From: Kiloniella spongiae
GTDB lineage: Bacteria > Pseudomonadota > Alphaproteobacteria > Kiloniellales > Kiloniellaceae
DNA length: 64,000 nucleotides
Assembly: GCF_001026905.1 (NCBI RefSeq)
Contig: NZ_LAQL01000006.1
Location: 248,001-312,000, forward strand
Direction of reading: 5' to 3'
This document shows positions 1 through 64,000 of the stretch, in pieces. The notes under the pieces are model-generated. The model was not told the origin of the DNA. It did no database searches and worked only from the letters and a program-made list of their open reading frames with translations. Made by a program: the position numbers and the translations under genes. How positions within the stretch are numbered: the first letter of the stretch is position 1; every line of letters begins with the position of its first letter.

Positions 1-3000
1 ATCAAAGAGGCGTTGACGTTCCGCAAAAGATTTCGCCACATCGGGATTAGGATCAACGAAGATATGCAGATGGTTAAAGGCCCCCACAAGCTTGGTCTGA
101 TCAGACAGCAACATGCCGTTCCCGAACACATCACCCGACATATCGCCAACACCAATCGCCGTGAAGGGTTCGGTCTGAATATCCTTACCCAATTCGCGGA
201 AGTGACGTTTAACGGATTCCCAAGCCCCTTTGGCCGTAATACCCATTTTCTTGTGGTCATAGCCAGCTGAACCACCAGAAGCAAAGGCATCATCCAGCCA
301 GAAACCATAGTCGGCAGAAACGCCGTTTGCGATATCAGAGAAAGTTGCCGTCCCTTTATCAGCTGCCACAACCAGATAAGGATCATCCGCATCGCGACGT
401 ATCAATCTTTCAGGCGGTACAACTTCGCCAGCAACCAAATTATCTGTAAGGTCCAGCAAACCACGGATAAAGGTTTTATAACACTCGATACCTGCATCGA
501 TAAAAGCTTCGCGCCCATCGCTAGCTGGCGGCGGATTCTTGACCACAAAACCACCTTTGGAACCTACAGGCACAATAACCGAGTTTTTGACCTGCTGTGC
601 TTTGACGAGACCAAGAATTTCAGTTCTGAAATCTTCACGCCGATCCGACCAACGCAACCCACCGCGGGCAACGGGGCCAAACCGAAGGTGCACACCCTCA
701 ACATCCGGGCTATAAACAAAGATCTCGCGATAAGGTCTTGGTAACGGTAGATCAGTGATTTTTTCCGAGTTCAGCTTGAACGACAGATAGGTTTTAAAAT
801 CGCCTTCGTCCGTTTTCTGCAAGAAGTTTGTGCGCAACGTGCATTCTATGACATTCCGGAAACGACGAATGATTCTATCTTCATCAAGGTTACTGACATT
901 ATCCAGTGTTTCGTTAATCTTGCTATTAAGATCATCCGCTAGCTGTTCATCTCTTTCTGTGCCTTTGCCCATAAAGCGCACCAGAAAGAGATCAACGAGC
1001 AGCCTTGTGATATCTGGATTACTAGCCAGAGTTTGTTCCATATAGCTCTGTGAGAAAGGAATACGTGCCTGAAGGAGATATTTGCAATAGGCCCTTAGAA
1101 CAGTAACTTCACGAACTTTAAGCCCGGCAACCAGAACCAGTCTATTGAAACCGTCGTTTTCCATCTGACCATGCCAGACAGAGGCAAATGCCTCATGAAA
1201 ACCTTCGCGCAGGTGAGAGATAGAAATTTCGTGATCCCCTGAAATCACCATATTGAAATCGTGCATCCACACGCTTTCGCCGGTTTCAAGAGAATTAAAG
1301 TGATACGGAATCTCGCTGAGAACCTTCAACCCCATATTCTCTAACATCGGCAAGACGTCAGATAATGGAACCGGATTATCCCTCAGATAGATCTTAAATC
1401 TAACCTGTTCAGGATCTGCCCCAAGTGGACGGTAGAGATTCATGGACAGCCCATCACCCTCAAGCGCTTCTTCGGCTCGGGTGATATCAAAAACCGCATC
1501 GTTTTCGTTAAAGTGTTCCTGATAATTCACCGGAAAAGCAGCACCAAGACGACGCATCGCCCGGATACCCTGTTCCTCACCACGATCTTCGATCAAAACC
1601 TGTTCAAGACGATCCTGCCAGGAACGACCAGCTTCCGCGATACGGGCTTCTAATTCACCAACATCCACATCCGGCACCTGACCGCGTGTGGTTTTAATGA
1701 TGAAATGAACCCGTGCAAGGACAGTATCGGACAAGTGTGTGAAGAATGCACTAACCTGCCCATTGTAGGCTTCGCAAAGGATCTTTCCAATCTTGCGGCG
1801 CAGTGCTGTATCAAAACGGTCACGCGGAATATAGGTCAGACAGGAAGCAAAGCGTTCAAAAGGATCTTTACGAACAAAAAGCGCAATCCGGCGACGTTCC
1901 TGAAGATGAAGAATACCGTGAGAGATTGTGGAAAGCTCGGCACTTGAAATCTGAAACAGTTCATCCCGAGGGTAGGTATCAAGAATATGTGCCAGTCCTT
2001 TGCTATCATGGCTACCGGACTTGAAACCGGACTTATCCAACACTTTCTTCACTTTATGGCGTAGAAGTGGAATATCACTCGGTGAGCGAGCATAAGCCGT
2101 TGAGGTCAAAAGACCCGCGAAAAGGATCTCACCGATCACCTTGCCCTTATCATCAAAGCGCTTCACACCGATCGTATCCAGATGCACCGCGCGATGTACT
2201 GTTGAGCGGCGGTTCGCCTTTGTGATGCGCAATAGAACAGGCTTGGTCATAAAGTCCCGCACTTCTGCAGGCAGAGATCCAAAATCCCTCAGGCCATCAA
2301 AAACATGAACATCAATATCGCGCAAAACACCCAATGAATTCGGCAACACCTTCAAAATTGAATTGGTACCTTCGCCTTCAAACTTGTATTCGCGATAACC
2401 AAGAAAGGTAAAGTTATCCTGGGTCATCCATTCCAGGAAAGAAATTGACTCGCTGATCTCGGTTTTGGACAGAGAAGGCGGTGATTTCTTTAACTCGCTA
2501 ATCACGTTGTTCATCTTGCCAAGCATTGGCTGCCAGTCTTCAACAGACGCTTTGACGTCTTCAAAAACCTTGGTCAGTTCGTGCGCAATCTGGGTATGAC
2601 TTTCGGCAACCTGTTCACTGATCTGTATATGCATCACAGATTCAGTCAGGATACCTTCACCGCCGCCGTTTGAATTTATGGCGCTGAGTTTGCCCTTTGC
2701 ATCACGAATGCAACTAAGGACTGGATGCACGACCAGGTGCACTTCAACATCCAGACGCTCCAGCGCTGCCGTGACCGAATCAACCAGAAATGGCATATCG
2801 TCATTCACGACTTCAATAATGGTATGGGACGATTTCCATCCGTGCTCTTCAGGCCGCGGGTTATAAACCTTTATTTTGGTTTCCCCGGTTTTGCGCTGTT
2901 GTAGTTGCCCCCAAAGAGCCAGAGAAGCCCCAAAAAGATTATCTGCTGTCTCTCCACGCAAATCATCCGGCGGGACGTTTTCATAAAAAGTGCGCACAAA

Positions 3001-3103
3001 TTGTTCAATCATCTGGGCTTTATCAGCACTTATTTTTTTGTGAACCAGTTCGACTACTTTATCAATACATTCAGATGTACTGTTATTGCCATGAATGGCC
3101 ATT
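1..3103 (-). CDS. gdh: NAD-dependent glutamate dehydrogenase, large (GDH-180 type), 5' part only
   Basis: The protein oxidatively deaminates glutamate to 2-oxoglutarate with NAD and acts in the cytoplasm. I read it by reverse-complementing the first 3.1 kb: it opens MAIHGNNSTSECIDKVVELV and stays open to the window edge, giving about 1034 residues of a family that is usually about 1600. The middle part has FNFTFLGYREY-like and DTYPRDELFQ stretches (here NFTFLGYREYKFEG), and the core has GPVARGGLRWSDRREDFRTE followed by QQVKNSVIVPVGSKGGFVVK, which is the family's substrate and lysine region. The ATG at 3103 is preceded by AGGAAAG. The C-terminal half, with most of the NAD fold, lies outside the window. 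A hairpin sits about 55 bases upstream of the start (3160-3195). Assignment to the family is firm; the gene symbol is generic. Confidence 0.93.
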
Positions 3104-3159
3104 ATTCTTTCCTCGGACCGCTGTCGCTTTTTAATTATTAGGTTATTGCTCTATTCGAC

Positions 3160-3195
3160 GTCCCCACCCCAGGTCCGCCCTTAAAGGTGGAGGAC
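3160..3195 (-). promoter_or_regulatory. Bulged hairpin in the gdh leader
   Basis: GTCCCCACC at 3160-3168 pairs with GGTGGAGGAC at 3186-3195, with one bulged A at 3191. On the minus strand this places a nine-base-pair, GC-rich stem about 57 bases before the gdh start, and the minus-strand arm carries CCTCCACC, a partial complement of a Shine-Dalgarno sequence. It lacks a T-run, so it is not an ordinary terminator. A role as leader structure is inference. Confidence 0.35.
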
Positions 3196-3872
3196 AAACC
3201 ACGTTAACCTATTTCAGAACCATTGTTAGTAAAAAATGCGTCGCCTACAGGATATTTTTTCAATACTTACAAAAGAGTAAAGTTATCCACATTTTTTTCG
3301 CCCATAAGTTTAAGAAATAAGTTATAAAACCACCAAATAAAAGAGAACAAAAGTAGCCCATTGGCATCATCTATTGCTGGCATGGGTCAAAGTTATTTAA
3401 GTATTTCATTTAATGAAACAGATTCGCCCAGAGTCATCACAACCCAAGTCCCCATGATCACACAATCATTTACTCAAACACGAAAGCTGATAGTAGAAAG
3501 AGAACCAATAAACAAACAAGACGTATATATTTGGAAATCTTTTATAGAGACATTTTCAGATCGCAAAATATCCACAATTACCCCTTCTTATAAAAACGGA
3601 AAAGATAACCAGGGCAAAGAGCACCCAATAGTTCAACAGAAGTACTCTTGGAAATGCTCTATATCCCCGTCAGTCAAGATGACACCTTTGTGACTTGTTC
3701 ATCTGCGACTTGCATTAAAACATGAGACGAGGTAACTCTATGAGCATGTATCGGATAAACATAGCAATATCTGCGCGAATGTATACGAGCACGCGAATGA
3801 CCGGTGGCATGAAAATGTCAACGCCCATCACGACGCCTGCTTGTTTAAATCTTCGCCATACGAGATCCGATC
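3196..3872. other. AT-rich stretch without a convincing gene
   Basis: Between the gdh leader and the small reading frame at 3873 I find no recognisable gene. A 110-codon frame from a TTG at 3361 and a 63-codon frame at 3722 are open but resemble nothing I know and lack ribosome sites. A perfect DnaA-box nonamer (TTATCCACA) lies at 3283-3291 in an AT-rich setting, but it is alone. The stretch may be decayed coding DNA. Confidence 0.4.
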
Positions 3873-4226
3873 ATGAATACTTCAGCTCAGGCCCAGCAAT
3901 ACAGCACATCTAATTTCGATGAATTATCTAGCCCCTATCGATTTATCAGACTGAGTTTTTCAGCCAAATCACTATCAATCGACACGGTTAAAAAAAAATT
4001 GAACCTCAATGAGTACACTGTGCTCGCTGACTTATCAGCCTCTGCAGAAAAAGACCAATACTGTCTTCTAATAGAGGCAGAGGTGCATACCCTTGAGCTC
4101 ACGGCTTTTAGCAAATGGTTTATGAAAAAAATCAAACCTGACTCTTTGCACAGCAAACTGGAAAATAAAGCCGGTGAAGTTATCGCCGAATGCAAGCTTT
4201 ATTGTGATGGCAATAAAAGTTTTTGA
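3873..4226 (+). CDS. Small hypothetical protein (117 aa)
   Basis: This frame encodes a mixed alpha/beta-looking soluble protein with no signal peptide and no motif I recognise. It begins MNTSAQAQQYSTSNFDELSS and has a lysine-rich segment around residues 43-49. The ATG is preceded only by a weak purine stretch (CGAGA). It converges on the gene ending at 4199 and overlaps it by 28 bases, which is tolerable for convergent genes. The length and amino-acid mix look more protein-like than the two neighbouring frames. Whether it is expressed is uncertain, and I can offer no function. Confidence 0.4.
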   Translation: MNTSAQAQQYSTSNFDELSSPYRFIRLSFSAKSLSIDTVKKKLNLNEYTVLADLSASAEKDQYCLLIEAEVHTLELTAFSKWFMKKIKPDSLHSKLENKAGEVIAECKLYCDGNKSF

Positions 4227-4594
4227 AGCTGTGGATCACTCAAAATTTTGGGGCAATGACTGTCGAGCATTGCAATGTAAAGAAAAAGATTACCTGATTC
4301 AGCCTTGAGTGCTGCTCGATCTTCGGGCCTTAAACCCTGATGGCGCACTAACCGCGCCAGAGGCGTTTTCAAAGAATCAGGTGTTCTTTTCAAAGCAAGA
4401 TCCGCAGCACATCCACAGTGATCTTCCATCTTGAGGGCATTTTCAGCTCCTATGCGTTTCCCTAGTTCTCTCACACAAAAATCAAGGGTTTCTTCACGGC
4501 CGAGATTATCGAAGGATCTGGCACTATATGGGACCACAATAATTACAGCAGTAAAAAACCATACTGAAATCCATGAGAATTTGTTCAAATACAT
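4199..4594 (-). CDS. Hypothetical exported cysteine-containing protein (131 aa)
   Basis: The first 25 or so residues form a signal peptide (hydrophobic FFTAVIIVVPYSA followed by a short polar stretch). The mature part is helical and has four cysteines, including a CGC pair in DHCGCAADLAL and one in DSHCPKIL, so disulfides or metal binding are possible. I do not recognise a named family. Its ATG overlaps the stop codon of the DUF2842 gene upstream (TAATG), so the two are probably translated together. The job of the pair is unknown. Confidence 0.75.
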   Translation of the reverse strand: MYLNKFSWISVWFFTAVIIVVPYSARSFDNLGREETLDFCVRELGKRIGAENALKMEDHCGCAADLALKRTPDSLKTPLARLVRHQGLRPEDRAALKAESGNLFLYIAMLDSHCPKILSDPQLQKLLLPSQ

Positions 4595-4881
4595 TAACTC
4601 TCTTGCCTTTCACGCCGTCGCTTTATCCAGAACATCACCTTGATCACTGGATATATCCAGATAAGCCCAACAAAGGGATAATATAAAAGATGTACAACTG
4701 GATGATCCGGTAACCAGTCTGTCCCGATAGAAATAACCATTGCAGAATAGAGCCCGAGAAAAAGAAAAAATAAAAGATACCCAAGAAGGTTTTTAACCAA
4801 GGCTGTAACTCTTTGAACAGTTAATACAAGCAAAACAGAATGGATGATTTTATATCCCGCTCCCCAAAAAAGGGCCAGCAC
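4594..4881 (-). CDS. DUF2842 family small membrane protein
   Basis: The C-terminal 70 residues have the DUF2842 pattern: a first membrane helix (LLGYLLFFLFLGLYSAMVISI), a short polar turn with LPDHPVV, then a second helix ending in WIYPVIKVMFWIKRRRER. DUF2842 is known as a roughly 70-residue inner-membrane family of alphaproteobacteria without assigned function. The frame extends 25 or so codons further upstream to a GTG at 4881; an internal TTG (LVKNLLGYL) would give the usual family length, so the start is open. It is coupled to the exported protein downstream. Confidence 0.75.
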   Translation of the reverse strand: MLALFWGAGYKIIHSVLLVLTVQRVTALVKNLLGYLLFFLFLGLYSAMVISIGTDWLPDHPVVHLLYYPFVGLIWIYPVIKVMFWIKRRRERQES

Positions 4882-5055
4882 AAAAAAAGAAACACACTGT
4901 AGGTTACACCCCTATGTATCCTAATCAAAATTCACCTGAATTGCCCAGTTCATCAGAACCAGACAACTAAAAACATTTTAAACTATCTTTAACACCAAAC
5001 ATACTATAGTAGTCATTCGATTGATCATCGGGAGGGGGTAGGAACTGAGGATATA

Positions 5056-5847
5056 ATGGTACTGTTACGCTCTTTAATCGTCTTATTACTGTTTTTAAGC
5101 ATTTTCCCAGCAAACATTTCTCCCGCAAAGGCCTCAGAATTACAACTTCTCACAGAAAATTATCCGCCCTTTAACTATCTTGAGCAAAACCAGCTCAAGG
5201 GTGTTGGTGCTGATATTGTCCGTGCCTTGCAGGAAAAAACAGATACAGTTAGCGAACCAAAGGTTCTTCCTTGGAAAAGAGCGTATCGAACCACCCTGTC
5301 CACCCCCAATACCGGTATATTTTCAATCACACGTACAAAACAAAGAGAAAGCCTATTCAACTGGGTCGGCCCTTTATACAGTGTTCGTGATTATATATTC
5401 ATAAGAAAAACATCTGATTTTTCAGGGCAAAATATTTCAGACCTAAAAGCTCTACACAGTATCGGATTACAAGCCGAAGGTGCCGTACATAAAGCGCTGG
5501 AAAAATTATCCTTTAACAATCTGGTCCCCATTCACCAGGTCGACAAACAATTAGATCTTTTGATTAGTGGTCGAATCTCTGCTCTTCAGGTCTCTGACCT
5601 CACGATGTCTTTTGACCTGCAAAAAAATAATCTGCGCTTTACCGAGGTAAAGCCCATCGCGGTTCTTAATGAAGCAGATATGTATCTTGCCTTCTCAAAG
5701 AATACACCTTTGGCGGAAGTCAACAAATGGCAAAAAGCTTTAAACGAGCTTATCAAAGAAGGTCAACACGCGGCAATCCTCAGTAAACATATGCCTAATC
5801 TGTCTCTTTGGAGCTTGGAAACAGGTATTCAGGTAAAGGTCAATTAA
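5056..5847 (+). CDS. Periplasmic solute-binding protein, family 3 (amino-acid/polar type)
   Basis: The protein has a signal peptide cut near residue 26 (SPAKA/SE) followed by a family 3 extracellular solute-binding fold: LQLLTENYPPFNYLEQNQ, GVGADIVRALQEK, LPWKRAYRT, and FSITRTKQRESLFNWVGPL. At 263 residues it is of usual length. There is no transporter permease or ATPase gene nearby, so it may be an orphan binding protein or a sensor-type member of the kind that PAAT-like proteins include. An AGGA site lies eight bases before the ATG. A ligand cannot be assigned from sequence. Confidence 0.85.
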   Translation: MVLLRSLIVLLLFLSIFPANISPAKASELQLLTENYPPFNYLEQNQLKGVGADIVRALQEKTDTVSEPKVLPWKRAYRTTLSTPNTGIFSITRTKQRESLFNWVGPLYSVRDYIFIRKTSDFSGQNISDLKALHSIGLQAEGAVHKALEKLSFNNLVPIHQVDKQLDLLISGRISALQVSDLTMSFDLQKNNLRFTEVKPIAVLNEADMYLAFSKNTPLAEVNKWQKALNELIKEGQHAAILSKHMPNLSLWSLETGIQVKVN

Positions 5848-6007
5848 TCAGATAGAATGAAGGAATTACCAAGCGCTGTTGAAATTTCTACGGCAGCGAG
5901 CTGAATATCTTCTGAGCGTGAAATAGAGCGTAGAACAATCAAAATATAAGCCGTTATACTGATAGATCTATTTCAACTTGGCTTGCATAAATATTTACTT
6001 TCAAACG

Positions 6008-6036
6008 AAAAAACCCGACCAAAGCCGGGTTTTTTT
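6008..6036 (-). terminator. Rho-independent terminator of tRNA-Gly (bidirectional)
   Basis: AAAAAACCCG pairs with CGGGTTTTTT around a short CAAA loop. On the minus strand it lies 11 bases past the tRNA CCA end and finishes in a T-run. The A/T flanks make it usable in both directions, so it may also stop transcripts from the solute-binding protein gene. Confidence 0.8.
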
Positions 6037-6046
6037 CATTCAACAC

Positions 6047-6121
6047 TGGAGCGGGCGATGAGATTCGAACTCACGACATTCTCGTTGGCAACGAGATGCT
6101 CTACCACTGAGCTACGCCCGC
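6047..6121 (-). tRNA. tRNA-Gly (GCC anticodon)
   Basis: Reading the minus strand, the acceptor 5' strand is GCGGGCG and pairs with CGCCCGC; the D arm has AGCTCAGTGGTAGAGC; the anticodon stem TCTCG/CGAGA encloses TTGCCAA, giving anticodon GCC; the T arm has GTTCGAATC. The 3' CCA is encoded. It reads the glycine codons GGC and GGU. The gene stands alone and is followed by a terminator. Confidence 0.97.
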
Positions 6122-6286
6122 GTCTCTGTGTTGATGGAGGGGTATTTACGCCACGAAGTTTGACTTTGCAAGGGCTTTTTTCGCAAAAAAATAATCCTTG
6201 TTGGTTCTTTCTGGTTTCAAAGACAAAAAAAACGAGGCATACCCTTAATTCTAAACAAAATTTGCATAAAGACGCAGGCGAAAAAT

Positions 6287-6820
6287 ATGACCAACAACAC
6301 CCCTTGCACCCCTGATGATCTCTTTAAAAAACTTGATACACTTGGAATCGAAACCACAACGATTACCCATCCCGCCGTTTATACCGTAGAAGAATCCAAA
6401 GAACATTGCAGCAACATCCCTGGCGCTCACACAAAGAACCTCTTCCTACGTAATAAAAAGGGGCAGATGTGGCTTCTTGTCTGTCTTGAAGACAGAAAAA
6501 TCGACATGAAATTACTCGGGAAGGCCCTAACCGCAGGGAAGCTTTCTTTTGGCAGTGCAGATCGTCTAATGGAATTTCTTGGCATCACCCCCGGATCTGT
6601 TTCTCCCTTTACCGCGATCAACGATAAAGATAATGCCGTAAAAGTGATTCTCGATTCACAAATGATGAAACAATCACCAATTAATTCCCACCCCCTAACA
6701 AATACGATGACCACATCAATTACACCAACAGATCTGGTGCAGTTTCTAACAGCAATTAACCACCCACCAGAAGAGCTGGATATGGATAATTTAACACAAC
6801 TCGTGCAGGACCTGACTTGA
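6287..6820 (+). CDS. Prolyl-tRNA editing protein (YbaK/ProX, PrdX type)
   Basis: The protein is a free-standing trans-editing hydrolase that clears mischarged alanyl- or cysteinyl-tRNA(Pro) in the cytoplasm. It has the YbaK/aaRS-associated domain layout: HPAVYTVEES near residues 28-37, GAHTKNLFLRNKKG in the middle, then LLVCLEDRKIDMKLL and the conserved GLTPGSVSPF-like stretch (here GITPGSVSPFTAIND). At 177 residues it matches the PrdX subgroup, which is longer than YbaK. The C-terminal HPPEELDMDNL region also fits PrdX. It stands alone between tRNA-Gly and cnoX. Confidence 0.9.
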   Translation: MTNNTPCTPDDLFKKLDTLGIETTTITHPAVYTVEESKEHCSNIPGAHTKNLFLRNKKGQMWLLVCLEDRKIDMKLLGKALTAGKLSFGSADRLMEFLGITPGSVSPFTAINDKDNAVKVILDSQMMKQSPINSHPLTNTMTTSITPTDLVQFLTAINHPPEELDMDNLTQLVQDLT

Positions 6821-6943
6821 CCCCTTGCAGTTGAGGTTATTCAGCATCATCTTGTCAGGTAGAAAACAAATTTTCCTGGATTGAGGCCCCTGATTAAAGC
6901 CCAAGTCTAGGATCGTAAATCTTAAAAGCTCGGATATTGAACT

Positions 6944-7858
6944 ATGGAAGAACTCATCGGCAACACACCAGCACCACAAGCTGATCTGATCAAAGATACT
7001 AATCAGCAAGATTTTGCCAAAGACGTCATTGAAGCTTCTATGAACCAGCCTGTTCTTGTTGATTTCTGGGCGCCATGGTGTGGGCCATGTAAACAAATGA
7101 TGCCTGCCATCGAACAGGCTATTATGGCTGCTAAAGGCGCTGTAAAGCTCGTTAAAGTCAACATCGATGAAAATCAAATGTTGGCGTCACAACTACGCGT
7201 GCAATCCGTACCAATGGTTTATGCTTTTTTTCAAGGCCAGCCTGTTGACGGTTTTAACGGTGCTCTTCCCCCCAGTGAAATCACCAAGTTCATTGATACT
7301 GTGATCCAGAAAACCGGCGGCGTTAAGGGCGATCCTATTGCAGATGCGCTTGAACAAGCCGCAATGGCACGGGAAAACCAAGACGATATGGCAGCCATGT
7401 CTATCTATAGCCAAATCCTGGAACACGTACCTGACAACGAACCTGCGCTTATTGGTATGCTTGAATGCCAGATTAGTGCTAACATGGCAGAAGAAGCGCA
7501 GGCGCTGTTTGATCAATTACCAGATGACGTTAAAACAAAGCCCGAATTTTCAGCTATCGTGACTAAACTCGAGCTCGCTGGCCAAAGCCTTGATAACGAA
7601 GAAGTTGTTGCGCTCAAAAACAAAGTTGAGAACGATCAGACCGATAATCAATCAAGATTTGATCTAGCATTAGCACTGCAGGCAGAAGGCAACCACGAAG
7701 AGGCTGCTGACCACCTGTTATACATAATCAAGCACGATCGTGAGTGGAATGATGATGCCGCGCGTATTCAACTTTTGAAATTTTTTGAAGCCTGGGGCAT
7801 GATGGACCCCATGACAATGAAAGCACGTGGTAAATTATCATCGCTGCTCTTTAGCTAA
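6944..7858 (+). CDS. cnoX: Thioredoxin-fold co-chaperone with TPR-like tail (CnoX/YbbN family)
   Basis: The N-terminal domain is a thioredoxin with the active site WAPWCGPCKQ at about residues 42-51. The second half is a helical, TPR-like region of about 170 residues (ALEQAAMARENQDDMAAMSIYSQ onward), which is the CnoX/YbbN design. In this family the protein holds oxidised clients and passes them to chaperones. Unlike the E. coli member, this one keeps both active-site cysteines, so it should also have reductase activity, as is common in alphaproteobacteria. It is 304 residues long. The Lon-N protein, Trm112-like protein and DUF971 protein follow in the same direction, a set often found together. 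Confidence 0.9.
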   Translation: MEELIGNTPAPQADLIKDTNQQDFAKDVIEASMNQPVLVDFWAPWCGPCKQMMPAIEQAIMAAKGAVKLVKVNIDENQMLASQLRVQSVPMVYAFFQGQPVDGFNGALPPSEITKFIDTVIQKTGGVKGDPIADALEQAAMARENQDDMAAMSIYSQILEHVPDNEPALIGMLECQISANMAEEAQALFDQLPDDVKTKPEFSAIVTKLELAGQSLDNEEVVALKNKVENDQTDNQSRFDLALALQAEGNHEEAADHLLYIIKHDREWNDDAARIQLLKFFEAWGMMDPMTMKARGKLSSLLFS

Positions 7859-7914
7859 AAACCGCCATTGTGTGATTACAAACCAAGCAAAAAGATTACG
7901 GTGAGTTACCCTAC

Positions 7915-7943
7915 AAATACAGTCTTCATAAATACAGTCTTCA
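7915..7943 (+). repeat. Tandem duplication of a 15-base unit before the Lon-N gene
   Basis: AAATACAGTCTTCA occurs at 7915-7928 and again at 7930-7943, separated by one T. The second copy overlaps the AAAGG ribosome site of the gene that starts at 7954. It looks like a replication-slippage duplication. Confidence 0.9.
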
Positions 7944-7953
7944 AAGGCATGCT

Positions 7954-8655
7954 ATGACCGGTGGTATCTTCGATCCAAAGTTTAACGAACTCCCGAACGA
8001 ACTTCCAGTTTTCCCATTGGAAGGCGCACTATTACTTCCCGGGGGAACGCTTCCGCTTAATATTTTTGAACCACGTTATCTCACGATGATTGATCATGCA
8101 TTGGGACAAAGTCGCTGTATCGGGATGATTCAACCAAACAACAAATCAGCCCACGGTATTCTAGATAAAGGTGCCATAGATCAGGATACTCTGGATGATG
8201 ACGATGTATCGCTCTACAAAATCGGGTGCCTTGGCAGAATCACATCTTTCATGGAGACCGATGACGGACGCTACCTCATCTCTCTTCAAGGTTTGATCCG
8301 CTATAACGTTGCCGAGGAGACACCCGCAGAATTTGGTTATAGACGTGTTATTCCAGACTATAATCCTTACCGACCCGATCTGGAAAATACCGAGTCAGAA
8401 GATTTGGATCGTACCCGACTTTTGTCGTGTTTGCGGAACTACTTTGACCTCAACAATATTGATGCCGACTGGAAAGCAATAGAGCACACAAACAATCATC
8501 GTCTGGTAAATACTCTTGCAATGATTTGCCCCTTTTCATCCGCAGAAAAGCAAGCAATATTAGAAGCTTCAACTTTGGTACAACGTGCCGATATCATGGA
8601 AACAATCATGGATATGGCCGTTCACCAAAGTAACCAGAACTTTGCCAAACAATAA
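7954..8655 (+). CDS. Lon N-terminal (LAN/PUA-like) domain protein
   Basis: The protein is 233 residues and consists of the substrate-binding domain of Lon protease without ATPase or protease parts. The opening [27 protein letters not shown] and later [24 protein letters not shown] are the typical marks of this stand-alone family. The C-terminal half has a helical bundle with [14 protein letters not shown], as in Lon. The stand-alone family is widespread in alphaproteobacteria but its job is not settled. The AAAGG site is six bases before the ATG. It lies between cnoX and a Trm112-like gene. Confidence 0.9.
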
Positions 8656-8699
8656 ACCGTACTGATTACACGATAGATCAGCGCACAATGGATAAGATT

Positions 8700-8882
8700 A
8701 TGAGCAGCGAACCACGCGTCGACAGAAAATTACTCGAAATACTTGTATGCCCAGAAACCAAAGGACCACTGGAGTATGACGCACAGAAGCAAGAGCTAAT
8801 TTCACATCAGGCAAAGCTCGCTTACCCTATTCGTGATGGTATTCCTGTTATGCTTACCGACGAAGCCAGACAAATCGATTAA
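8700..8882 (+). CDS. Trm112/YcaR family small protein
   Basis: About 60 residues with [18 protein letters not shown] and [12 protein letters not shown], which is the Trm112-like zinc-ribbon pattern as seen in YcaR. Only one of the zinc-ligand cysteines (LVCPETK) remains, as in many bacterial members. The eukaryotic homologue activates methyltransferases, and a bacterial role is not firmly known. I take the ATG at 8700 rather than 8688 because GGAT lies eight bases before it and because the shorter product matches the family length. Confidence 0.85.
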
Positions 8883-8908
8883 GCCAACAGGTTCTGGATA
8901 GATCATCA

Positions 8909-9307
8909 ATGACCGAGTCAATTGAAGAAGATAACGCGCAAGATTTTCACACTGAACACTGGCCGACCGATCTGAAATACAAGTCAGAAGAACGCGCACT
9001 CCATATAACGTTTGAAAATAAAAAAACCTTTGCCCTACCAGCGGAATACCTTCGGATAGAAAGCCCCTCAGCAGAAGTACAAGGTCATCATCCAAGCCAG
9101 AAGCAGGTCCTTTCCGGGCGACGTATGGTCGGCATTATTGCAATTGAGCCCGTTGGAAACTATGCCGTCAAACTAACCTTTGATGATTTACACGATACGG
9201 GAATCTACTCGTGGCAATACCTCTATAAGCTGGCAACAGAGCAAGAAACAATCTGGCAAGCATACTTGGACGAAATGGAAAAACGGGGCCTTTCCAGAGA
9301 TCCTTAA
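8909..9307 (+). CDS. DUF971 domain protein (gamma-butyrobetaine hydroxylase N-terminal-like)
   Basis: The 132-residue protein matches DUF971: WPTDLKYKSEERALHITFEN, AEYLRIESPSAEVQGH, IAIEPVGNYAVKLTFDD, and the ending HDTGIYSWQYLYKLA. The same domain sits at the N terminus of gamma-butyrobetaine hydroxylase, and small stand-alone copies are found near Mrp/ApbC iron-sulfur genes in other bacteria, but no such gene is present here. The metal-binding residues of the domain cannot be confirmed from this copy. It is the last of the cnoX-side gene row and converges on the TetR gene. Confidence 0.88.
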   Translation: MTESIEEDNAQDFHTEHWPTDLKYKSEERALHITFENKKTFALPAEYLRIESPSAEVQGHHPSQKQVLSGRRMVGIIAIEPVGNYAVKLTFDDLHDTGIYSWQYLYKLATEQETIWQAYLDEMEKRGLSRDP

Positions 9308-9318
9308 AAGTATGAAAA

Positions 9319-9891
9319 TTACTTTTCTGCCAACAGTTTAACCGCTATTTTTTTAGCTCGTCTGGCAGCCTTCTTGTCACCGCTCACCTGCGCTGTCACG
9401 ATAGCACCTTCTTTCAGAAGCATGAGTTCTGCAGCGAGTTCATCTGGGTTGGCAAAACCAGCCTTTGCAACAAATCCTGTTATCTCTTTGGTTAAGATAG
9501 CCTTATGGCGAGCTGCAGCCTCATGGACCTTATGCCTGAAATCAGAAAACTCAGCGACTGCATTAATAAACATGCATCCCGAAAAACGGTGCTTGGGGAA
9601 AGCCTGATCGTTAAACCATAATTCCAAAGCATCATACATAGCCAGCAGCTGGTTCTTTGGCTCACCTTGTGCCTCCATGTACTCTAATAACCATTGCCTG
9701 ATCTGTTCATCGCGTCGTTCGAGAGCGGCAAGAATCAGATCATCTTTGGAAGGGAAGTGTTTGTAGAGCGTCATGCGGGCCACACCAGCTTCGGAAACAA
9801 TCTGTTCAACACCAGTCGCATGAAATCCTTGGGTATAAAAAAGCCCGAGTGCCACATCAACAAGGTGATCACGTTTTTTAGATCGGCGCAT
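9319..9891 (-). CDS. TetR/AcrR family transcriptional regulator
   Basis: The N-terminal 50 residues form the TetR helix-turn-helix, with GFHATGVEQIVSEAGVARMT and LYKHFPSKDDLI. The C-terminal ligand domain is the TetR_C type seen in LmrA/YxaF-like regulators, with CMFINAVAEF. An ATG at 9891 (MRRSKKRDHLVD) is the likely start; a TTG at 9900 is also in frame. It follows the gene ending at 9919 by less than 30 bases, so the two may share a message. I see no clear palindromic operator next to it, and its target is unknown. Confidence 0.9.
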   Translation of the reverse strand: MRRSKKRDHLVDVALGLFYTQGFHATGVEQIVSEAGVARMTLYKHFPSKDDLILAALERRDEQIRQWLLEYMEAQGEPKNQLLAMYDALELWFNDQAFPKHRFSGCMFINAVAEFSDFRHKVHEAAARHKAILTKEITGFVAKAGFANPDELAAELMLLKEGAIVTAQVSGDKKAARRAKKIAVKLLAEK

Positions 9892-9918
9892 CACGTTCAA
9901 TTCGTTTTATTTGTTTTG

Positions 9919-10617
9919 TTAGTTTTGGGCCTTGATCACAACAACGGACGGTTTCCCATCCAGTTTGGATAAAGAGCTTTGCCAACTTGGTGGACAAGGG
10001 TGTTTCTTAGAATTTTTATTACATGCCCAACCCGTCCGGATTCCTTCGAAAGCCTGCTTCATTGCCTCATTTGTGACAGGTTGTGCCCCGATTTCAAATT
10101 CAGGCACGCGAAAAACATGCTGAATTAAATACAAAGCATTCTGGCCAACCGTCGCCCGAAAGAGAGCCACTTCTCCTGTATTACGAGTTAAATCACGGGT
10201 ACAGTTGATCAGCCGGAAGCCTGTCGGAAAGCCGTTAACCTGATCTTTCAGGGGCGGTGTTGCACCACTAACCTCGCAATTTTGTTTATAAATTGCCGCC
10301 AGTTCATCCAGAAAACTGGTAACATCACCATCAGCCCAACCCGGGAAAACCTGAACCGTAATCATATCCTTCCAGTTATTGACGTCCTGCCCGGGCGGCA
10401 GCCATTCTGCGGTTGTTGATTGGGCTTGGGTATTTCTGGGCAAAGCCTGCCATTGATCGGGTAAAGCCGCAAAAAAAACCTCCCCATTTCCGCCTTGGGC
10501 AATAACGGAATCCCCCGCCGCCTGAACTTTGCTTATAGGCATCAAGCCAACGGCAAATAAAAACAGGCCAGCAAAGACACTTTTGGGCCATTTAATTTCG
10601 TCTTTCATGAAAGACAC
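9919..10617 (-). CDS. Hypothetical secreted protein (about 232 aa)
   Basis: The protein has a signal peptide (SVFAGLFLFAVGLMPISKVQA, cut after VQA). The rest is a beta-rich domain with three to four cysteines (QNCEVSG, INCTRDL, GWACNKN, HPCPPSW), which would form disulfides in the periplasm. I do not recognise a named family. GGAGAG lies six bases before a GTG at 10617, which I prefer; an ATG at 10608 is the alternative. The TetR gene follows closely on the same strand, so it could be co-transcribed with its regulator, but this is inference. Confidence 0.75.
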   Translation of the reverse strand: MSFMKDEIKWPKSVFAGLFLFAVGLMPISKVQAAGDSVIAQGGNGEVFFAALPDQWQALPRNTQAQSTTAEWLPPGQDVNNWKDMITVQVFPGWADGDVTSFLDELAAIYKQNCEVSGATPPLKDQVNGFPTGFRLINCTRDLTRNTGEVALFRATVGQNALYLIQHVFRVPEFEIGAQPVTNEAMKQAFEGIRTGWACNKNSKKHPCPPSWQSSLSKLDGKPSVVVIKAQN

Positions 10618-10856
10618 TGATATCTCTCCAACGCAAAACAACTTCTACTCATCCCATCCCAAGCTAGGCCAGTCTATGCCAAGATATATACTCAACATTT
10701 TTGTGAGATATCACATTATATTCTCAAATATTAGCATAAAGATAACAACCAACTCTGGCGATTTTATGTCATTAGTCCAGAGAGTTCTTCTTGTCAGTTT
10801 TCTGGTTCGACTGATTTGCCTTATGACCGAATATCTTGATCTAGACCCTCAAGGAT

Positions 10857-12122
10857 TTATAGTTTCTCACCCTGCATCAACCGGGGGAGATCCCCGACAA
10901 TTCCCATGGCATGTTTCATGAAAAAACGTTTTACGGGTGGAATTTTGTCAACGGTCGCCAAGCCAAGATCACGTGCCACCCTTACTGGCGCCAGATCATT
11001 GGAAAACAGTTTTACAAGACCATCCATGGCACCCAGCAAGAGCACGTTATCAAAACGGCGCCACTTGGCATAATCTTCCAGAACCTGGACTGATCCAACA
11101 TCAAGCCCTACTCTTCGGGCATCGACAACAACCTGTGCCAATGCAGCAACATCCCGCAAACCAAGATTCAATCCCTGCCCTGCAATCGGGTGCATACCAT
11201 GAGCAGCATCCCCCACAAGGGCAAGGCGGGTATCTGTGTAGCGTTCGGCATGTAATGAGCTCAAAGGATAGGACCAGCGCATATCTGTCACGGTAAAGGC
11301 CCCGAGACTTTCGCCAAATCGACGATGAAGCTCATTGGCAAAATCTTCATTGCTCATGGCCATATAACCATCAACAAGGTCTCTTTTTTCTGACCAAACC
11401 AATGAAGAGCGATGTACACCCTCTTCGCTATCAGGTAACGGTAAAAGCGCAAAGGGACCGGAAGGCAAGAAATGTTCAAAAGCAACGCCGTTATGGGGCT
11501 TTTCATGTACCACGGTGCAAACGATACCGTTTTGATGATAATCCGTCCCTGATACCTTAATCCCGGCATTTTTACGTAGCTGAGAACCACGTCCGTCTGC
11601 GCCAATTACCAAGCGCGCTTTGATCTTTGTGCCATCATCCAGAAAGGCAACAACGCCACGTTTATCTCTTTCCAGTTCCTGCAAGCTATGCGGCGCCAGA
11701 TGATACAGGTTTTCAAGTTCAGCAGCCTTGGCATGTGTCGAAAGTCTGATGGCCCGATTTTCCACAATCCATCCCATCGGCATATCACCGACTTCACTAA
11801 AATCATAAGACATGGAAAGCGGCGACGGCCCCCGGTCAATCTGACCATCGGTAATCTCGATATAGCGAATAGCTTCCGCCGCCCATGTCATACCATCCCA
11901 CAGACCAACCTGATCAAAAACCCGCTGAGACCCCAACGCAATGGCAGATGAACGTCCATCAAAAGGTGTAGCTTTTTGAGCAGAAGGTTCTTCACGATCA
12001 ACAACGGCAACATCCATTCCTGCGCCAGCAAGAGCAACACCCAACGTCAGGCCAACCAGGCCACCACCAACGACAAGAACTTCAACGGTTAGATCTTTTT
12101 GAGCCATATTATTTTGAGCCAT
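10857..12122 (-). CDS. UbiH/UbiF/COQ6-family FAD-dependent ubiquinone-biosynthesis hydroxylase
   Basis: The protein is a flavin monooxygenase that hydroxylates a ring position of the ubiquinone precursor. Marks are the N-terminal GGGLVGLTLGVAL dinucleotide-binding loop, DGRSSAIALGSQRVF, the LVIGADGRGSQLRK stretch, and the FAD-binding LVGDAAHGMHPIAGQGLNLGLRD, which is typical of UbiH/COQ6. It is 421 residues, the usual size. Alphaproteobacteria often have one or two broad hydroxylases (UbiL, UbiM) in place of the E. coli set, so I give no exact symbol. The coding start is repeated (ATGGCTCAAAA at 12122 and again 15 bases on), leaving two possible starts. Confidence 0.92.
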   Translation of the reverse strand: MAQNNMAQKDLTVEVLVVGGGLVGLTLGVALAGAGMDVAVVDREEPSAQKATPFDGRSSAIALGSQRVFDQVGLWDGMTWAAEAIRYIEITDGQIDRGPSPLSMSYDFSEVGDMPMGWIVENRAIRLSTHAKAAELENLYHLAPHSLQELERDKRGVVAFLDDGTKIKARLVIGADGRGSQLRKNAGIKVSGTDYHQNGIVCTVVHEKPHNGVAFEHFLPSGPFALLPLPDSEEGVHRSSLVWSEKRDLVDGYMAMSNEDFANELHRRFGESLGAFTVTDMRWSYPLSSLHAERYTDTRLALVGDAAHGMHPIAGQGLNLGLRDVAALAQVVVDARRVGLDVGSVQVLEDYAKWRRFDNVLLLGAMDGLVKLFSNDLAPVRVARDLGLATVDKIPPVKRFFMKHAMGIVGDLPRLMQGEKL

Positions 12123-12319
12123 TTATATTCAGGATCTTTTTTTAAGATAAGTACAATCAGAACAAAGATAATCCAGATAGCACCAGACTTGCTCATTCTT
12201 ATATAAGAGGGATTAAAGCCTTTGCCAAAAGATAACCGACAACGAGCAGTTATTTGCGGCAATTTGACCTGTGAGTTTCAAATACTGATTTTGATAAATA
12301 TTCAGAGAATGAAAATTAA

Positions 12320-15300
12320 TCAGTAATCCCACTTCCAGAAGACGCCGACCTTGCTATCTGCCGTCTGTCCGGTCTCACTCTCAAGTGTGATGTTGGGTGT
12401 CAGATCAATTTGAACCTTTGCTTTAGTGCTATCCGCTGAAGCCCCCTGATCAACACCGATATAGATATTATCGGTGATATATTTTCCGGCACTGACTTCT
12501 GGCGATCCCGTATCGGAATTGGTTCCTGCGGTAAGAACATCTACCCCCAAGGTATCCCGTGCGAAGCCAAGAACACCGCCGCCAGAATCTATTTTGCCCG
12601 ACAAAGACGCTATGGCCGATGCAAGTTGAAGAGCCTCCACCGCAGAAAGTTTACCCGAAGCCTTACCAAACAATACCTGAGAAAGGACCTCATCCTCGGG
12701 CAGGCCATCAGGTGAAGAGAAACTGATCTTCGGGTTGGATGCTGTTCCTTGGATAGATACAATAGCCGTCACGTTATCCGCTTCGTAGATTGCAGACAGG
12801 TTAAGTTCTGGATCAATCTGCGTACCACCCAACAATGCTATCTTACCCTGTCGCAATTTGAAGTTTTTACCTGCAAAGGAAAACTGCCCTCTTACTGGAC
12901 TCAGATACCCCTCAATCACTGGTGCATTGGCAAGTCCCTTGATGGTGAATCTACCTTCCCATTCCGAATCAAGTCCCCGTCCGCGAATGAAAACCTTACG
13001 CGGCATGTCGAGCAACAAATCCAGTGAAATTTTTGAAGGTGGTTTTTCCTTCTCAGCCATCACATCCCCCGAAGTCGGCTGGCCCGGGCGATGGGGACGA
13101 TTTATTTCAGTTACCTCCAGCTCTACGACGCTAGGGGCAACAGCACTGCCGATATTAATATTGGTTTCCCGGGTCGTGATATCACCCGACACCATCATGC
13201 TAACCGGTGATCCCTTGATGGCGATATTACCATCGGTCTGTACGGCTATTTGATCCTGATCGAGGGCGGCAAGATTATCGAGTTGAATAGCCAAATCAAC
13301 CAGTGGGTTGCTTAAATTTTCAAAGCGAACAGTACCTTCAGATTTCAAAGTTCCCTGTTTATTATCATTTGCCTGAAGATTTAATCGCAGCAACTGACTA
13401 TTTTCCAACCCGGCATCAAGTGTGATGTTTTTAAGCAGTGTGCCCAATTCGATATTTTCATAGCGACCTTCGCGCAGAGTTGCTGTGCCAACCAACTGCG
13501 GGTTCACGACAGTCCCGGAAACCTGAAAATCACTGTGGAGTTTTCCACGCATTTCCTGTGTGTCCAACGCCAAAATTGCCCACAAACTCTCAATCTCACT
13601 GTCGATTAAAAGATCCCCCGTCAAAGCTTGATTCTCAGGCACCGGGACAGACAAAGGTGAAAAGCCAACCTGAAAAGGCACCGAGCCTTTGGCCTGAATT
13701 GTCGATTGCTCTAGCCCTGTTACATCGCTTTGAAAATCAAACCGATTATTGCGTAACGTTCCAGATAATGTCGTTTGCAAAGGAGGTATTGTTGTATTCG
13801 GATCGTTTGAAAACCTAATGTTTTCAGCCTTTAACAAAAGGTTTCCCTCTGCCTTTTCAGGACGAAGAGACAAGTTTGCTTTTCCTGCCAACATCCCTTT
13901 GATTTCCAGATCAGGAGCAACCAAATTGATCAAATCAACGGGAAAGGTTTTGATCTCTACTTTTGCATCAGCACCGGAGTTTGTCAGCTCCCCAGAGCCG
14001 GAAATCACCCCCCGATCAAATGCAAGTTCAAAGGGATTAACACTGGTTTTGTCCTGTCCCTGAAGCACCACAAGAGCTTGGTGCAAAACAAGAGCCTTTT
14101 CTGCAACCGTTCCATCCAGTTGAGATAACTCAAAACGCGTCTGTGTTGTTTTTCCCGCCACAGGAAGCGCTAAATTTCCAGCACCCCCTAGGGTAACAGC
14201 CGGTGCTGTTGAACTGTTCAGGGCAAAGGTAAAATCAGCATTAGATAAACCACCTTGCAGGTCTAAACGTACCTGTTCAATAAGACGGTCCTGCACTGAA
14301 ATGTCGGATAGATTGGCGGTCATTGCCAACACGGGATCACTGAAATCACCCTGTGATGTGGCCGCTATGTCCAGATCTCTGATAACCGTGTTCCCTGAAT
14401 CTGGTGAAAGATTCCTTGCCTTCAAATCCAGAGCAAGATGTTGTGCCCCATCTTTTTTGCTTAGGACTGCATTGCTAGATACGGCACCAGCGACATCAAC
14501 CCCAAAGGCGGCCCCAAGAGGAGCAATATCGCGTAAATCCCCCCGGATATCAGCGATAAGCGGTGTACCATCAAAGGGTACTGTTGCTGTGCCCGAAATA
14601 TTATTCTGCCCCGTCTGTAACAGAATATCGGCGACTTCCAGCTGCCCATAATCTGGTAGGGAAAATCCAAATACCAAATCAAGAGGCAGAATTCCACCGC
14701 GAAGCTCAGACTCAACAACACCACTTGCTCCACTCGCCAACGTCTTCGCACTAAAGGTTGTCGCCAAATTACCGATTGTATTCTGATTTAGATTTAAAGC
14801 AGATAGCGTCACCTTTCCTTCTGCCTCTGGGTCTGCCACCTCGCCGCTAAGTGTTGTTTCAAAGTTTGCAGATCCCGATAGAGCAAGCCCGGCAACTTTA
14901 CTGAAACGCGAAAGGTCCGGAGCCTCAACATTTATATCAGCCACAAGGCTTTCAAAGGTGGCAGGAAGTTTAGCTGACCCTGCGATTTGTGCCACCGGAA
15001 GAGAAAGAGCGATGTTCGATATATTAAGTATCGCATTGTCCAAATTGATGTTGGCATGCAAGGCTGGATCAGTACTTATTAACTCTTGAAGGTCAGGATT
15101 GCCCACATCAAGGTCATGAACTGTAACCCCAATGTCACCGCTCAACTGCTTGGCAATATCCAGACTCTGCACGCTTAACTCAGTGACAAGCTTGCCCTTT
15201 ATTGGGGCGATTTGGGAAAGATCATCCAGAATGATTGCAATCTTTGAACTTGCCGTATTCTCACGGGTTGCCATGGCCGCCCTGACATCAGCGCTAAAAA

Positions 15301-16735
15301 ACGCCCCGCGTGCACGCAACATCGGGATATTTAACAACCCGCTTTCAACGACGTAGTGACTCTCAAGCTCAAGGCGCAAGTTACGCCCCAGCACCTTCTC
15401 TGCCTCTGGAGGAAGTCCGCTAACTTCTGTGAGAGCTGCAGAGGCATTAACGGGAATCATTTCCAGCGTCGCCAAATTGAGATCAGAACTGATACTCCCG
15501 ATGATATCCCCGATACTTAAAGCATTCTGCGCTAGCGCATCAGACTTCTCGTCCTGATTAAGCTTTATGCCTCCTGCCTGGAATGTTGTCGTGATATTCA
15601 TCGACTGAAAATCACCAGCGACATCAAGATCAACAGTCCCACGCCCTAGCAAGGCCGGTGCAATCAACTGATTTAAAGCATCAACCTGCAATAAGGAGGT
15701 ACTGGCTGAGATATCAACTGTCTCGTTGTCCAGATCCACCTTACCGCCAACAGAAACACTCAGGTTTGTATTGGTAATATCCAATGATGACAGCGTGATC
15801 AGATCATCTTCTCTGTTCCAGAAAACCGTCGATGCCAGGTCAATCGGCTTGTTATCCAACAAAGGCAGGGAAGTCGTCAGTTTATCTGAAAACTCTGTTG
15901 CACCAGAAAGATCAAAGGTGATCGTATCCTGACCCTGACTAGAAAGGGTCAGATCTGTTTCAAACAATTCCCCTGCGTTAGCTTTGAGTTGCCCCTGCCA
16001 GTCAACCAAGGGTCCTCGCCCTGTAACAGTTAGACTAACTTCAGGATAACCGGGGAGATCCAATGCCCGTGCAATCAACCCGCCCTGTGGTTCTGTAAGC
16101 TGTGCATCAATTGACAGAGTATCTGCAACAGGTTGGTAATTGACCCTGGCGCTGACAGATCCCTGATGAGCATCCAACTGGTCAATATTGAAGGTGCTGA
16201 GAATGCCTGATTCATCCCGCGCAGAAAACTTCATCGACAGTGCCAACAAAGCCTCTCGCCCCAATATACTCTCGGCAAGCTCAATCTTTGCAACATCAAG
16301 CTGACCAAGACTTATATCTATAGGTAAAGGTAGGGGGGATATTGTGCTTTGTGTCTCTTCCGACGAGGGAGGCAAGTCTGGGTTACGCTTCACAACCAGA
16401 GAAGCAAGAGAGATTTGGTTTATTTTTAACTGACCAAACAATAAATCCTGTGGTGACCAATCCAGAGCCAGATCCGTTGCTTCAAGCCAGTCCCCTTTAG
16501 CATCACTTAGGATAATTTTACCAAGTCGAGCACTGGAAAAGACATTACCTTCAAGCTGTTGCAGATTAATGCTCAAATCATCGGGGGCATTAACAGCGGC
16601 TTCAACCTGTGCCAATAGCGTCGTCTGTCCACTATCGGTTTGTAGATAAATATAACTACCGAGAAGCAAAAGCAGAATGAGAGCCAGTGGCGCACAAATG
16701 ATCCCGGCGAGAATTTTACCTTTGCCTACTTTCAT
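12320..16735 (-). CDS. tamB: TamB, inner-membrane component of the translocation and assembly module
   Basis: The 1471-residue protein has one N-terminal membrane anchor (residues 7-30, KILAGIICAPLALILLLLLG) and then long beta-rich AsmA/TamB repeats such as LDNKPIDLASTVFWN. It ends in the TamB/DUF490 C-terminal domain: LLDMPRKVFIRGRGLDSEW, GRFTIKGLANAPVIEGYLSP, RGQFSFAGKNFKL, and a final aromatic residue after GVFWKWD. TamB spans the periplasm and works with the outer-membrane TamA in inserting proteins or moving phospholipid. tamA lies 35 bases upstream on the same strand. Confidence 0.96.
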   Translation of the reverse strand: MKVGKGKILAGIICAPLALILLLLLGSYIYLQTDSGQTTLLAQVEAAVNAPDDLSINLQQLEGNVFSSARLGKIILSDAKGDWLEATDLALDWSPQDLLFGQLKINQISLASLVVKRNPDLPPSSEETQSTISPLPLPIDISLGQLDVAKIELAESILGREALLALSMKFSARDESGILSTFNIDQLDAHQGSVSARVNYQPVADTLSIDAQLTEPQGGLIARALDLPGYPEVSLTVTGRGPLVDWQGQLKANAGELFETDLTLSSQGQDTITFDLSGATEFSDKLTTSLPLLDNKPIDLASTVFWNREDDLITLSSLDITNTNLSVSVGGKVDLDNETVDISASTSLLQVDALNQLIAPALLGRGTVDLDVAGDFQSMNITTTFQAGGIKLNQDEKSDALAQNALSIGDIIGSISSDLNLATLEMIPVNASAALTEVSGLPPEAEKVLGRNLRLELESHYVVESGLLNIPMLRARGAFFSADVRAAMATRENTASSKIAIILDDLSQIAPIKGKLVTELSVQSLDIAKQLSGDIGVTVHDLDVGNPDLQELISTDPALHANINLDNAILNISNIALSLPVAQIAGSAKLPATFESLVADINVEAPDLSRFSKVAGLALSGSANFETTLSGEVADPEAEGKVTLSALNLNQNTIGNLATTFSAKTLASGASGVVESELRGGILPLDLVFGFSLPDYGQLEVADILLQTGQNNISGTATVPFDGTPLIADIRGDLRDIAPLGAAFGVDVAGAVSSNAVLSKKDGAQHLALDLKARNLSPDSGNTVIRDLDIAATSQGDFSDPVLAMTANLSDISVQDRLIEQVRLDLQGGLSNADFTFALNSSTAPAVTLGGAGNLALPVAGKTTQTRFELSQLDGTVAEKALVLHQALVVLQGQDKTSVNPFELAFDRGVISGSGELTNSGADAKVEIKTFPVDLINLVAPDLEIKGMLAGKANLSLRPEKAEGNLLLKAENIRFSNDPNTTIPPLQTTLSGTLRNNRFDFQSDVTGLEQSTIQAKGSVPFQVGFSPLSVPVPENQALTGDLLIDSEIESLWAILALDTQEMRGKLHSDFQVSGTVVNPQLVGTATLREGRYENIELGTLLKNITLDAGLENSQLLRLNLQANDNKQGTLKSEGTVRFENLSNPLVDLAIQLDNLAALDQDQIAVQTDGNIAIKGSPVSMMVSGDITTRETNINIGSAVAPSVVELEVTEINRPHRPGQPTSGDVMAEKEKPPSKISLDLLLDMPRKVFIRGRGLDSEWEGRFTIKGLANAPVIEGYLSPVRGQFSFAGKNFKLRQGKIALLGGTQIDPELNLSAIYEADNVTAIVSIQGTASNPKISFSSPDGLPEDEVLSQVLFGKASGKLSAVEALQLASAIASLSGKIDSGGGVLGFARDTLGVDVLTAGTNSDTGSPEVSAGKYITDNIYIGVDQGASADSTKAKVQIDLTPNITLESETGQTADSKVGVFWKWDY

Positions 16736-16770
16736 TTTAGGCCCATTTACAGTTTGGACTGATCTTCATC

Positions 16771-18621
16771 TTAGAAGGCCTGCCCTATACTGACGTAGAA
16801 CTGCCAGGCATCATCAATCTCTTCGCGTCGGTTCAACGGAACAGCCACATCAAGTCGGATCGGGCCAATGGCTGTGTAATACCGAAGCCCAAGGCCCGCA
16901 CCCCATTGAAAGTTCTCAGAGAAATCAGGAACCGCACTGTCATAAACATTGCCACCCTCAATAAAAGGAACCAGGCCAATGTCTTCAGTTACACGCACCC
17001 GGGCTTCTGCACCAAATTCGACAAGAGACCGTCCACCTATGGGGTCATCGCTTGAATTAAGCGGGCCAACAGTTTGATGCTCATACCCCCGAATTGACCC
17101 GCCACCCCCGGCATAAAATCGCTTGGTCGCAGGTATGTCCCTGGCACTATCCCCAGCCAAGAGACCGATTTTACCACGGGTCGCAAAAACCAACCTGTCA
17201 TCATCAAGAATTGAATAATAGGTCGATCCATCAATTTCGGTCTTGAAGAATTCCGGAGAAGCAGCCGTTAATCCATAATAGGGCGTTGCTGTCACGCCAA
17301 AGCGAAAACCTGTTGTTGGATCCAGCAGATCATTTGTTGAATCGTATCGCGCACTAAGAGGAATACTCGCAAAGGCAAAGGATTCTGTATCGTCTTCATC
17401 TTCAATTTCGGATAATTCGAGCTCAAGACCACCACCAACAGTCCAATTCTTACCCCACTTACGATCTATACCAACAAAAGCACTAACAGAATTTTCTTCG
17501 TAGGCATCTGTATCTTCATGCTTGATATTTGTATTGGCATTAAAGCTCTGGTTATTTCTGAGATAATTTGGCTTGTTAAACCCCAGTTTTAGTTGCTGAC
17601 GGATCTCGGCAACGGTTAAATCTGCCCTCAGCTTTTCGCCTTGCCCAAAGGTATTTCTGTTTTCCCAGAAAAACTGCGTTCCAGCCCCTTCACTTGTTGA
17701 GAAGCTGGCCCCAAGGCCAACCGATTTATGCTCTCGCTCGACAAATACAAAGGTTATGGGAGTCACATAGGTGCCATCACGGGCCGCATTACTTGTATCC
17801 AGAGGCTTCATCCGGACAGCTTCGAACAAACCAGTCCGCAGGTATTTACGCCGCAGTTCATCTATGATTTTGGCGTTGTAAAGAATACCAGCTTTCCACT
17901 GTCCCAGTTTCTGCAAATAGTTTGCATCAACTTCATTCAAACCTTCGAATTCCAAATTCCCCACAACCAGTCTCGGACCTTCGTCAAGAACAAGCGTGAC
18001 ATCCATTTTTTGTGTCGCAAAATCAACGATGGCTTCCTGATCAGCCAGTTTCGCATCCGGATACCCATGATCAGCCAGAATTACAATTGCCTGGTTTTTC
18101 GCTTCGACAATAGCTTCCGAGCGGGCAACAACACCCACTGAGATTCCAATGTTAGCATTGTTTAATGCCGGGGGAATCTGCTTTCCGGATTTGAATACAA
18201 TACTGAATGTATTGAGGTGGAATTGAGGACCTGTCTTAATGTCAAAAGCGACGCTGATGGGCCTTTGACTATCATCAACCTCATAAGAGATGTTGTTATC
18301 GTAGTAACCTTCAGAGCGCAGAACCTTATCAAACCCCTCACTGTCTTCCGCTACCCTGCGCTTGAGTGCCGCCAAACTGGAAGGGAGCTTGTCCTTAAGC
18401 TGTTCCAAGCGGGAAGATTCCTCAGTAAGACTTAACAGATCACCTTGTATATCGCCTGATATAAAAACCTCGTATTTATATCCCTCAGAATTATCGATAG
18501 ATAATAAGTTCTGAGCATTCGCATGACCAAACATCCCGACAAACAACAGGACAAAGACAACAAAAGGTATGTTAATTCCTAGGAATTTCGTGATCTTCCC
18601 AAGAAAGTTAAATCGTCTCAT
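16771..18621 (-). CDS. tamA: TamA, outer-membrane Omp85-family component
   Basis: The protein has an N-terminal signal segment (INIPFVVFVLLFVGMFGHANAQ), POTRA domains over roughly residues 40-300, including the FHLNTFSIVFKSGKQIPPAL and LVVGNLEFEGLNEV stretches, and a C-terminal 16-strand barrel with the Omp85 FYAGGGGSIRGYEHQ motif. It ends in a terminal phenylalanine (FYVSIGQAF), the usual signal for barrel insertion. The full frame runs to a TTG at 18636, but the ATG at 18621 (MRRFNFLGKITK) gives a better signal peptide. It is followed by tamB. Confidence 0.95.
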   Translation of the reverse strand: MRRFNFLGKITKFLGINIPFVVFVLLFVGMFGHANAQNLLSIDNSEGYKYEVFISGDIQGDLLSLTEESSRLEQLKDKLPSSLAALKRRVAEDSEGFDKVLRSEGYYDNNISYEVDDSQRPISVAFDIKTGPQFHLNTFSIVFKSGKQIPPALNNANIGISVGVVARSEAIVEAKNQAIVILADHGYPDAKLADQEAIVDFATQKMDVTLVLDEGPRLVVGNLEFEGLNEVDANYLQKLGQWKAGILYNAKIIDELRRKYLRTGLFEAVRMKPLDTSNAARDGTYVTPITFVFVEREHKSVGLGASFSTSEGAGTQFFWENRNTFGQGEKLRADLTVAEIRQQLKLGFNKPNYLRNNQSFNANTNIKHEDTDAYEENSVSAFVGIDRKWGKNWTVGGGLELELSEIEDEDDTESFAFASIPLSARYDSTNDLLDPTTGFRFGVTATPYYGLTAASPEFFKTEIDGSTYYSILDDDRLVFATRGKIGLLAGDSARDIPATKRFYAGGGGSIRGYEHQTVGPLNSSDDPIGGRSLVEFGAEARVRVTEDIGLVPFIEGGNVYDSAVPDFSENFQWGAGLGLRYYTAIGPIRLDVAVPLNRREEIDDAWQFYVSIGQAF

Positions 18622-18820
18622 AAAGGGCGTACTCAATTGTATCTACGTTATTACTCCATTCTTGGCTCTATTCGGGATCAACCTGTCCAGTCAAATAAGC
18701 TTACCCCGTGCCTTAATATAGAAAAACAACGCTCCACTAAACTCTACCTATCAATGACTATAGCTTTATCGGCAACTATTCAATCGTGGCTTATACCTAT
18801 TTATAAATAAGCACATCAGG

Positions 18821-18870
18821 TATGTCTAAATTTTAATCAACTGATATTCTGTGATTAAAATTTAGACATA
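18821..18870. repeat. Perfect 19-base inverted repeat upstream of amt
   Basis: TATGTCTAAATTTTAATCA at 18821-18839 is followed by a 12-base spacer and its exact reverse complement at 18852-18870. It lies about 150 bases upstream of the sigma-54 promoter of amt, the distance at which enhancer sites of activators such as NtrC are found. The arms do not match the NtrC consensus (GCAC-N7-GTGC), so another factor, or a hairpin in a tamA or amt leader, should be considered. The rest of the 373-base gap between tamA and amt holds nothing else I recognise. Confidence 0.9.
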
Positions 18871-18964
18871 AATTATTTTGCATTGCACAATTTGAATCCA
18901 CTCTAAAGTGCCATATACAACATATATCTATTTGAAATTAAACAATATTATTTTTTTTAAAAGT

Positions 18965-18980
18965 TGGCACGTTTCTTGGA
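18965..18980 (+). promoter_or_regulatory. Sigma-54 (RpoN) promoter of amt
   Basis: TGGCACGTTTCTTGGA matches the consensus TGGCACG-N4-TTGCA with 11 of its 12 fixed positions; only the -12 C is a G. The GG at 18966-18967 and the second element at 18976-18980 are at the required spacing. Transcription would start near 18990, leaving a leader of about 30 bases before the ATG at 19022. Control by NtrC under nitrogen limitation is expected for a gene of this kind. Confidence 0.85.
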
Positions 18981-19021
18981 ACTAGAAGATCAGTCCCAGA
19001 ACGCTAATAATGGAAGAAACA

Positions 19022-20407
19022 ATGTCCAGCTTTCTCAGCTCCCTACAAAAAGCCCGCAAAAGTACTATCGCACTTTTTGCGATCGCTGCTTCATCACTTA
19101 CACTCACCGCACCTGCACATGCTGCGGTGACAGAAGAAACTGCCTTTGTCTTCAATACATTTTCTTTTTTGGTAAATGGTGTCCTCGTCATGTGGATGGC
19201 AGCAGGCTTTGCCATGCTTGAAGCAGGTTTGGTTCGCAGTAAAAACACCGCCGCAATCTGTCTGAAGAACATTGCCCTTTATTCTATTGCAGGGCTTATG
19301 TTTTATCTCGTTGGCTATAATCTTTTATATGTTGGCGTAGACGAAGGCGGCTTCATAGGAACCTTCAGCTTTTTCTACGATTCAGGCGACACAGAAGTCG
19401 CTCTGCTTTCCGCAGAAACCAGCACCGAAGAGTTGATAACCGCTGTCACATCAAACGGCTATTCCGTTATGTCTGACTGGTTCTTTCAGATGGTCTTCGT
19501 CGCCGCAACCGCGTCTATTGTTTCTGGCACACTGGCCGAACGCATAAAATTCTGGCCATTTATGTTATTCATTGCGGTTCTAACCGCCATTATCTACCCA
19601 ATACAGGCTTCCTGGAGCTGGGGTGGTGGCTGGTTGACCGAGCTTGGCTTTAGTGACTTTGCCGGATCAAGCATCGTTCACTCAGTCGGCGGATGGGCAG
19701 CCCTTTCTGGTGCAATTGTGCTAGGCCCACGCAAAGGTAAATTCTCAGCAGATGGTCGAGTCAAACCAATCCCCGGATCCAATCTACCACTCGCAACACT
19801 CGGAACATTCATTCTGTGGATGGGATGGTTTGGATTTAACGGTGGATCACAGCTTGCGCTTGGATCTGCAGCAGATGCCGTTGCCATGGCTATTGTTTTT
19901 GTGAACACAAACATCGCAGCCTCTGCTGGTGTTGTGGTCGCCATGATCCTGACGCAACTTCTCTACAAAAAAATCGATCTCACAATGGCTCTCAACGGTG
20001 CTTTAGCCGGTTTAGTCGCGATCACGGCAGGACCCGATGTTTCCCATGCATATATGGCCATTATCATTGGCGGTATAGGCGGTGCGATTGTTGTCTTTGC
20101 CGTTCCGTTACTTGATAGCTTGCAGATTGACGATGTTGTCGGTGCAATTCCTGTGCATCTTTGCGCAGGAATATGGGGAACGCTGGCTGTTGGAATTTTT
20201 GGCTCTGGAACTTTTGTTTCACAACTAACAGGCATTATTGCCATTGGCGCCTTCACCATTATCTGCAGCACCGGCCTTTGGCTTCTGCTCAAAATGACCG
20301 TTGGCATTCGGGTTTCCGAAGAAGAGGAATACAACGGCCTTGATGTCAGCGAATTAGGTTTGGAAGCCTATCCAGAATTTGGACGAGGTTCACAGAAACT
20401 CGTCTAA
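19022..20407 (+). CDS. amt: Ammonium transporter (Amt/Rh family)
   Basis: The protein is an inner-membrane ammonia/ammonium channel with an N-terminal signal peptide (SLTLTAPAHA), as in other alphaproteobacterial Amt proteins, and about eleven membrane helices. Marks are VLVMWMAAGFAMLEAGLVRSKN, the gate and phenylalanine region SDWFFQMVFVAATASIVSGTLAERIK, the SIVHSVGGWAALSGAIVLGPRKG histidine motif and GAIPVHLCAGIWGTLAVG with the second histidine. I take 19022 as start because GGAAG ends five bases before it; the ATG at 19010 has no such site. There is no glnK next to it, unlike the usual pair. Confidence 0.96.
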   Translation: MSSFLSSLQKARKSTIALFAIAASSLTLTAPAHAAVTEETAFVFNTFSFLVNGVLVMWMAAGFAMLEAGLVRSKNTAAICLKNIALYSIAGLMFYLVGYNLLYVGVDEGGFIGTFSFFYDSGDTEVALLSAETSTEELITAVTSNGYSVMSDWFFQMVFVAATASIVSGTLAERIKFWPFMLFIAVLTAIIYPIQASWSWGGGWLTELGFSDFAGSSIVHSVGGWAALSGAIVLGPRKGKFSADGRVKPIPGSNLPLATLGTFILWMGWFGFNGGSQLALGSAADAVAMAIVFVNTNIAASAGVVVAMILTQLLYKKIDLTMALNGALAGLVAITAGPDVSHAYMAIIIGGIGGAIVVFAVPLLDSLQIDDVVGAIPVHLCAGIWGTLAVGIFGSGTFVSQLTGIIAIGAFTIICSTGLWLLLKMTVGIRVSEEEEYNGLDVSELGLEAYPEFGRGSQKLV

Positions 20408-20432
20408 CGTTTTCAGTCTCTCCACTGAAGCT

Positions 20433-20597
20433 GGTGATTTCGCAACCTATCGCGAAATCACCTGAGGCGCGGCATCCGGTTAATCCCTTTTCCGGTACGT
20501 CTCATCCTCCTTAGGCCCTACAGACCGCTATCCGAGCTCTTTCCTAGTAGGGCCTTAACTTGCCGCCTATCACACCCTCGTGATAGGCGGTCTTTTT
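20433..20597 (+). ncRNA. Structured 3' UTR of amt with three hairpins, candidate 3'-derived small RNA
   Basis: Three hairpins follow the amt stop codon. The first has an 11-base perfect stem at 20433-20443/20452-20462. The second has AGGCCCTAC at 20513-20521 pairing with GTAGGGCCT at 20547-20555. The third is the terminator at 20563-20590. The single-stranded part between the first two includes CCTCCTT, the sequence at the 3' end of 16S rRNA, at 20507-20513. Small RNAs that bind ribosome sites often carry such a motif. That this is a processed RNA is inference; it has no promoter I can see, so it would be made from the amt message. Confidence 0.4.
20563..20597 (+). terminator. Rho-independent terminator of amt
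   Basis: CCGCCTATCAC and GTGATAGGCGG form a perfect 11-base-pair stem around ACCCTC, followed at once by TCTTTTT. It is the strongest terminator in this part of the window. Confidence 0.95.
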
Positions 20598-20721
20598 ATT
20601 AAACGGCAAAAAAATTTCTTTTCTCTAGCCACGCTCTTGCCCGAATTGGTATTTAGTTACATTAATTAAAATCAATTTACTGCTGATTAAAACATTAAAG
20701 AGTCTGAGGTTAAGAGTTCAC

Positions 20722-22023
20722 GTGATTACCCGCCAGTTTGTTGACCGCCAAAAATTACAGGAATTTCATCCCTTTACCCGTCTTCGCGCCCTGCTAGAAG
20801 ACCTTCCTGTCGGGCGCTCTTGCCTGGAAGATGGACAGGTGATCAACCTTTCAATTGGTGAACCGCAGACACAACCACCCGATTTTGTTACCGAAGAAAT
20901 AGAAAAAGCAGCTAAAGGCTGGTCAAAATACCCTCTCTCAAAAGGGACACCAGCATATCTTTCTACCAGCGCTAATTGGCTGGAAAAACGATACAATCTA
21001 CCAACAAATTTTATCGATCCAACCAGACATATCTTAGCTGTACCCGGCACGCGCGAGGGGCTTTTTATGACAGCCCTCACAGTGCTCTCAACACCCAAAA
21101 AAGGTGAAGAAGCTCCTGTATTCCTGACCCCCAACCCCTGCTATCATGTTTACACGGGGGCCGCAGCCGCAGCCGCAGCAGAAGTTGTAACCGTCAGTGC
21201 AACCAAAGAAAGCGGTTACCTGCCCGATTACACAACAGTTCCCGAAGATATTTTAAAGCGAACCGAGCTTTGCGTGCTCTGCAGTCCCTCAAATCCCGAA
21301 GGGGCTGTCGCAGATCCACAACGTATAAAAGACCTGATCTCACTGGCTTGTAAGTACAATTTCGTCGTCGTTTTTGATGAGTGTTACGCCGAAATTTATA
21401 CCGATACTGCACCACATTCAGCTTTAGAAATAGCTGGAGAAATAGCAGCAGAACTGGAAACAAATTTTCCAGGCAGCTCTCAACCTGATCCCTTGGCCAA
21501 TATTCTGGTTTTTCATTCTCTTTCCAAACGATCCAGTGCAGCTGGCCTTCGTTGCGGCTTTATTGCCGGCGATGAAAAATGGATTTCCATGATTAACACC
21601 ACCTGTCAGGTTGGCGGCGCAGGCGTTCCTATTCCCGTTCAGGCCGCAGGAACACGGCTATGGCAAGACGAAGAACACGTTGAGGTTAACCGAGCACTCT
21701 ATAAGAAAAATTTCGACCTTGCGCAGACAATCCTCGGGAAAAGTGTTCCTGTGGAGATTCCCGCAGGCGGCTTTTGTTTATGGCTGGAAGTTGGTGATGG
21801 TATAGAAGTTACCAAAAGACTTTGGCAGGAAGCTGGTATCCGTGTCATGCCCGGCGCCTATATGAGTCATGCCAACAGTACGGGTTCATCACCTGGGGAT
21901 CGCTATATTCGCCTTGCCCTTGTGTATAATTCTGATTTTATGGAAAAGGCTCTCGAAAGTATTCGTAACCTGCTCGAAACAATGAAGAACTCAGAAACCA
22001 AAGATTTGGGAGCTAGTAGTTAA
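20722..22023 (+). CDS. dapC: Class I/II aminotransferase, probably N-succinyldiaminopimelate aminotransferase (DapC type)
   Basis: The protein is a PLP-dependent transaminase of 433 residues. The core has INLSIGEPQTQPPDFV near the N terminus, the CSPSNPEGAV segment, FDECYAEIY with the PLP-contacting Asp, and HSLSKRSSAAGLRCGF with the Schiff-base lysine. The order LSIGEPQ-HPFV-like and the HSLSKRS variant fits the proteobacterial succinyldiaminopimelate group in lysine and peptidoglycan precursor synthesis. The GTG at 20722 gives the family's usual N terminus. Its stop overlaps the ftsK start by one base (TAATG). The substrate assignment is less sure than the family. Confidence 0.85.
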   Translation: MITRQFVDRQKLQEFHPFTRLRALLEDLPVGRSCLEDGQVINLSIGEPQTQPPDFVTEEIEKAAKGWSKYPLSKGTPAYLSTSANWLEKRYNLPTNFIDPTRHILAVPGTREGLFMTALTVLSTPKKGEEAPVFLTPNPCYHVYTGAAAAAAAEVVTVSATKESGYLPDYTTVPEDILKRTELCVLCSPSNPEGAVADPQRIKDLISLACKYNFVVVFDECYAEIYTDTAPHSALEIAGEIAAELETNFPGSSQPDPLANILVFHSLSKRSSAAGLRCGFIAGDEKWISMINTTCQVGGAGVPIPVQAAGTRLWQDEEHVEVNRALYKKNFDLAQTILGKSVPVEIPAGGFCLWLEVGDGIEVTKRLWQEAGIRVMPGAYMSHANSTGSSPGDRYIRLALVYNSDFMEKALESIRNLLETMKNSETKDLGASS

Positions 22024-24407
22024 TGGCACGATCAGCCAAATCGGATAAAGTTCAACTGCTTCCACAGGGCACTGGCGTTTTTTTTCAAAAACGACTTATA
22101 GAATGCCTAGGCGTTATACTGTTGCTTACAGGAATCGCGCTATTCCTGTCTTTCGTGACCTATAGCCCTACAGATCCGGGCTTTAACAGAGCCACAGATA
22201 GCATTGTTGAGAATCTGTTAGGTATCTACGGCGCTCAAATCGCGAGCTTTATGCTGCCGTTTGTCGGCTTATCCGTATATTGCTTACCCCTTATACTCGC
22301 GGCCTGGTGCTGGAGATGCTTTAAAGATCACAGCCTCAGCCACCCCTGGCTCAGAACCTTAACACTCCCCCTATTGATCATCGCGCTCTTCGTTACGTCT
22401 GCAGGGCTCCCACAGGCAGAGGGCTGGCTAGGCCAAGGCCAAACATCCAATCTAGGTGGCGCATTTGGTCAATTAGCCCTTAACGAGTCTCAACCTTATC
22501 TAGGTGATTTATCCTGGGTCATTTCTCTCGTTTCATTCCTTATTGCCATTCCTCTTTTCCTTTATGCTGTCGCCCTCAGAAAAGAAGAATGGCTAACAAT
22601 CGGACGTGGATTAAAGTTTGGCTTTTCCGCAACAAGTCAAATCAAACATATCTTCAGCGCGCCCAACCCCTTTAAAAGAAACCGCGATGAAGAAGATGAA
22701 ATGCCTGATATTCGTGGCAAACGAGATCAGGCAATCCGCAGACGCGCAAAGAAAGATCGGATTGAACCGACTCTTGAAGAAGAAAAAATCACCAATGCAC
22801 GCGTTGAAACATCTGCCAAAGCGACTAAACCAAGTAAACGTATCAAGGCAGAAGAGCAAGGGCGTCTCAATCTGGAAACCGTTGACGGTGAATATGAACT
22901 ACCGCCGATTTCCATACTCAATGATACCCCAAGCGATTCAGGTAAAAACAGCTTAAGTAAAGACGCGTTAGAAAAAACGGCACGCTTGCTAGAGACCGTT
23001 CTTGATGATTTTGGCGTCAAAGGAGAGATCGTTACAATACGACCTGGCCCAGTTGTCACACGATATGAACTAGAACCAGCCCCAGGCACAAAAACAAGCC
23101 GGGTTGTTGGTCTTGCCGACGATGTTGCCCGATCAATGTCAGCAATTTCCGTACGTGTCGCCGTTGTTCCTGGTTCAACAACGATTGGTATTGAGCTACC
23201 AAACAGCAAAAGGCAAACCGTCTATTTGCAAGAGCTAATGGGATCCAGCGACTACGATAAAGACAAAGGCAAGCTCCCCATCATACTTGGTAAAGATATC
23301 GGTGGCATTCCATCCATCGTAGATCTTGCCCGGATGCCCCATTTGCTGATTGCAGGTACAACAGGCTCTGGTAAATCAGTGGCCGTAAATGCCATGATTC
23401 TTTCCTTGTTATATCGCTTTACGCCAGATGAATGTAAATTCATCATGATTGATCCTAAAATGTTGGAACTCTCTGTCTACGACAATATCCCCCATCTATT
23501 GGCACCTGTGGTCACTGAACCTAAAAAGGCTGTGGTTGCTCTGAAATGGACCGTACGTGAAATGGAAGACCGTTATCGCGCTATGTCCAAGCTAGGTGTA
23601 AGGAATATCGACGGGTACAACGCCCGAATGGAAGAAGCACGCAAGAATGGTGAAATTCTAACAAGAAAGGTTCAGACGGGATTTGACCCAGAAACCGGGC
23701 AGCCTATCCACGAAGAACAACCGTTCGATATGAATGCCCTGCCCTACATCGTCGTTGTTGTCGATGAAATGGCCGATCTTATGCTTGTGGCTGGCAAGGA
23801 CATTGAGGCTGCGATTCAACGACTTGCACAAATGGCCCGTGCCGCCGGCATCCATATTATGATGGCCACACAGCGTCCGTCTGTTGATGTTATCACCGGT
23901 ACAATCAAAGCAAACTTCCCGACCCGCATCAGCTTCCATGTCACGTCAAAAATTGACAGCCGTACGATCCTTGGCGAACAGGGCGCAGAACAGCTTCTCG
24001 GGCAAGGTGACATGCTTTATATGGGACAGGGTGGCAGAATTCAGCGTGTCCACGGCCCATTGGTCACCGATGAAGAAGTCGAAGAAGTTGTAAACTGGTT
24101 GAAAAAGCAGGCCATGCCGAATTATATCGAATCAGTAACCACTGAAGATTCCGAAGGCCCCGATTTTGACGCCACAGCTCCATCTAGTAGCGGCGGGAAC
24201 AGCAGTAAAGCAGACGAGCTTTATGACAGAGCTGTTGCAGAAGTTATCAAGAGTCGAAAAGCCTCTACCAGCTACGTTCAACGACGCCTTCAAATCGGGT
24301 ATAACAGAGCCGCAACAATCATCGAACGAATGGAAGATGAAGGCGTTATTTCATCAGCTAATCACGTTGGGAAACGTGAAGTTCTGGTGCCAGACCGAGA
24401 TGAATAA
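22023..24407 (+). CDS. ftsK: DNA translocase FtsK (SpoIIIE/FtsK family)
   Basis: The protein is a septal membrane motor that pumps DNA during division and aids XerCD dimer resolution. It has four membrane helices in residues 25-185, a short charged linker, the Walker A GTTGSGKS at about residues 446-453, the VVVVDEMADLMLVAG Walker B segment, and the C-terminal gamma winged helix (SYVQRRLQIGYNRAATIIERMED) that reads KOPS-type sites. At 794 residues it is the short-linker alphaproteobacterial form. It overlaps the aminotransferase gene at its start and is followed by lolA. Confidence 0.97.
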   Translation: MARSAKSDKVQLLPQGTGVFFQKRLIECLGVILLLTGIALFLSFVTYSPTDPGFNRATDSIVENLLGIYGAQIASFMLPFVGLSVYCLPLILAAWCWRCFKDHSLSHPWLRTLTLPLLIIALFVTSAGLPQAEGWLGQGQTSNLGGAFGQLALNESQPYLGDLSWVISLVSFLIAIPLFLYAVALRKEEWLTIGRGLKFGFSATSQIKHIFSAPNPFKRNRDEEDEMPDIRGKRDQAIRRRAKKDRIEPTLEEEKITNARVETSAKATKPSKRIKAEEQGRLNLETVDGEYELPPISILNDTPSDSGKNSLSKDALEKTARLLETVLDDFGVKGEIVTIRPGPVVTRYELEPAPGTKTSRVVGLADDVARSMSAISVRVAVVPGSTTIGIELPNSKRQTVYLQELMGSSDYDKDKGKLPIILGKDIGGIPSIVDLARMPHLLIAGTTGSGKSVAVNAMILSLLYRFTPDECKFIMIDPKMLELSVYDNIPHLLAPVVTEPKKAVVALKWTVREMEDRYRAMSKLGVRNIDGYNARMEEARKNGEILTRKVQTGFDPETGQPIHEEQPFDMNALPYIVVVVDEMADLMLVAGKDIEAAIQRLAQMARAAGIHIMMATQRPSVDVITGTIKANFPTRISFHVTSKIDSRTILGEQGAEQLLGQGDMLYMGQGGRIQRVHGPLVTDEEVEEVVNWLKKQAMPNYIESVTTEDSEGPDFDATAPSSSGGNSSKADELYDRAVAEVIKSRKASTSYVQRRLQIGYNRAATIIERMEDEGVISSANHVGKREVLVPDRDE

Positions 24408-24525
24408 AAAACAAAAGTGAATTGAGGACAGGGGAGTTCAGAATACGTAGAGATACGGCCTTGTTTTCAATCGCAACATAACGCACAAACATATTATTGA
24501 ATTATTGATTTATAAGGATCAAATC

Positions 24526-25227
24526 TTGGTCAAGATTACCCAAATATTTTCAGCAAAAACCTTGCTAATACTTACCTTAACATTATCTGTGTTCGCAGGA
24601 TCGCCTTGGTTCACAAAGTCACTAGCTTATGCAGATTCAAATATTTCAAATGAACCCAACGGTCTAACAGGCCTCTCCCCTGACGAAGTATCTATCGTTC
24701 GTCGCGTAGAAGGCTATTTAAATGATCTGAAATCAGTTTCAGCACGCTTTATACAAATATCCAGTAATGGCAGCCTGTCTGAAGGAAAAGTAAGCATCCA
24801 GCGGCCAGGACAAATGCGTTTTGAATATGATCCTCCGGTTCCAATTATCATGATTGCCAATGGCGCAACCCTGCTTTATTTCGATAAAAAACTAAAACAA
24901 TCAACTTATCTTCCCCTTTGGAAAACACCGCTGTGGTTTTTAATTCGCGAAAAAGTCGAGCTGCACAAAGATATTCAAATTCTTAGTGCCCAGGAATCCG
25001 ACAGCACAATTCAACTTGAATTAAAAGCAGAAGGCGAGTCAGACGGCACACAGATGACATTGCTATTCAGTGATAATCCTATTTCTTTGAGAAAATGGGA
25101 AGTCGTGGATGCTCAAGGAATCACAACTCAGGTATCACTGATAAACCCTGTCTATGATACCACAATTGATGAAGACATTTTTAAAACTGATGATCTCGAT
25201 TTAAAAAGACAAAATCCAGAAAAATAA
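24526..25227 (+). CDS. lolA: Outer-membrane lipoprotein carrier protein LolA
   Basis: The protein is the periplasmic shuttle that moves lipoproteins from LolCDE to the outer membrane. It has a signal peptide followed by the LolA fold: VEGYLNDLKSVSARFIQISSNGSLSEGKVSIQRPGQMRFEYDPP, then MIANGATLLYFDKKLKQSTYLPL. The frame opens at a TTG at 24505, but AAGGA ends seven bases before the TTG at 24526 (MVKITQIFSAKT), which I take as the start. ftsK-lolA is a common alphaproteobacterial order, with xth often close by, as here. Confidence 0.93.
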   Translation: MVKITQIFSAKTLLILTLTLSVFAGSPWFTKSLAYADSNISNEPNGLTGLSPDEVSIVRRVEGYLNDLKSVSARFIQISSNGSLSEGKVSIQRPGQMRFEYDPPVPIIMIANGATLLYFDKKLKQSTYLPLWKTPLWFLIREKVELHKDIQILSAQESDSTIQLELKAEGESDGTQMTLLFSDNPISLRKWEVVDAQGITTQVSLINPVYDTTIDEDIFKTDDLDLKRQNPEK

Positions 25228-25249
25228 GCTGTTTAAAATAAGCTGTTTA
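25222..25249. repeat. Perfect 14-base tandem duplication at the lolA 3' end
   Basis: AAATAAGCTGTTTA is present at 25222-25235 and again directly at 25236-25249. The lolA stop lies in the first copy and the stop codon of the opposing fatty-acid hydroxylase gene lies in the second. A replication slippage at a convergent junction fits. Confidence 0.9.
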
Positions 25250-26044
25250 GAGATTCCTCTTTTTAAAAGGCCTTATTAATAACTGAAGGAGTGCTTTGTC
25301 TTGTGCTCCTTCAACGCCAATCGCCATACCAACCGTTCTTTGCGTCTTGCTTTTGGAGCGAAAAATCTTGTCCCAAAAACTGAAGACCGTTCCATAGTTA
25401 CTATCCGTGTCATCACGAAGTGCATGATGGTGTACCCAATGAATAGCTGGCGTAACAATGACCAGCGATAAAGCCTTCTCAAACGGACCTGGCAAGCGCA
25501 CATTAGAATGATGGAAGAGCGTTGAAATCAATAAAATAATTTCGAATATAATGATCGATATCAAAGGAATATCAAAAATTACAACAATAAATACTCTCAT
25601 TAATGCAGACAACAAAACCTCACCAAAGTGAAAACGAAGCGCTGAAGTCGTATCCAAATTTGTATCCAAATGATGTATTTCATGAAAGCGCCAGAGAAAG
25701 GGTATTTCATGATTGAGACGATGCCACCAATAAATCAAAACATCCAAAAGAATAAGATCAAATATAATCCCCGCATTACCAGACAAAAATTCCGGTCGCC
25801 AACCAATGATGTGTGACGTTGCCCAAGCAGTCAGCGGAATAACAACAAATGGGGACAGGAATAGATTACAAAACCATAAGCCTATATTTCGCCGAACCCT
25901 GATGGGGAAATACTTCTCTAGCCATTCACCGCGCGAACTCAAAGGCACCGCAGGAAAAGCTCTCTCAAATACAAAAAGAAATAAGAGCCATAAAAAAACA
26001 AGCCCTCCTTTATAAGCCAACAAAGTTGTTACTAAATTTTCCAT
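25247..26044 (-). CDS. Sterol desaturase / fatty-acid hydroxylase superfamily membrane protein
   Basis: The protein is an inner-membrane di-iron enzyme of 265 residues. It has the three histidine clusters of the family: HRLNHE, HEIHH and a final HWVHHH, plus FHH after an internal helix, over membrane segments near residues 10-30, 60-80, 85-105 and 150-190. Such enzymes hydroxylate or desaturate lipid chains, but the substrate cannot be read from sequence. Sterol substrates are unlikely in this organism; fatty acids or carotenoid-like lipids are more likely. It converges on lolA and sits alone on its strand. Confidence 0.88.
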   Translation of the reverse strand: MENLVTTLLAYKGGLVFLWLLFLFVFERAFPAVPLSSRGEWLEKYFPIRVRRNIGLWFCNLFLSPFVVIPLTAWATSHIIGWRPEFLSGNAGIIFDLILLDVLIYWWHRLNHEIPFLWRFHEIHHLDTNLDTTSALRFHFGEVLLSALMRVFIVVIFDIPLISIIIFEIILLISTLFHHSNVRLPGPFEKALSLVIVTPAIHWVHHHALRDDTDSNYGTVFSFWDKIFRSKSKTQRTVGMAIGVEGAQDKALLQLLIRPFKKRNL

Positions 26045-26212
26045 CTATATATCACACATCACTAAACTCATACCCTGATCCTCGTTCTCATTATTGTCTT
26101 TTTGTTTATTTTCCCAATTACTTTCTGGAAGTCAGAACAAGCTTGCACTCAATAGCGTAAACAGTACCATCACAAATCAAGTTTTCATGAACATATTTGA
26201 TCTATAAGTCCA

Positions 26213-26977
26213 ATGACCAATTCAGTATTACCAATTGTCGGTGTATCAGCCTGCCTGTACAAAGCAGATACACCCAAACCTTACCACGCTGTTGATGATA
26301 AGTATTTACGCGCGGTTGCTGTATCATCACGTATAATGCCTGTAATCGTTCCAGCTCTTGGTGACTTATTGGATATACCAAAGCTAGTCTCAAGATTGGA
26401 TGGCATCATGCTAACCGGTAGTGCCAGCAATGTTCACCCTGATCGTTATAATACACCACCTTCCCCCGAAGCAGAGCCGTATGACCCCATGCGGGATCAG
26501 ACAACCTTTGCTTTGATAAAAGAAGCCCTTAAACAAGAAATACCTATTTTAGCAATTTGTAGAGGTTTCCAAGAATTAAATGTTGCTTTGGGCGGCAGTT
26601 TGTATCCACAGGTCAGTGATATCCCCGGACGCATGGATCATAGCAGCCCCGATACTAAGGACATGGAAATTGATTATGGTCCAAACCATTCTATCTCCAT
26701 CGCAGAGCATGGGTGTTTGTTTAATATACTTAAGAGCAACGAAACAAAGGTAAACTCACTCCATTATCAAGCGATAAACCAACTTGGTGAGGGACTGATC
26801 GCTGACGCCGTTGCAAAGGACGGTACTGTGGAAGCTATCTCTATGCCAGAACAACAGTCTTTTGTTCTCGGCGTTCAATGGCATCCGGAATACAGAGCGA
26901 ATGATAACAATACATCAAAAGCTATATTCAAAGCCTTCGGGGATGCTGTAAGAGAGCGAGAAAGAGAATTTTCTTAA
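26213..26977 (+). CDS. Class I glutamine amidotransferase-like hydrolase (gamma-glutamyl-gamma-aminobutyrate hydrolase, PuuD/C26 type)
   Basis: The protein is a cytoplasmic peptidase C26 member. The nucleophile elbow is AICRGFQELNVALGG with the catalytic cysteine, and the His-Glu end is LGVQWHPEYRANDN. The N-terminal PIVGVSACLYKADT and SNVHPDRYN stretches match PuuD, which cleaves the gamma-glutamyl amide in putrescine breakdown. It is 254 residues, the usual length. There is no other putrescine gene nearby, so the exact substrate is unsure. The start codon has only a weak ribosome site. Confidence 0.88.
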   Translation: MTNSVLPIVGVSACLYKADTPKPYHAVDDKYLRAVAVSSRIMPVIVPALGDLLDIPKLVSRLDGIMLTGSASNVHPDRYNTPPSPEAEPYDPMRDQTTFALIKEALKQEIPILAICRGFQELNVALGGSLYPQVSDIPGRMDHSSPDTKDMEIDYGPNHSISIAEHGCLFNILKSNETKVNSLHYQAINQLGEGLIADAVAKDGTVEAISMPEQQSFVLGVQWHPEYRANDNNTSKAIFKAFGDAVREREREFS

Positions 26978-27207
26978 GGGCTGGATGTCTTTAAGGATCA
27001 AGCCTTCTAGCTTAGATTGCTTTTGTAGGGATCCTTTTCTAGGATATACGTCGAGAGCATTGTTTTATAATTCTTTGTTTTCTGTGGAGTCCCGACAAAT
27101 ACTTTCAATTTAAACGACAAATTATCTTCATAATTAGGGTTATATTCCAAAAATACCTCTTATTTTATGAATAAAGTCCTGTAACTTAAATTTTATCCAC
27201 AGGTTCA
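26978..27207. other. Gap before the small RNA, no gene seen
   Basis: No reading frame or terminator-like hairpin is convincing here. A short stem ATCCT-TTTCT-AGGAT is present near 27030-27045. A perfect DnaA-box nonamer (TTATCCACA) lies at 27193-27201 just before the small RNA promoter, but one nonamer by chance is not surprising in a window of this size. Confidence 0.4.
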
Positions 27208-27235
27208 TTGAAATCCCCACTAGATGGCTTATCTT
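27208..27235 (+). promoter_or_regulatory. Sigma-70-type promoter of the small RNA
   Basis: TTGAAA at 27208-27213 and TATCTT at 27230-27235 are separated by 16 bases. Transcription would begin about 27241-27243, which is the first base of the first hairpin. The fit between promoter, start and structure supports a dedicated RNA gene. Confidence 0.7.
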
Positions 27236-27240
27236 AGAAT

Positions 27241-27371
27241 CACGTCGCCTCCTACCTCACTCCTGGCGACGTTAAAGGAACTGGAATCCCCCCTCTGGTT
27301 CCTTGAAACTCTGCGAAGAAGCGGGAACACCTGGTTATCCCCCCAATCAGGTGTTCCTTTCTTTTATTTTT
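27241..27371 (+). ncRNA. Candidate trans-acting small RNA with three C-rich hairpin loops
   Basis: Three successive perfect stems are followed by a T-rich tail. Hairpin 1: ACGTCGCC at 27242-27249 with GGCGACGT at 27265-27272, loop TCCTACCTCACTCCT. Hairpin 2: AAGGAAC at 27275-27281 with GTTCCTT at 27298-27304, loop with CCCCCC. Hairpin 3: GGAACACCTG at 27324-27333 with CAGGTGTTCC at 27348-27357, loop with CCCCCC, then TTTCTTTTATTTTT, a terminator. Exposed C-rich or CCUCC loops are the mark of alphaproteobacterial anti-Shine-Dalgarno RNAs (cuckoo/suhB-like and AbcR-like groups), which bind ribosome sites of messages. I cannot place it in a named family. Only short stems are shared, and the GC-poor flanks argue for selection on structure. 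Confidence 0.75.
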
Positions 27372-27464
27372 GAAATCTATGTGATAGAATCTTTAATGTT
27401 CTTCACCTGAGGTTTTAATTTAATAATAGTTTGATCTCATTTCGCATCAGAAATAAAACCAATC

Positions 27465-27532
27465 ATTTATTCCATATACGAAACAAATTCATATCGAATA
27501 CGGAATAAACTTGTTTCGTATATGGAATAAAT
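27465..27532. repeat. Perfect 22-base inverted repeat ending at the xth start
   Basis: The arms at 27465-27486 and 27511-27532 are exact reverse complements, separated by 24 bases. The arm core is TTCCATATACGAAACAA. The spacer holds a related, imperfect third copy (CGAATACGGAATAAA). The right arm contains the GGAA ribosome site of xth and ends two bases before its ATG (27535). It is either a repressor operator or an RNA stem that hides the ribosome site. Confidence 0.9.
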
Positions 27533-27534
27533 TA

Positions 27535-28332
27535 ATGACGCTTCGTATTGCTACCTGGAACATTAACTCCGTCAGACAACGTTTAGGCCATCTTAAAGAT
27601 TTTACAGATAGTCACAAACCCGATGTTCTCTGTTTACAAGAAACTAAAGTTCAAGATAGCGAATTCCCATTACATGATATAAAATCAATGGGTTACGAAG
27701 AAGTATTTTTCCATGGACAAAAAAGTTATAACGGCGTCGCGATTCTTTGCAAAAACACCGTTAAAAATCATGAAAAGATAATCTGGTGTGGGAAAGATGA
27801 CCGTAGACATATCGCCATTGCGTTAAATAATGGCCTCGAAGTTCATAATTTTTATGTTCCTTCAGGCGGCCCCATTCCGGACCCGGAACAAAATGACAAA
27901 TTTGCTCATAAGCTCCAGTTCCTCAAAGAAATGTCCAAATGGGCCAAAAAACCAGACGTTAAAGAGAAAAAACTGATCCTTGTTGGTGACCTAAATGTCG
28001 CTCCGTTGGAAAAGGATGTTTGGAACCACAAAAAGCTCCTTAAATCTGTTGGACACACGCCATTAGAAAGTGAGCTGATGGCAAAACTTAGAAAATCAGG
28101 CGACTTAATTGACGTTGGTCGTCATTTTATTCCTGAAGACCAGCCTCTCTACAGCTGGTGGGGCTATCGCTATAAACCTTCCTTTGAGAAAGACTATGGA
28201 TGGCGTTTGGATCACATACTTGCCACCCAAAGTCTGAAATCTGCTTTGAAAAACTTTGAAGTTGTTAGGCACACACGTGGTTGGGAAAAGCCATCTGATC
28301 ATGTTCCAAATATCGTCGATATCGACATCTGA
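27535..28332 (+). CDS. xth: Exodeoxyribonuclease III
   Basis: The protein is an AP endonuclease and 3'-5' exonuclease in base excision repair. It is 265 residues from the ATG at 27535, which directly follows the inverted repeat; an upstream TTG at 27511 is in frame but lies within the repeat. Marks are ATWNINSVRQR, LCLQETKVQD with the metal-binding Glu, LVGDLNVAPLEKDVW with catalytic Asp/Asn, and GWEKPSDHVPNIVDIDI with the catalytic His-Asp pair. It stands alone. Expression may depend on the repeat. Confidence 0.96.
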   Translation: MTLRIATWNINSVRQRLGHLKDFTDSHKPDVLCLQETKVQDSEFPLHDIKSMGYEEVFFHGQKSYNGVAILCKNTVKNHEKIIWCGKDDRRHIAIALNNGLEVHNFYVPSGGPIPDPEQNDKFAHKLQFLKEMSKWAKKPDVKEKKLILVGDLNVAPLEKDVWNHKKLLKSVGHTPLESELMAKLRKSGDLIDVGRHFIPEDQPLYSWWGYRYKPSFEKDYGWRLDHILATQSLKSALKNFEVVRHTRGWEKPSDHVPNIVDIDI

Positions 28333-28597
28333 TTTCCACATGTCGTTTATAGCTTTTCTCATGTCGGTTACAAAATCCTAAGTCTTAAACCAAAGAACTG
28401 ATCACACAGCTCTCTCTAGCTTAAAAAATAGAGATCGAGCTGAAAATTCAGCTACTCCGACACTGTATTTAAGTGAAGGATAATAGGTTAGCGATAGAAG
28501 AGCCAAGTTGAAATTAAGCTGTGCATAAATATCAAGATTAAAGGCGATTTAAGAGTAAAAGAAATATCATCTTAAACTTCTAAATATAGTCAAAGTT

Positions 28598-29062
28598 CTA
28601 GCCTGCTTTTTCAGCCAAGACGTTTCGGGCCTCTGTTAATTGACTGGTCGTATGATCAATGCGGTGCGCAAGCACCCGCATAACTTCCACACCCATTTCC
28701 GGGAAATCCATCACCATATTAAAGAAAAGCTCTTTGGTAATTTTTAATGTAATGAGTTCCGACGTGGCTTTAACAGTCGCCGTCCTTGGTACATCACAAA
28801 GAATAGCAATTTCACCAACAAAGTCATTTTTCCCAAAAGAAGCAACAACAAGAGGACCATCATCCGTATCAACAATGACATCGGCTTCACCTTCGATAAA
28901 GATATAAGCCGCATCCCCCGCATCTCCCTGATGGAAAAGCTCTTTTCCCTCTTTGAAAATCAGGCGTTCACTTGCAAAGGCCATAAGCTTTAATCTGGAA
29001 GGATCAATATTTGCGAAGAGCGGAATATTCTTTAGCACTTCAACTTCTTGTTCGATAGACAT
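28598..29062 (-). CDS. Cyclic-nucleotide-binding domain protein (cNMP, CAP_ED type)
   Basis: The 154-residue protein is one cyclic-nucleotide-binding fold without an attached DNA-binding domain. The phosphate-binding cassette is GEIAILCDVPRTATVKA at residues 83-99, with the ribose-binding Glu84 and the phosphate-binding Arg93 both present, so cAMP or cGMP binding is expected. It lies 73 bases downstream of the unusual ABC protein gene and on the same strand, so the two are probably co-transcribed. The domain may set the activity of that ABC protein or of an unknown partner. A regulator of transcription is unlikely since no helix-turn-helix follows. Confidence 0.88.
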   Translation of the reverse strand: MSIEQEVEVLKNIPLFANIDPSRLKLMAFASERLIFKEGKELFHQGDAGDAAYIFIEGEADVIVDTDDGPLVVASFGKNDFVGEIAILCDVPRTATVKATSELITLKITKELFFNMVMDFPEMGVEVMRVLAHRIDHTTSQLTEARNVLAEKAG

Positions 29063-29135
29063 TTACCCTGCTTCCCCACTTACTCTGTTTCTCGTGGTAG
29101 TTTTTGCGTTAGTTTTTTTGGTTAGTTTTGTACCT

Positions 29136-31853
29136 CTATTCGTCATCAATAAGGCTTTTTAAAACTTTACCCTCTTTGTTCAGTTCGTCGAAACTGCCAC
29201 TTTCGACAACTTTTCCATTCTGCATAACTATAACATATTCAAAGTGTTGCGACAGGCTTGCCCTCTGCAATGTCCAGCAAACGCCACGATCTTCCTGGGC
29301 TTCCATGATAGATGACACCAATCTGATCTGGCTTTGTGAATCCATAATTGCCGCTGCTTCGTTTAAAATGAGAAGATCTGGGCGTTTAATGAGCGAGCGT
29401 GCCAGGGCCAGCTTTTGCCGCTGAACACTGCTCAAACGATTTCCAGCAATGCCGACATTAAATTCAAGCCCCACCTCTATAACCTCTGACCGCAATCCCA
29501 ATTCATCCAGAAGTTCTGTCATCACCCGCCCGATAGTCGCACCTGCTTCAGCTCGGCCATAAGCCAAGCGGCCAAAGAGGATATTATCCTGAATACTTGC
29601 CGCTGAGTTATAGTTATCCGGATCGTAAAACTCGACGGCATCCGGATCACGACTTTCCAGTTTTTCGGCAAATATCTTACGGGCCTTCAAAATTTTTGCT
29701 TCAACGTCTTCCGTCACGAGCCCAAGACGATGACGGGCCTCAACATAATCGAAAGGTAGGTACATCAAAGCTTCACGGTCAGAATCCGAAATATCAGAGA
29801 AGTTACTTTTGTCGGCTCGTTTTACAATCTTATCGAATTCCGGCAGATCGTCAGCAGAGATAAAGCTGAATTGTTCAAAGAACTGATGAGACGGAGGAAG
29901 GCCCATAAACAGTTCAACCATGGTTCGGGCAATAGAAAGACCCATATTATAGATACTGTCTCTTAAATCAGCCTCTTTGACAGCCTCACGCAAGATAGGC
30001 ATCGCTAAAAGATTATTTCCTGCGTACTGTTTTTTACGTGGTGTTCCGAATAATAAATTTTCACGTAAAGTCGCATTATTGTTATATTTCTCAGGATCAA
30101 ATGCGATAACAAGATCTTCGTCACCAGTCGTTTTCAAATGCTCTTTCAATGCAATCCTGGCTCCCAGAATACTCTCTGCAATATCCGGGCGATTTTCACT
30201 ATCTACGATGCCGCTCAAACCAAAGAGATAAACATCTTCTGCAAAATCAACGGCGCGCAATACTTCTGTTACGCGAGGGACCAATTCAGCCGGATCATTT
30301 ATCCCTGCAGAGGTAAAATCAATCCACTCACCATCCGGGTTTAAGGCGATATTTCCTGTCCTAAGAGCTTCTTGTTTTTCCCTAAGAAGTTCAGCCTCAG
30401 AATTAGAAAGGCAGGCTGGATCTTTGATCATCCAGTTCCGTAACCCATAAAAAAGATTATCCATAACAGACATGGGAAAGAGATAAGCTTCTGAGCTAAC
30501 GTAAGAAATTCGACGTCCGGTAATAGCAGAAGGCAGATGTGCTATCGGCTTGCCCCCTATTTTCATCGATCCAGAAGACGACTTAACCAGATTGGCCAGA
30601 AGCAACCCTAAATATTCTTTCCCACTGCTGGCATTTCCAACAACGGCAATTTTCTTATCAACACCAACTGTGAAAGTGATGCCTTCCAGGAGCCTGTTTT
30701 CATTTTCATCTACAAGACCAAGATTACTGACAACAATATCACCTGTCAGCGGCGGGCTATGCTTCTCTTCAAGCTGTTGCATTTCAGCCTCGATCATACC
30801 GCTTGGCTGGAACTGATCAGCAACCTGCTCGTATTTGATTTGGACATCATTCCGTTGTTGATCCCAGTTAATGAGATCTTTTATAGGAGGCGGCAAATCT
30901 TTGTAGGCAGCAAGAACGGCTACAAGCGTACCAATTTCAAACTGCCCGGTAATGACCAAATACCCACCGCCAAGATAGAAGATAAAGGGTGTTATTTGTG
31001 CCAGTAAATTATTCAAAAATTTAACAAAAAACTTTCGCTGATAGATTTCATACCGAATTTTGAAAATCTTGCCGAGCCGATTTGATATCTCGGCACGTTC
31101 ATAGTTACTGGTATCGTGAGACTGGATTTCTACGGCACCTTCGACCAATTCACTGACTCGCCCGGCCAAAGCCCGCGCAGTCATTTGGCGTTGACGGCCA
31201 AGATCCAGAATACGTTTGCGTAGTTTGGGAATGACAAAAGCTTGTACGAGAACAATACTCATCGCCACAACGCCCAGCCAAACATTCTGAACCATGATAA
31301 AGATCAACGCCGTTAAGGCCTGACCGCCCAAAAAGAACGGGGTAACAATCGCATCGCCAATAAAACCACCAAGAGGTTCAACTTCATCTTTGAGCATGGT
31401 TGCAATTTCAGCCTGTTTAACACGGCGCGTATGCATAACAGGAAAACGCAGAATGCGATCGGTCAACTCGAAACGTAATCTCCGGAGCATCCGCTCGCCC
31501 AGTTGGCCTTTCAACGTATTAATAACAAACTTAAAGAGCCCATTAACCAGCACAAGTCCCAGAAAAGAAAAACACAATGCAAACAACAACGCAATTTGTG
31601 TTAAATCAAAACCTTCAAATAAAACAACTTTCTCACCAAAGATTGCTTCTCCAAAAGGAAGTTCAAACCGCATGAAAGATAAAGTAGAGTTGATGTCTGC
31701 GAAATTCTGAGAGTCAACAGCACGATTTATGATGCTTTTTGGTAAATCCAATGAAAGGAAATAAAAGGGCATGGATGCCAGCACCAGGAAAAGAATTTTA
31801 ATTTGATCTTTTCTACTGTGCTTCCAAATATACTTGAAAAGTCTTTGTTCCAT
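29136..31853 (-). CDS. Unusual ABC exporter-like membrane protein with degenerate, expanded nucleotide-binding domain
   Basis: The protein is about 905-912 residues; residue numbers here count from a GTG at 31874, and ATG at 31853 is the likely start. An ABC exporter membrane domain covers residues 25-340. The ATPase domain departs from the family. The P-loop is GNASSGKE (413-420), with Glu in place of Ser/Thr. The usual Q-loop Gln is missing at 461. The FPMSVMDNLFYG stretch that follows it (467-477) is repeated twice more as NATLRENLLFG (600-610) and SAASIQDNILFG (757-768), with helical inserts of about 120-140 residues between. The signature LSSVQRQ (814-820) is present, but Walker B is LLILNEA (834-840, Asp to Asn), and the switch His is Gln at 870. 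It is linked to a cyclic-nucleotide-binding gene. Confidence 0.85.
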   Translation of the reverse strand: MEQRLFKYIWKHSRKDQIKILFLVLASMPFYFLSLDLPKSIINRAVDSQNFADINSTLSFMRFELPFGEAIFGEKVVLFEGFDLTQIALLFALCFSFLGLVLVNGLFKFVINTLKGQLGERMLRRLRFELTDRILRFPVMHTRRVKQAEIATMLKDEVEPLGGFIGDAIVTPFFLGGQALTALIFIMVQNVWLGVVAMSIVLVQAFVIPKLRKRILDLGRQRQMTARALAGRVSELVEGAVEIQSHDTSNYERAEISNRLGKIFKIRYEIYQRKFFVKFLNNLLAQITPFIFYLGGGYLVITGQFEIGTLVAVLAAYKDLPPPIKDLINWDQQRNDVQIKYEQVADQFQPSGMIEAEMQQLEEKHSPPLTGDIVVSNLGLVDENENRLLEGITFTVGVDKKIAVVGNASSGKEYLGLLLANLVKSSSGSMKIGGKPIAHLPSAITGRRISYVSSEAYLFPMSVMDNLFYGLRNWMIKDPACLSNSEAELLREKQEALRTGNIALNPDGEWIDFTSAGINDPAELVPRVTEVLRAVDFAEDVYLFGLSGIVDSENRPDIAESILGARIALKEHLKTTGDEDLVIAFDPEKYNNNATLRENLLFGTPRKKQYAGNNLLAMPILREAVKEADLRDSIYNMGLSIARTMVELFMGLPPSHQFFEQFSFISADDLPEFDKIVKRADKSNFSDISDSDREALMYLPFDYVEARHRLGLVTEDVEAKILKARKIFAEKLESRDPDAVEFYDPDNYNSAASIQDNILFGRLAYGRAEAGATIGRVMTELLDELGLRSEVIEVGLEFNVGIAGNRLSSVQRQKLALARSLIKRPDLLILNEAAAIMDSQSQIRLVSSIMEAQEDRGVCWTLQRASLSQHFEYVIVMQNGKVVESGSFDELNKEGKVLKSLIDDE

Positions 31854-32232
31854 TGCGCCCCAAATCCCCCGCACCCGGCCTTAATAAAACTAAAACCGCG
31901 GCCAATACATCTGTATTTCAAACAGGTTACAAGATAAATCCTAAATTCTATTGAGTAAACTACCCACAAATTTTTAACGCCTGAGAAAACCAGCCTATCC
32001 GAAGTGCGAACAGAGGTAAACTCACGGTAATAAACACATTGTTATTCGTTGTGTAATACTCGAATAGAGAGACTATGTTAGCTTAATAATATTGGATATA
32101 TTATGTTATTAAACATATCTATCTGACAAAAATATTTTTAATAACATATAGTTACATTAATCTGAATTTAACTACCCAAGAAAAATTATACCAAAAAGCT
32201 CTATTGGCATTATTCTTTCTTGGGTCCTGGGA
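31854..32232. other. AT-rich gap with two inverted repeats before the glycosyltransferase array
   Basis: A 12-base perfect inverted repeat (TATGTTATTAAA at 32102-32113, mirrored at 32137-32148) and a second hairpin with a nine-base stem (CCCAAGAAA at 32175-32183 with TTTCTTGGG at 32216-32224) are present. The second ends eight bases before the ATG at 32233 and holds a nested CCAA/TTGG stem. I see no gene, and the rest is plain AT-rich sequence that may hold divergent promoters for the ABC gene and for the array. Confidence 0.7.
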
Positions 32233-33531
32233 ATGAAATGTGGCATAGTCGCCAGCATTACCGAGGGGAGCAAAACCATTACACAAGACAGTACACACAT
32301 CGTTGATGATCATAAAAGCACCCGTGTTCTGATCTATAGTCACGATAGCTTTGGCTTGGGCCATTTACGCCGCTGTCGGGAAATTGCCCATACACTGGTA
32401 GAAGAACATAAAAACTTATCCGTTTTGATTTTATCCGGCTCGCCAATCATTGGGTCATTCGGGTTTAAAGCCCGCGTGGATTTTGTCCGCATACCCGGAG
32501 TCATCAAACTGAGAAATGGCGATTACACATCGCTCAACCTACACATTGATATTGAACAAACCCTGAGCATCCGATCATCCATTATCAAGCATACAGCAGA
32601 GTTTTATGATCCGGATCTGTTCATTGTGGATAAAGAACCTCTGGGACTAAGAGGCGAAGTGGAAGATACATTACGCTTGCTCAAAAACCGTGGCACTCCT
32701 TGTGTACTAGGCCTGAGAGATGTCATGGATGATCCAGATCTTCTCTCTACTGAGTGGGAGCGCAAAAACACCGCACCTGCCTTATCCGAATACTATGACG
32801 ACATCTGGATCTATGGTCTTCCACAAATTTGTGACCCCCTAGACGGCATTGATCTTCCTCCGTCAGTCCAACGGAAAATGACCTACACTGGCTATCTACG
32901 TCGGACCGGTGGCAGCGATGTACCAATGCCTGTACTTGAAAAAATTGGTGAAGAAACACCTTACTTACTCGTGACTGTCGGCGGCGGTGGTGATGGCGAA
33001 GAAATTATTGATTGGGTGATCTCCGCCTATGAAAACGATCCAGATCTTCCTTATCCAGCGCTGATTGCCCTTGGGCCTTTTATGAATAGTGATCTTCAGC
33101 ATGATTTTCAGGTCCGTGCCAGCAAATTACCTAATGTTGAAGCCATAACCTTTAATGCCCAATTCGAAAGTCTGGTCGATCGAGCCATCGGCATTGTTGG
33201 TATGGGGGGATACAATACTTTTTGTGAGATTCTTTCCTATGATAAGCGCGCACTCATCGTTCCAAGAACTGTCCCCAGGATGGAACAATACATCCGGGCC
33301 AGTCGCGCACAGGAACTCGGTTTGGTTCGTATGTTGGAAAATGACGACAAACGCGATCCGCAAAAAATGGCAACAGCCTTAAGGAACTTACCTCAGCAAC
33401 ATCTACCATCTGATGTCGTCGTACCAGGTTTGCTTGACGGTCAGAAAAACGTCATCAAACTTGCTGATAACTGTTTCAAGGCAAAGCTGTCAAAACTGGG
33501 ATTGATCGACAAACTATCAAATACAAATTAA
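32233..33531 (+). CDS. MurG-like glycosyltransferase, paralogue 1 of the array
   Basis: This GT-B-fold protein of 432 residues has the opening VLIYSHDSFGLGHLRRCREIAHTL, VDKEPLGLRGEVEDTL in the middle, then TVGGGGDGEEIIDWVI and GGYNTFCEILSYDKRALIVP near the C terminus, where UDP-sugar is bound in MurG-like enzymes. It is a remote paralogue of the two genes at 36040 and 37882. This family (COG4671-type predicted glycosyltransferases) has no characterised reaction that I can point to. It opens a run of genes on the plus strand and follows a hairpin leader. The exact start is open because the ribosome site is weak. Confidence 0.85.
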   Translation: MKCGIVASITEGSKTITQDSTHIVDDHKSTRVLIYSHDSFGLGHLRRCREIAHTLVEEHKNLSVLILSGSPIIGSFGFKARVDFVRIPGVIKLRNGDYTSLNLHIDIEQTLSIRSSIIKHTAEFYDPDLFIVDKEPLGLRGEVEDTLRLLKNRGTPCVLGLRDVMDDPDLLSTEWERKNTAPALSEYYDDIWIYGLPQICDPLDGIDLPPSVQRKMTYTGYLRRTGGSDVPMPVLEKIGEETPYLLVTVGGGGDGEEIIDWVISAYENDPDLPYPALIALGPFMNSDLQHDFQVRASKLPNVEAITFNAQFESLVDRAIGIVGMGGYNTFCEILSYDKRALIVPRTVPRMEQYIRASRAQELGLVRMLENDDKRDPQKMATALRNLPQQHLPSDVVVPGLLDGQKNVIKLADNCFKAKLSKLGLIDKLSNTN

Positions 33532-33612
33532 CCTCACCTGCTTAATCGTGTTCTTCATCAGAAACACCTCTTCGAAAACCATGCAGAAGCACAAGAGATA
33601 TAGTCCGACGGT

Positions 33613-34836
33613 ATGAAAAAAATAACCGTAATCCTAAAGGGTTACCCGCGCCTTTCCGAAACCTTTATCGCACAGGAACTTCTTGCGCTGGAACAACGCG
33701 GACTGGATCTTTCACTGGTCTCTCTCCGCCACCCCACGGACACATCCACGCATCCCATTCATCAAGAAATCAAGGCTCCCGTTAGCTACCTGCCTGAATA
33801 TGCTTATCAAGAACCTTTGCGAGTCTTAAAAAGCTGGTGGAAAGTCCGAAAACTGGCTGGCTACCAAAGGGCCTTTTCCCTTTTCATCAAAGATCTAAAA
33901 CGCGACCGAACCCCAAATCGGATCAGACGCTTTGCCCAAGCTTGCGTTCTCGCTTCTGAGTTACCAGAAGACATCGATTGGCTCTATGCGCATTTTTTGC
34001 ATACACCATCTTCAGTGACACGCTATGCATCCTTTATGAGGGATATTCCCTGGTGCGGATCAGCCCATGCCAAGGATATATGGACATCTCCGGAATGGGA
34101 ACTGCGGGAAAAGCTATCCGACATTAAATGGTTGGCGACCTGCACGAAATTCAACGTGGATTATTTAAGAGGCTTAACCGAAAATAAAAGCCGTGTAGAT
34201 CTAGTCTACCACGGTCTTGATTTTGATCGTTTTAATAAAACTGCTCATGACCATTCCCGGAATGACGGAAGCTCAGAAGATAAAAGCGTAACTCTGATAT
34301 CCGTTGGACGTGCCGTTGCAAAAAAAGGATATGACGATCTCTTAAAAGCTCTTTCCTCTTTACCACAAACATTACATTGGCACTTCATTCATATCGGTGG
34401 AGGAACATTAAGCAAGGACCTGAAAAATCAGGCCCAATTATTTGGCATCGCAGATAAAATCACCTGGATGGGCGCGCAACCTCAGGAAGTGGTTCTGGAG
34501 CAATATCGAAAAGCAGATCTTTTTGTTTTAGCATCAAGAATCACAGAAGATGGAGATCGCGACGGGATGCCAAATGTGCTTATGGAAGCACAAAGTCAGG
34601 CTCTGGCCTGCCTTTCAACCGATATATCTGCTATACCTGAACTTATCATCAACAATGAAACAGGTTTATTAGTTTCACAAGAAAACCCGGATGCTTTAGG
34701 CGCTGCACTCAAAAAGCTCATCGAAAATCCCTCACTCAGGGAAAAACTGGGGCAAGCCGGAGCAAAACGCGTAAGAGGTGAGTTTTCCATGAAACAAGGT
34801 ATCGATCAGCTTTTTGACCGGTTCACGGCAAAATAG
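33613..34836 (+). CDS. Family 4 glycosyltransferase, WcaL-like
   Basis: The protein is 407 residues and begins KKITVILKGYPRLSETFIAQELLALEQRG, the usual start of a WcaL-like enzyme (colanic acid type). The C-terminal GT4 domain has LISVGRAVAKKGYDDLLKAL, a GAQPQEVVLEQYRKADLFVLAS donor-binding stretch, and GMPNVLMEAQSQALACLSTDISAIPE, with the EX7E-type residues of GT4. The product likely adds a sugar to a lipid-linked or surface saccharide in the cytoplasm. It lies 81 bases after the first glycosyltransferase. Confidence 0.9.
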   Translation: MKKITVILKGYPRLSETFIAQELLALEQRGLDLSLVSLRHPTDTSTHPIHQEIKAPVSYLPEYAYQEPLRVLKSWWKVRKLAGYQRAFSLFIKDLKRDRTPNRIRRFAQACVLASELPEDIDWLYAHFLHTPSSVTRYASFMRDIPWCGSAHAKDIWTSPEWELREKLSDIKWLATCTKFNVDYLRGLTENKSRVDLVYHGLDFDRFNKTAHDHSRNDGSSEDKSVTLISVGRAVAKKGYDDLLKALSSLPQTLHWHFIHIGGGTLSKDLKNQAQLFGIADKITWMGAQPQEVVLEQYRKADLFVLASRITEDGDRDGMPNVLMEAQSQALACLSTDISAIPELIINNETGLLVSQENPDALGAALKKLIENPSLREKLGQAGAKRVRGEFSMKQGIDQLFDRFTAK

Positions 34837-34849
34837 TCAGGCGACAGAA

Positions 34850-36037
34850 ATGCGGATTTCTTTTTACGCCCCCTTAAAATCACCCCGCCACCCTACGCCA
34901 TCAGGCGATCGTCACGTTGCCAGATTACTGATCCAAGCTCTCGAAACTCAGGGACATGACGTTGAAATTGCTTCCCATCTGCGCAGTAGAGACTCAACAG
35001 GCGACAAAGACCGCCAAGCCCGGTTGAAGAATATTGGCGAAAAGCTTGCCGCAAGATATGTAAAAAAAATCCGGGGAAAACCAAAAAACCAGCGTCCAGA
35101 TATTTGGGTCACCTATCATCTCTATTATAAAGCGCCTGACTGGATAGGTCCCCTTGTCTGTGAAGCGCTCAATATTCCCTACATCCCTATAGAAGCCTCC
35201 ATTGCCAACAAACGGGCCAATGGCCCTTGGGATTTAAGTCACCGAGCTGTGGTTTCAGCCGTAAATCAGGCTGAATGTGTCATCAGCCTTAATCCGCATG
35301 ACACGCACTGCCTACCAGAAACTGTCAGAAACTGGTCCCTGCCACCCTTTATTGTTCCCGATCCAATTATAGCAAAACGAGAAAACTGGTCACAGTGTCG
35401 TAAGGTTGCTGCTGAACAATATGGGCTAGATCCACACAAGCAATGGTTACTGGCAATTGCCATGATGCGCCCCGGAGACAAGCTGGAATCATACAAAGTC
35501 CTGTCAAAAGCTTTGCGCGGTCTGCCGGATTTACCTTGGCAGTTAATCATCGTTGGGGATGGACAAGCCAGATCTGAGGTTGAAGCAACCTTTGTATGGG
35601 TGCCAAAAAACAAAATTACCTACACAGGCCAGCTTGCTGCAGAAGAACTAGCAACAATCATTCCCGCGTGTGATATCTATACCTGGCCTGCGGTTAACGA
35701 AGCTTATGGTCTGGCATTTCTAGAAGCCCAGGCTGGTGGATTACCTGTCATCGCAGGAAAAACAGGGGGGGTCCCTGCAGTAGTCTCAGATGGCGAAACG
35801 GGTATTCTGACAACACCAGGAGATCCTGTGGCCTTTGCCGCTGCGCTCAGAAGTTTACTTACAGCCCCGGTGCGTCGCAGAGATATGGGAAAATCTGCCG
35901 CAGAAAAGGTCGAAGCCATGCATAGTTTAACTACAGCCGGACACCGCCTGGATGCAATCCTTGCAACATCCAGAAAAGACTATATTGAACCTGGGTTACC
36001 CCTGTTAGATTATGCCAAAAGAAACAAGACGCTATAA
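34850..36037 (+). CDS. Family 4 glycosyltransferase, second
   Basis: The 395-residue protein starts with MRISFYAPLKSPRHPTPSGDR, the N-terminal nucleotide-sugar fold of a GT4 enzyme, and has LLAIAMMRPGDKLESYKVLSKAL and DIYTWPAVNEAYGLAFLEAQAGGLPVIA. An upstream in-frame start at 34814 lies within the previous gene, so I use the ATG at 34850, thirteen bases after that gene's stop. The gap to the next gene is two bases. The acceptor and donor cannot be read. Confidence 0.88.
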   Translation: MRISFYAPLKSPRHPTPSGDRHVARLLIQALETQGHDVEIASHLRSRDSTGDKDRQARLKNIGEKLAARYVKKIRGKPKNQRPDIWVTYHLYYKAPDWIGPLVCEALNIPYIPIEASIANKRANGPWDLSHRAVVSAVNQAECVISLNPHDTHCLPETVRNWSLPPFIVPDPIIAKRENWSQCRKVAAEQYGLDPHKQWLLAIAMMRPGDKLESYKVLSKALRGLPDLPWQLIIVGDGQARSEVEATFVWVPKNKITYTGQLAAEELATIIPACDIYTWPAVNEAYGLAFLEAQAGGLPVIAGKTGGVPAVVSDGETGILTTPGDPVAFAAALRSLLTAPVRRRDMGKSAAEKVEAMHSLTTAGHRLDAILATSRKDYIEPGLPLLDYAKRNKTL

Positions 36038-36039
36038 CA

Positions 36040-37245
36040 ATGACATCTGAAACCACGAGATCTGATAACCGCATTGACGTTCTCTTTTATGTTCAACATC
36101 TTCTGGGTATTGGACATCAAAAACGAGCCGCAACCCTGACCCGAGCTATGAATAAGGCTGGCCTTTCGGCTGCTTTTGTTTCCGGCGGTATGGATGTACC
36201 CGGGCTGGACACCGGCGATGCACAGTTTTATCAACTCGATCCCGTTCGTTCTGATGGTATCCTGTTCAAAGAATTACTGGATCAACACGATCAGCCAATT
36301 GATAAAGTTTTTAAGGCCAAAAGGGCCAGAGATCTTGTCGATATTTATCGTGCCACAAGGCCCCGACTTTTGTTGTTGGAAATGTTTCCCTTTGGCCGTC
36401 GACAAATGCGTTTTGAGCTTATTCCTTTGCTCGAAGCCGCTAAAATGTCTGGTTTTTCCAGTAAAATAGTCTCATCCGTTCGGGATATTCTCGTCAAAGC
36501 ACCAAAACCGGAACGTATTACCGAAATGCTTGCTTGGGTAGATATCCATTTTGATCACGTTTTGATTCACGGCGATCAAAACCTGATCCCCTTTGACAAA
36601 ACCTTTCATCCCGCGCGTGATATCGCCGATAAAATTCTCTATAGCGGTTATGTTGTTGATGAAAAGGTCGATGGTACTCCTCACCCTACGGATGGTATTG
36701 ATGAGGTTCTGGTTTCAACTGGTGGCGGTGCTGTAAGCGAGCGTCTGATAGAAGCAGCTTTAGAAGCAAGAAAACAAAGTGTTTTGAAAGAAAAACGATG
36801 GCGTATTCTCATCGGACACAGCCTGCCTGAAAAACTGTTCGAAAAATACAAAGCGCAATCAGATAACCACTTGATTGTTGAACGCTCAAGGCCAGATTTT
36901 ACATCACTTTTGGCAAATTGCGCCTTGTCAATAAGTCAGGGTGGATACAACACTGTTATGGAAGTCCTGCGCGCCGGGTGCCCTCGCGTCATTGTTCCCT
37001 ATTCGGGTGGTCTGGAAACTGAACAGACACTCAGGGCCAAACTGTTATCGGAACAAAACGCCCTCACCTACGTGGACGAAGAAACCCTGACAGCAGAAAA
37101 ACTCGCCACAGACATAGAAAAAACATTACAAAACAAACAAAAGCCACCCTCCAGCCTAAATACAAATGGCGCTGAAAACACGGCAACAATTATTTCAAAT
37201 ATTCTTAATGATAAACCATTACAAAAGTTTCTGAAGAATGTCTGA
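36040..37245 (+). CDS. MurG-like glycosyltransferase, paralogue 2 of the array
   Basis: The 401-residue protein begins with DVLFYVQHLLGIGHQKRAATLTRAM and has LLLEMFPFGRRQMRFELIPL, VLIHGDQNLIPFDKTFHP, DEVLVSTGGGAVSERL and SISQGGYNTVMEVLRAGCPRVIV. It is the closest kin of the gene at 37882, and a 23-base stretch of DNA is identical in both (36088-36110 and 37918-37940). The conserved MFPFGRRQMRFEL block occurs in both and is the best mark of this subfamily. It overlaps the phosphatase gene by eight bases, which suggests translational coupling. Confidence 0.88.
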   Translation: MTSETTRSDNRIDVLFYVQHLLGIGHQKRAATLTRAMNKAGLSAAFVSGGMDVPGLDTGDAQFYQLDPVRSDGILFKELLDQHDQPIDKVFKAKRARDLVDIYRATRPRLLLLEMFPFGRRQMRFELIPLLEAAKMSGFSSKIVSSVRDILVKAPKPERITEMLAWVDIHFDHVLIHGDQNLIPFDKTFHPARDIADKILYSGYVVDEKVDGTPHPTDGIDEVLVSTGGGAVSERLIEAALEARKQSVLKEKRWRILIGHSLPEKLFEKYKAQSDNHLIVERSRPDFTSLLANCALSISQGGYNTVMEVLRAGCPRVIVPYSGGLETEQTLRAKLLSEQNALTYVDEETLTAEKLATDIEKTLQNKQKPPSSLNTNGAENTATIISNILNDKPLQKFLKNV

Positions 37246-37882
37246 AATATTAATCTTCAGACATGGGCCAACTGTTTGGAATGCAGAGAAACGAATGCAG
37301 GGAAGATCTGATATTTCCCTCTCTGGGCAAGGCATAGAGACTGTTAAAAAGTGGCAACTTCCAAAGGAATGGATGGACGTGTCTTGGTATGTCAGCCCTT
37401 TGCAACGTGCTCAAGAAACCGCCAAACTGCTAGGACGAAAGAAGTTTAAAACTGATCCTTTGTTGATCGAAATGTCTTGGGGAAATTGGGAAGGGCAAAG
37501 GTTACCCGAATTGAGAGAAAAGCTAGGGCCAGAAATGGAAAAAATGGAGGCGCTTGGGCTGGATCTGTGCCCCCCTGACGGTGAAAGCCCCAGAGATGTT
37601 CAAGAACGCCTGAAACCTTTTCTAGGTAGAATTGCAAAATCAAATCAGTCAATTGTCTCTGTGTCTCACAAAGGAGTCCTACGAGCGCTTTATGCCGCCG
37701 CAACAAACTGGGACATGCGCGGCAAACCAAAAGAAAAAATAAGAGATAACTGCGCTCATCTTTTTCAGATTTCCTCAGCAGGTAAAATCAGCGTAAAAAC
37801 AATGAATATCAGTTTGTTATCGTCTATTGATTTTTTCCCAAGACCCACAAAATTATCAAACCCCTCCGAAGAAGCCCTCTAA
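37238..37882 (+). CDS. Histidine phosphatase family protein
   Basis: The 214-residue protein is a phosphoglycerate-mutase-like phosphatase: ILIFRHGPTVWN with the catalytic RHG at residues 8-10, YVSPLQRAQETAKLLG, EMSWGNWEGQ with the acid, and SVSHKGVLRALYAAA with the second histidine. Known members of this fold remove phosphate from sugar phosphates, including GpgP in glucosylglycerate synthesis of mycobacteria. Its place between two paralogous glycosyltransferase genes, with overlaps of eight and one base, suggests that it removes a phosphate from a product of the pathway. That is inference. Confidence 0.88.
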   Translation: MSEILIFRHGPTVWNAEKRMQGRSDISLSGQGIETVKKWQLPKEWMDVSWYVSPLQRAQETAKLLGRKKFKTDPLLIEMSWGNWEGQRLPELREKLGPEMEKMEALGLDLCPPDGESPRDVQERLKPFLGRIAKSNQSIVSVSHKGVLRALYAAATNWDMRGKPKEKIRDNCAHLFQISSAGKISVKTMNISLLSSIDFFPRPTKLSNPSEEAL

Positions 37883-39081
37883 TGAAGATCCCAAAAGATA
37901 CCGTTAATGTTTTTATCTATGTTCAACATCTTCTGGGTATCGGACACCTCAGACGCGCTTCTTTACTTGCCAAAACCATGGACAAAGCAGGCATGTCGGT
38001 ACTTTTTGCATCGGGAGGGCGCCCCGTATCCTACCTTGATATTGGTAAAGCCCAACTTTTTCAGCTTCCTGCACTTCATGCAGCCGATAACAGTTTTAAG
38101 GTTCTAAAGGATATTAATGGATCAATCGTTGATGATGAGTGGAAAGAACATCGAAAAGAGATGCTTTTATCAGCTTTTCGCAAGGCTTCTCCAGACGTAC
38201 TTTTGATAGAAATGTTTCCTTTTGGCAGACGCCAGATGCGTTTCGAGTTGGATCCTCTGATCGCGTTAGCGAAATCAATGAACATCCCCGTCATCAGTTC
38301 TATCCGAGACATCCTAACAACCCATAAAACCCCGGGTAAAAGTGAGTGGATTATTGATCGGGTCAAAAAAGATATTGATCATGTTCTGGTTCATGGAGAT
38401 CCTGATTTTATCCCCCTTGAAGATAGCTTTCCGCTTGCCGAAAAAATTAAAGATAAAATCATCTATACAGGCTACGTCGTTGAACATGACCAAAATCGAG
38501 ACCCCAGTTATAGAACCAGTTCACCAGAGGATAGAAAAGGTGTACTCGTTTCTGCAGGTGGAGGGGCCGTAGCTCTGCCCTTGGCTGAAGCGGTCATAAA
38601 AGCCAAAAATCTCTCCACTTTGAACAATGTGCCCTGGCTATTGCTTCTGGGAACCAATCTGCCTGATCAAGAATTCAACGACATCGTCAAGCGGGCACCT
38701 GAGGGTATGATTGTTGAACGAAACCGCCCGGATTTTTGCGCACTTCTCTCCAAATCTCAACTTTCCATCAGTCAGGCCGGCTATAACACTGTTATGGAAA
38801 CGCTTATGACTGAGACGCCAGCGATTGTCGTTCCCTTTTCAGCCGACAGTCAGAGCGAGCAAACAGATCGAGCACAGAAACTCGAAAAAGCGGGTGCACT
38901 CTCACTTTTGTCAGAAGCAGGCCTAACACCGGAAAATCTAGCGAGAAAAATAGACGATGTTGTCCAAAAATCAATTTCAACTATAAAAATAGATGTTCAC
39001 GGCACACACAAAACAACACTTTTTATCAAAAGTTTAATTGAGAAAAAAACTAACCAGAGAGCCATACAGTGCCCCAAATAG
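37882..39081 (+). CDS. MurG-like glycosyltransferase, paralogue 3 of the array
   Basis: The 399-residue protein begins VFIYVQHLLGIGHLRRASLLAKTMDKAG and has LLIEMFPFGRRQMRFELDPLI, VLVHGDPDFIPLEDSFPLA, GVLVSAGGGAVALPLAEAV and SISQAGYNTVMETLMTETPAIVVPF. The ATG overlaps the phosphatase stop (TAATG). Its DNA shares a 23-base identical stretch with the paralogue at 36040, and the two proteins share the MFPFGRRQMRFEL block, so they came from one duplicated gene. The N- and C-terminal halves form a GT-B fold. The reaction is unknown. Confidence 0.88.
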   Translation: MKIPKDTVNVFIYVQHLLGIGHLRRASLLAKTMDKAGMSVLFASGGRPVSYLDIGKAQLFQLPALHAADNSFKVLKDINGSIVDDEWKEHRKEMLLSAFRKASPDVLLIEMFPFGRRQMRFELDPLIALAKSMNIPVISSIRDILTTHKTPGKSEWIIDRVKKDIDHVLVHGDPDFIPLEDSFPLAEKIKDKIIYTGYVVEHDQNRDPSYRTSSPEDRKGVLVSAGGGAVALPLAEAVIKAKNLSTLNNVPWLLLLGTNLPDQEFNDIVKRAPEGMIVERNRPDFCALLSKSQLSISQAGYNTVMETLMTETPAIVVPFSADSQSEQTDRAQKLEKAGALSLLSEAGLTPENLARKIDDVVQKSISTIKIDVHGTHKTTLFIKSLIEKKTNQRAIQCPK

Positions 39082-39620
39082 CCCCACAGAGCTTCAAATA
39101 CCCCCTTTTTGATATTTATCTTGATTACCTGAAAACTGTTTTTGGCTTAACAATAGGTCTTGGCGGATTGATTTACGGTCTGAACAACACTTTTTCTCAG
39201 ATCTGTTTTGGCGCCATCCTTGTTATCTTTATTGTCTTTGGATTTCATTCATTCCGACGTCACAGAACACACGTAAATCTGGACAGCGAACAAGTTGAAA
39301 TTACAGATTTCAGAAAACGTAAAGTTCAATTTAAAGATATAGAAAACATAGAGTTACGATATTATGGGCGTCCGGTAAAAGACAAAGATAGTGATCAAAA
39401 ACCCAAAGGTGTCCTACATCTAACTTTAAAAAGCAGAGAACAAAAACTCACTTTTGATTCCAACCTGTATGGCTTCAGATACCTGGTCTGGTCAGTCATA
39501 CTATTTGCGAAAGAGTCCAACCTGCCGCTTGACCCTGGTACCATTGGCAATATGCTAGATATCGGACTTGATCCAGAAGGCAGCAGTGAAATGCCGGATC
39601 CAAAAATGTCGGGAATTTAA
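39069..39620 (+). CDS. Small membrane protein with C-terminal PH-like region (183 aa)
   Basis: The protein has two membrane helices at residues 18-60 (YLKTVFGLTIGLGGLIYGL and ICFGAILVIFIVFGF), and then a soluble tail that looks like a bacterial PH-type beta sandwich (THVNLDSEQVEITDFRKRKVQFKDIENIELRYYG, LHLTLKSREQKLTFDSN). It begins with a GTG inside the end of the previous gene and overlaps it by 13 bases, so it belongs to the array. I know no characterised homologue. A scaffold or membrane partner of the glycosyltransferases is a possible job. Confidence 0.75.
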   Translation: MPQIAPQSFKYPLFDIYLDYLKTVFGLTIGLGGLIYGLNNTFSQICFGAILVIFIVFGFHSFRRHRTHVNLDSEQVEITDFRKRKVQFKDIENIELRYYGRPVKDKDSDQKPKGVLHLTLKSREQKLTFDSNLYGFRYLVWSVILFAKESNLPLDPGTIGNMLDIGLDPEGSSEMPDPKMSGI

Positions 39621-39677
39621 AAAAAGATAGAAGAAGATCAAGCCAACAGGGTTTAACAACGGGGCCAGAGTATCATC

Positions 39678-41594
39678 GTGAACGATCTGTTACAGGTCAA
39701 AGACCTCCGTGTCGCATTTAAGCTTCCAGAAGGAACTTTGAACGCCGTCAAAGGTGTATCCTTTCGCATCCCTAGAGGGAAAACTGTTTCTCTAGTTGGT
39801 GAATCAGGATCAGGAAAGTCCGTTGTCAGTCAGGCAATCATGGGCATTTTACCAAAAGTTGCCGAAATTGCAGGTGGTGAAATTCTTTTTTCTGATCCAG
39901 TAAAGCACGGCGAAGTCCTTGACCTCGCCAGAATACACCCCGACAGCAAGCAGATGCGACAAATACGCGGCGGTAGAATCTCCATGGTTTTTCAGGAGCC
40001 AATGACCTCGCTTTCACCAGTACATACGGTTGGAAACCAGATCTGTGAAGCTCTGGAGTTACACCGCGCCATTTCCGCTGCTCAAGCACTGGAACTTGCA
40101 ACCGACATGTTACGTATGGTGGGGTTCCCCGACCCAATCAGAGCCATGCGTACCTATCCATTTGAACTCTCAGGTGGGTTGCGACAGCGCGCTGTTATAG
40201 CCATGGCCTTGGTGTGTCACCCTGCGCTACTCATAGCCGATGAACCCACCACTGCGCTGGATGTCACCATTCAGGCGCAAATTCTGAAACTAATCAAAGA
40301 CTTGCAGAGCGAACTGGACATGTCCGTTCTGATGATCACACACGACCTTGGCGTTGTAGCCAACATGGCTGATGAAGTTGTGGTTATGTATCACGGAGAG
40401 GTAATGGAGAGCGGTACACTGGAGGATATTTTCAGAAGAGCCGAACACCCCTACCTCAAGGCCTTACTTCATGCGGTTCCCCGTTTTGATATGAAACCGG
40501 ATGAACGGCTCAAGCCAATTCGGGAAATTGAGCATCATCCGGACAACCCTATTCTCAAAGCAAAGAGACAACGACGAATAATCTGTGAAGATGATCCCCC
40601 TTTGCTTGAGGTAAATAATATCTCAAAATCTTTTACGATCAGAAAAGGTGGGTTTTTCTCTCAAAAATCAACGGAAAAGGCATTGGCCGTTGATGATATC
40701 AGCTTTTTTGTCAATCGCGGGGAATGCCTAGGCCTTGTCGGAGAAAGTGGCTGCGGTAAAACCACACTGTCAAAGATCATCATGCGCGCCCTGAAGCCCG
40801 ATCAAGGGTCAATTATTTTCAGGGATCAAGAGAATAATCCGACAGATGTTTTAGCGTTGGAGAAAAAGAATCTCTTTGATTTTCGTGAACGTGTACAGTT
40901 CATGTTCCAGGATCCCTATAGTTCGCTCAACCCACGTATGACTGTGCAGGAGTTAATTGGTGAACCACTGCTCATACATGGCATGAAAGACCCTAAAGAG
41001 CGGCGAAGGTACGTTGAAAGCCTGATGGATGTCGTTGGATTGGCACCAATGCATATAAATCGTTACCCACATTCATTTTCAGGAGGGCAGCGTCAACGTA
41101 TCGGCATTGCGAGGGCATTGGCCCTGCAGCCGGACCTTTTGATCTGTGACGAGCCTGTATCAGCATTAGATGTCTCTATTCAGGCTCAGGTTCTTAATCT
41201 TCTGAAAGATTTGAAAGCAGCTTTGGGTCTGACCTATATCTTCATCAGTCACAATCTGGCGGTTATTGATTATATTGCAGATCGGATTATCGTCATGTGC
41301 AGAGGACGACTGGTTGAATCTGCCCCGAAAGAATTACTCTTTAAAAACCCCGTTCATCCCTATACCCGCGCACTAGTATCTGCAGTCCCAGACCCCGACC
41401 TTGACCATCCACTTGACTTAAAGGATCTACTGGAAGGCAAAGCCTCTGTGCCGGAAAACTGGCCAGCGCCTTTCACCGTAAATGATCAGCACGAGATGAC
41501 CATGGTTGCTTTAGGTGGCGGACACTATGTACGCGTCCATAAAGGCACTGATAGCACTGCAATCCCTCAACCAGACATGAGGGAGAACGCATAA
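39678..41594 (+). CDS. yejF: Peptide/nickel-type ABC transporter ATPase, fused double domain (YejF/DppD-DppF like)
   Basis: Two ATPase domains are joined in 638 residues. The first has Walker A GESGSGKSVVSQA, signature LSGGLRQRAVIAMAL and Walker B LLIADEPTTALD; the second has GESGCGKTTLSKI, SGGQRQRIGIARALAL and LLICDEPVSALD. Oligopeptide-type C-terminal helices follow each (HPYLKALL, HPYTRALV). This fused design is that of YejF. The two permease genes follow with one- and four-base overlaps. It lies 57 bases after the membrane protein gene. Substrate is probably a small peptide or an oligosaccharide-like compound. Confidence 0.92.
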   Translation: MNDLLQVKDLRVAFKLPEGTLNAVKGVSFRIPRGKTVSLVGESGSGKSVVSQAIMGILPKVAEIAGGEILFSDPVKHGEVLDLARIHPDSKQMRQIRGGRISMVFQEPMTSLSPVHTVGNQICEALELHRAISAAQALELATDMLRMVGFPDPIRAMRTYPFELSGGLRQRAVIAMALVCHPALLIADEPTTALDVTIQAQILKLIKDLQSELDMSVLMITHDLGVVANMADEVVVMYHGEVMESGTLEDIFRRAEHPYLKALLHAVPRFDMKPDERLKPIREIEHHPDNPILKAKRQRRIICEDDPPLLEVNNISKSFTIRKGGFFSQKSTEKALAVDDISFFVNRGECLGLVGESGCGKTTLSKIIMRALKPDQGSIIFRDQENNPTDVLALEKKNLFDFRERVQFMFQDPYSSLNPRMTVQELIGEPLLIHGMKDPKERRRYVESLMDVVGLAPMHINRYPHSFSGGQRQRIGIARALALQPDLLICDEPVSALDVSIQAQVLNLLKDLKAALGLTYIFISHNLAVIDYIADRIIVMCRGRLVESAPKELLFKNPVHPYTRALVSAVPDPDLDHPLDLKDLLEGKASVPENWPAPFTVNDQHEMTMVALGGGHYVRVHKGTDSTAIPQPDMRENA

Positions 41595-42592
41595 TGTTGG
41601 GCTATATCGTCAATCGTATTTTGGCCATGGTGCCGACGTTGCTTATCATTTCAGCAATTATCTTTACTCTGATTCAGTTACCGCCCGGCGATTACCTTGA
41701 AACACAGATTGCCGAAATGCAGGCACAGGGCGAAAACGTCGATCAGGAAAAAATTGATTATCTCCGTACCGAATATGGTTTGGACAAGCCCATGTACGTA
41801 CAATATTTTGACTGGGTTTTGGGGCTTTTACAGGGTGATCTTGGTTACTCATTCGAACATGAGTTACCAGTAACCGAAGTTATTGGTGATCGCATCACAC
41901 TGACCATCATACTCGCCCTTGCAGCAACACTTTTTACTTATGTTCTCTCCTTTCCAATAGGTATCTATACCGCCGTCAAACAATACTCTGTCGGTGACTA
42001 TGTTTTCAGTTTTGTCGGCTTTATTGGTCTCGCGACCCCTAACTTTTTGCTGGCTCTGGTTTTGCTTTATTTTGCCAACGTCTGGTTCGGCACTTCTATT
42101 GGCGGCTTGATGGATGACGAGTTTATCGGCAAGCCCTGGAGTATGGATAAAGCACTCTCTGTACTTGAGCACCTATGGGTGCCTGTCGTTGTAATTGGTA
42201 CGTCTGGTACCGCTGGTATGATCAGACGACTACGTGCGAACATGCTGGATGAACTATCAAAGCAATACGTCATTACAGCCAAAGCAAAAGGTCAGACACC
42301 ACTTAAAATCCTATTGAAATACCCACTTCGTTTGGCAATAAATCCATTTATCGCGGATATTGGATCTATTCTGCCTGATTTGCTTTCCGGCTCTGTACTG
42401 GTCGCTGTCGTCATGGGACTGGAAACAACAGGGCCGATGTTGGTCGATTCTCTGTTGAGTCAGGACATGTATCTCGCGGGATCATTCCTTATCATCGAAG
42501 CATCACTGGTTGTTATCGGCGTCTTTATTTCAGATCTGATTCTTGCCTCGATAGATCCAAGAATTCGCCTCGGCGGGGGAGCTGAAAAATGA
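41594..42592 (+). CDS. yejB: ABC transporter permease (OppB/YejB type)
   Basis: The 332-residue protein has six membrane helices and an opening LGYIVNRILAMVPTLLIISAIIFTL with a periplasmic loop EMQAQGENVDQEKIDYLRTEYGLDKPMYVQY, as in OppB-type permeases. The coupling helix lies in LRANMLDELSKQYVITAKAKGQTPLKILLKYPLRLAI. The ATG overlaps the ATPase stop by one base. It forms the membrane pore with the next permease. Confidence 0.9.
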   Translation: MLGYIVNRILAMVPTLLIISAIIFTLIQLPPGDYLETQIAEMQAQGENVDQEKIDYLRTEYGLDKPMYVQYFDWVLGLLQGDLGYSFEHELPVTEVIGDRITLTIILALAATLFTYVLSFPIGIYTAVKQYSVGDYVFSFVGFIGLATPNFLLALVLLYFANVWFGTSIGGLMDDEFIGKPWSMDKALSVLEHLWVPVVVIGTSGTAGMIRRLRANMLDELSKQYVITAKAKGQTPLKILLKYPLRLAINPFIADIGSILPDLLSGSVLVAVVMGLETTGPMLVDSLLSQDMYLAGSFLIIEASLVVIGVFISDLILASIDPRIRLGGGAEK

Positions 42593-43776
42593 GTAAAAAC
42601 ACAACAGATCACCAACCCCCAAATCAGCCAATGAAGCATTACGTCAACCCTGCCTCTTTTGATCCACAGTCAGTAACGAAACTGACGCCACAGCAAGAAC
42701 GCTATTTCACTGCATCGCAATGGCAGATCATGTGGTGGAAGTTCAAAAAGCACAAACTTGCGGTTTATTCCGGCATTATCCTGCTCTGCATGTATATTGT
42801 TGCTATTCTGGCGGAACTAGTTGCCCCCTATAATTTACACAATCGGGAAACAAAATTTATCTACGCCCCGCCACAGGCCATTCATTTTTTCCATCAAGAC
42901 GAGTTCGTAGGCCCCTTCGTCTATGGCTTTGATTACAATCTCAATATGGACAACCTCAAGCGGGAATACACCCCTAATACCGCAGATGTTCAAAAGCTGA
43001 GCTTTTTTTGCCGAAGTGATCAGGAATATGATTACCTCGGTCTGATCAGTGGAGACTTCCATTTTGTCTGCCCCGCAGAAAACGGAACCCTCTTTATCTG
43101 GGGGACTGATCGTTTGGGGCGTGATGTCTTTAGTCGTATTATTTACGGTTCAAGGATCTCTCTGACCATTGGTTTAATAGGTGTTGCCATTAGCTTTGTA
43201 CTCGGTACCTTCTTTGGTGGCCTTGCAGGATATTTTGGTGGTCTGGTCGATAATTTCATTCTGCGAGCCATCGAAATACTCAAATCTTTCCCAAGCCTGC
43301 CACTTTTTATGACTCTTTCCGCTCTCTTGCCCGTTACCTGGAGTCCCCTGGGCGTCTTTTTTGGTATATCGATAATTCAAGGCTTCTTGGATTGGCCGGG
43401 ATTAGCTCGTGCTGTCAGGTCGAAACTATTAAGCCTTCGCGAAGAAGATTTCACCACAGCAGCACAGTTAATGGGTGCTTCGCACGCAAGGATTATTGGC
43501 AAGCACCTTTTACCTTCGTTCAGTAGTCATCTTATTGCCTCTGCAACCTTGGCCATACCTATGATGATACTGGGCGAGACCAGCTTGTCTTTCCTTGGTC
43601 TAGGGCTAAGAGCACCAATCACATCATGGGGTGTACTACTCAACGAAGCTCAGAATATTAGCGCCGTGGTTCTATACCCATGGCTGCTCTTACCCGTTCA
43701 ACCCGTGATACTGGTTGTACTTTGCTATAACTTCTTGGGTGACGGGCTGCGTGATGCCGCAGACCCCTATAAATAA
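42589..43776 (+). CDS. yejE: ABC transporter permease (OppC/YejE type)
   Basis: The 395-residue protein has an N-terminal cytoplasmic arm of about 55 residues, a first helix (YSGIILLCMYIVAILAELVAPY), a long periplasmic loop holding NTADVQKLSFFCRSDQEYDYLG, then five helices with the coupling motif EEDFTTAAQLMGASHARIIGKHLLPS. This long loop is shared with YejE-type permeases. The binding protein usually found next to such genes is not within the window. The stop is followed by a hairpin. Confidence 0.9.
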   Translation: MSKNTTDHQPPNQPMKHYVNPASFDPQSVTKLTPQQERYFTASQWQIMWWKFKKHKLAVYSGIILLCMYIVAILAELVAPYNLHNRETKFIYAPPQAIHFFHQDEFVGPFVYGFDYNLNMDNLKREYTPNTADVQKLSFFCRSDQEYDYLGLISGDFHFVCPAENGTLFIWGTDRLGRDVFSRIIYGSRISLTIGLIGVAISFVLGTFFGGLAGYFGGLVDNFILRAIEILKSFPSLPLFMTLSALLPVTWSPLGVFFGISIIQGFLDWPGLARAVRSKLLSLREEDFTTAAQLMGASHARIIGKHLLPSFSSHLIASATLAIPMMILGETSLSFLGLGLRAPITSWGVLLNEAQNISAVVLYPWLLLPVQPVILVVLCYNFLGDGLRDAADPYK

Positions 43777-43784
43777 ATTCGCTG

Positions 43785-43811
43785 AGATGAGAAGACTGTT
43801 TCTTCTCATCT
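43785..43811. terminator. Weak bidirectional hairpin between yejE and the cyclase gene
   Basis: AGATGAGAAG pairs perfectly with CTTCTCATCT around ACTGTTT. Neither side has a full T-run (TAAATT on the plus strand), so termination is only moderately likely. It sits between two convergent genes. Confidence 0.55.
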
Positions 43812-43815
43812 TAAA

Positions 43816-45138
43816 TTAATCTGCAATCACGACAAGATCCATGGCGTCAGAAACACCCGTGACCTGACTCTGGACAAGCACTTTTCGCTCCAACAAGGGA
43901 TGATACCCTTGTTCAACGGCTCTTTTGTATGTCGTTTGATCAGCAAGAGCACGCACACCAACATCTTTATTATGCTTTTCAAGCTTCGCCGAGAGATTAA
44001 CCGCGTCACCAATTACGGTGTATTCCAGACGCGTATCATCACCAACAGCCCCAAAGAGAACAGGCCCAACAGCAACTGATCCATTAACCAGTGGCGCTTC
44101 TTCACCATTATCCCTTTGCCATGCCGCTGTTACCTTCATTAGCTCATCCATGGCCCTTAAAGCATCTGCAGCATAGGTTTCCGAAGGGACAGAAGCCCCA
44201 AAGGTTGCCATGATGCCATCCCCCATAAACTTATCAATTGATCCGCCATGCTTTTGGATAATCGGAACACAAAGTTGCTGATATTCTGCCAAAGTGCCCA
44301 TCACAATCTCTGCTGATTCTACCGCGGCTAACTTTGTGAACCCGCGCATATCCAAATTCATAATTGCGGCTTCACGCCTTTCAGCACTTCCCACCGTTAT
44401 TTTATCTTTTGAATCAGCAATCTTTTTAGCTACTTCAGGCGAAAAGAAGCGCGAAAGTTCTTGCGCCGCCTGTCGTTCCGAAACTGAATTGATCAATAAA
44501 GCCCGAGCACGCACCAATGCAACAGCCAAAATAAGTGTCACAACCAAAATAGAGATTATCTTGTCAAACTCTGCCCCGAGAAGAATAGAATTTGAGGTCA
44601 TGTAGTGCACATAATCCCTGGTAATCATGCTGTCCATGGAATCAAAGGAAACGACATACATAATCATCACTCCCCACCCGAGGGCAGCAAATAATCCGGC
44701 AATGACAACGAACTTGGCTTCAAATCTCAAAGCTCTGATAGCTATGAAGATAAAAACATACAGAAGGGTTGGAACTTTCAGATAAAAACTTGGGGGTTGA
44801 TTATATTGCACATGAAAGCTCCAGATCAGAACCATCAAAAGCGTCATATCAAAAAGCGCAGAAAAGGCGAGCGACCAGTCCGGCATATGGAAATTATAAG
44901 CCCAGACGATACGTATCAGTGTCAGCACCAAATAAATGCTCAAAGCCCAGGGAACTGGCGCAAAAGTCACATCTTCGTTAAAAGTTTTTGGCGATATAAG
45001 ATAGAGAGAACCGAAAATAGAAACAACAGCGAGCTGAATCCAGCCGATTAGCCGTTCCGTTTTATCTTCCTGTTCATGAATGGCGTTAAGTACCCGCTCT
45101 GGCAAAGCTGTTTCATTAACCGAGCTAAACCATTTCAT
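43816..45138 (-). CDS. Membrane-bound class III adenylate cyclase
   Basis: The 440-residue protein has about six membrane helices over residues 30-210 and a class III cyclase domain over residues 250-420. Metal-binding Asp263 (NLDMRGFTKL) and Asp307 (KFMGDGIMATF) are present; Lys303 and Asp378 (EYTVIGDAVN) fit ATP as substrate. Asn381 is present, but the transition-state Arg is Lys385 (NLSAKLE). Activity may therefore be reduced. It is followed on the same strand by an unrelated-looking metallo-beta-lactamase-fold gene that lies upstream of it in reading order, so the two are probably not a single message, but both could act on cAMP. Confidence 0.9.
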   Translation of the reverse strand: MKWFSSVNETALPERVLNAIHEQEDKTERLIGWIQLAVVSIFGSLYLISPKTFNEDVTFAPVPWALSIYLVLTLIRIVWAYNFHMPDWSLAFSALFDMTLLMVLIWSFHVQYNQPPSFYLKVPTLLYVFIFIAIRALRFEAKFVVIAGLFAALGWGVMIMYVVSFDSMDSMITRDYVHYMTSNSILLGAEFDKIISILVVTLILAVALVRARALLINSVSERQAAQELSRFFSPEVAKKIADSKDKITVGSAERREAAIMNLDMRGFTKLAAVESAEIVMGTLAEYQQLCVPIIQKHGGSIDKFMGDGIMATFGASVPSETYAADALRAMDELMKVTAAWQRDNGEEAPLVNGSVAVGPVLFGAVGDDTRLEYTVIGDAVNLSAKLEKHNKDVGVRALADQTTYKRAVEQGYHPLLERKVLVQSQVTGVSDAMDLVVIAD

Positions 45139-45276
45139 TTTTATAATCCCGAGATGCCTCTAAATCACACTGCGATCTACCCGCGTGTTACAGCCTAAAT
45201 AAGCTTTTGCAGGCTTTAATTCTACAGATACTTTGATCAAGCCGTGGTCAGAATTCCGTGATCAGAGCAGAATCGA

Positions 45277-46116
45277 TTATAAATCTAGAACAAGACCTTC
45301 TTTTGCAAACAGCGTACCCGGACGAGCTTTATCAGCCTTTTCAGCCTCAATATCCAGGAAATCATCGTTATGACAAGGGTCATGATGGAAAGCAATTAAC
45401 TGTTTCACATCTGCCAAATCACACAACCGTACCCCTTCTTGCCAGGTTGAATGTCCCCAGTCCTTGAATTTAGGAAATTCTTCATCCGTATAACTACTGT
45501 CATAGACCATGCAGTCAGCGTCTTGAACAAGTTCAATTATTTGGCGGTCCGGGACACCGGGGGTATGTTCCGTATCAGTTATGTAACAAAAGGACTTGCC
45601 TTTGTATTCAAGGCGGTATCCCGTCGCGCCATTAGGATGATTCAAAGGAGTCGTACGTATTTTGAGGCCGGGATAGGGCTCTAACGTTTCGCCGCTATGA
45701 AAATCATGAAATGTCACGTTCGCAGAAAATATTTTTGGGGGTACCGGAAACAAAGGTTCAGCCATGTAACGGCACAAAATTTCGTGCAAATTACTTTGCT
45801 GTTCCAACAAATGCCCTGCCCACAAACGCACTTTGTTTTTAGGGTAAAAGTTTGGACCAAAAAACGGCATTCCCATAATGTGGTCGTGATGGGTATGGGA
45901 GAAAAGAATATCAATCTGCTGTTTATCACTCGCAGAACAGATATTTTGTCCCAAAGATCTAATACCCGTTCCTGCATCGAAAATAAAATGGTGATCTCCA
46001 CAGCGAACCTCTACGCATGACGTATTCCCGCCATAACGTCTGTGGCTATTTTCCGGGCAAGGTATTGATCCTCTTACTCCCCAGAATTTTACTGTAAAAT
46101 CACTCGTTGCCGACAC
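45277..46116 (-). CDS. Metallo-beta-lactamase-fold hydrolase, possible cyclic-nucleotide phosphodiesterase
   Basis: The 279-residue protein has the MBL metal motif HTHHDH at residues 74-79, further His ligands at LNHPNG and HHDP near residue 264, and FWGVRGSIPCPE, RYGGNTSCVEV and FDAGTGIRSLG at the front, as in the PhnP/cyclic-phosphodiesterase side of the superfamily. It reads in the same direction as the cyclase gene, which starts 138 bases downstream. The family hydrolyses phosphodiesters or similar esters; that the substrate here is cAMP is an inference from the neighbour. Confidence 0.88.
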   Translation of the reverse strand: MSATSDFTVKFWGVRGSIPCPENSHRRYGGNTSCVEVRCGDHHFIFDAGTGIRSLGQNICSASDKQQIDILFSHTHHDHIMGMPFFGPNFYPKNKVRLWAGHLLEQQSNLHEILCRYMAEPLFPVPPKIFSANVTFHDFHSGETLEPYPGLKIRTTPLNHPNGATGYRLEYKGKSFCYITDTEHTPGVPDRQIIELVQDADCMVYDSSYTDEEFPKFKDWGHSTWQEGVRLCDLADVKQLIAFHHDPCHNDDFLDIEAEKADKARPGTLFAKEGLVLDL

Positions 46117-46181
46117 GTTTCATAATCTCCCGGCCACTAGATAGCCAAATGCAAAATTCACAGATCCTTACTGAAGCACCT

Positions 46182-46877
46182 CTAAGGTACCAAACGATAA
46201 CCACCAGTCTCTGTTACTAATAACTTTGCATTCGATGGGTCGATTTCAATCTTTTGTCGCAATCTATAGACATGAGTTTCCAGTGTATGGGTGGTTACAC
46301 CGGCGTTATATCCCCAAACTTCATTGAGTAAAGTATCTCGTCCAACAACCTGAGATCCCTTACGATACAAATACTTAAGGATAGATGTTTCTTTTTCTGT
46401 CAGGCGAATTTTCTTTTGTGTTTCGCCTTCGATAAGAATTTTACCACTGGGCTGAAAAGTATAGGGCCCAATGGTGAAAACAGCATCTTCGCTCTGTTCA
46501 TGTTGGCGGAGCTGGGCACGTAATCGCGCCAGAAGTACCCCCAAACGAAACGGCTTGGTGATATAATCGTTAGCACCAGCATCCAGACCGAGAATGGTAT
46601 CGGCATCTGATTCAGCCGCCGTTAACATGATAATCGGGCTTTTAACACCTGCCCGTCTCATCAGACGACAAACTTCACGCCCGTCCATATCAGGAAGACC
46701 AACATCCAGCAAAATTGCATCATAGTAATCGTCTTTGGCCTTATCCAGGCCTTCCATACCATTTACAGCTTCTGTTGTTTCAAACTCTTCGTGTAGATGT
46801 AGTTGCTCTCTTAGTGATGAACGCAGTGCATCATCATCATCAACAAGCAATATTCTACGGCCGTTTGAAGTCGTCAT
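46182..46877 (-). CDS. OmpR-family response regulator
   Basis: The 231-residue protein has a receiver domain with acidic pocket DDDD (13-16), phospho-acceptor Asp58 (LLDVGLP), and Lys108 (YITKPF). The C-terminal winged helix has RLTEKETSILKYLYRKGSQVVGRDTLLNEVWGY and TLETHVYRLRQKIE. No histidine kinase is near, so its partner must lie elsewhere. It stands upstream of the MBL gene and cyclase gene on the same strand, with 65 bases to the MBL gene, and could control them. Confidence 0.92.
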   Translation of the reverse strand: MTTSNGRRILLVDDDDALRSSLREQLHLHEEFETTEAVNGMEGLDKAKDDYYDAILLDVGLPDMDGREVCRLMRRAGVKSPIIMLTAAESDADTILGLDAGANDYITKPFRLGVLLARLRAQLRQHEQSEDAVFTIGPYTFQPSGKILIEGETQKKIRLTEKETSILKYLYRKGSQVVGRDTLLNEVWGYNAGVTTHTLETHVYRLRQKIEIDPSNAKLLVTETGGYRLVP

Positions 46878-47518
46878 CCCATAGGCCCCTTATCTGTTTC
46901 CCTGTTTTATTTCACAGCTTTTATATCGCTGCCGGATTTTCTGATCCGATTGTATTATTCCCACAGCTATTAAGTAATCAGCTTTTATCGAAAAATAACA
47001 CCTATTTAGATAACACTCGCACTATCGACATTCAAGCTCACCCAAAAAATCAGTAAAACAGAACTTCGTAGCAGAAGCTATAAACAAAGAAAGTTACACT
47101 TTATCTATCCGCTTTAATCTCGTTCATACATATATCGGGAAATTTTTTGTATATTTCAAATGGTGGTTGGTAAATAATCCGTGTAGGTCTTTAATAAAAG
47201 CTAAACCAATGTGATTTATGGATATTTTTGAATTACCCAAAAACTAAAATAAATAATAAAAAAGGAATTAGCGCTCCATCACCATTAAAACCAAATACAA
47301 GATTCTCTTTTTTGTCGCAAACCCTTCTTCGCGCTTCGTATTTTCACTCTTTCCAACCACAGTACTTTGCTATAATTGAGCAATGGTTTTTAGACATTTA
47401 TCTGGAATGTCAGAACAGTGATTCCTAAATAAGGGGCGGATCATTGTTTTTAAGATGATATACATTACCAGTAGCTACGATTATCGAATGCAACCAAGCC
47501 GGACGAAAGAGCAGATCA
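46878..47518. other. AT-rich gap of 640 bases upstream of ribA
   Basis: This gap holds the divergent upstream regions of the response regulator and ribA. I find no gene: a 66-codon frame from a TTG at 47228 looks random. A -10-like TATAAT lies at 47371-47376, though its -35 partner is poor. I see no FMN riboswitch or other named leader. Confidence 0.5.
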
Positions 47519-48652
47519 GTGCCAGCGCTAGAAGAAAATGCCGCAAGGATCCTCCCTGCAGTTGAGCGAGCTATTGCAGAATTGCGCCGTGGAGCAGCCG
47601 TTATTGTACAGCGCCCGGGCGGACAGTCTGCACTAATTCAAGCTTCTGAAACCTCATCGGATGAAAGTCTTGATAAACTGCGGGATATCAGTTGTGCGGA
47701 ACCCTGTCTTCTCTTAACTGCACGGCGTGCAGCAGCAATTGGTATCAACGAAGCAGAACCCCTTATTAATACAACAGAAGTTATCGCTTTTGCGTTGGAT
47801 GGAATGTCTCCAGAGGCCGCTGCGTACCTTGCTGACCCAGTGCACGATCCCTTGGGTATTAATCTCCGGCATGACAACTTTCTGACCACAGAAGTACCGG
47901 AAATACTCGCACGTAACGCTGTCCTTTTGACAAAATTGGCTTGTCTGCTTCCTGCGGCTCTATTCGTGAATCTGCCTGACGGTACGGACACAGAACTCGC
48001 AGAAAAACATAATCTTCTCGTTGTTTCAGCTGATGACATTTCCAGCTACCGCAGTACAGCAGCCTATAGCCTGAAAAAAGTTGCCTCAGCACAAGTTCCA
48101 CTTGAGGTGGCCGAAAAAACAACCGTTGTAGCCTTCCGGCCTAAAGACGGTGGTACGGAACATCTTGCACTCATTATCGGAGATCCTGATCCCAATCAAC
48201 CAACACTGATACGCTTGCATTCAGAATGCTTTACCGGCGATCTTCTTGGTAGTTTGCGGTGTGATTGTGGCGATCAACTTCGTGGAGCCATAAGTTTGAT
48301 GGAAAAACAGGGTGGTGGTATTCTTCTTTATCTTTCGCAAGAAGGGCGTGGCATAGGCCTGATGAACAAGCTTCGAGCTTATGAGTTGCAGGATAGAGGC
48401 GCAGATACGTCCGATGCCAATGAACTCGTGGGTTTTGACCCTGATGAGAGAGTGTATATTCCTGCCGCAGAAATGCTCCGTCAGTTGGGGTATGATGAAG
48501 TCAGACTTTTGACAAACAACCCGGAAAAAGCCAGTTCCCTCATAGAATGTGGTATAGAAGTCATTGAAATGGTTCCACATTATTTCCCTTCCAACGGGCA
48601 CAATGAGTTTTATCTGAAAACCAAGGCCACGCGCTTTGGGCATAAGCTCTGA
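47519..48652 (+). CDS. ribA: GTP cyclohydrolase II (riboflavin synthesis) with N-terminal extension
   Basis: The C-terminal 200 residues are a standard RibA: SECFTGDLLGSLRCDCGDQLRGA holds the three zinc-binding cysteines, LSQEGRGIGLMNKLRAYELQ and LLTNNPEKASSL follow. The product opens GTP to a pyrimidine, the first committed step of riboflavin synthesis. The N-terminal 170 residues (ERAIAELRRGAAVIVQRPGG onward) are not part of GCHII; they resemble a degenerate DHBP-synthase (RibB) domain but lack its acidic loop. A GTG at 47519 starts the frame. No other riboflavin gene is adjacent. Confidence 0.93.
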   Translation: MPALEENAARILPAVERAIAELRRGAAVIVQRPGGQSALIQASETSSDESLDKLRDISCAEPCLLLTARRAAAIGINEAEPLINTTEVIAFALDGMSPEAAAYLADPVHDPLGINLRHDNFLTTEVPEILARNAVLLTKLACLLPAALFVNLPDGTDTELAEKHNLLVVSADDISSYRSTAAYSLKKVASAQVPLEVAEKTTVVAFRPKDGGTEHLALIIGDPDPNQPTLIRLHSECFTGDLLGSLRCDCGDQLRGAISLMEKQGGGILLYLSQEGRGIGLMNKLRAYELQDRGADTSDANELVGFDPDERVYIPAAEMLRQLGYDEVRLLTNNPEKASSLIECGIEVIEMVPHYFPSNGHNEFYLKTKATRFGHKL

Positions 48653-48893
48653 GAAAAATAAGTACCAAGAGAAATCCAAATCCCTGAAACCCAGATCCAC
48701 AAAATATTAATCTTGGGAAATATTAGAGTTTAGAGAACATAAATTCAGATATGGGCAAGCTTTTCCCTATTCCAGGAAAAGTATTCCCCTCAATCTTTAG
48801 TTATGAAGAAAAACCATCCGAATCAGCCCTAAAAAAATTGGCACAATCATTGCATTGGTTCACCTGCATTAACGATCAGGTATTATCAGGCTT

Positions 48894-49976
48894 ATGTTGG
48901 ATCAGCTCTATTCGCAACAAATTACCTCAAAAGGACAAACCCGTCCTGCTATTCATAATGGTTCCAATTCCACGGATTTGGACTCAAATAAAGTTGCGCT
49001 TACAAAAACGGCAATAACTCCCGAGTCTTCCCAAAAAGAAAACAATACCAGGATCAAGACCCCTTCTGCCGCTAAACCAGCCCAAAAAAGCCAATTCGGA
49101 AATGAACTGTCAAAAACTAATTCAGCCTCTACAAATTTAAGAGAACCAACAGACTGGTCTGTTAAAGAGAAAACACCCGAACAGCCCTCACCCGAACAAA
49201 AAGAACAAACATTCGGTTTCTTTGATTTTCTGGATGTCATCAATCCTCTTCAGCACATCCCTGTTATTTCAACCCTGTATAGGGAAATCACTGGTGACGA
49301 AATTCAACCTGCTGCACGGGTTGCTGGCGGTATGATTTTTGGTGGTCCAACTGGCTTTATTACTGCTATTGCAAATTCAGTTTCAAAAGAAACCACCGGT
49401 AAAGATATTGGCGAAAACATATTAGAAGCTTTTCTTGGTTCTGATGAAGATGATCAAAGTCCTATTCAAACTGCTGCATTAGAGGTTTCATCTGAAAAAG
49501 CAACACCCCCCCTATTCTCACAATTATCCCCCATCATTCCACCTGCGCCAGTTCAGCAGCCAAAGTTTGAAAATGCTGTAGCATCTAATACCCCCGGTTC
49601 AGCATCACCGCTAGAGGGAAAAGCTGCCCTCGCAGCCCTTTATAATGACTTAGCAAAACCAGCAGCAACAGAATCTGTTTCACAGGAAACTAAGGCATCA
49701 AACGCAAGTTTGAATGTTCAGCAAGGATCTCCAGCGCCGCTGCCCGTATCAAGACCCGGTAAATGGTTTCCCCTTTCGGGCAGCAATGTGTTGATTGCAC
49801 AAACATCAAATATTCCCCCAACCACATCACCCAAACCAGCAACATCTACAGTAACAACTTCTGCCCCTAACAACACACCATCAGCTGAGGAAACCATTGC
49901 CTCTATCGAAAGTGATTTTGCACAAAATCTGTTAAACGGACTTGATAAATACCAACAGCTAAAAACCAATAATTGA
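48894..49976 (+). CDS. Alanine/proline/threonine-rich protein of unknown function (360 aa)
   Basis: The protein has a low-complexity N-terminal half, then a compact conserved-looking block at about residues 115-180: FDFLDVINPLQHIPVISTLYREITGDEI and ARVAGGMIFGGPTGFITAIANSVSKETTGKDI, which has a glycine-zipper look. The C-terminal half is proline- and serine-rich, likely disordered, ending ESDFAQNLLNGLDKYQQ. No signal peptide is visible, so it is probably cytoplasmic or membrane-associated through the glycine block. A frame at 48751 overlaps its start but has worse composition. I believe the block is shared with other alphaproteobacteria. Confidence 0.75.
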   Translation: MLDQLYSQQITSKGQTRPAIHNGSNSTDLDSNKVALTKTAITPESSQKENNTRIKTPSAAKPAQKSQFGNELSKTNSASTNLREPTDWSVKEKTPEQPSPEQKEQTFGFFDFLDVINPLQHIPVISTLYREITGDEIQPAARVAGGMIFGGPTGFITAIANSVSKETTGKDIGENILEAFLGSDEDDQSPIQTAALEVSSEKATPPLFSQLSPIIPPAPVQQPKFENAVASNTPGSASPLEGKAALAALYNDLAKPAATESVSQETKASNASLNVQQGSPAPLPVSRPGKWFPLSGSNVLIAQTSNIPPTTSPKPATSTVTTSAPNNTPSAEETIASIESDFAQNLLNGLDKYQQLKTNN

Positions 49977-50048
49977 AGCCTCGACAATTTAGATTGAATA
50001 TGTATGTTTGGCCCAGCTTATCTTTAAGGACTGATTTCGGGTACAGAC

Positions 50049-50579
50049 ATGGATATCATCGTTCAATCTATTAATGGCAAGTGGCAGGCTTCTTTCGGCG
50101 ACAGGATTTGGCCCTGTGCCATTGGTAAAAATGGCGTTGTAGCCGCCAAAGAAAAGGTTGAAGGCGATGGGAAGACACCGATAGGAAGCTGGGATTTAGC
50201 CAAAATCCTATACCGAGCAGATCGCATATCTCTTGAGCAAAGAAAAGAAATCGGCAAGGCCATTGAAATAGCGCCCCTATGCCAGAGAGATGGCTGGTGC
50301 GATGAACCAGAAGACCCATACTACAATCAAGCCGTTATTGTCCCCTATACATCGCGTTATGAAACACTATGGAAAGATCAAGAAAACACCTATGATCTCA
50401 TCGGACTGCTGAGCCATAATTCTGATCCAGTAATTCCAGGACGGGGCTCTGCAATATTTCTTCATGTCGCAAAGCCTGATTTATTACCAACAGAAGGGTG
50501 TGTTGCCCTTGAACTCGATAACCTCTTAGAGCTACTATCACTTATGAAGCAACAAACAAAAATCACCATACAGGGTTAA
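50049..50579 (+). CDS. L,D-transpeptidase (YkuD) domain protein
   Basis: The 176-residue protein has the YkuD-fold catalytic block: HVAKPDLLPTEGCVALE with His139 and nucleophile Cys151. The front half has CAIGKNGVVAAKEKVEGDGKTPIGSWDL, the typical start of the catalytic domain. There is no signal peptide, so either it is cytoplasmic or it is exported by another path. Members with a signal cross-link peptidoglycan. It has a lipoprotein gene nine bases downstream, so the two share a message. Confidence 0.9.
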   Translation: MDIIVQSINGKWQASFGDRIWPCAIGKNGVVAAKEKVEGDGKTPIGSWDLAKILYRADRISLEQRKEIGKAIEIAPLCQRDGWCDEPEDPYYNQAVIVPYTSRYETLWKDQENTYDLIGLLSHNSDPVIPGRGSAIFLHVAKPDLLPTEGCVALELDNLLELLSLMKQQTKITIQG

Positions 50580-50587
50580 TTCTGTAG

Positions 50588-51151
50588 ATGTTAAAGAGAT
50601 TCATATCGCCACTTGTATTTGCACTTTTTACTGCTTCTTGCATAAGTTCCGGTGATCTTACCCTGGTCAGAACAGCGACTTATGGGGCCTATACATCTGG
50701 TGATGCCGTTCTTGCTGCTAATCACTCCCCCATAAAGATCGTCCTGCAAGAAAGTGTTTCTTCTCCAGAACCTGGTGCAGCAATTACGTCCGCAATGGAA
50801 CAATATGGTCCAAAATGGTTCAGAGCTACATACAGCTCGACAGTCGCGGATCATAATACGCAAGGGTATGAATTGCGCTGGATTTATAATGCGCCGATCA
50901 ATGCAAACGAAGATCGCCTTTGCGATGATGATTATGGCAACTCATTGGAAATATCCAAAGAACCAACACATACTTTGCTAGCTGCATTTTGCCGAAAATC
51001 AACATTTCTTTCCAGTATTCGCGCAACCATCATTGAAGATCTAAATACGGATAAATTCAGAAAAACAGTCGGCTATATGGGGCGTAAGTTGATGCCGATC
51101 AGGAATCCGGATCGTATTGAAAACTGTAGAACAATAGAAGAATGCCTATAA
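50588..51151 (+). CDS. Hypothetical lipoprotein (187 aa)
   Basis: The N terminus LKRFISPLVFALFTASCISSG is a lipobox signal with Cys18, so the protein is probably lipid-anchored. The rest is a beta-rich domain with three cysteines and no family that I recognise. It begins nine bases after the L,D-transpeptidase-like gene, so it may serve that protein. Location in the outer membrane is possible through LolA. Confidence 0.75.
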   Translation: MLKRFISPLVFALFTASCISSGDLTLVRTATYGAYTSGDAVLAANHSPIKIVLQESVSSPEPGAAITSAMEQYGPKWFRATYSSTVADHNTQGYELRWIYNAPINANEDRLCDDDYGNSLEISKEPTHTLLAAFCRKSTFLSSIRATIIEDLNTDKFRKTVGYMGRKLMPIRNPDRIENCRTIEECL

Positions 51152-51175
51152 AGTTCTTATAACGTGAGAATAAAA

Positions 51176-51844
51176 TCAAATTTTATTCCGTTGCCCAAAA
51201 ATACTGGACCCAACACGAACATCCGTCGCGCCAAATCGAATTGCTTTTTCAAAATCAGCACTCATTCCCATAGAAACGCACGATAGATTGTGTTTTTTAG
51301 CCAATTCGTAAAGGAAGGAGAAGTGTGTTGCCGCTTCTTCATCAACAGGTGGAATACACATTAATCCGATAACGGGCAGCCCCTGTTCTTTTGAAAAATC
51401 AATCAAACTCTCCAACTCTTTTGGTAAGACGCCGGCTTTTTGATCTTCCTCTCCGGTATTCACCTGAATAAAACAGTCCGGCCAGCGGTCCTGTTTTTTC
51501 ATTTCCTTGATAAGCGCGGTCACAAGCTTGGGTCTATCTACAGACTCGATAACATCGAACAGAGAAACAGCTTCCTTGGCCTTATTGGTTTGCAAGGGAC
51601 CAATAAGATGTACTTCAATATCACTGTGTTGATCTTTCAGATCACGAAACTTGGTTAGGGCTTCCTGGACCTTATTTTCACCAAAAACTTTCTGCCCTGC
51701 CGCATAAGCTTCTTCTACAGCCTCTAACGGTTTTGTTTTACTAACAGCAATCAAATTAACATCACCCTGATTCATAAGGGATGTTTTAGCAGCAGTTTCG
51801 ATCTTCTCTCTTATAGAGAGTAAATTTTCAGCAATAAGAGACAC
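51176..51844 (-). CDS. PLP homeostasis protein (YggS/PLPBP family)
   Basis: The protein is a fold-type III PLP-binding TIM barrel without known catalytic activity that controls pyridoxal phosphate and amino-acid levels. The PLP lysine lies in VNLIAVSKTKPLEAV at about residue 36. Later blocks are HLIGPLQTNKAKEA, IESVDRPKLVTALIK, CFIQVNTGEEDQKAGV, GLMCIPP and SMGMSADFEKAIRFGATDVRVGSSIFG, all typical. AGGGGA lies eight bases before a GTG at 51844, which I prefer to the TTG at 51850. It is 223 residues. Confidence 0.94.
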   Translation of the reverse strand: MSLIAENLLSIREKIETAAKTSLMNQGDVNLIAVSKTKPLEAVEEAYAAGQKVFGENKVQEALTKFRDLKDQHSDIEVHLIGPLQTNKAKEAVSLFDVIESVDRPKLVTALIKEMKKQDRWPDCFIQVNTGEEDQKAGVLPKELESLIDFSKEQGLPVIGLMCIPPVDEEAATHFSFLYELAKKHNLSCVSMGMSADFEKAIRFGATDVRVGSSIFGQRNKI

Positions 51845-51855
51845 GCCCAATTCCC

Positions 51856-52671
51856 CTAAAGATAGCCAAAACGTTTCATCTGTTGACCGTGATCTTTTTC
51901 AATCTGTTTGATCTGTTTATTCGTCAACACCGTTTTCCATTGTTCAGATTTCCCCGACCGGAAAAAGCGCTCACTGTTCTTTGATTTTTCAGTAAAACCT
52001 TGCTTCTGTTCGAGTTCCTGAAGTGTTTTAAAGGAAGAATGCTTTATAGCCCGCTGGATTCTGTCGTCATCTTTAGTGATACCCAGTTTCTTGGTAATCG
52101 ACCCAAAAATTTCCGTAGGCTTTTCCAACATATCTTCATATTTATGAACCAAAAGCGTTTTATGCGGAATCTGAGTCCATGATTTCACATGGTTAGACCA
52201 ACTATTATAAACTTCATACAATACTTTATCGGATTTCGATGTTTCTTTCGCCATAATTTCAATAGATTCATCTATAGAAACGCCAAAATGATCCGCTGCA
52301 GAAATCACCACATCCCTAGGATCTCTTACTATATAGATAGCCGCACCAGTTGCATCCATAGCAACAAGAGGCTTCCCAAGGTATTCACCAAGAAAGTTAT
52401 GGGTTTTAAGAATTAAAATATTTTTACTACGCCTGGATATTTCTCGTTGCACGTCTGCACGAATATTAGCTAGATCACTTTCACTGGCCTCTTCCAATGG
52501 TTTGTTAAAAGCATTTTTGTACCAAAGGACATTAGCTTCGCCTGAGCATATCTCGCTAATTTTATTAACAGGTAACGGTTCTTTTGAATCAGAAATTAAA
52601 TTCGCTAAAAAAGTACGCATCCACGTATTTCCAGATTTTGGATAAGACGCGAGCCACAAAATTCCGGGCAT
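51856..52671 (-). CDS. Sulfotransferase domain protein
   Basis: The 271-residue protein has the PAPS-binding blocks of cytosolic-type sulfotransferases: LASYPKSGNTWMRTFLANL at residues 8-26 (5'-phosphosulfate loop) and AIYIVRDPRDVVISAADHFG (3'-phosphate site). A later HKTLLVHKYEDMLEKP block also fits. The acceptor may be a polysaccharide, a lipid or a small hydroxyl compound. It precedes yggS with a gap of six bases in reading order. No PAPS-synthesis gene is near. Confidence 0.9.
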   Translation of the reverse strand: MPGILWLASYPKSGNTWMRTFLANLISDSKEPLPVNKISEICSGEANVLWYKNAFNKPLEEASESDLANIRADVQREISRRSKNILILKTHNFLGEYLGKPLVAMDATGAAIYIVRDPRDVVISAADHFGVSIDESIEIMAKETSKSDKVLYEVYNSWSNHVKSWTQIPHKTLLVHKYEDMLEKPTEIFGSITKKLGITKDDDRIQRAIKHSSFKTLQELEQKQGFTEKSKNSERFFRSGKSEQWKTVLTNKQIKQIEKDHGQQMKRFGYL

Positions 52672-53099
52672 CGTAAAATATTACTCCATAAGACATAGCA
52701 TAACATCGTGACATCAGAAATATGATGCTTCAGTCATAACTTGGTAAAACAAGATACATCTAACAGTTTCACCCTATGTATAGCAATAAGTGATGGAGTC
52801 CTCATTTTCTTTAAGCCCTCTATTATGTTAGGGGCTTAATAACTTAATTATGGTGAATAAGTAGCCTCCGATTTTATTGATTCACAGCTTTGAAGTACCT
52901 AATTCATTAACGAAACGCCTATTTTCATTAACAAATACGCCTTATCCAAAGGTTATTGTTGCATCAATGCCACAGTGATACTTAAAAACAATGCATATCC
53001 GTCAACAAGGCTTGAGTTCCTGAAAAAAAGGGTGTTATCTGAGCACACTTAATTTGAGGGGGGTGTCCTCTTCATGAGTTTTCTTTTGGAGATCGAAAA
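52672..53099. other. Leader and upstream region of the porin gene
   Basis: I see no gene in this stretch. A perfect eight-base stem (TTAAGCCC at 52811-52818 with GGGCTTAA at 52832-52839) may be a terminator-like or regulatory hairpin. The porin leader has GAGGGGGGTGTCCTC near 53056, a small hairpin, and GGAG nine bases before the ATG. Confidence 0.6.
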
Positions 53100-54164
53100 A
53101 TGAAAAAATTCCTGCTTGCTAGCTCTGCAATGGTTGCAGCTACTGCAGTTTCCGCTCCGGCATTTGCTGAAGATGGAAAAATCAACCTGTCAGTATTCAC
53201 ACAGTTCCACGCTTCTTCTACAGATGCTGATAACAATGCAGATGATACAAATAACGGTCACGATTTCAACACAAACTCTGAAATCAAACTGACTGCTTCT
53301 AATACTGCTGACAACGGCCTAAAATACGGTCTCGTTATTGAGCTAGAAGCTGATCAAGATTCCACAAACAATGCTGATGAAAATTACATCTGGCTTGAAG
53401 GTGATTTTGGTCGTATCGAACTTGGTGATCAAGATGGTGCAAAAGACGGCCTTCTTGTAACTGGTGCTGACGTTGGCCTAATGTACGGTATGATTGATAA
53501 CCCAACAGGTTCCTCTGTTAGCGGTGGTTCAGTTACTGCTGGTACTGGTGCTGATACAGCTGCTGATGTTGCTGATTCTTCAGATGCAACAAAAATCACA
53601 TACTACACACCAAACTTTAATGGCTTTAAAGCAGGTGTTACATATGCAGCTGATGGTTCTCAAGGTAATGCTGTAAGTGAAAGAGAAGTAGATCAGTTTG
53701 GTGAGCAAATCATTGAAGCAGCTGTAGCGTATAGTGGCAGTGTGAATGATTTCAGCATTGAAGCTGGTTTTGGTGGTACTTATCTTGATAACACAAACCT
53801 TCCTTCAGCTGTTGATGAAAACACAGTATGGGGTGTTCAAACTGGTATCAACGTTGGTTACGCTGGTTTCACTGTAGGTGTTGGTTACTCCTATGAAGAT
53901 GGTGATGAGTTCTTTGATGATCAGCACTCTTTCGATGCAGGTATCAACTACACAACTGGTCCATGGCAGTTTGCTGTAGCTGGTGTTTGGTCAGAAACTG
54001 ATTACGAAGCAACTGACGAAATCACAAATACAGCTATCTCTGCTGGTGTACAGTACGAAGTTGCTCCAGGACTTTCTGTATACGGTTCTGCAATCACTGG
54101 TGATTACGAAGGTGGTTCTGACGAATTCACATCAGTACAGTCTGGTGTTCTTGTTAGCTTCTAA
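53100..54164 (+). CDS. Gram-negative porin
   Basis: The 354-residue protein has a signal peptide cut after PAFA (near residue 23), then a 16-strand-type porin barrel ending with a terminal Phe (GVLVSF). Marks are INLSVFTQFHASSTDADNNAD, SEIKLTASNTADNGLKYGLVIELEAD, and YIWLEGDFGRIELGDQDGA, where the eyelet loop follows. Acidic residues dominate, so cations would be favoured. The gene differs from its neighbours by strong use of GCT/GGT/GTT codons, fitting high expression. A perfect terminator follows. Confidence 0.95.
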   Translation: MKKFLLASSAMVAATAVSAPAFAEDGKINLSVFTQFHASSTDADNNADDTNNGHDFNTNSEIKLTASNTADNGLKYGLVIELEADQDSTNNADENYIWLEGDFGRIELGDQDGAKDGLLVTGADVGLMYGMIDNPTGSSVSGGSVTAGTGADTAADVADSSDATKITYYTPNFNGFKAGVTYAADGSQGNAVSEREVDQFGEQIIEAAVAYSGSVNDFSIEAGFGGTYLDNTNLPSAVDENTVWGVQTGINVGYAGFTVGVGYSYEDGDEFFDDQHSFDAGINYTTGPWQFAVAGVWSETDYEATDEITNTAISAGVQYEVAPGLSVYGSAITGDYEGGSDEFTSVQSGVLVSF

Positions 54165-54190
54165 TTCAAGCTTTCAATTTGAACAAAATG

Positions 54191-54229
54191 TACTGCCAGT
54201 GCTAAAATTAGCACTGGCAGTATTTTTTT
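54191..54229 (+). terminator. Rho-independent terminator of the porin gene
   Basis: TACTGCCAGTGCTA pairs with TAGCACTGGCAGTA around a four-base AAAT centre, followed by a run of seven Ts. It is the most regular hairpin in this part of the window. Confidence 0.97.
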
Positions 54230-54287
54230 GTGCTTTTTTTTGTGTTAGCAATAGAGCCAGTTTTAATAAACTTCGAAAGAAACCTTC

Positions 54288-54824
54288 ATGTCACCCAAGA
54301 GCTTTGCTTCCCGATATCTGATTATTTTATTTTCATTTATTTTACTCACAGCCTGTGGTTTACAAGGGCAAGATAAAAAAATAGAAAATCAAAGTGATAA
54401 ATATTACAAGCAAACTGGTGGCTCTCTACTTGGTGGAAAAGACGGTGGTATAAACCTTCTTGGTGGTGATGATGACTCCAAACCACAAGACGGTGGTACA
54501 GGAATTGGTGTAAATTCATTCCTCTGGCGCGCTTCACTTGATACTATCGCCTTTATGCCTCTTACTTCTGCCGATCCCTTTGGTGGCGTAATTATTACGG
54601 ACTGGTATAGTCCGGATGCAAACAAGCCCGAGCGCTTTAAGGTTAACGTATTCATTCTAGGCCGCGATCTACGCGCCGATGGTGTACGGGCTTCTATTTT
54701 CAAGCAACAACGTGATGTGACAGGAAGTTGGATTGACGCAAAGGTTGATCCTAAAACCGGCACAGAGTTGGAAGATGCTATCCTTACACGCGCACGTCAG
54801 TTACGTATTGCATCAAGTGAATAG
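54288..54824 (+). CDS. DUF3576 family lipoprotein
   Basis: The protein is 178 residues and has a lipobox LLTACG with Cys23. After a Gly/Asp-rich linker (GGSLLGGKDGGINLLGGDDD) it has the DUF3576 domain: NSFLWRASLDTIAFMPLTSADPFGGVIITDWY and ending AILTRARQLR. DUF3576 proteins precede leuS in many alphaproteobacteria, as here. The function is unknown. A perfect terminator lies between it and leuS, so the two are not forced to share transcription. Confidence 0.92.
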   Translation: MSPKSFASRYLIILFSFILLTACGLQGQDKKIENQSDKYYKQTGGSLLGGKDGGINLLGGDDDSKPQDGGTGIGVNSFLWRASLDTIAFMPLTSADPFGGVIITDWYSPDANKPERFKVNVFILGRDLRADGVRASIFKQQRDVTGSWIDAKVDPKTGTELEDAILTRARQLRIASSE

Positions 54825-54869
54825 ATCCGAATATAGCCCTTTATAAGGGAATTGGAACAATCCGTAATC

Positions 54870-54910
54870 AAGGCCACAGAAGCTGAACGTCATTCATCTG
54901 TGGCCTTTTA
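54870..54910 (+). terminator. Rho-independent terminator after the DUF3576 gene
   Basis: AAGGCCACAGA at 54870-54880 pairs perfectly with TCTGTGGCCTT at 54897-54907 around a 16-base loop, followed by TTATCC. The T-run is short (TTTT with the stem end), so termination may be partial. Confidence 0.8.
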
Positions 54911-54970
54911 TCCTTGTTAATCACCAGCTTTTTATAAAAGCCCATTATTATATTAGTAAGTCTGAACATT

Positions 54971-57532
54971 ATGAGCCGTTACAACGTCAAGGAAACCGAA
55001 ACCAAGTGGCAAAAAGCCTGGGTTGAGAACAATTGTTTTTCTGTCGAAACAGATACAAGCAAACCCAAGTACTATGTCTTGGAAATGTTCCCCTATCCTT
55101 CTGGTCGGATCCATATGGGACACGTCCGGAACTACACAATCGGCGATGTAATATCACGCTATAAGAAAGCTAAAGGTTTTAACGTTCTTCATCCCATGGG
55201 GTGGGATGCTTTTGGTCTACCAGCTGAAAATGCAGCAATGGCCCGTGGCGTCCACCCAGGCAAATGGACTTACGAAAACATTGCTGCCATGCGCGAGCAG
55301 CTAAAATCCATGGGTCTTTCCATCGATTGGGACCGAGAAATAGCGACCTGCCATCCCCAGTACTATAAACATGAACAAAAGATGTTCCTGGACTTCCTTA
55401 AAGAGGGTCTGGTTGAGCGTAAAGAGTCCTGGGTGAACTGGGACCCCGTAGACCACACAGTGCTCGCCAACGAGCAGGTAATCGATGGTAAAGGATGGCG
55501 TTCTGGTGCTGAAGTAGAAAAGCGCAAGTTGAGCCAATGGTTCTTTAAAATTACTGATTTTGCAGACGAGCTGTTAGAAGGCCTGGAAACACTGGATCGT
55601 TGGCCCGATAAAGTCCGTACCATGCAACACAACTGGATAGGTAAATCCGAAGGGGCCAGAGTCTTTTTCAAAATAAAAGACTCTGACCAGGAAATTGAAG
55701 TTTATACCACACGCCCTGATACCCTGTTCGGGGCATCATTCTGCGCTATTTCTGCAAACCATCCGCTCGCTGATCAACTTTCAGCTGATAATTCAGAGCT
55801 CAAAACCTTTGTTGCCGAATGCAACAAGATGGGTACATCCGAAGAAGCGATAGAAAAGGCAGAGAAAAAAGGCTTTGATACAGGCTTAAAAGTCATTCAT
55901 CCCCTAGATTCTTCTATTGAGCTTCCTGTTTATATCGCGAATTTCGTTCTTATGGATTATGGAACAGGTGCAGTCTTTGGTTGTCCTGCACATGATCAGC
56001 GAGATCTCGATTTTGCCCGGAAATACGATCTCAGTGTTACACCTGTTGTTTTGCCAAAAGACGAAGATCCGAACATTTTCTCCGTCGAAAACGAAGCCTA
56101 TACTGGTGAAGGAAAGTTATTTAACTCTCAATTCTTAGACGGTTTGGATATTACTGCTGGCAAGAAAAAAGTCATCAGTCATCTCGAAGATCTAGGCCAT
56201 GGCAAGGGAACAACTCAATTCCGCCTGAGAGATTGGGGTGTATCACGTCAACGCTATTGGGGCTGTCCAATTCCCATTATCTATTGTGATGATTGTGGCC
56301 CTGTCCCTGAAAAAGAAGAAAACCTTCCCGTTGAGTTGCCTGAAGACGTTACTTTCGACAAACCGGGTAACCCCATTGCGCACCATCCAACATGGAAACA
56401 TACCGCGTGTCCTTCTTGCGGAAAAGCCGCCGTGAGGGAAACAGATACCTTCGATACATTTATGGAATCTTCCTGGTATTTTGCCCGTTTTTGTAGCCCT
56501 AGAGATGACAACGCTTTTGATCGCAAGGATGTCGATTACTGGCTTCCCGTTGATCAGTATATCGGTGGTATTGAACACGCTGTTCTTCATCTTCTCTATT
56601 CAAGGTTCTTTACCCGTGGTCTTGAAAAATGCGGGTATGTAACTGCGAAAGAACCCTTTAAAGGGCTTTTCACCCAAGGCATGATTTGCCATGAAACCTA
56701 TCAAAATGGGAAAGGTGAATGGCTTTCTCCGGAAGAGATAGAGAAGAATGATAGCGGTAACTTCGTTACTTTGGACGGCGACACAGTAAACGTCGGTCCA
56801 TCTATCAAAATGAGTAAATCAAAGAAAAATACTATTGATCCAGCTGATATTATTGGAAGTTATGGCTCTGATACAGCAAGATTTTTCATGCTTTCTGACA
56901 GCCCACCTGACCGTGATATGGAATGGACAGAATCCGGGATTGACGGGTCTTGGCGATTTACCCAACGTATGTGGCGTCTAATCACAACACAATTAGATAA
57001 CCTGCCAGCTGTAAATACGGCACAGCCAGATGTATTTAATGATCAAGCGCTTGAACTAAGAAGAACAGTTCATAAATCAATTTCCTCTATTAGCGAAAAT
57101 ATTGAAAGTTTTCGCTTTAACGCAGCAGTCGCAAAGATATATGAATTGACCAATAGTATTGGCCAGTTCAAAGCGACAAAAGATGGCGATTTTTGGGTTT
57201 TGCGAGAAGCGTTTGAAATACTCGTACGCCTTGTTTCGCCAATGATGCCGCATATTTCGGAAGAACTTTGGAATCAACTTGGCCATAACGACCTTATTGT
57301 CAATGTTTCCTGGCCTGTTTCAGATGAAAACCTGACAGTAGACGAAACAGTAAAACTACCTGTCCAGGTTAACGGTAAGCTGCGCGCGACAATTTCCTTG
57401 TCTCTTGAAGCTACTGAAGATGAAATTAAACAAACTGCCTTGTCTGAGACCGGCGTTCAAAGAGCCATTGACGGCAAAGATATTCGTAAAATCATTATTG
57501 TCAAAAACCGTATCGTAAATATTGTTGTATAA
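54971..57532 (+). CDS. leuS: Leucyl-tRNA synthetase
   Basis: The 853-residue class I enzyme has HMGH at residues 48-51 (HIGH motif), the CP1 editing domain over roughly residues 220-410 with [11 protein letters not shown], and [12 protein letters not shown] near residue 614. The zinc-ribbon part has [15 protein letters not shown] and CPSCGKAAV. The C-terminal anticodon domain ends [20 protein letters not shown]. Length and order fit a normal bacterial LeuRS. It is followed by lptE and holA, the common alphaproteobacterial run. Confidence 0.98.
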
Positions 57533-57551
57533 CTCAGCTTTTAAGGCCTTG

Positions 57552-58076
57552 ATGATGTCAATTATTACCAAAAGACTTTGTCTATCTGTTACTTTTGTCC
57601 TCGGTCTTATCAGCCTGTCTGCCTGTGGATTTCAGCCGGTTTATAAAAAAGATGCCGAGACTGGTTATTCTTCACATCAGGCTTTACAAACAATTAGAAT
57701 TAGTCCCCTTCCCGATCGCCCCGGACAAATTCTTCATAATCTGTTGCGGGACAGAATGAACCCGCTTGGGCAACCAAGAAAACCACTTTATGTATTAAAA
57801 GCAATTATTACAGAGACAGAGAAAGATCTTGCCGTACGTTTGGATAACACAACGTCACGAACAAATTTGACTATTTTGGTTGAATATTCACTTGTAAGCC
57901 TATCCAGCAATAATGTTGTTTTTTCTTCCAATGCAAGATCAACCAATAGCTTTGACAAACTAGATGACCCCTACGCTAATCTCGTAGCTGAGGACACTGC
58001 ACGTAGTCGCGTTTTGCGACTGGTAGCAGATGATATGGCTTTACAGTTAGGTGCTTACTTCAATAAGTTACAGTAA
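57552..58076 (+). CDS. lptE: LPS-assembly lipoprotein LptE
   Basis: The protein has a lipobox LSACGFQPVY, giving a lipidated Cys near residue 25, then the LptE fold: TIRISPLPDRPGQILHNLLRDRMNPLGQP and LYVLKAIITETEKDLAVRLDNTTSRTNLTILVEYSL. It plugs the LptD barrel in the outer membrane. The ATG at 57552 or 57555 is preferred; an upstream TTG at 57522 lies inside leuS. It is about 174 residues. holA follows 33 bases on. Confidence 0.93.
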   Translation: MMSIITKRLCLSVTFVLGLISLSACGFQPVYKKDAETGYSSHQALQTIRISPLPDRPGQILHNLLRDRMNPLGQPRKPLYVLKAIITETEKDLAVRLDNTTSRTNLTILVEYSLVSLSSNNVVFSSNARSTNSFDKLDDPYANLVAEDTARSRVLRLVADDMALQLGAYFNKLQ

Positions 58077-58109
58077 GTAACTATGGATGGTTTTTCTGTA
58101 TAAGGCTCT

Positions 58110-59150
58110 ATGAAAGTGAAGATACCTGCTGCCAAAGCTGATAGTTTCTCAAAATCTCCTGACAGCAGCATAAAAGCTATACTGGTTTATGGCCCCGATG
58201 AAGGATTGGTAATGGAGCGAAGCCAGAATTTGCTTCATACAGTTGTCGAGGATGCACAAGATCCATTTCGCGTGGTTAACCTTGATAACGACGCCTTAAA
58301 AAAAGAACTTTCGTTACTCAGTGATGAAGCAGCTGCAATATCCATGATGGGTGGTCGACGCGTTATCAGAATACGATCTGCTAGTGATGCTTTAACCCAA
58401 GTTATTTCAGATTACTTTTCTAACCCCGTCGGTGATGCCCTTATAATCTTGGAGGGTGGTGATTTACCCGGAAGATCCAAACTCAGGAAAGTTTTTGAAA
58501 CGGAGATTATGGCTGCAGCGATCGCCTGCTACAAAGACGATGAAAAAAGCCTTCCTGGTTTAATTCGCCAAACCATTGAAAACGAAGGATTTTCCCTTTC
58601 AAATGACGCTCTCGGCTTCCTCGTTGCAAATCTTGGTACTGATCGACGATTAACCCGCCGAGAATTACAGAAATTATGCCTATATAAAGGAATAAATTCC
58701 TCCCCAATTTCACTTGAAGATGCACAGGCCTGTATCGGTGATACTGCGACATTAACATTGGATGATTTAGCAATTGCTGTCGGAACAGGAAATATTCAGA
58801 AACTTGAAAAAAATCTGTTACGTGCTCAACAAGAAAATCAAAACGCAATCACCATTCTAAGAGCCGTCACCAGACATTTTCAAAGATTGCATCTAACAGC
58901 AGGCTTGGTTGCTCAAGGCGTCCCCATGGACAAAGCTGTATCAACACTTCGCCCCCCCTTATTTTGGAAAGTCGCTGACCCTTTTAAAGTCCAAGCAAGA
59001 AAATGGACGCCAAGAGCTCTCGCCAAATCACTCAGTATGCTTTTAGAAACAGAAGCTAACTGTAAAAAAACGGGAGCACCGGCAGAAACACTTTGTGCGC
59101 GAACTTTGCTAGAAATCACAGCAAACGCCCCAACCCGTCGCCGGTCATAA
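58110..59150 (+). CDS. holA: DNA polymerase III subunit delta
   Basis: The 346-residue clamp-loader wrench subunit has KAILVYGPDEGLVMERSQNLL at the front, VVNLDNDALKKELSLLSDEAAAISMMGGRRVIRI, and the C-terminal collar domain with ITILRAVTRHFQRLHLTAGLVAQG and RALAKSLSMLLETEANCKKTGAP. It opens the beta clamp within the gamma/tau complex. It ends 19 bases from the parB stop and converges on it. Confidence 0.95.
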   Translation: MKVKIPAAKADSFSKSPDSSIKAILVYGPDEGLVMERSQNLLHTVVEDAQDPFRVVNLDNDALKKELSLLSDEAAAISMMGGRRVIRIRSASDALTQVISDYFSNPVGDALIILEGGDLPGRSKLRKVFETEIMAAAIACYKDDEKSLPGLIRQTIENEGFSLSNDALGFLVANLGTDRRLTRRELQKLCLYKGINSSPISLEDAQACIGDTATLTLDDLAIAVGTGNIQKLEKNLLRAQQENQNAITILRAVTRHFQRLHLTAGLVAQGVPMDKAVSTLRPPLFWKVADPFKVQARKWTPRALAKSLSMLLETEANCKKTGAPAETLCARTLLEITANAPTRRRS

Positions 59151-59169
59151 ACTGTCGTTTAGAGCGCTC

Positions 59170-60102
59170 CTAATCAGCTGATTGGGTTAAGCGGTGCAAA
59201 ACATTATCAAGCTGTTCCAAGGTATCATAAGAAATTTTAAGGGCGCCACCCTGGCCATGAAAATCGATACTTACTTTTAGGCCCAACATATTTGATAGAT
59301 CACGTTCCAATGCTAGTGTATCAGCATCCTTTTGTGGTCCGGAACTTGGTTTAATCTTAGAGGAAGAAATTGGCTTTTGTAGCTGTGCTTTGTCTTTTTC
59401 TAGCTCTTTCAGTTCATTTTTTATCGCTCTAGCCAAACGTTCTGTTTCCCGCACAGAAAGGCCTTTAGATGAAATTTCCTGTGCAAGATCAACCGCATCT
59501 TCTGCGCCAACAAGAGCACGCGCATGACCAGCGCTCAAATCACCCTTTTCAACAAGCTCCTGTACCTCTTCCGGCAAGGATAACAAACGCAGCATGTTTG
59601 CTATATGACTTCGGCTTTTCCCGATGATTTTGGCAACATCGTCCTGCTTATGGCCAAATTCATCCATAAGCCGACGGTAACTTGTTGCTTCTTCGATCGG
59701 TGTTAGATCCTGACGCTGAACATTTTCAATAATAGCAACCTGGAGAACTTCAGCATCGTTCAGTTCACGGATAACCACAGGAATCTCATGTAATTGTGCG
59801 CGTTGGGAAGCACGCCAACGCCTTTCCCCCGCTACAATTTCATATTCAGATGACAATTCCGGATGACGACGAACTAAAATAGGCTGTAACAATCCAGACT
59901 GTTCAATTGAATCAGCAAGCGTTGCAAGGGCTTCTTCTTCAAAATGACGACGGGGCTGTTTTGAATTAGGGTGAATATGCTCAATCGGTACCTGTTTTGT
60001 AGATCGTACCTTATCCAAAGAAGCATAATCTTCAGTCTCATCCCCAAAAAGAGCAGCAAGACCGCGGCCTAAATTTTTCCGTTTATCCTGAGCTTCAGCC
60101 AC
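59170..60102 (-). CDS. parB: Chromosome-partitioning protein ParB
   Basis: The protein is the CTP-dependent clamp that loads at parS. It has LGRGLAALFGD near the N terminus, QVPIEHIHPNSKQPRRHF, the nucleotide loop GERRWRASQRAQLHEIP, the HTH with DDVAKIIGKSRSHIANMLRLLSLP, and a C-terminal dimer domain. AGGG is seven bases before a GTG at 60102, which I prefer to the TTG at 60105. parA is 60 bases upstream on the same strand. Two of the three parS sites lie in rsmG nearby. Confidence 0.97.
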   Translation of the reverse strand: MAEAQDKRKNLGRGLAALFGDETEDYASLDKVRSTKQVPIEHIHPNSKQPRRHFEEEALATLADSIEQSGLLQPILVRRHPELSSEYEIVAGERRWRASQRAQLHEIPVVIRELNDAEVLQVAIIENVQRQDLTPIEEATSYRRLMDEFGHKQDDVAKIIGKSRSHIANMLRLLSLPEEVQELVEKGDLSAGHARALVGAEDAVDLAQEISSKGLSVRETERLARAIKNELKELEKDKAQLQKPISSSKIKPSSGPQKDADTLALERDLSNMLGLKVSIDFHGQGGALKISYDTLEQLDNVLHRLTQSAD

Positions 60103-60163
60103 CAATCGACCCTCTCAACTAACCCTGTTATCTATTCTCTCCGGGTTTAAACCCGATTAATTA

Positions 60164-61000
60164 TTACGCGACAGCAGGTTCTGTAACACGAACCTGTTCA
60201 TTTCTAAGAATTTCCCCAGCTAACTTGATATAAGCTTGAGAACCCGCACAGGCGACATCATACAAAAGAACTGGTTTCCCGTGCGAAGGCGCTTCAGATA
60301 CTCTGACATTTCGCGGAATAACTGTGTTAAACACTTTATCACCCAGGAAATCTCGCACATCAGCTGCGACCATTTCACAGAGATTGTTTCTTCTGTCATA
60401 CATGGTAAGGACAATACCCTGAATTTGAAGACGACGATTAAGTCCCCTCTTCACACGATCAATGGTACGTAGAAGGTGAGATAATCCTTCAAGGGCGTAA
60501 AACTCTGTCTGCAGAGGCACAAGAACGGCATCAGAGGCAACCAGAGCATTCAAGGTCAACAGACCAAGTGCTGGCGGGCAATCAATTAAAATGTAATCAA
60601 ATTGATCCAGAAGCGGCCCGATAGCATTCACAAGTTTAAATTCACGCTCTGCAAGATTAACAAGCTCAAGCTCTGCGCCCGAAAGCTCCACACCAGACGA
60701 AATGACATGCATCCGGGGAACATCAGTTGACCTAACAGCACGTGTAATAGGTAACCCCTCGATCATAACCTGGTAAATACTTTGCTGACGGGCATCAGGT
60801 TCAACACCTAATCCTGTACTGGCATTTCCCTGAGGGTCCAGATCAATAATCAAAACCTTCTTTTTGCAAGCTGCCAAAGCTGTTGCCAGATTGACAGTAG
60901 TTGTTGTTTTACCAACCCCGCCCTTCTGATTTGCAATGGACCAGACTTTTGCTTCGCGTTTCTTTTTACTTGAAATTGAATCCATATCTTGTACTGACAT
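60164..61000 (-). CDS. parA: Chromosome-partitioning ATPase ParA
   Basis: The protein is a Walker-type ATPase with the deviant P-loop ANQKGGVGKTTTTVNLA and LLIDLDPQGNASTGLG, LIDCPPALGLLTLNALVAS and VLTMYDRRNNLCE. It binds DNA nonspecifically and moves ParB-parS complexes. The ATG at 61000 (MSVQDMDSISSKK) is the likely start, with GGGGGG eight bases before it; the frame opens at a TTG at 61015. It reads just after rsmG, with 17 bases between the preferred start and the rsmG stop. Confidence 0.97.
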   Translation of the reverse strand: MSVQDMDSISSKKKREAKVWSIANQKGGVGKTTTTVNLATALAACKKKVLIIDLDPQGNASTGLGVEPDARQQSIYQVMIEGLPITRAVRSTDVPRMHVISSGVELSGAELELVNLAEREFKLVNAIGPLLDQFDYILIDCPPALGLLTLNALVASDAVLVPLQTEFYALEGLSHLLRTIDRVKRGLNRRLQIQGIVLTMYDRRNNLCEMVAADVRDFLGDKVFNTVIPRNVRVSEAPSHGKPVLLYDVACAGSQAYIKLAGEILRNEQVRVTEPAVA

Positions 61001-61016
61001 GATCAATCCCCCCAAG

Positions 61017-61649
61017 TTATAGAAGTTTGAGGTTCAATATTGCTGCGTCATCATCAGACAAAGAATTGTACCTCGACACTTTCATAGTCCACTTTTTCTC
61101 TGCTTCGGTCAATTCCTCATCTACATTTCGACCCTTTAAAAGCAAAAATTCCGGATCCTTTTCAGACTTGGAAACTTCGAGGAAGGCTTGTGAAAAATCT
61201 AAAATTTTAGTGAGTGGGGCAAAAGCACGTGCTGTAAAGACATCAACAGCAAAAGGTTTGATCTTTTCAATACGGTTATTATGAACAGTCAATCCTGCAT
61301 CTGTTTCACGTGAAACTTCACGCAGGAACATAGATTTTTTTAGGTCAGATTCCATTGCATGAATATCCCCTGCCCCGAGTATAGCAAGAATAAGAGCCGG
61401 AAAACCTGCGCCACTACCAAAATCAACAATCGTTTTTTTATGCTCGGTCTCAGGAAGGTATTTTATAAGTTGAGCAGAATCTAAAAAATGACGGATCCAT
61501 AGGTCTGGTAAAGTATTTTTACTCACCAAGTTTATTGCTTTATTCCACTTAACAAGAAGATCCGCATAACATTTTAACTTATCCTCTGTTTCACGTGAAA
61601 CAGGAATGTGCTTTTTGAAAAGATCAAATCCAGTAGTATCAGGCAACAT
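61017..61649 (-). CDS. rsmG: 16S rRNA m7G527 methyltransferase RsmG
   Basis: The 210-residue SAM-dependent enzyme modifies G527 of 16S rRNA. It has [22 protein letters not shown], the [17 protein letters not shown] nucleotide loop, and [10 protein letters not shown]. Two parS sites lie inside its reading frame, each coded as VSRET. It overlaps mnmG by 11 bases at its start, and parA follows. The order mnmG-rsmG-parA-parB is the common one. Confidence 0.96.
61302..61317. promoter_or_regulatory. parS site within rsmG
   Basis: TGTTTCACGTGAAACT matches the 16-base ParB-binding consensus TGTTTCACGTGAAACA in 15 positions. It lies in the rsmG reading frame as VSRET. Confidence 0.9.
61587..61602. 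promoter_or_regulatory. parS site within rsmG, perfect
   Basis: TGTTTCACGTGAAACA is a perfect palindromic parS near the start of rsmG, also coded as VSRET. Confidence 0.97.
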
Positions 61650-63507
61650 AGTTTTTATCTAATTTTCTTACATATCTTAAAAGTGCCACCAATGCAGCAG
61701 GTGTTACACCAGAAATACGAGATGCAGCACCCAATGTTTCCGGCTTTGATTGATTTAATTTTTGAACTATTTCATTAGACAAGCTTGGTACAGACGCATA
61801 ATTAAAGTTTTCAGGCAGCTTTAGTGCCTCATCTTTTCTAAAGGCTCTAATATCTGCATCCTGTCGCTCGATATAGCCAGCATAGCTAGCATCAATTTCA
61901 AGCTGTTCCACAATAACCTGATCAAACTGTGAAAGCTCTGGCCATACTTTGGTTAGAACCTCTATCGTTACCTCTGGATATCGAAGTAAATCAAAAATGG
62001 ATCTTCTTTGCCCGTCTTTATTCACATTGATATTATAAGAAATCAACTCATTTGGTGTTGCAGAGTGTTCCTTTGCAAAAGCTCTTGCTTTTGAAAGTTC
62101 AGTCATTTTTTTGTTAAATACAGAAGCTCTATCTTCTTTAATACACCCGATATTAAGGCCGATTGGTGTCAGGCGTTGATCTGCATTATCTGCCCGAAGT
62201 TTTAAACGATACTCTGCGCGACTGGTAAACATTCTATAAGGCTCTGTAACACCCAAACTAACGAGATCATCAATCATGACCCCCATGTAAGCATCAGCTC
62301 GGTCCAATACAAAATCACGTTCAGAACCTTTAGATTTTAAAGCAGCGTTTACACCGGCAATAAGACCTTGAGCCCCCGCCTCTTCATAGCCTGTTGTCCC
62401 ATTGATTTGACCAGCAAAATAAAGTCCCTGTACTTTCAAGGTTTCCAATGTTGGACGCAGTTCACGTGGATCAACATAGTCATACTCAATCGCATAACCA
62501 TGCTGAAGGATCTTTGCCTTCTCAAGTCCAGGAATTGTTTTTAGAAAATCCTCTTGAACATCTTCAGGAAGAGATGTTGATATGCCATTTGGATAGACAT
62601 TTACATCATCCAGACCTTCAGGCTCTATAAAAATTTGATGACGATCTTTTTCTTTAAACCGCACAACCTTGTCTTCAATTGATGGGCAATAGCGCGGTCC
62701 TTTACTTTCAATCTGGCCGGAATACATCGGTGATTGATCGATATTTTCAGCAATAATGCCGTGCGTATCGACATTCGTGTAAGTGATATGACAGGCAACC
62801 TGTTCCTGGCTAATTTCCTTTGTCATATAAGAAAAAGGTTCAGGCGGCGTATCCCCGGGTTGAACAACCAGGTTACTATAGTCAATTGTACGCGTGTCCA
62901 ACCGGGCCGGTGTACCGGTCTTTAAACGACCCAGTTCAAAACCAAATCGCGAAAGTGTCTTGGATAAGCCAATGGCAGGTTCATCCCCTACGCGCCCCGC
63001 AGGAATTTGCTTTTTACCAAGGTGTATTAAACCGTTTAAAAAGGTTCCCGTTGTCAAAACAACACCGGAAGAAAAGATTTTTTCCCCGGAAGCCGTGATT
63101 ACGCCACAGCAAACATCATTTTCATCGAGAATAAGATCTTCAACAGGCGCTTCAAGAATTGTTAGATTTTCCTGATCATCTAAAAGATTCTGAATCGCTT
63201 CTTTATAGAGTTTGCGATCAGCTTGTGCTCTTGGTCCACGAACGGCGGGACCTTTACTTCTGTTTAAAACACGAAACTGAATCCCCCCACGGTCTATGGC
63301 TTTTCCCATCAAACCATCAAGCGCATCAATTTCTCTTACCAGATGCCCTTTACCCAGACCGCCTATAGCGGGGTTACACGACATAACCCCGATAGTTGAC
63401 TTTTTATGGGTAACGAGAAGCGTTGCAGCACCCATTCTGGCAGCAGCAGCAGCAGCTTCTGTTCCAGCGTGTCCGCCCCCAACAACAATAACATCATAGT
63501 TTTTCAT
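61639..63507 (-). CDS. mnmG: tRNA uridine-5-carboxymethylaminomethyl modification enzyme MnmG
   Basis: The 622-residue FAD enzyme works with MnmE on wobble U34. It has [20 protein letters not shown] at the front, [61 protein letters not shown] and the C-terminal [30 protein letters not shown] helical domain. The length fits. The ATG lies after a Pmp3-like gene, with mnmE further upstream. Confidence 0.98.
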
Positions 63508-63566
63508 AGCTGATCGCTTTGCTATATTTTTAGACTATTAAAAGATACTCTGGATAAATTTTTAGG

Positions 63567-63755
63567 TTATTTACCTAGAGCATCCTTAATCTTTTGATCT
63601 GTTTTATATTGGCTCAAAGCATAAACAGACCAAATAGCAGCCACAGGCCAACCAATTAAAGTGATCTGTAAAATAAGGCAAATGATTCCGGCAAAAGGTC
63701 TTCCAATTGTAAAAAATTGAAGCCATGGAATAAGCAAAGCCAATAGTAAACGCAT
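63567..63755 (-). CDS. YqaE/Pmp3-like small membrane protein (62 aa)
   Basis: Two membrane helices (LLLALLIPWLQFFTIG and ICLILQITLIGWPVAAIWSVYAL) flank a short GRPFAG turn, then a polar tail, as in YqaE/Pmp3-family proteins. These are small proteins whose role, possibly membrane potential or stress, is not settled. AGGGGAAAG lies close before the ATG. It sits between mnmE and mnmG, a region that is often empty. Confidence 0.75.
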   Translation of the reverse strand: MRLLLALLIPWLQFFTIGRPFAGIICLILQITLIGWPVAAIWSVYALSQYKTDQKIKDALGK

Positions 63756-63869
63756 TCTCTTTCCCCTAAGAAGTCTCTTTAAACTTTTCTATGAGATAAT
63801 AATAAGCGAGATTACATAAGTAGATTCATTCTCAACTTATTTTACAGTCATATTTATCAAAACATGATC

Positions 63870-63885
63870 TGTTTCACGTGAAACA
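63870..63885. promoter_or_regulatory. parS site between mnmE and the Pmp3-like gene, perfect
   Basis: TGTTTCACGTGAAACA is a perfect palindromic parS in the intergenic region 39 bases past the mnmE stop. Confidence 0.97.
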
Positions 63886-63923
63886 TCTTCACAAAACACT
63901 TCACTTATGTAAGCTAAATCAGC

Positions 63924-64000
63924 CTACTTTCCAATGCAAAAATCACGGAAAATAACATCTAATAGTTCTTCCACGTCCACTTTTCCTGTAATTCGTCCCA
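63924..64000 (-). CDS. mnmE: tRNA modification GTPase MnmE, C-terminal end only
   Basis: The 25 codons inside the window read GRITGKVDVEELLDVIFRDF and finish with CIGK before a TAG stop. This is the invariant MnmE C terminus, with the essential cysteine of the CIGK end. The rest of the gene lies outside the window. It would act with MnmG on tRNA wobble uridine. Confidence 0.95.
   Translation of the reverse strand, partial: GRITGKVDVEELLDVIFRDFCIGK

Follow-up and report, generated by a model that had tools for sequence, protein, structure and literature searches.

The window analysed here is a 64,000-nucleotide stretch of a Kiloniella spongiae contig (NZ_LAQL01000006.1). Its minus strand carries the gene for an ABC exporter-like protein and, 73 bases downstream and co-directional with it as the first-pass annotation had reported, one for a cyclic-nucleotide-binding (cNMP) protein; glycosyltransferase genes, an oligopeptide-type importer, a class III cyclase and an MBL-fold hydrolase lie on the other side (Table 1). 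The previously described length, with one membrane domain, agrees with the reading frame on this strand, which would yield 912 amino acids from an upstream GTG start.

Table 1. Features of the ABC exporter-like gene and its neighbours (window coordinates)
Feature	Coordinates	Strand	Remarks
Cyclic-nucleotide-binding domain protein	28598..29062	-	154 aa; conserved partner; some lineages have it fused to the ABC-like protein
ABC exporter-like protein, NBD predicted ATPase-dead	29136..31853	-	905 aa; ORF from ATG
Transmembrane domain (TMD)	30819..31853	-	residues 1-345; Pfam ABC_membrane at 94-314
Nucleotide-binding domain (NBD), N-terminal half	30519..30740	-	residues 372-445; altered P-loop GNASSGKE at 406-413
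Q-loop/post-Q-loop segment, copy 1	30123..30518	-	residues 446-577; YVSSEAYLFPMSVMDNLFYG; without Q-loop Gln
Segment copy 2	29649..30122	-	residues 578-735; AFDPEKYNNNATLRENLLFG; with helical extension
Segment copy 3	29382..29648	-	residues 736-824; EFYDPDNYNSAASIQDNILFG; continues into altered signature LSSVQRQ
NBD, C-terminal half	29139..29381	-	residues 825-905; Asn for Asp in Walker B (LLILNEA), Gln for the switch His
Glycosyltransferase, GT28 C-terminal domain	32233..33531	+	divergent neighbour, phylogenetic partner; SMb21265 counterpart by position (gene count)
GT4-type glycosyltransferase	33613..34836	+	also in Rhizobium, Sinorhizobium and Azospirillum loci
GT4-type glycosyltransferase	34814..36037	+	
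GT28-C glycosyltransferase	36040..37245	+	
Histidine phosphatase	37238..37882	+	of the glycosyltransferase cluster
GT28-C glycosyltransferase	37882..39081	+	
Oligopeptide-type ABC importer	39678..43776	+	fused double ATPase 39678-41594; permeases 41594-42592 and 42589-43776
Class III adenylate/guanylate cyclase	43816..45138	-	
MBL-fold hydrolase	45277..46116	-	GVRGSI type

By descent the protein is a type IV ABC exporter, in which an ABC_membrane TMD (54.4 bits, cut-off 28) and an ABC_tran NBD (51.7 bits, cut-off 25) are arranged in the exporter fold. With the NCBIfam exporter families (MsbA, HlyB, CydD and others) the best 25 of 177 matches (E<=1) were all below the curated cut-offs, the top score being 162 bits to MsbA against a cut-off of 602. 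The AlphaFold2 model (pLDDT 82, pTM 0.74) is matched end to end by PCAT1, TmrAB and MsbA, as fold order only (Foldseek, E down to 5e-18), since the superpositions are loose, with TM-scores by query of 0.22–0.38 and rmsd of at least 14 Å among the 50 matches listed. Public records label such proteins 'ABC transporter ATP-binding protein' or 'ABC transporter transmembrane domain-containing protein'; the first of these labels is contradicted by the sequences of the whole family. No study of the protein was found in the open-access literature, and searches there for ATPase-dead exporter families and for polysaccharide exporters under cNMP control likewise yielded no matching paper.

A functional ABC ATPase carries the motif set GxxGxGK(S/T), Q-loop Gln, LSGGQ, Walker B DE and switch His, and this protein does not. 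The first-pass annotation was right about the altered P-loop, the missing Q-loop Gln (S454 stands there instead), the Asn in Walker B (N831) and the Gln at the switch (Q863). It erred in calling the signature intact: this reads LSSVQ rather than LSGGQ, and is altered as well. Five of ten scored ATPase residues are kept, against 10/10 at the same columns in each exporter control from the same genome (six loci, five different exporters). Aligning homologues, which had been proposed as a way of seeing whether the losses are conserved, revealed them to be family-wide: among 79 representatives (homologues <70% identical to each other) none keeps all ten residues and the maximum is seven. Such a distribution points to neither sequencing error nor recent decay. 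Both were ruled out, the open frames being long and the same altered residues being conserved across many genera; the gene is not a decayed copy.

These counts also bear upon the possibility that the protein is a true but unusual ATP-driven lipid or glycan flippase which hydrolyses ATP slowly with non-canonical residues, and which the cNMP protein merely tunes. The P-loop glycines are retained in 64–65 of the 79 representatives, the P-loop Lys in 42 (Arg in 23) and the Walker B Glu in 33 (either acidic residue in 48), so that nucleotide binding may persist. A single gene, from genome G321 (rows L130, L139 and L150), combines the Lys, Ser, Asp and Glu of the two motifs and lacks the Q-loop Gln; homologues with an intact P-loop and Walker B, which were to have counted against the first reading, are thus represented weakly, by this one case. 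However, the P-loop Ser/Thr that serves as Mg2+ ligand occurs in only 8/79 (Glu or Asp in 53), the Walker B Asp in 19, the Q-loop Gln in 16, the switch His in 15 and the signature Gly in 8, and we regard a flippase as unlikely. To judge from its residues, the ABC-like protein probably does not hydrolyse ATP in the cell.

The segment following the Q-loop had been described as occurring three times, and all three motifs are present, VMDNLFYG starting at residue 463, LRENLLFG at 596 and IQDNILFG at 754, backed by both profile comparison and conserved asparagines. In an alignment of 158 rows, five of which repeat a gene fetched twice, N466 is found in 157 rows and N599 and N757 in all 158, which argues that the repeats are not due to chance; among the representatives the corresponding figures are 78/79, 79/79 and 79/79. 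Mean column conservation (76 rows) is 0.94 at the repeat-motif positions, 0.62 in the TMD and 0.48 at the catalytic positions. Profile-profile comparison gave E-values of 1.3e-6 (copies 1 and 2), 4.5e-14 (2 and 3) and 3.4e-6 (1 and 3), compared with 0.007 or worse between the three segments and other parts of the same protein; two membrane-domain blocks overlapped, which made their mutual match trivial, and this was left out. Copies 1 and 3 map clearly onto the post-Q-loop stretch of ordinary exporters (E 1.2e-9, probability 96%, and E 5.4e-15, 98%), whereas copy 2, taken by itself, maps there only weakly (E 6e-4, 29%). A tandem triplication within a single ATPase domain is supported by these profiles. 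Three complete ATPase domains were ruled out, one domain or three having been the question put in the first-pass annotation, there being one N-terminal NBD half, one C-terminal half and three middle segments between. As a separate known fold the middle insert (281-residue model, pTM 0.65) had no match at E <1 among solved structures. In ordinary exporters the Q-loop/helical segment makes contact with the coupling helices of the TMD.

The link to the cyclic-nucleotide-binding protein is strong. Among 78 representatives, 59 have the cNMP gene immediately downstream and 12 have it fused; one (L098) is unclear at a contig end, and six show no partner within the fetched flank. Fusion is at the C-terminus of the ABC-like protein, in frame in 11 genes and, for L130, seen in the longer stretch L150. 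On the tree it fits a single event (one change, weak support), and repeated fusions are accordingly not claimed. Two long cNMP reading frames (L157 and L179) were rejected as fusions, being frame artefacts. The phosphate-binding cassette is kept (G83 in 72/72, E84 in 66/72, R93 in 71/72), and with its cNMP domain and intact GE and R(T/S)A elements the partner is, on sequence criteria, a cyclic-nucleotide-binding protein. Pfam detected PF00027 only in its 154 residues, with neither a DNA-binding domain nor a C-terminal helix-turn-helix, and by the helix-turn-helix criterion it is not a Crp/Fnr transcription factor. The earlier proposal of a cyclic-nucleotide-gated scaffold or regulator is partly supported by this association and by the family-wide ATPase loss, the scaffold or regulator role itself being something that we infer.

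Given a dead NBD and a cNMP domain adjacent or fused to it, the protein might be a regulator without transport, that is, a membrane-bound cNMP receptor scaffold which recruits or inhibits glycosyltransferases and whose TMD is a mere anchor. Yet no part of the protein is better conserved than the TMD, which has many invariant charged residues, and in genome G378 the counterpart is reduced to a 333-amino-acid TMD whose gene still lies divergent to these glycosyltransferases, with no match to an NBD remnant in a 6-kb stretch. An anchor would require neither, and this possibility also seems improbable. Further TMD-only relatives are located in copper-resistance clusters, which indicates that the TMD is not tied to glycans everywhere.

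Across 385 sampled genomes of the class, 132 carry a match to the ABC-like protein (E<=1e-40). It occurs together with the neighbouring glycosyltransferase family in 125, alone in 7 of the 132, while the glycosyltransferase occurs alone in one and neither in 252 (match cut-offs 1e-40 and 1e-60; Fisher p = 1.3e-91, shared ancestry ignored). Among representatives, 27/78 have no such glycosyltransferase in the DNA fetched, the flanks retrieved for these being short (~1–3 kb a side). A common gene set is found in the window, Rhizobium etli p42e, Sinorhizobium meliloti pSymB and Azospirillum ramasamyi, and each of the three loci outside the window has the oligopeptide-type importer as well. In Mesorhizobium, homologues of the MBL-fold hydrolase lie directly 3' of the cNMP gene. 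The cyclase and MBL association is secondary, being seen in 8 of the 35 representatives whose downstream flank reaches 2.4 kb or more, in part through matches of just 50–70 bits; the class III cyclase may possibly supply the cNMP ligand. The glycosyltransferase and polysaccharide context, the cNMP fusion, the TMD-only relatives and the altered signature were absent from the first-pass annotation.

The same neighbourhoods can be used to consider whether this chain is the degenerate half of a heterodimeric exporter, an intact exporter elsewhere in the genome providing the working site. Heterodimers with one degenerate site are known (TmrAB, TM287/288) and are among the structural matches, and R. 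etli has an ABC ATP-binding protein of exporter size (RHE_RS24125, ~600 aa) ~15 kb off at the stretch edge. In four annotated neighbourhoods, though, no exporter gene is directly beside the ABC-like gene, the ABC genes held in common with the window belong to the oligopeptide-type importer, and known degenerate exporter chains tend to lose fewer residues. An unlinked partner is conceivable; of the alternatives we consider this the least probable.

PPP is an uncharacterised surface polysaccharide of S. meliloti which protects against phazolicin, and nine genes from the stretch between smb21252 and smb21271 have been linked to it; smb21265 and smb21252 mutants are phazolicin-sensitive, the screen showed depletion of cyaA, an adenylate cyclase gene, and the region is probably linked to symbiosis (PMC10128002). 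As cAMP acts via the regulator Clr on a neighbouring polysaccharide cluster (PMC5498481), Clr could alone account for the cyaA result. By gene count the ABC-like and cNMP counterparts are SMb21269 and SMb21270, which are not named among the nine PPP genes in the main text of PMC10128002. The window shares the neighbourhood of this region, with glycosyltransferases, an oligopeptide-type importer, a class III cyclase, MBL, ABC-like and cNMP proteins together, but differs in block order (S. meliloti strain R14 annotation) and strands; in the window the ABC-like gene and the glycosyltransferases are transcribed away from each other, with the importer on the far side of the latter. Identity between the cyclases is just 24–27% over 180–251 of 440 residues, and S. 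meliloti has at its locus a sugar dehydrogenase and methyltransferases which are absent among the window genes run through Pfam. The two glycans need not be identical. The polysaccharide link of the ABC-like protein is well supported.

We propose that the protein is an exporter-derived pseudo-ATPase that works without ATP, as a membrane platform or gate under cyclic-nucleotide control within a surface-polysaccharide system, a reading to which we assign a probability of about one half. It keeps the NBD fold of a type IV exporter without the catalytic residues, and the NBD has been enlarged through the triplication of the Q-loop/helical segment. With one TMD per chain the protein is presumably a homodimer. 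In the inner membrane, its TMD may hold or pass a glycan or glycolipid that the neighbouring glycosyltransferases produce. The dead NBD, with its expansion, may provide a surface for docking, and the cNMP protein, which is adjacent or in some cases fused, may switch the ABC-like protein according to the level of cAMP or cGMP. Retention beside glycosyltransferases and a cNMP sensor suggests that the protein is no pump but a component of a surface-polysaccharide machine, controlled by the sensor; sensor–NBD binding, ligand gating and the identity of the substrate are what we infer. The more specific proposal, a cyclic-nucleotide-gated, ATP-independent pseudo-ABC transporter whose CRP-like subunit and triplicated coupling segment gate surface-polysaccharide assembly across Alphaproteobacteria, is tentative, and we would place it at rather less than even odds.

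If true, this would let cAMP or cGMP switch glycan output directly, bypassing transcription, and the pair permits one to ask directly whether cAMP or cGMP controls polysaccharide output without transcription. Carriers of a match make up about a third of the sampled genomes, including rhizobia whose same region is tied to antimicrobial-peptide resistance in PMC10128002. The family may also serve as a model for an ABC fold working, or re-used, without ATPase chemistry.

Among known systems, the type IV (B-family) exporters MsbA, PCAT1, TmrAB and ABCB1 share with this family a TMD followed by an NBD in one chain, end-to-end sequence matches and fold order. The family differs in its lost catalytic residues, its three Q-loop/helical segments, its cNMP partner and the looseness of the superpositions, as well as in length (~905 aa versus ~570–600 aa in most of the single-TMD structures listed). 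Altered catalytic residues are also found in one NBD of the heterodimeric exporters TmrAB and TM287/288, whereas in this family almost all the catalytic motifs are altered and no intact partner was seen among the directly adjoining genes. The partner resembles Crp/Fnr regulators in its cNMP-binding domain and intact phosphate cassette, but has no Pfam DNA-binding domain and is joined to a membrane protein in some lineages. In polysaccharide synthases controlled by c-di-GMP through PilZ (e.g. BcsA), a nucleotide messenger likewise controls glycan output post-translationally; here, by analogy, the proposed control would employ a CRP-type cNMP domain as sensor and an ABC-derived membrane part.

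The 905 amino acid ABC-like protein contains, by Pfam, an exporter membrane domain at residues 94–314 (54.4 bits) and an ABC_tran match split into two stretches (51.7 bits). Its gene is single-copy in its own genome, where the six next exporter loci show 21–32% identity; its closest relatives in named genomes are from Kiloniella majae (96%) and Kiloniella litopenaei (94%). Matches at E<=1e-60, mostly full length, were present in 48 of the 58 relatives' genomes including its own, and at E<=1e-40, part of them partial, in 132 of 385 genomes across the class Alphaproteobacteria. A phylum-wide sample gave matches in 26 of 299 genomes: 25 from the same class and one membrane-domain-only protein (locus L135). 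The scan of named genomes, its patterns drawn from the window protein and so biased toward near relatives, yielded 49 loci, from Kiloniella, Mesorhizobium and Microvirga plus a small number of others. Among plasmids 337 records matched, most from Rhizobium (144) and Sinorhizobium (80).

Locations of the features discussed
Feature	Location	Strand
ABC-like protein, 905 aa	window 29136-31853	minus
Cyclic-nucleotide-binding (cNMP) protein, 154 aa	window 28598-29062	minus
First glycosyltransferase	window 32233-33531	
Importer genes	window 39678-43776	
Cyclase	window 43816-45138	
ABC-like gene of S. meliloti 1021	pSymB 841723-844423	
Stretch with the TMD-only form divergent from glycosyltransferases (G378)	L191:2194-5547	
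Membrane-domain-only relatives, copper/metal settings	L201:13773-15266; L204:9252-10511; L190:2540-3781; L192:2410-3594	
DUF3095 genes near the cyclase gene, S. meliloti and R. etli loci	L206:3787-4989; L200:1532-2707	

The family alignment comprised 158 rows longer than 800 aa including the window protein (five rows repeat a gene fetched twice), from which 79 rows less than 70% identical were retained as representatives. In these the P-loop keeps G406 in 64/79, G411 in 65/79 and K412 in 42/79, with S/T413 in only 8/79 (Glu in 30, Asp in 23). The Q-loop Gln is retained in 16 and the switch His in 15, the signature Ser in 30 and Gly in 8, the Walker B Asp in 19 (Asn in 41) and the Walker B Glu in 33. 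None of the 79 possesses all ten catalytic residues, the maximum being seven, while six control loci from the window's own genome, representing five different ordinary exporters, score 10/10 in the same alignment columns. The loss described for the window protein by the first-pass annotation extends across its homologues: K and S/T occur together in 5/158 rows and D and E as well in three, all one gene of genome G321. No row among the 158 adds the Q-loop Gln to these four. Since catalytic residues are lost across the representatives and intact in the controls, catalysis has been freed from selection in the family; nucleotide binding may still be possible because the P-loop is kept in part, and its true disappearance is among the most doubtful points of our reading.

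The same annotation had noted three copies of the post-Q-loop segment, and these proved to be homologous segments within one ATPase domain. Copies 1, 2 and 3 (residues 446–577, 578–735 and 736–824) align by hhalign at E 1.3e-6 (1 vs 2), 4.5e-14 (2 vs 3) and 3.4e-6 (1 vs 3), versus 0.007 or worse with regions elsewhere in the protein. When compared with a small profile built from five ordinary exporter NBDs, copies 1 (E 1.2e-9, 25 columns) and 3 (E 5.4e-15, 78 columns) fall on the Q-loop/post-Q-loop stretch. Copy 2 matches it weakly (E 6e-4, probability 29%) and is therefore joined to the set mainly via copy 3. The N-half and C-half of the NBD match the profile once each (E 3e-19 and 4e-19). 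N599, N757 and G761 are invariant in 158/158 rows and N466 is found in 157/158. In ordinary exporters this segment contacts the coupling helices. The AlphaFold2 model (pLDDT 82, pTM 0.74) aligns with exporters end to end in Foldseek (E down to 5e-18), but superposition is loose, with TM-scores by query of 0.22–0.38 among the 50 matches listed, so the search backs the order of the fold, not its geometry. The insert modelled alone gave no confident match in the PDB.

The cNMP protein, in which Pfam detected no further domain, is the regular partner of the ABC-like protein. Its gene lies directly downstream in 59/78 representatives, and in 12/78 the domain is fused C-terminally (11 in frame, plus L130, whose fusion is visible in the longer stretch L150), giving proteins of about 1000–1100 aa. 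One locus (L098) is ambiguous at a contig end, and in six the gene was not found in the fetched flank. The phosphate cassette is intact (Gly 72/72, Glu 66/72, Arg 71/72), having drifted in some fused forms, e.g. L127, L128 and L137. On the membrane-domain tree one change suffices for the fusion, though with weak support. The fused form is present three times in genome G210 and twice in G385, versus one copy in most genomes listed.

A divergent branch (L131, L132 and L184, in genomes G559, G566 and G581) shares the dead-NBD region and repeats at about 25% identity overall (35–37% in the best stretch). Its membrane domain is strongly divergent and no cNMP gene was found in the fetched flanks. 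Methylobacterium bullatum has a protein similar to this branch (match H87, residues 368–865).

The membrane domain also occurs without any ATPase, as indicated by the 333-aa TMD-only form of G378, whose genome measures about 1.6 Mb; it stands divergent from the same glycosyltransferase genes as in the window, with no NBD match within the 6-kb stretch. Short relatives that match over this domain alone lie in annotated copper-resistance clusters on plasmids, GAL_RS19760 in Phaeobacter and HUE56_RS30490 in Azospirillum oryzae. In two other genomes such relatives adjoin putative copper/metal genes, judged by eye. An exporter membrane domain without an NBD in metal handling is odd in itself.

Divergent from the ABC-like gene in the window are five glycosyltransferases and a histidine phosphatase, and the genomic link to a surface-polysaccharide locus is strong. 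Relatives of the first glycosyltransferase occur in 126/385 genomes: 125 have both genes, seven the ABC-like gene alone, one the glycosyltransferase alone and 252 neither, uncorrected for shared ancestry. As the two are far apart or on separate contigs in some genomes (e.g. G355, G266), this reflects more than adjacency. We infer that the ABC-like protein may be an ATP-independent platform or gate with a cyclic nucleotide as the switch; what crosses the membrane through it is most doubtful.

In Sinorhizobium meliloti, pSymB gene order was taken from the strain R14 annotation and completed by tblastn. Counting back from the LacI-family gene, presumed to be SMb21272 (LacI family in PMC11387232), we place the glycosyltransferase at SMb21265, the ABC-like gene at SMb21269 and the cNMP gene at SMb21270. 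This agrees with PMC10128002, where SMb21265 is described as a glycosyltransferase family protein. The same paper reports that nine genes between smb21252 and smb21271 are needed for PPP, an uncharacterised phazolicin-protecting surface polysaccharide, that smb21252 and smb21265 mutants are phazolicin-sensitive, and that the adenylate cyclase cyaA is depleted in the screen; its accessible text does not name the ABC-like and cNMP genes. According to excerpts of PMC10315480, Myxococcus attack induces seven of the nine. The neighbouring nodP2-smb21248 cluster is under Clr control (PMC5498481), and such transcriptional cAMP control nearby could alone account for the cyaA result.

An oligopeptide-type importer, glycosyltransferases, the ABC-like gene and a cNMP protein or domain recur together in Rhizobium etli p42e, S. 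meliloti pSymB and Azospirillum ramasamyi. Both rhizobial loci contain a class III cyclase, and that of S. meliloti an MBL-fold protein. The window cyclase and the rhizobial ones are only 24–27% alike over part of their length, so orthology stays doubtful, and the role of the window cyclase as supplier of the cNMP ligand is most doubtful. DUF3095 genes lie near the rhizobial cyclase genes. The importer genes recur in the Rhizobium, Sinorhizobium and Azospirillum loci; there a substrate-binding protein gene stands between the importer ATPase and permease genes, whereas the window has none at that place, and the block order and strands of the three loci differ from those of the window.
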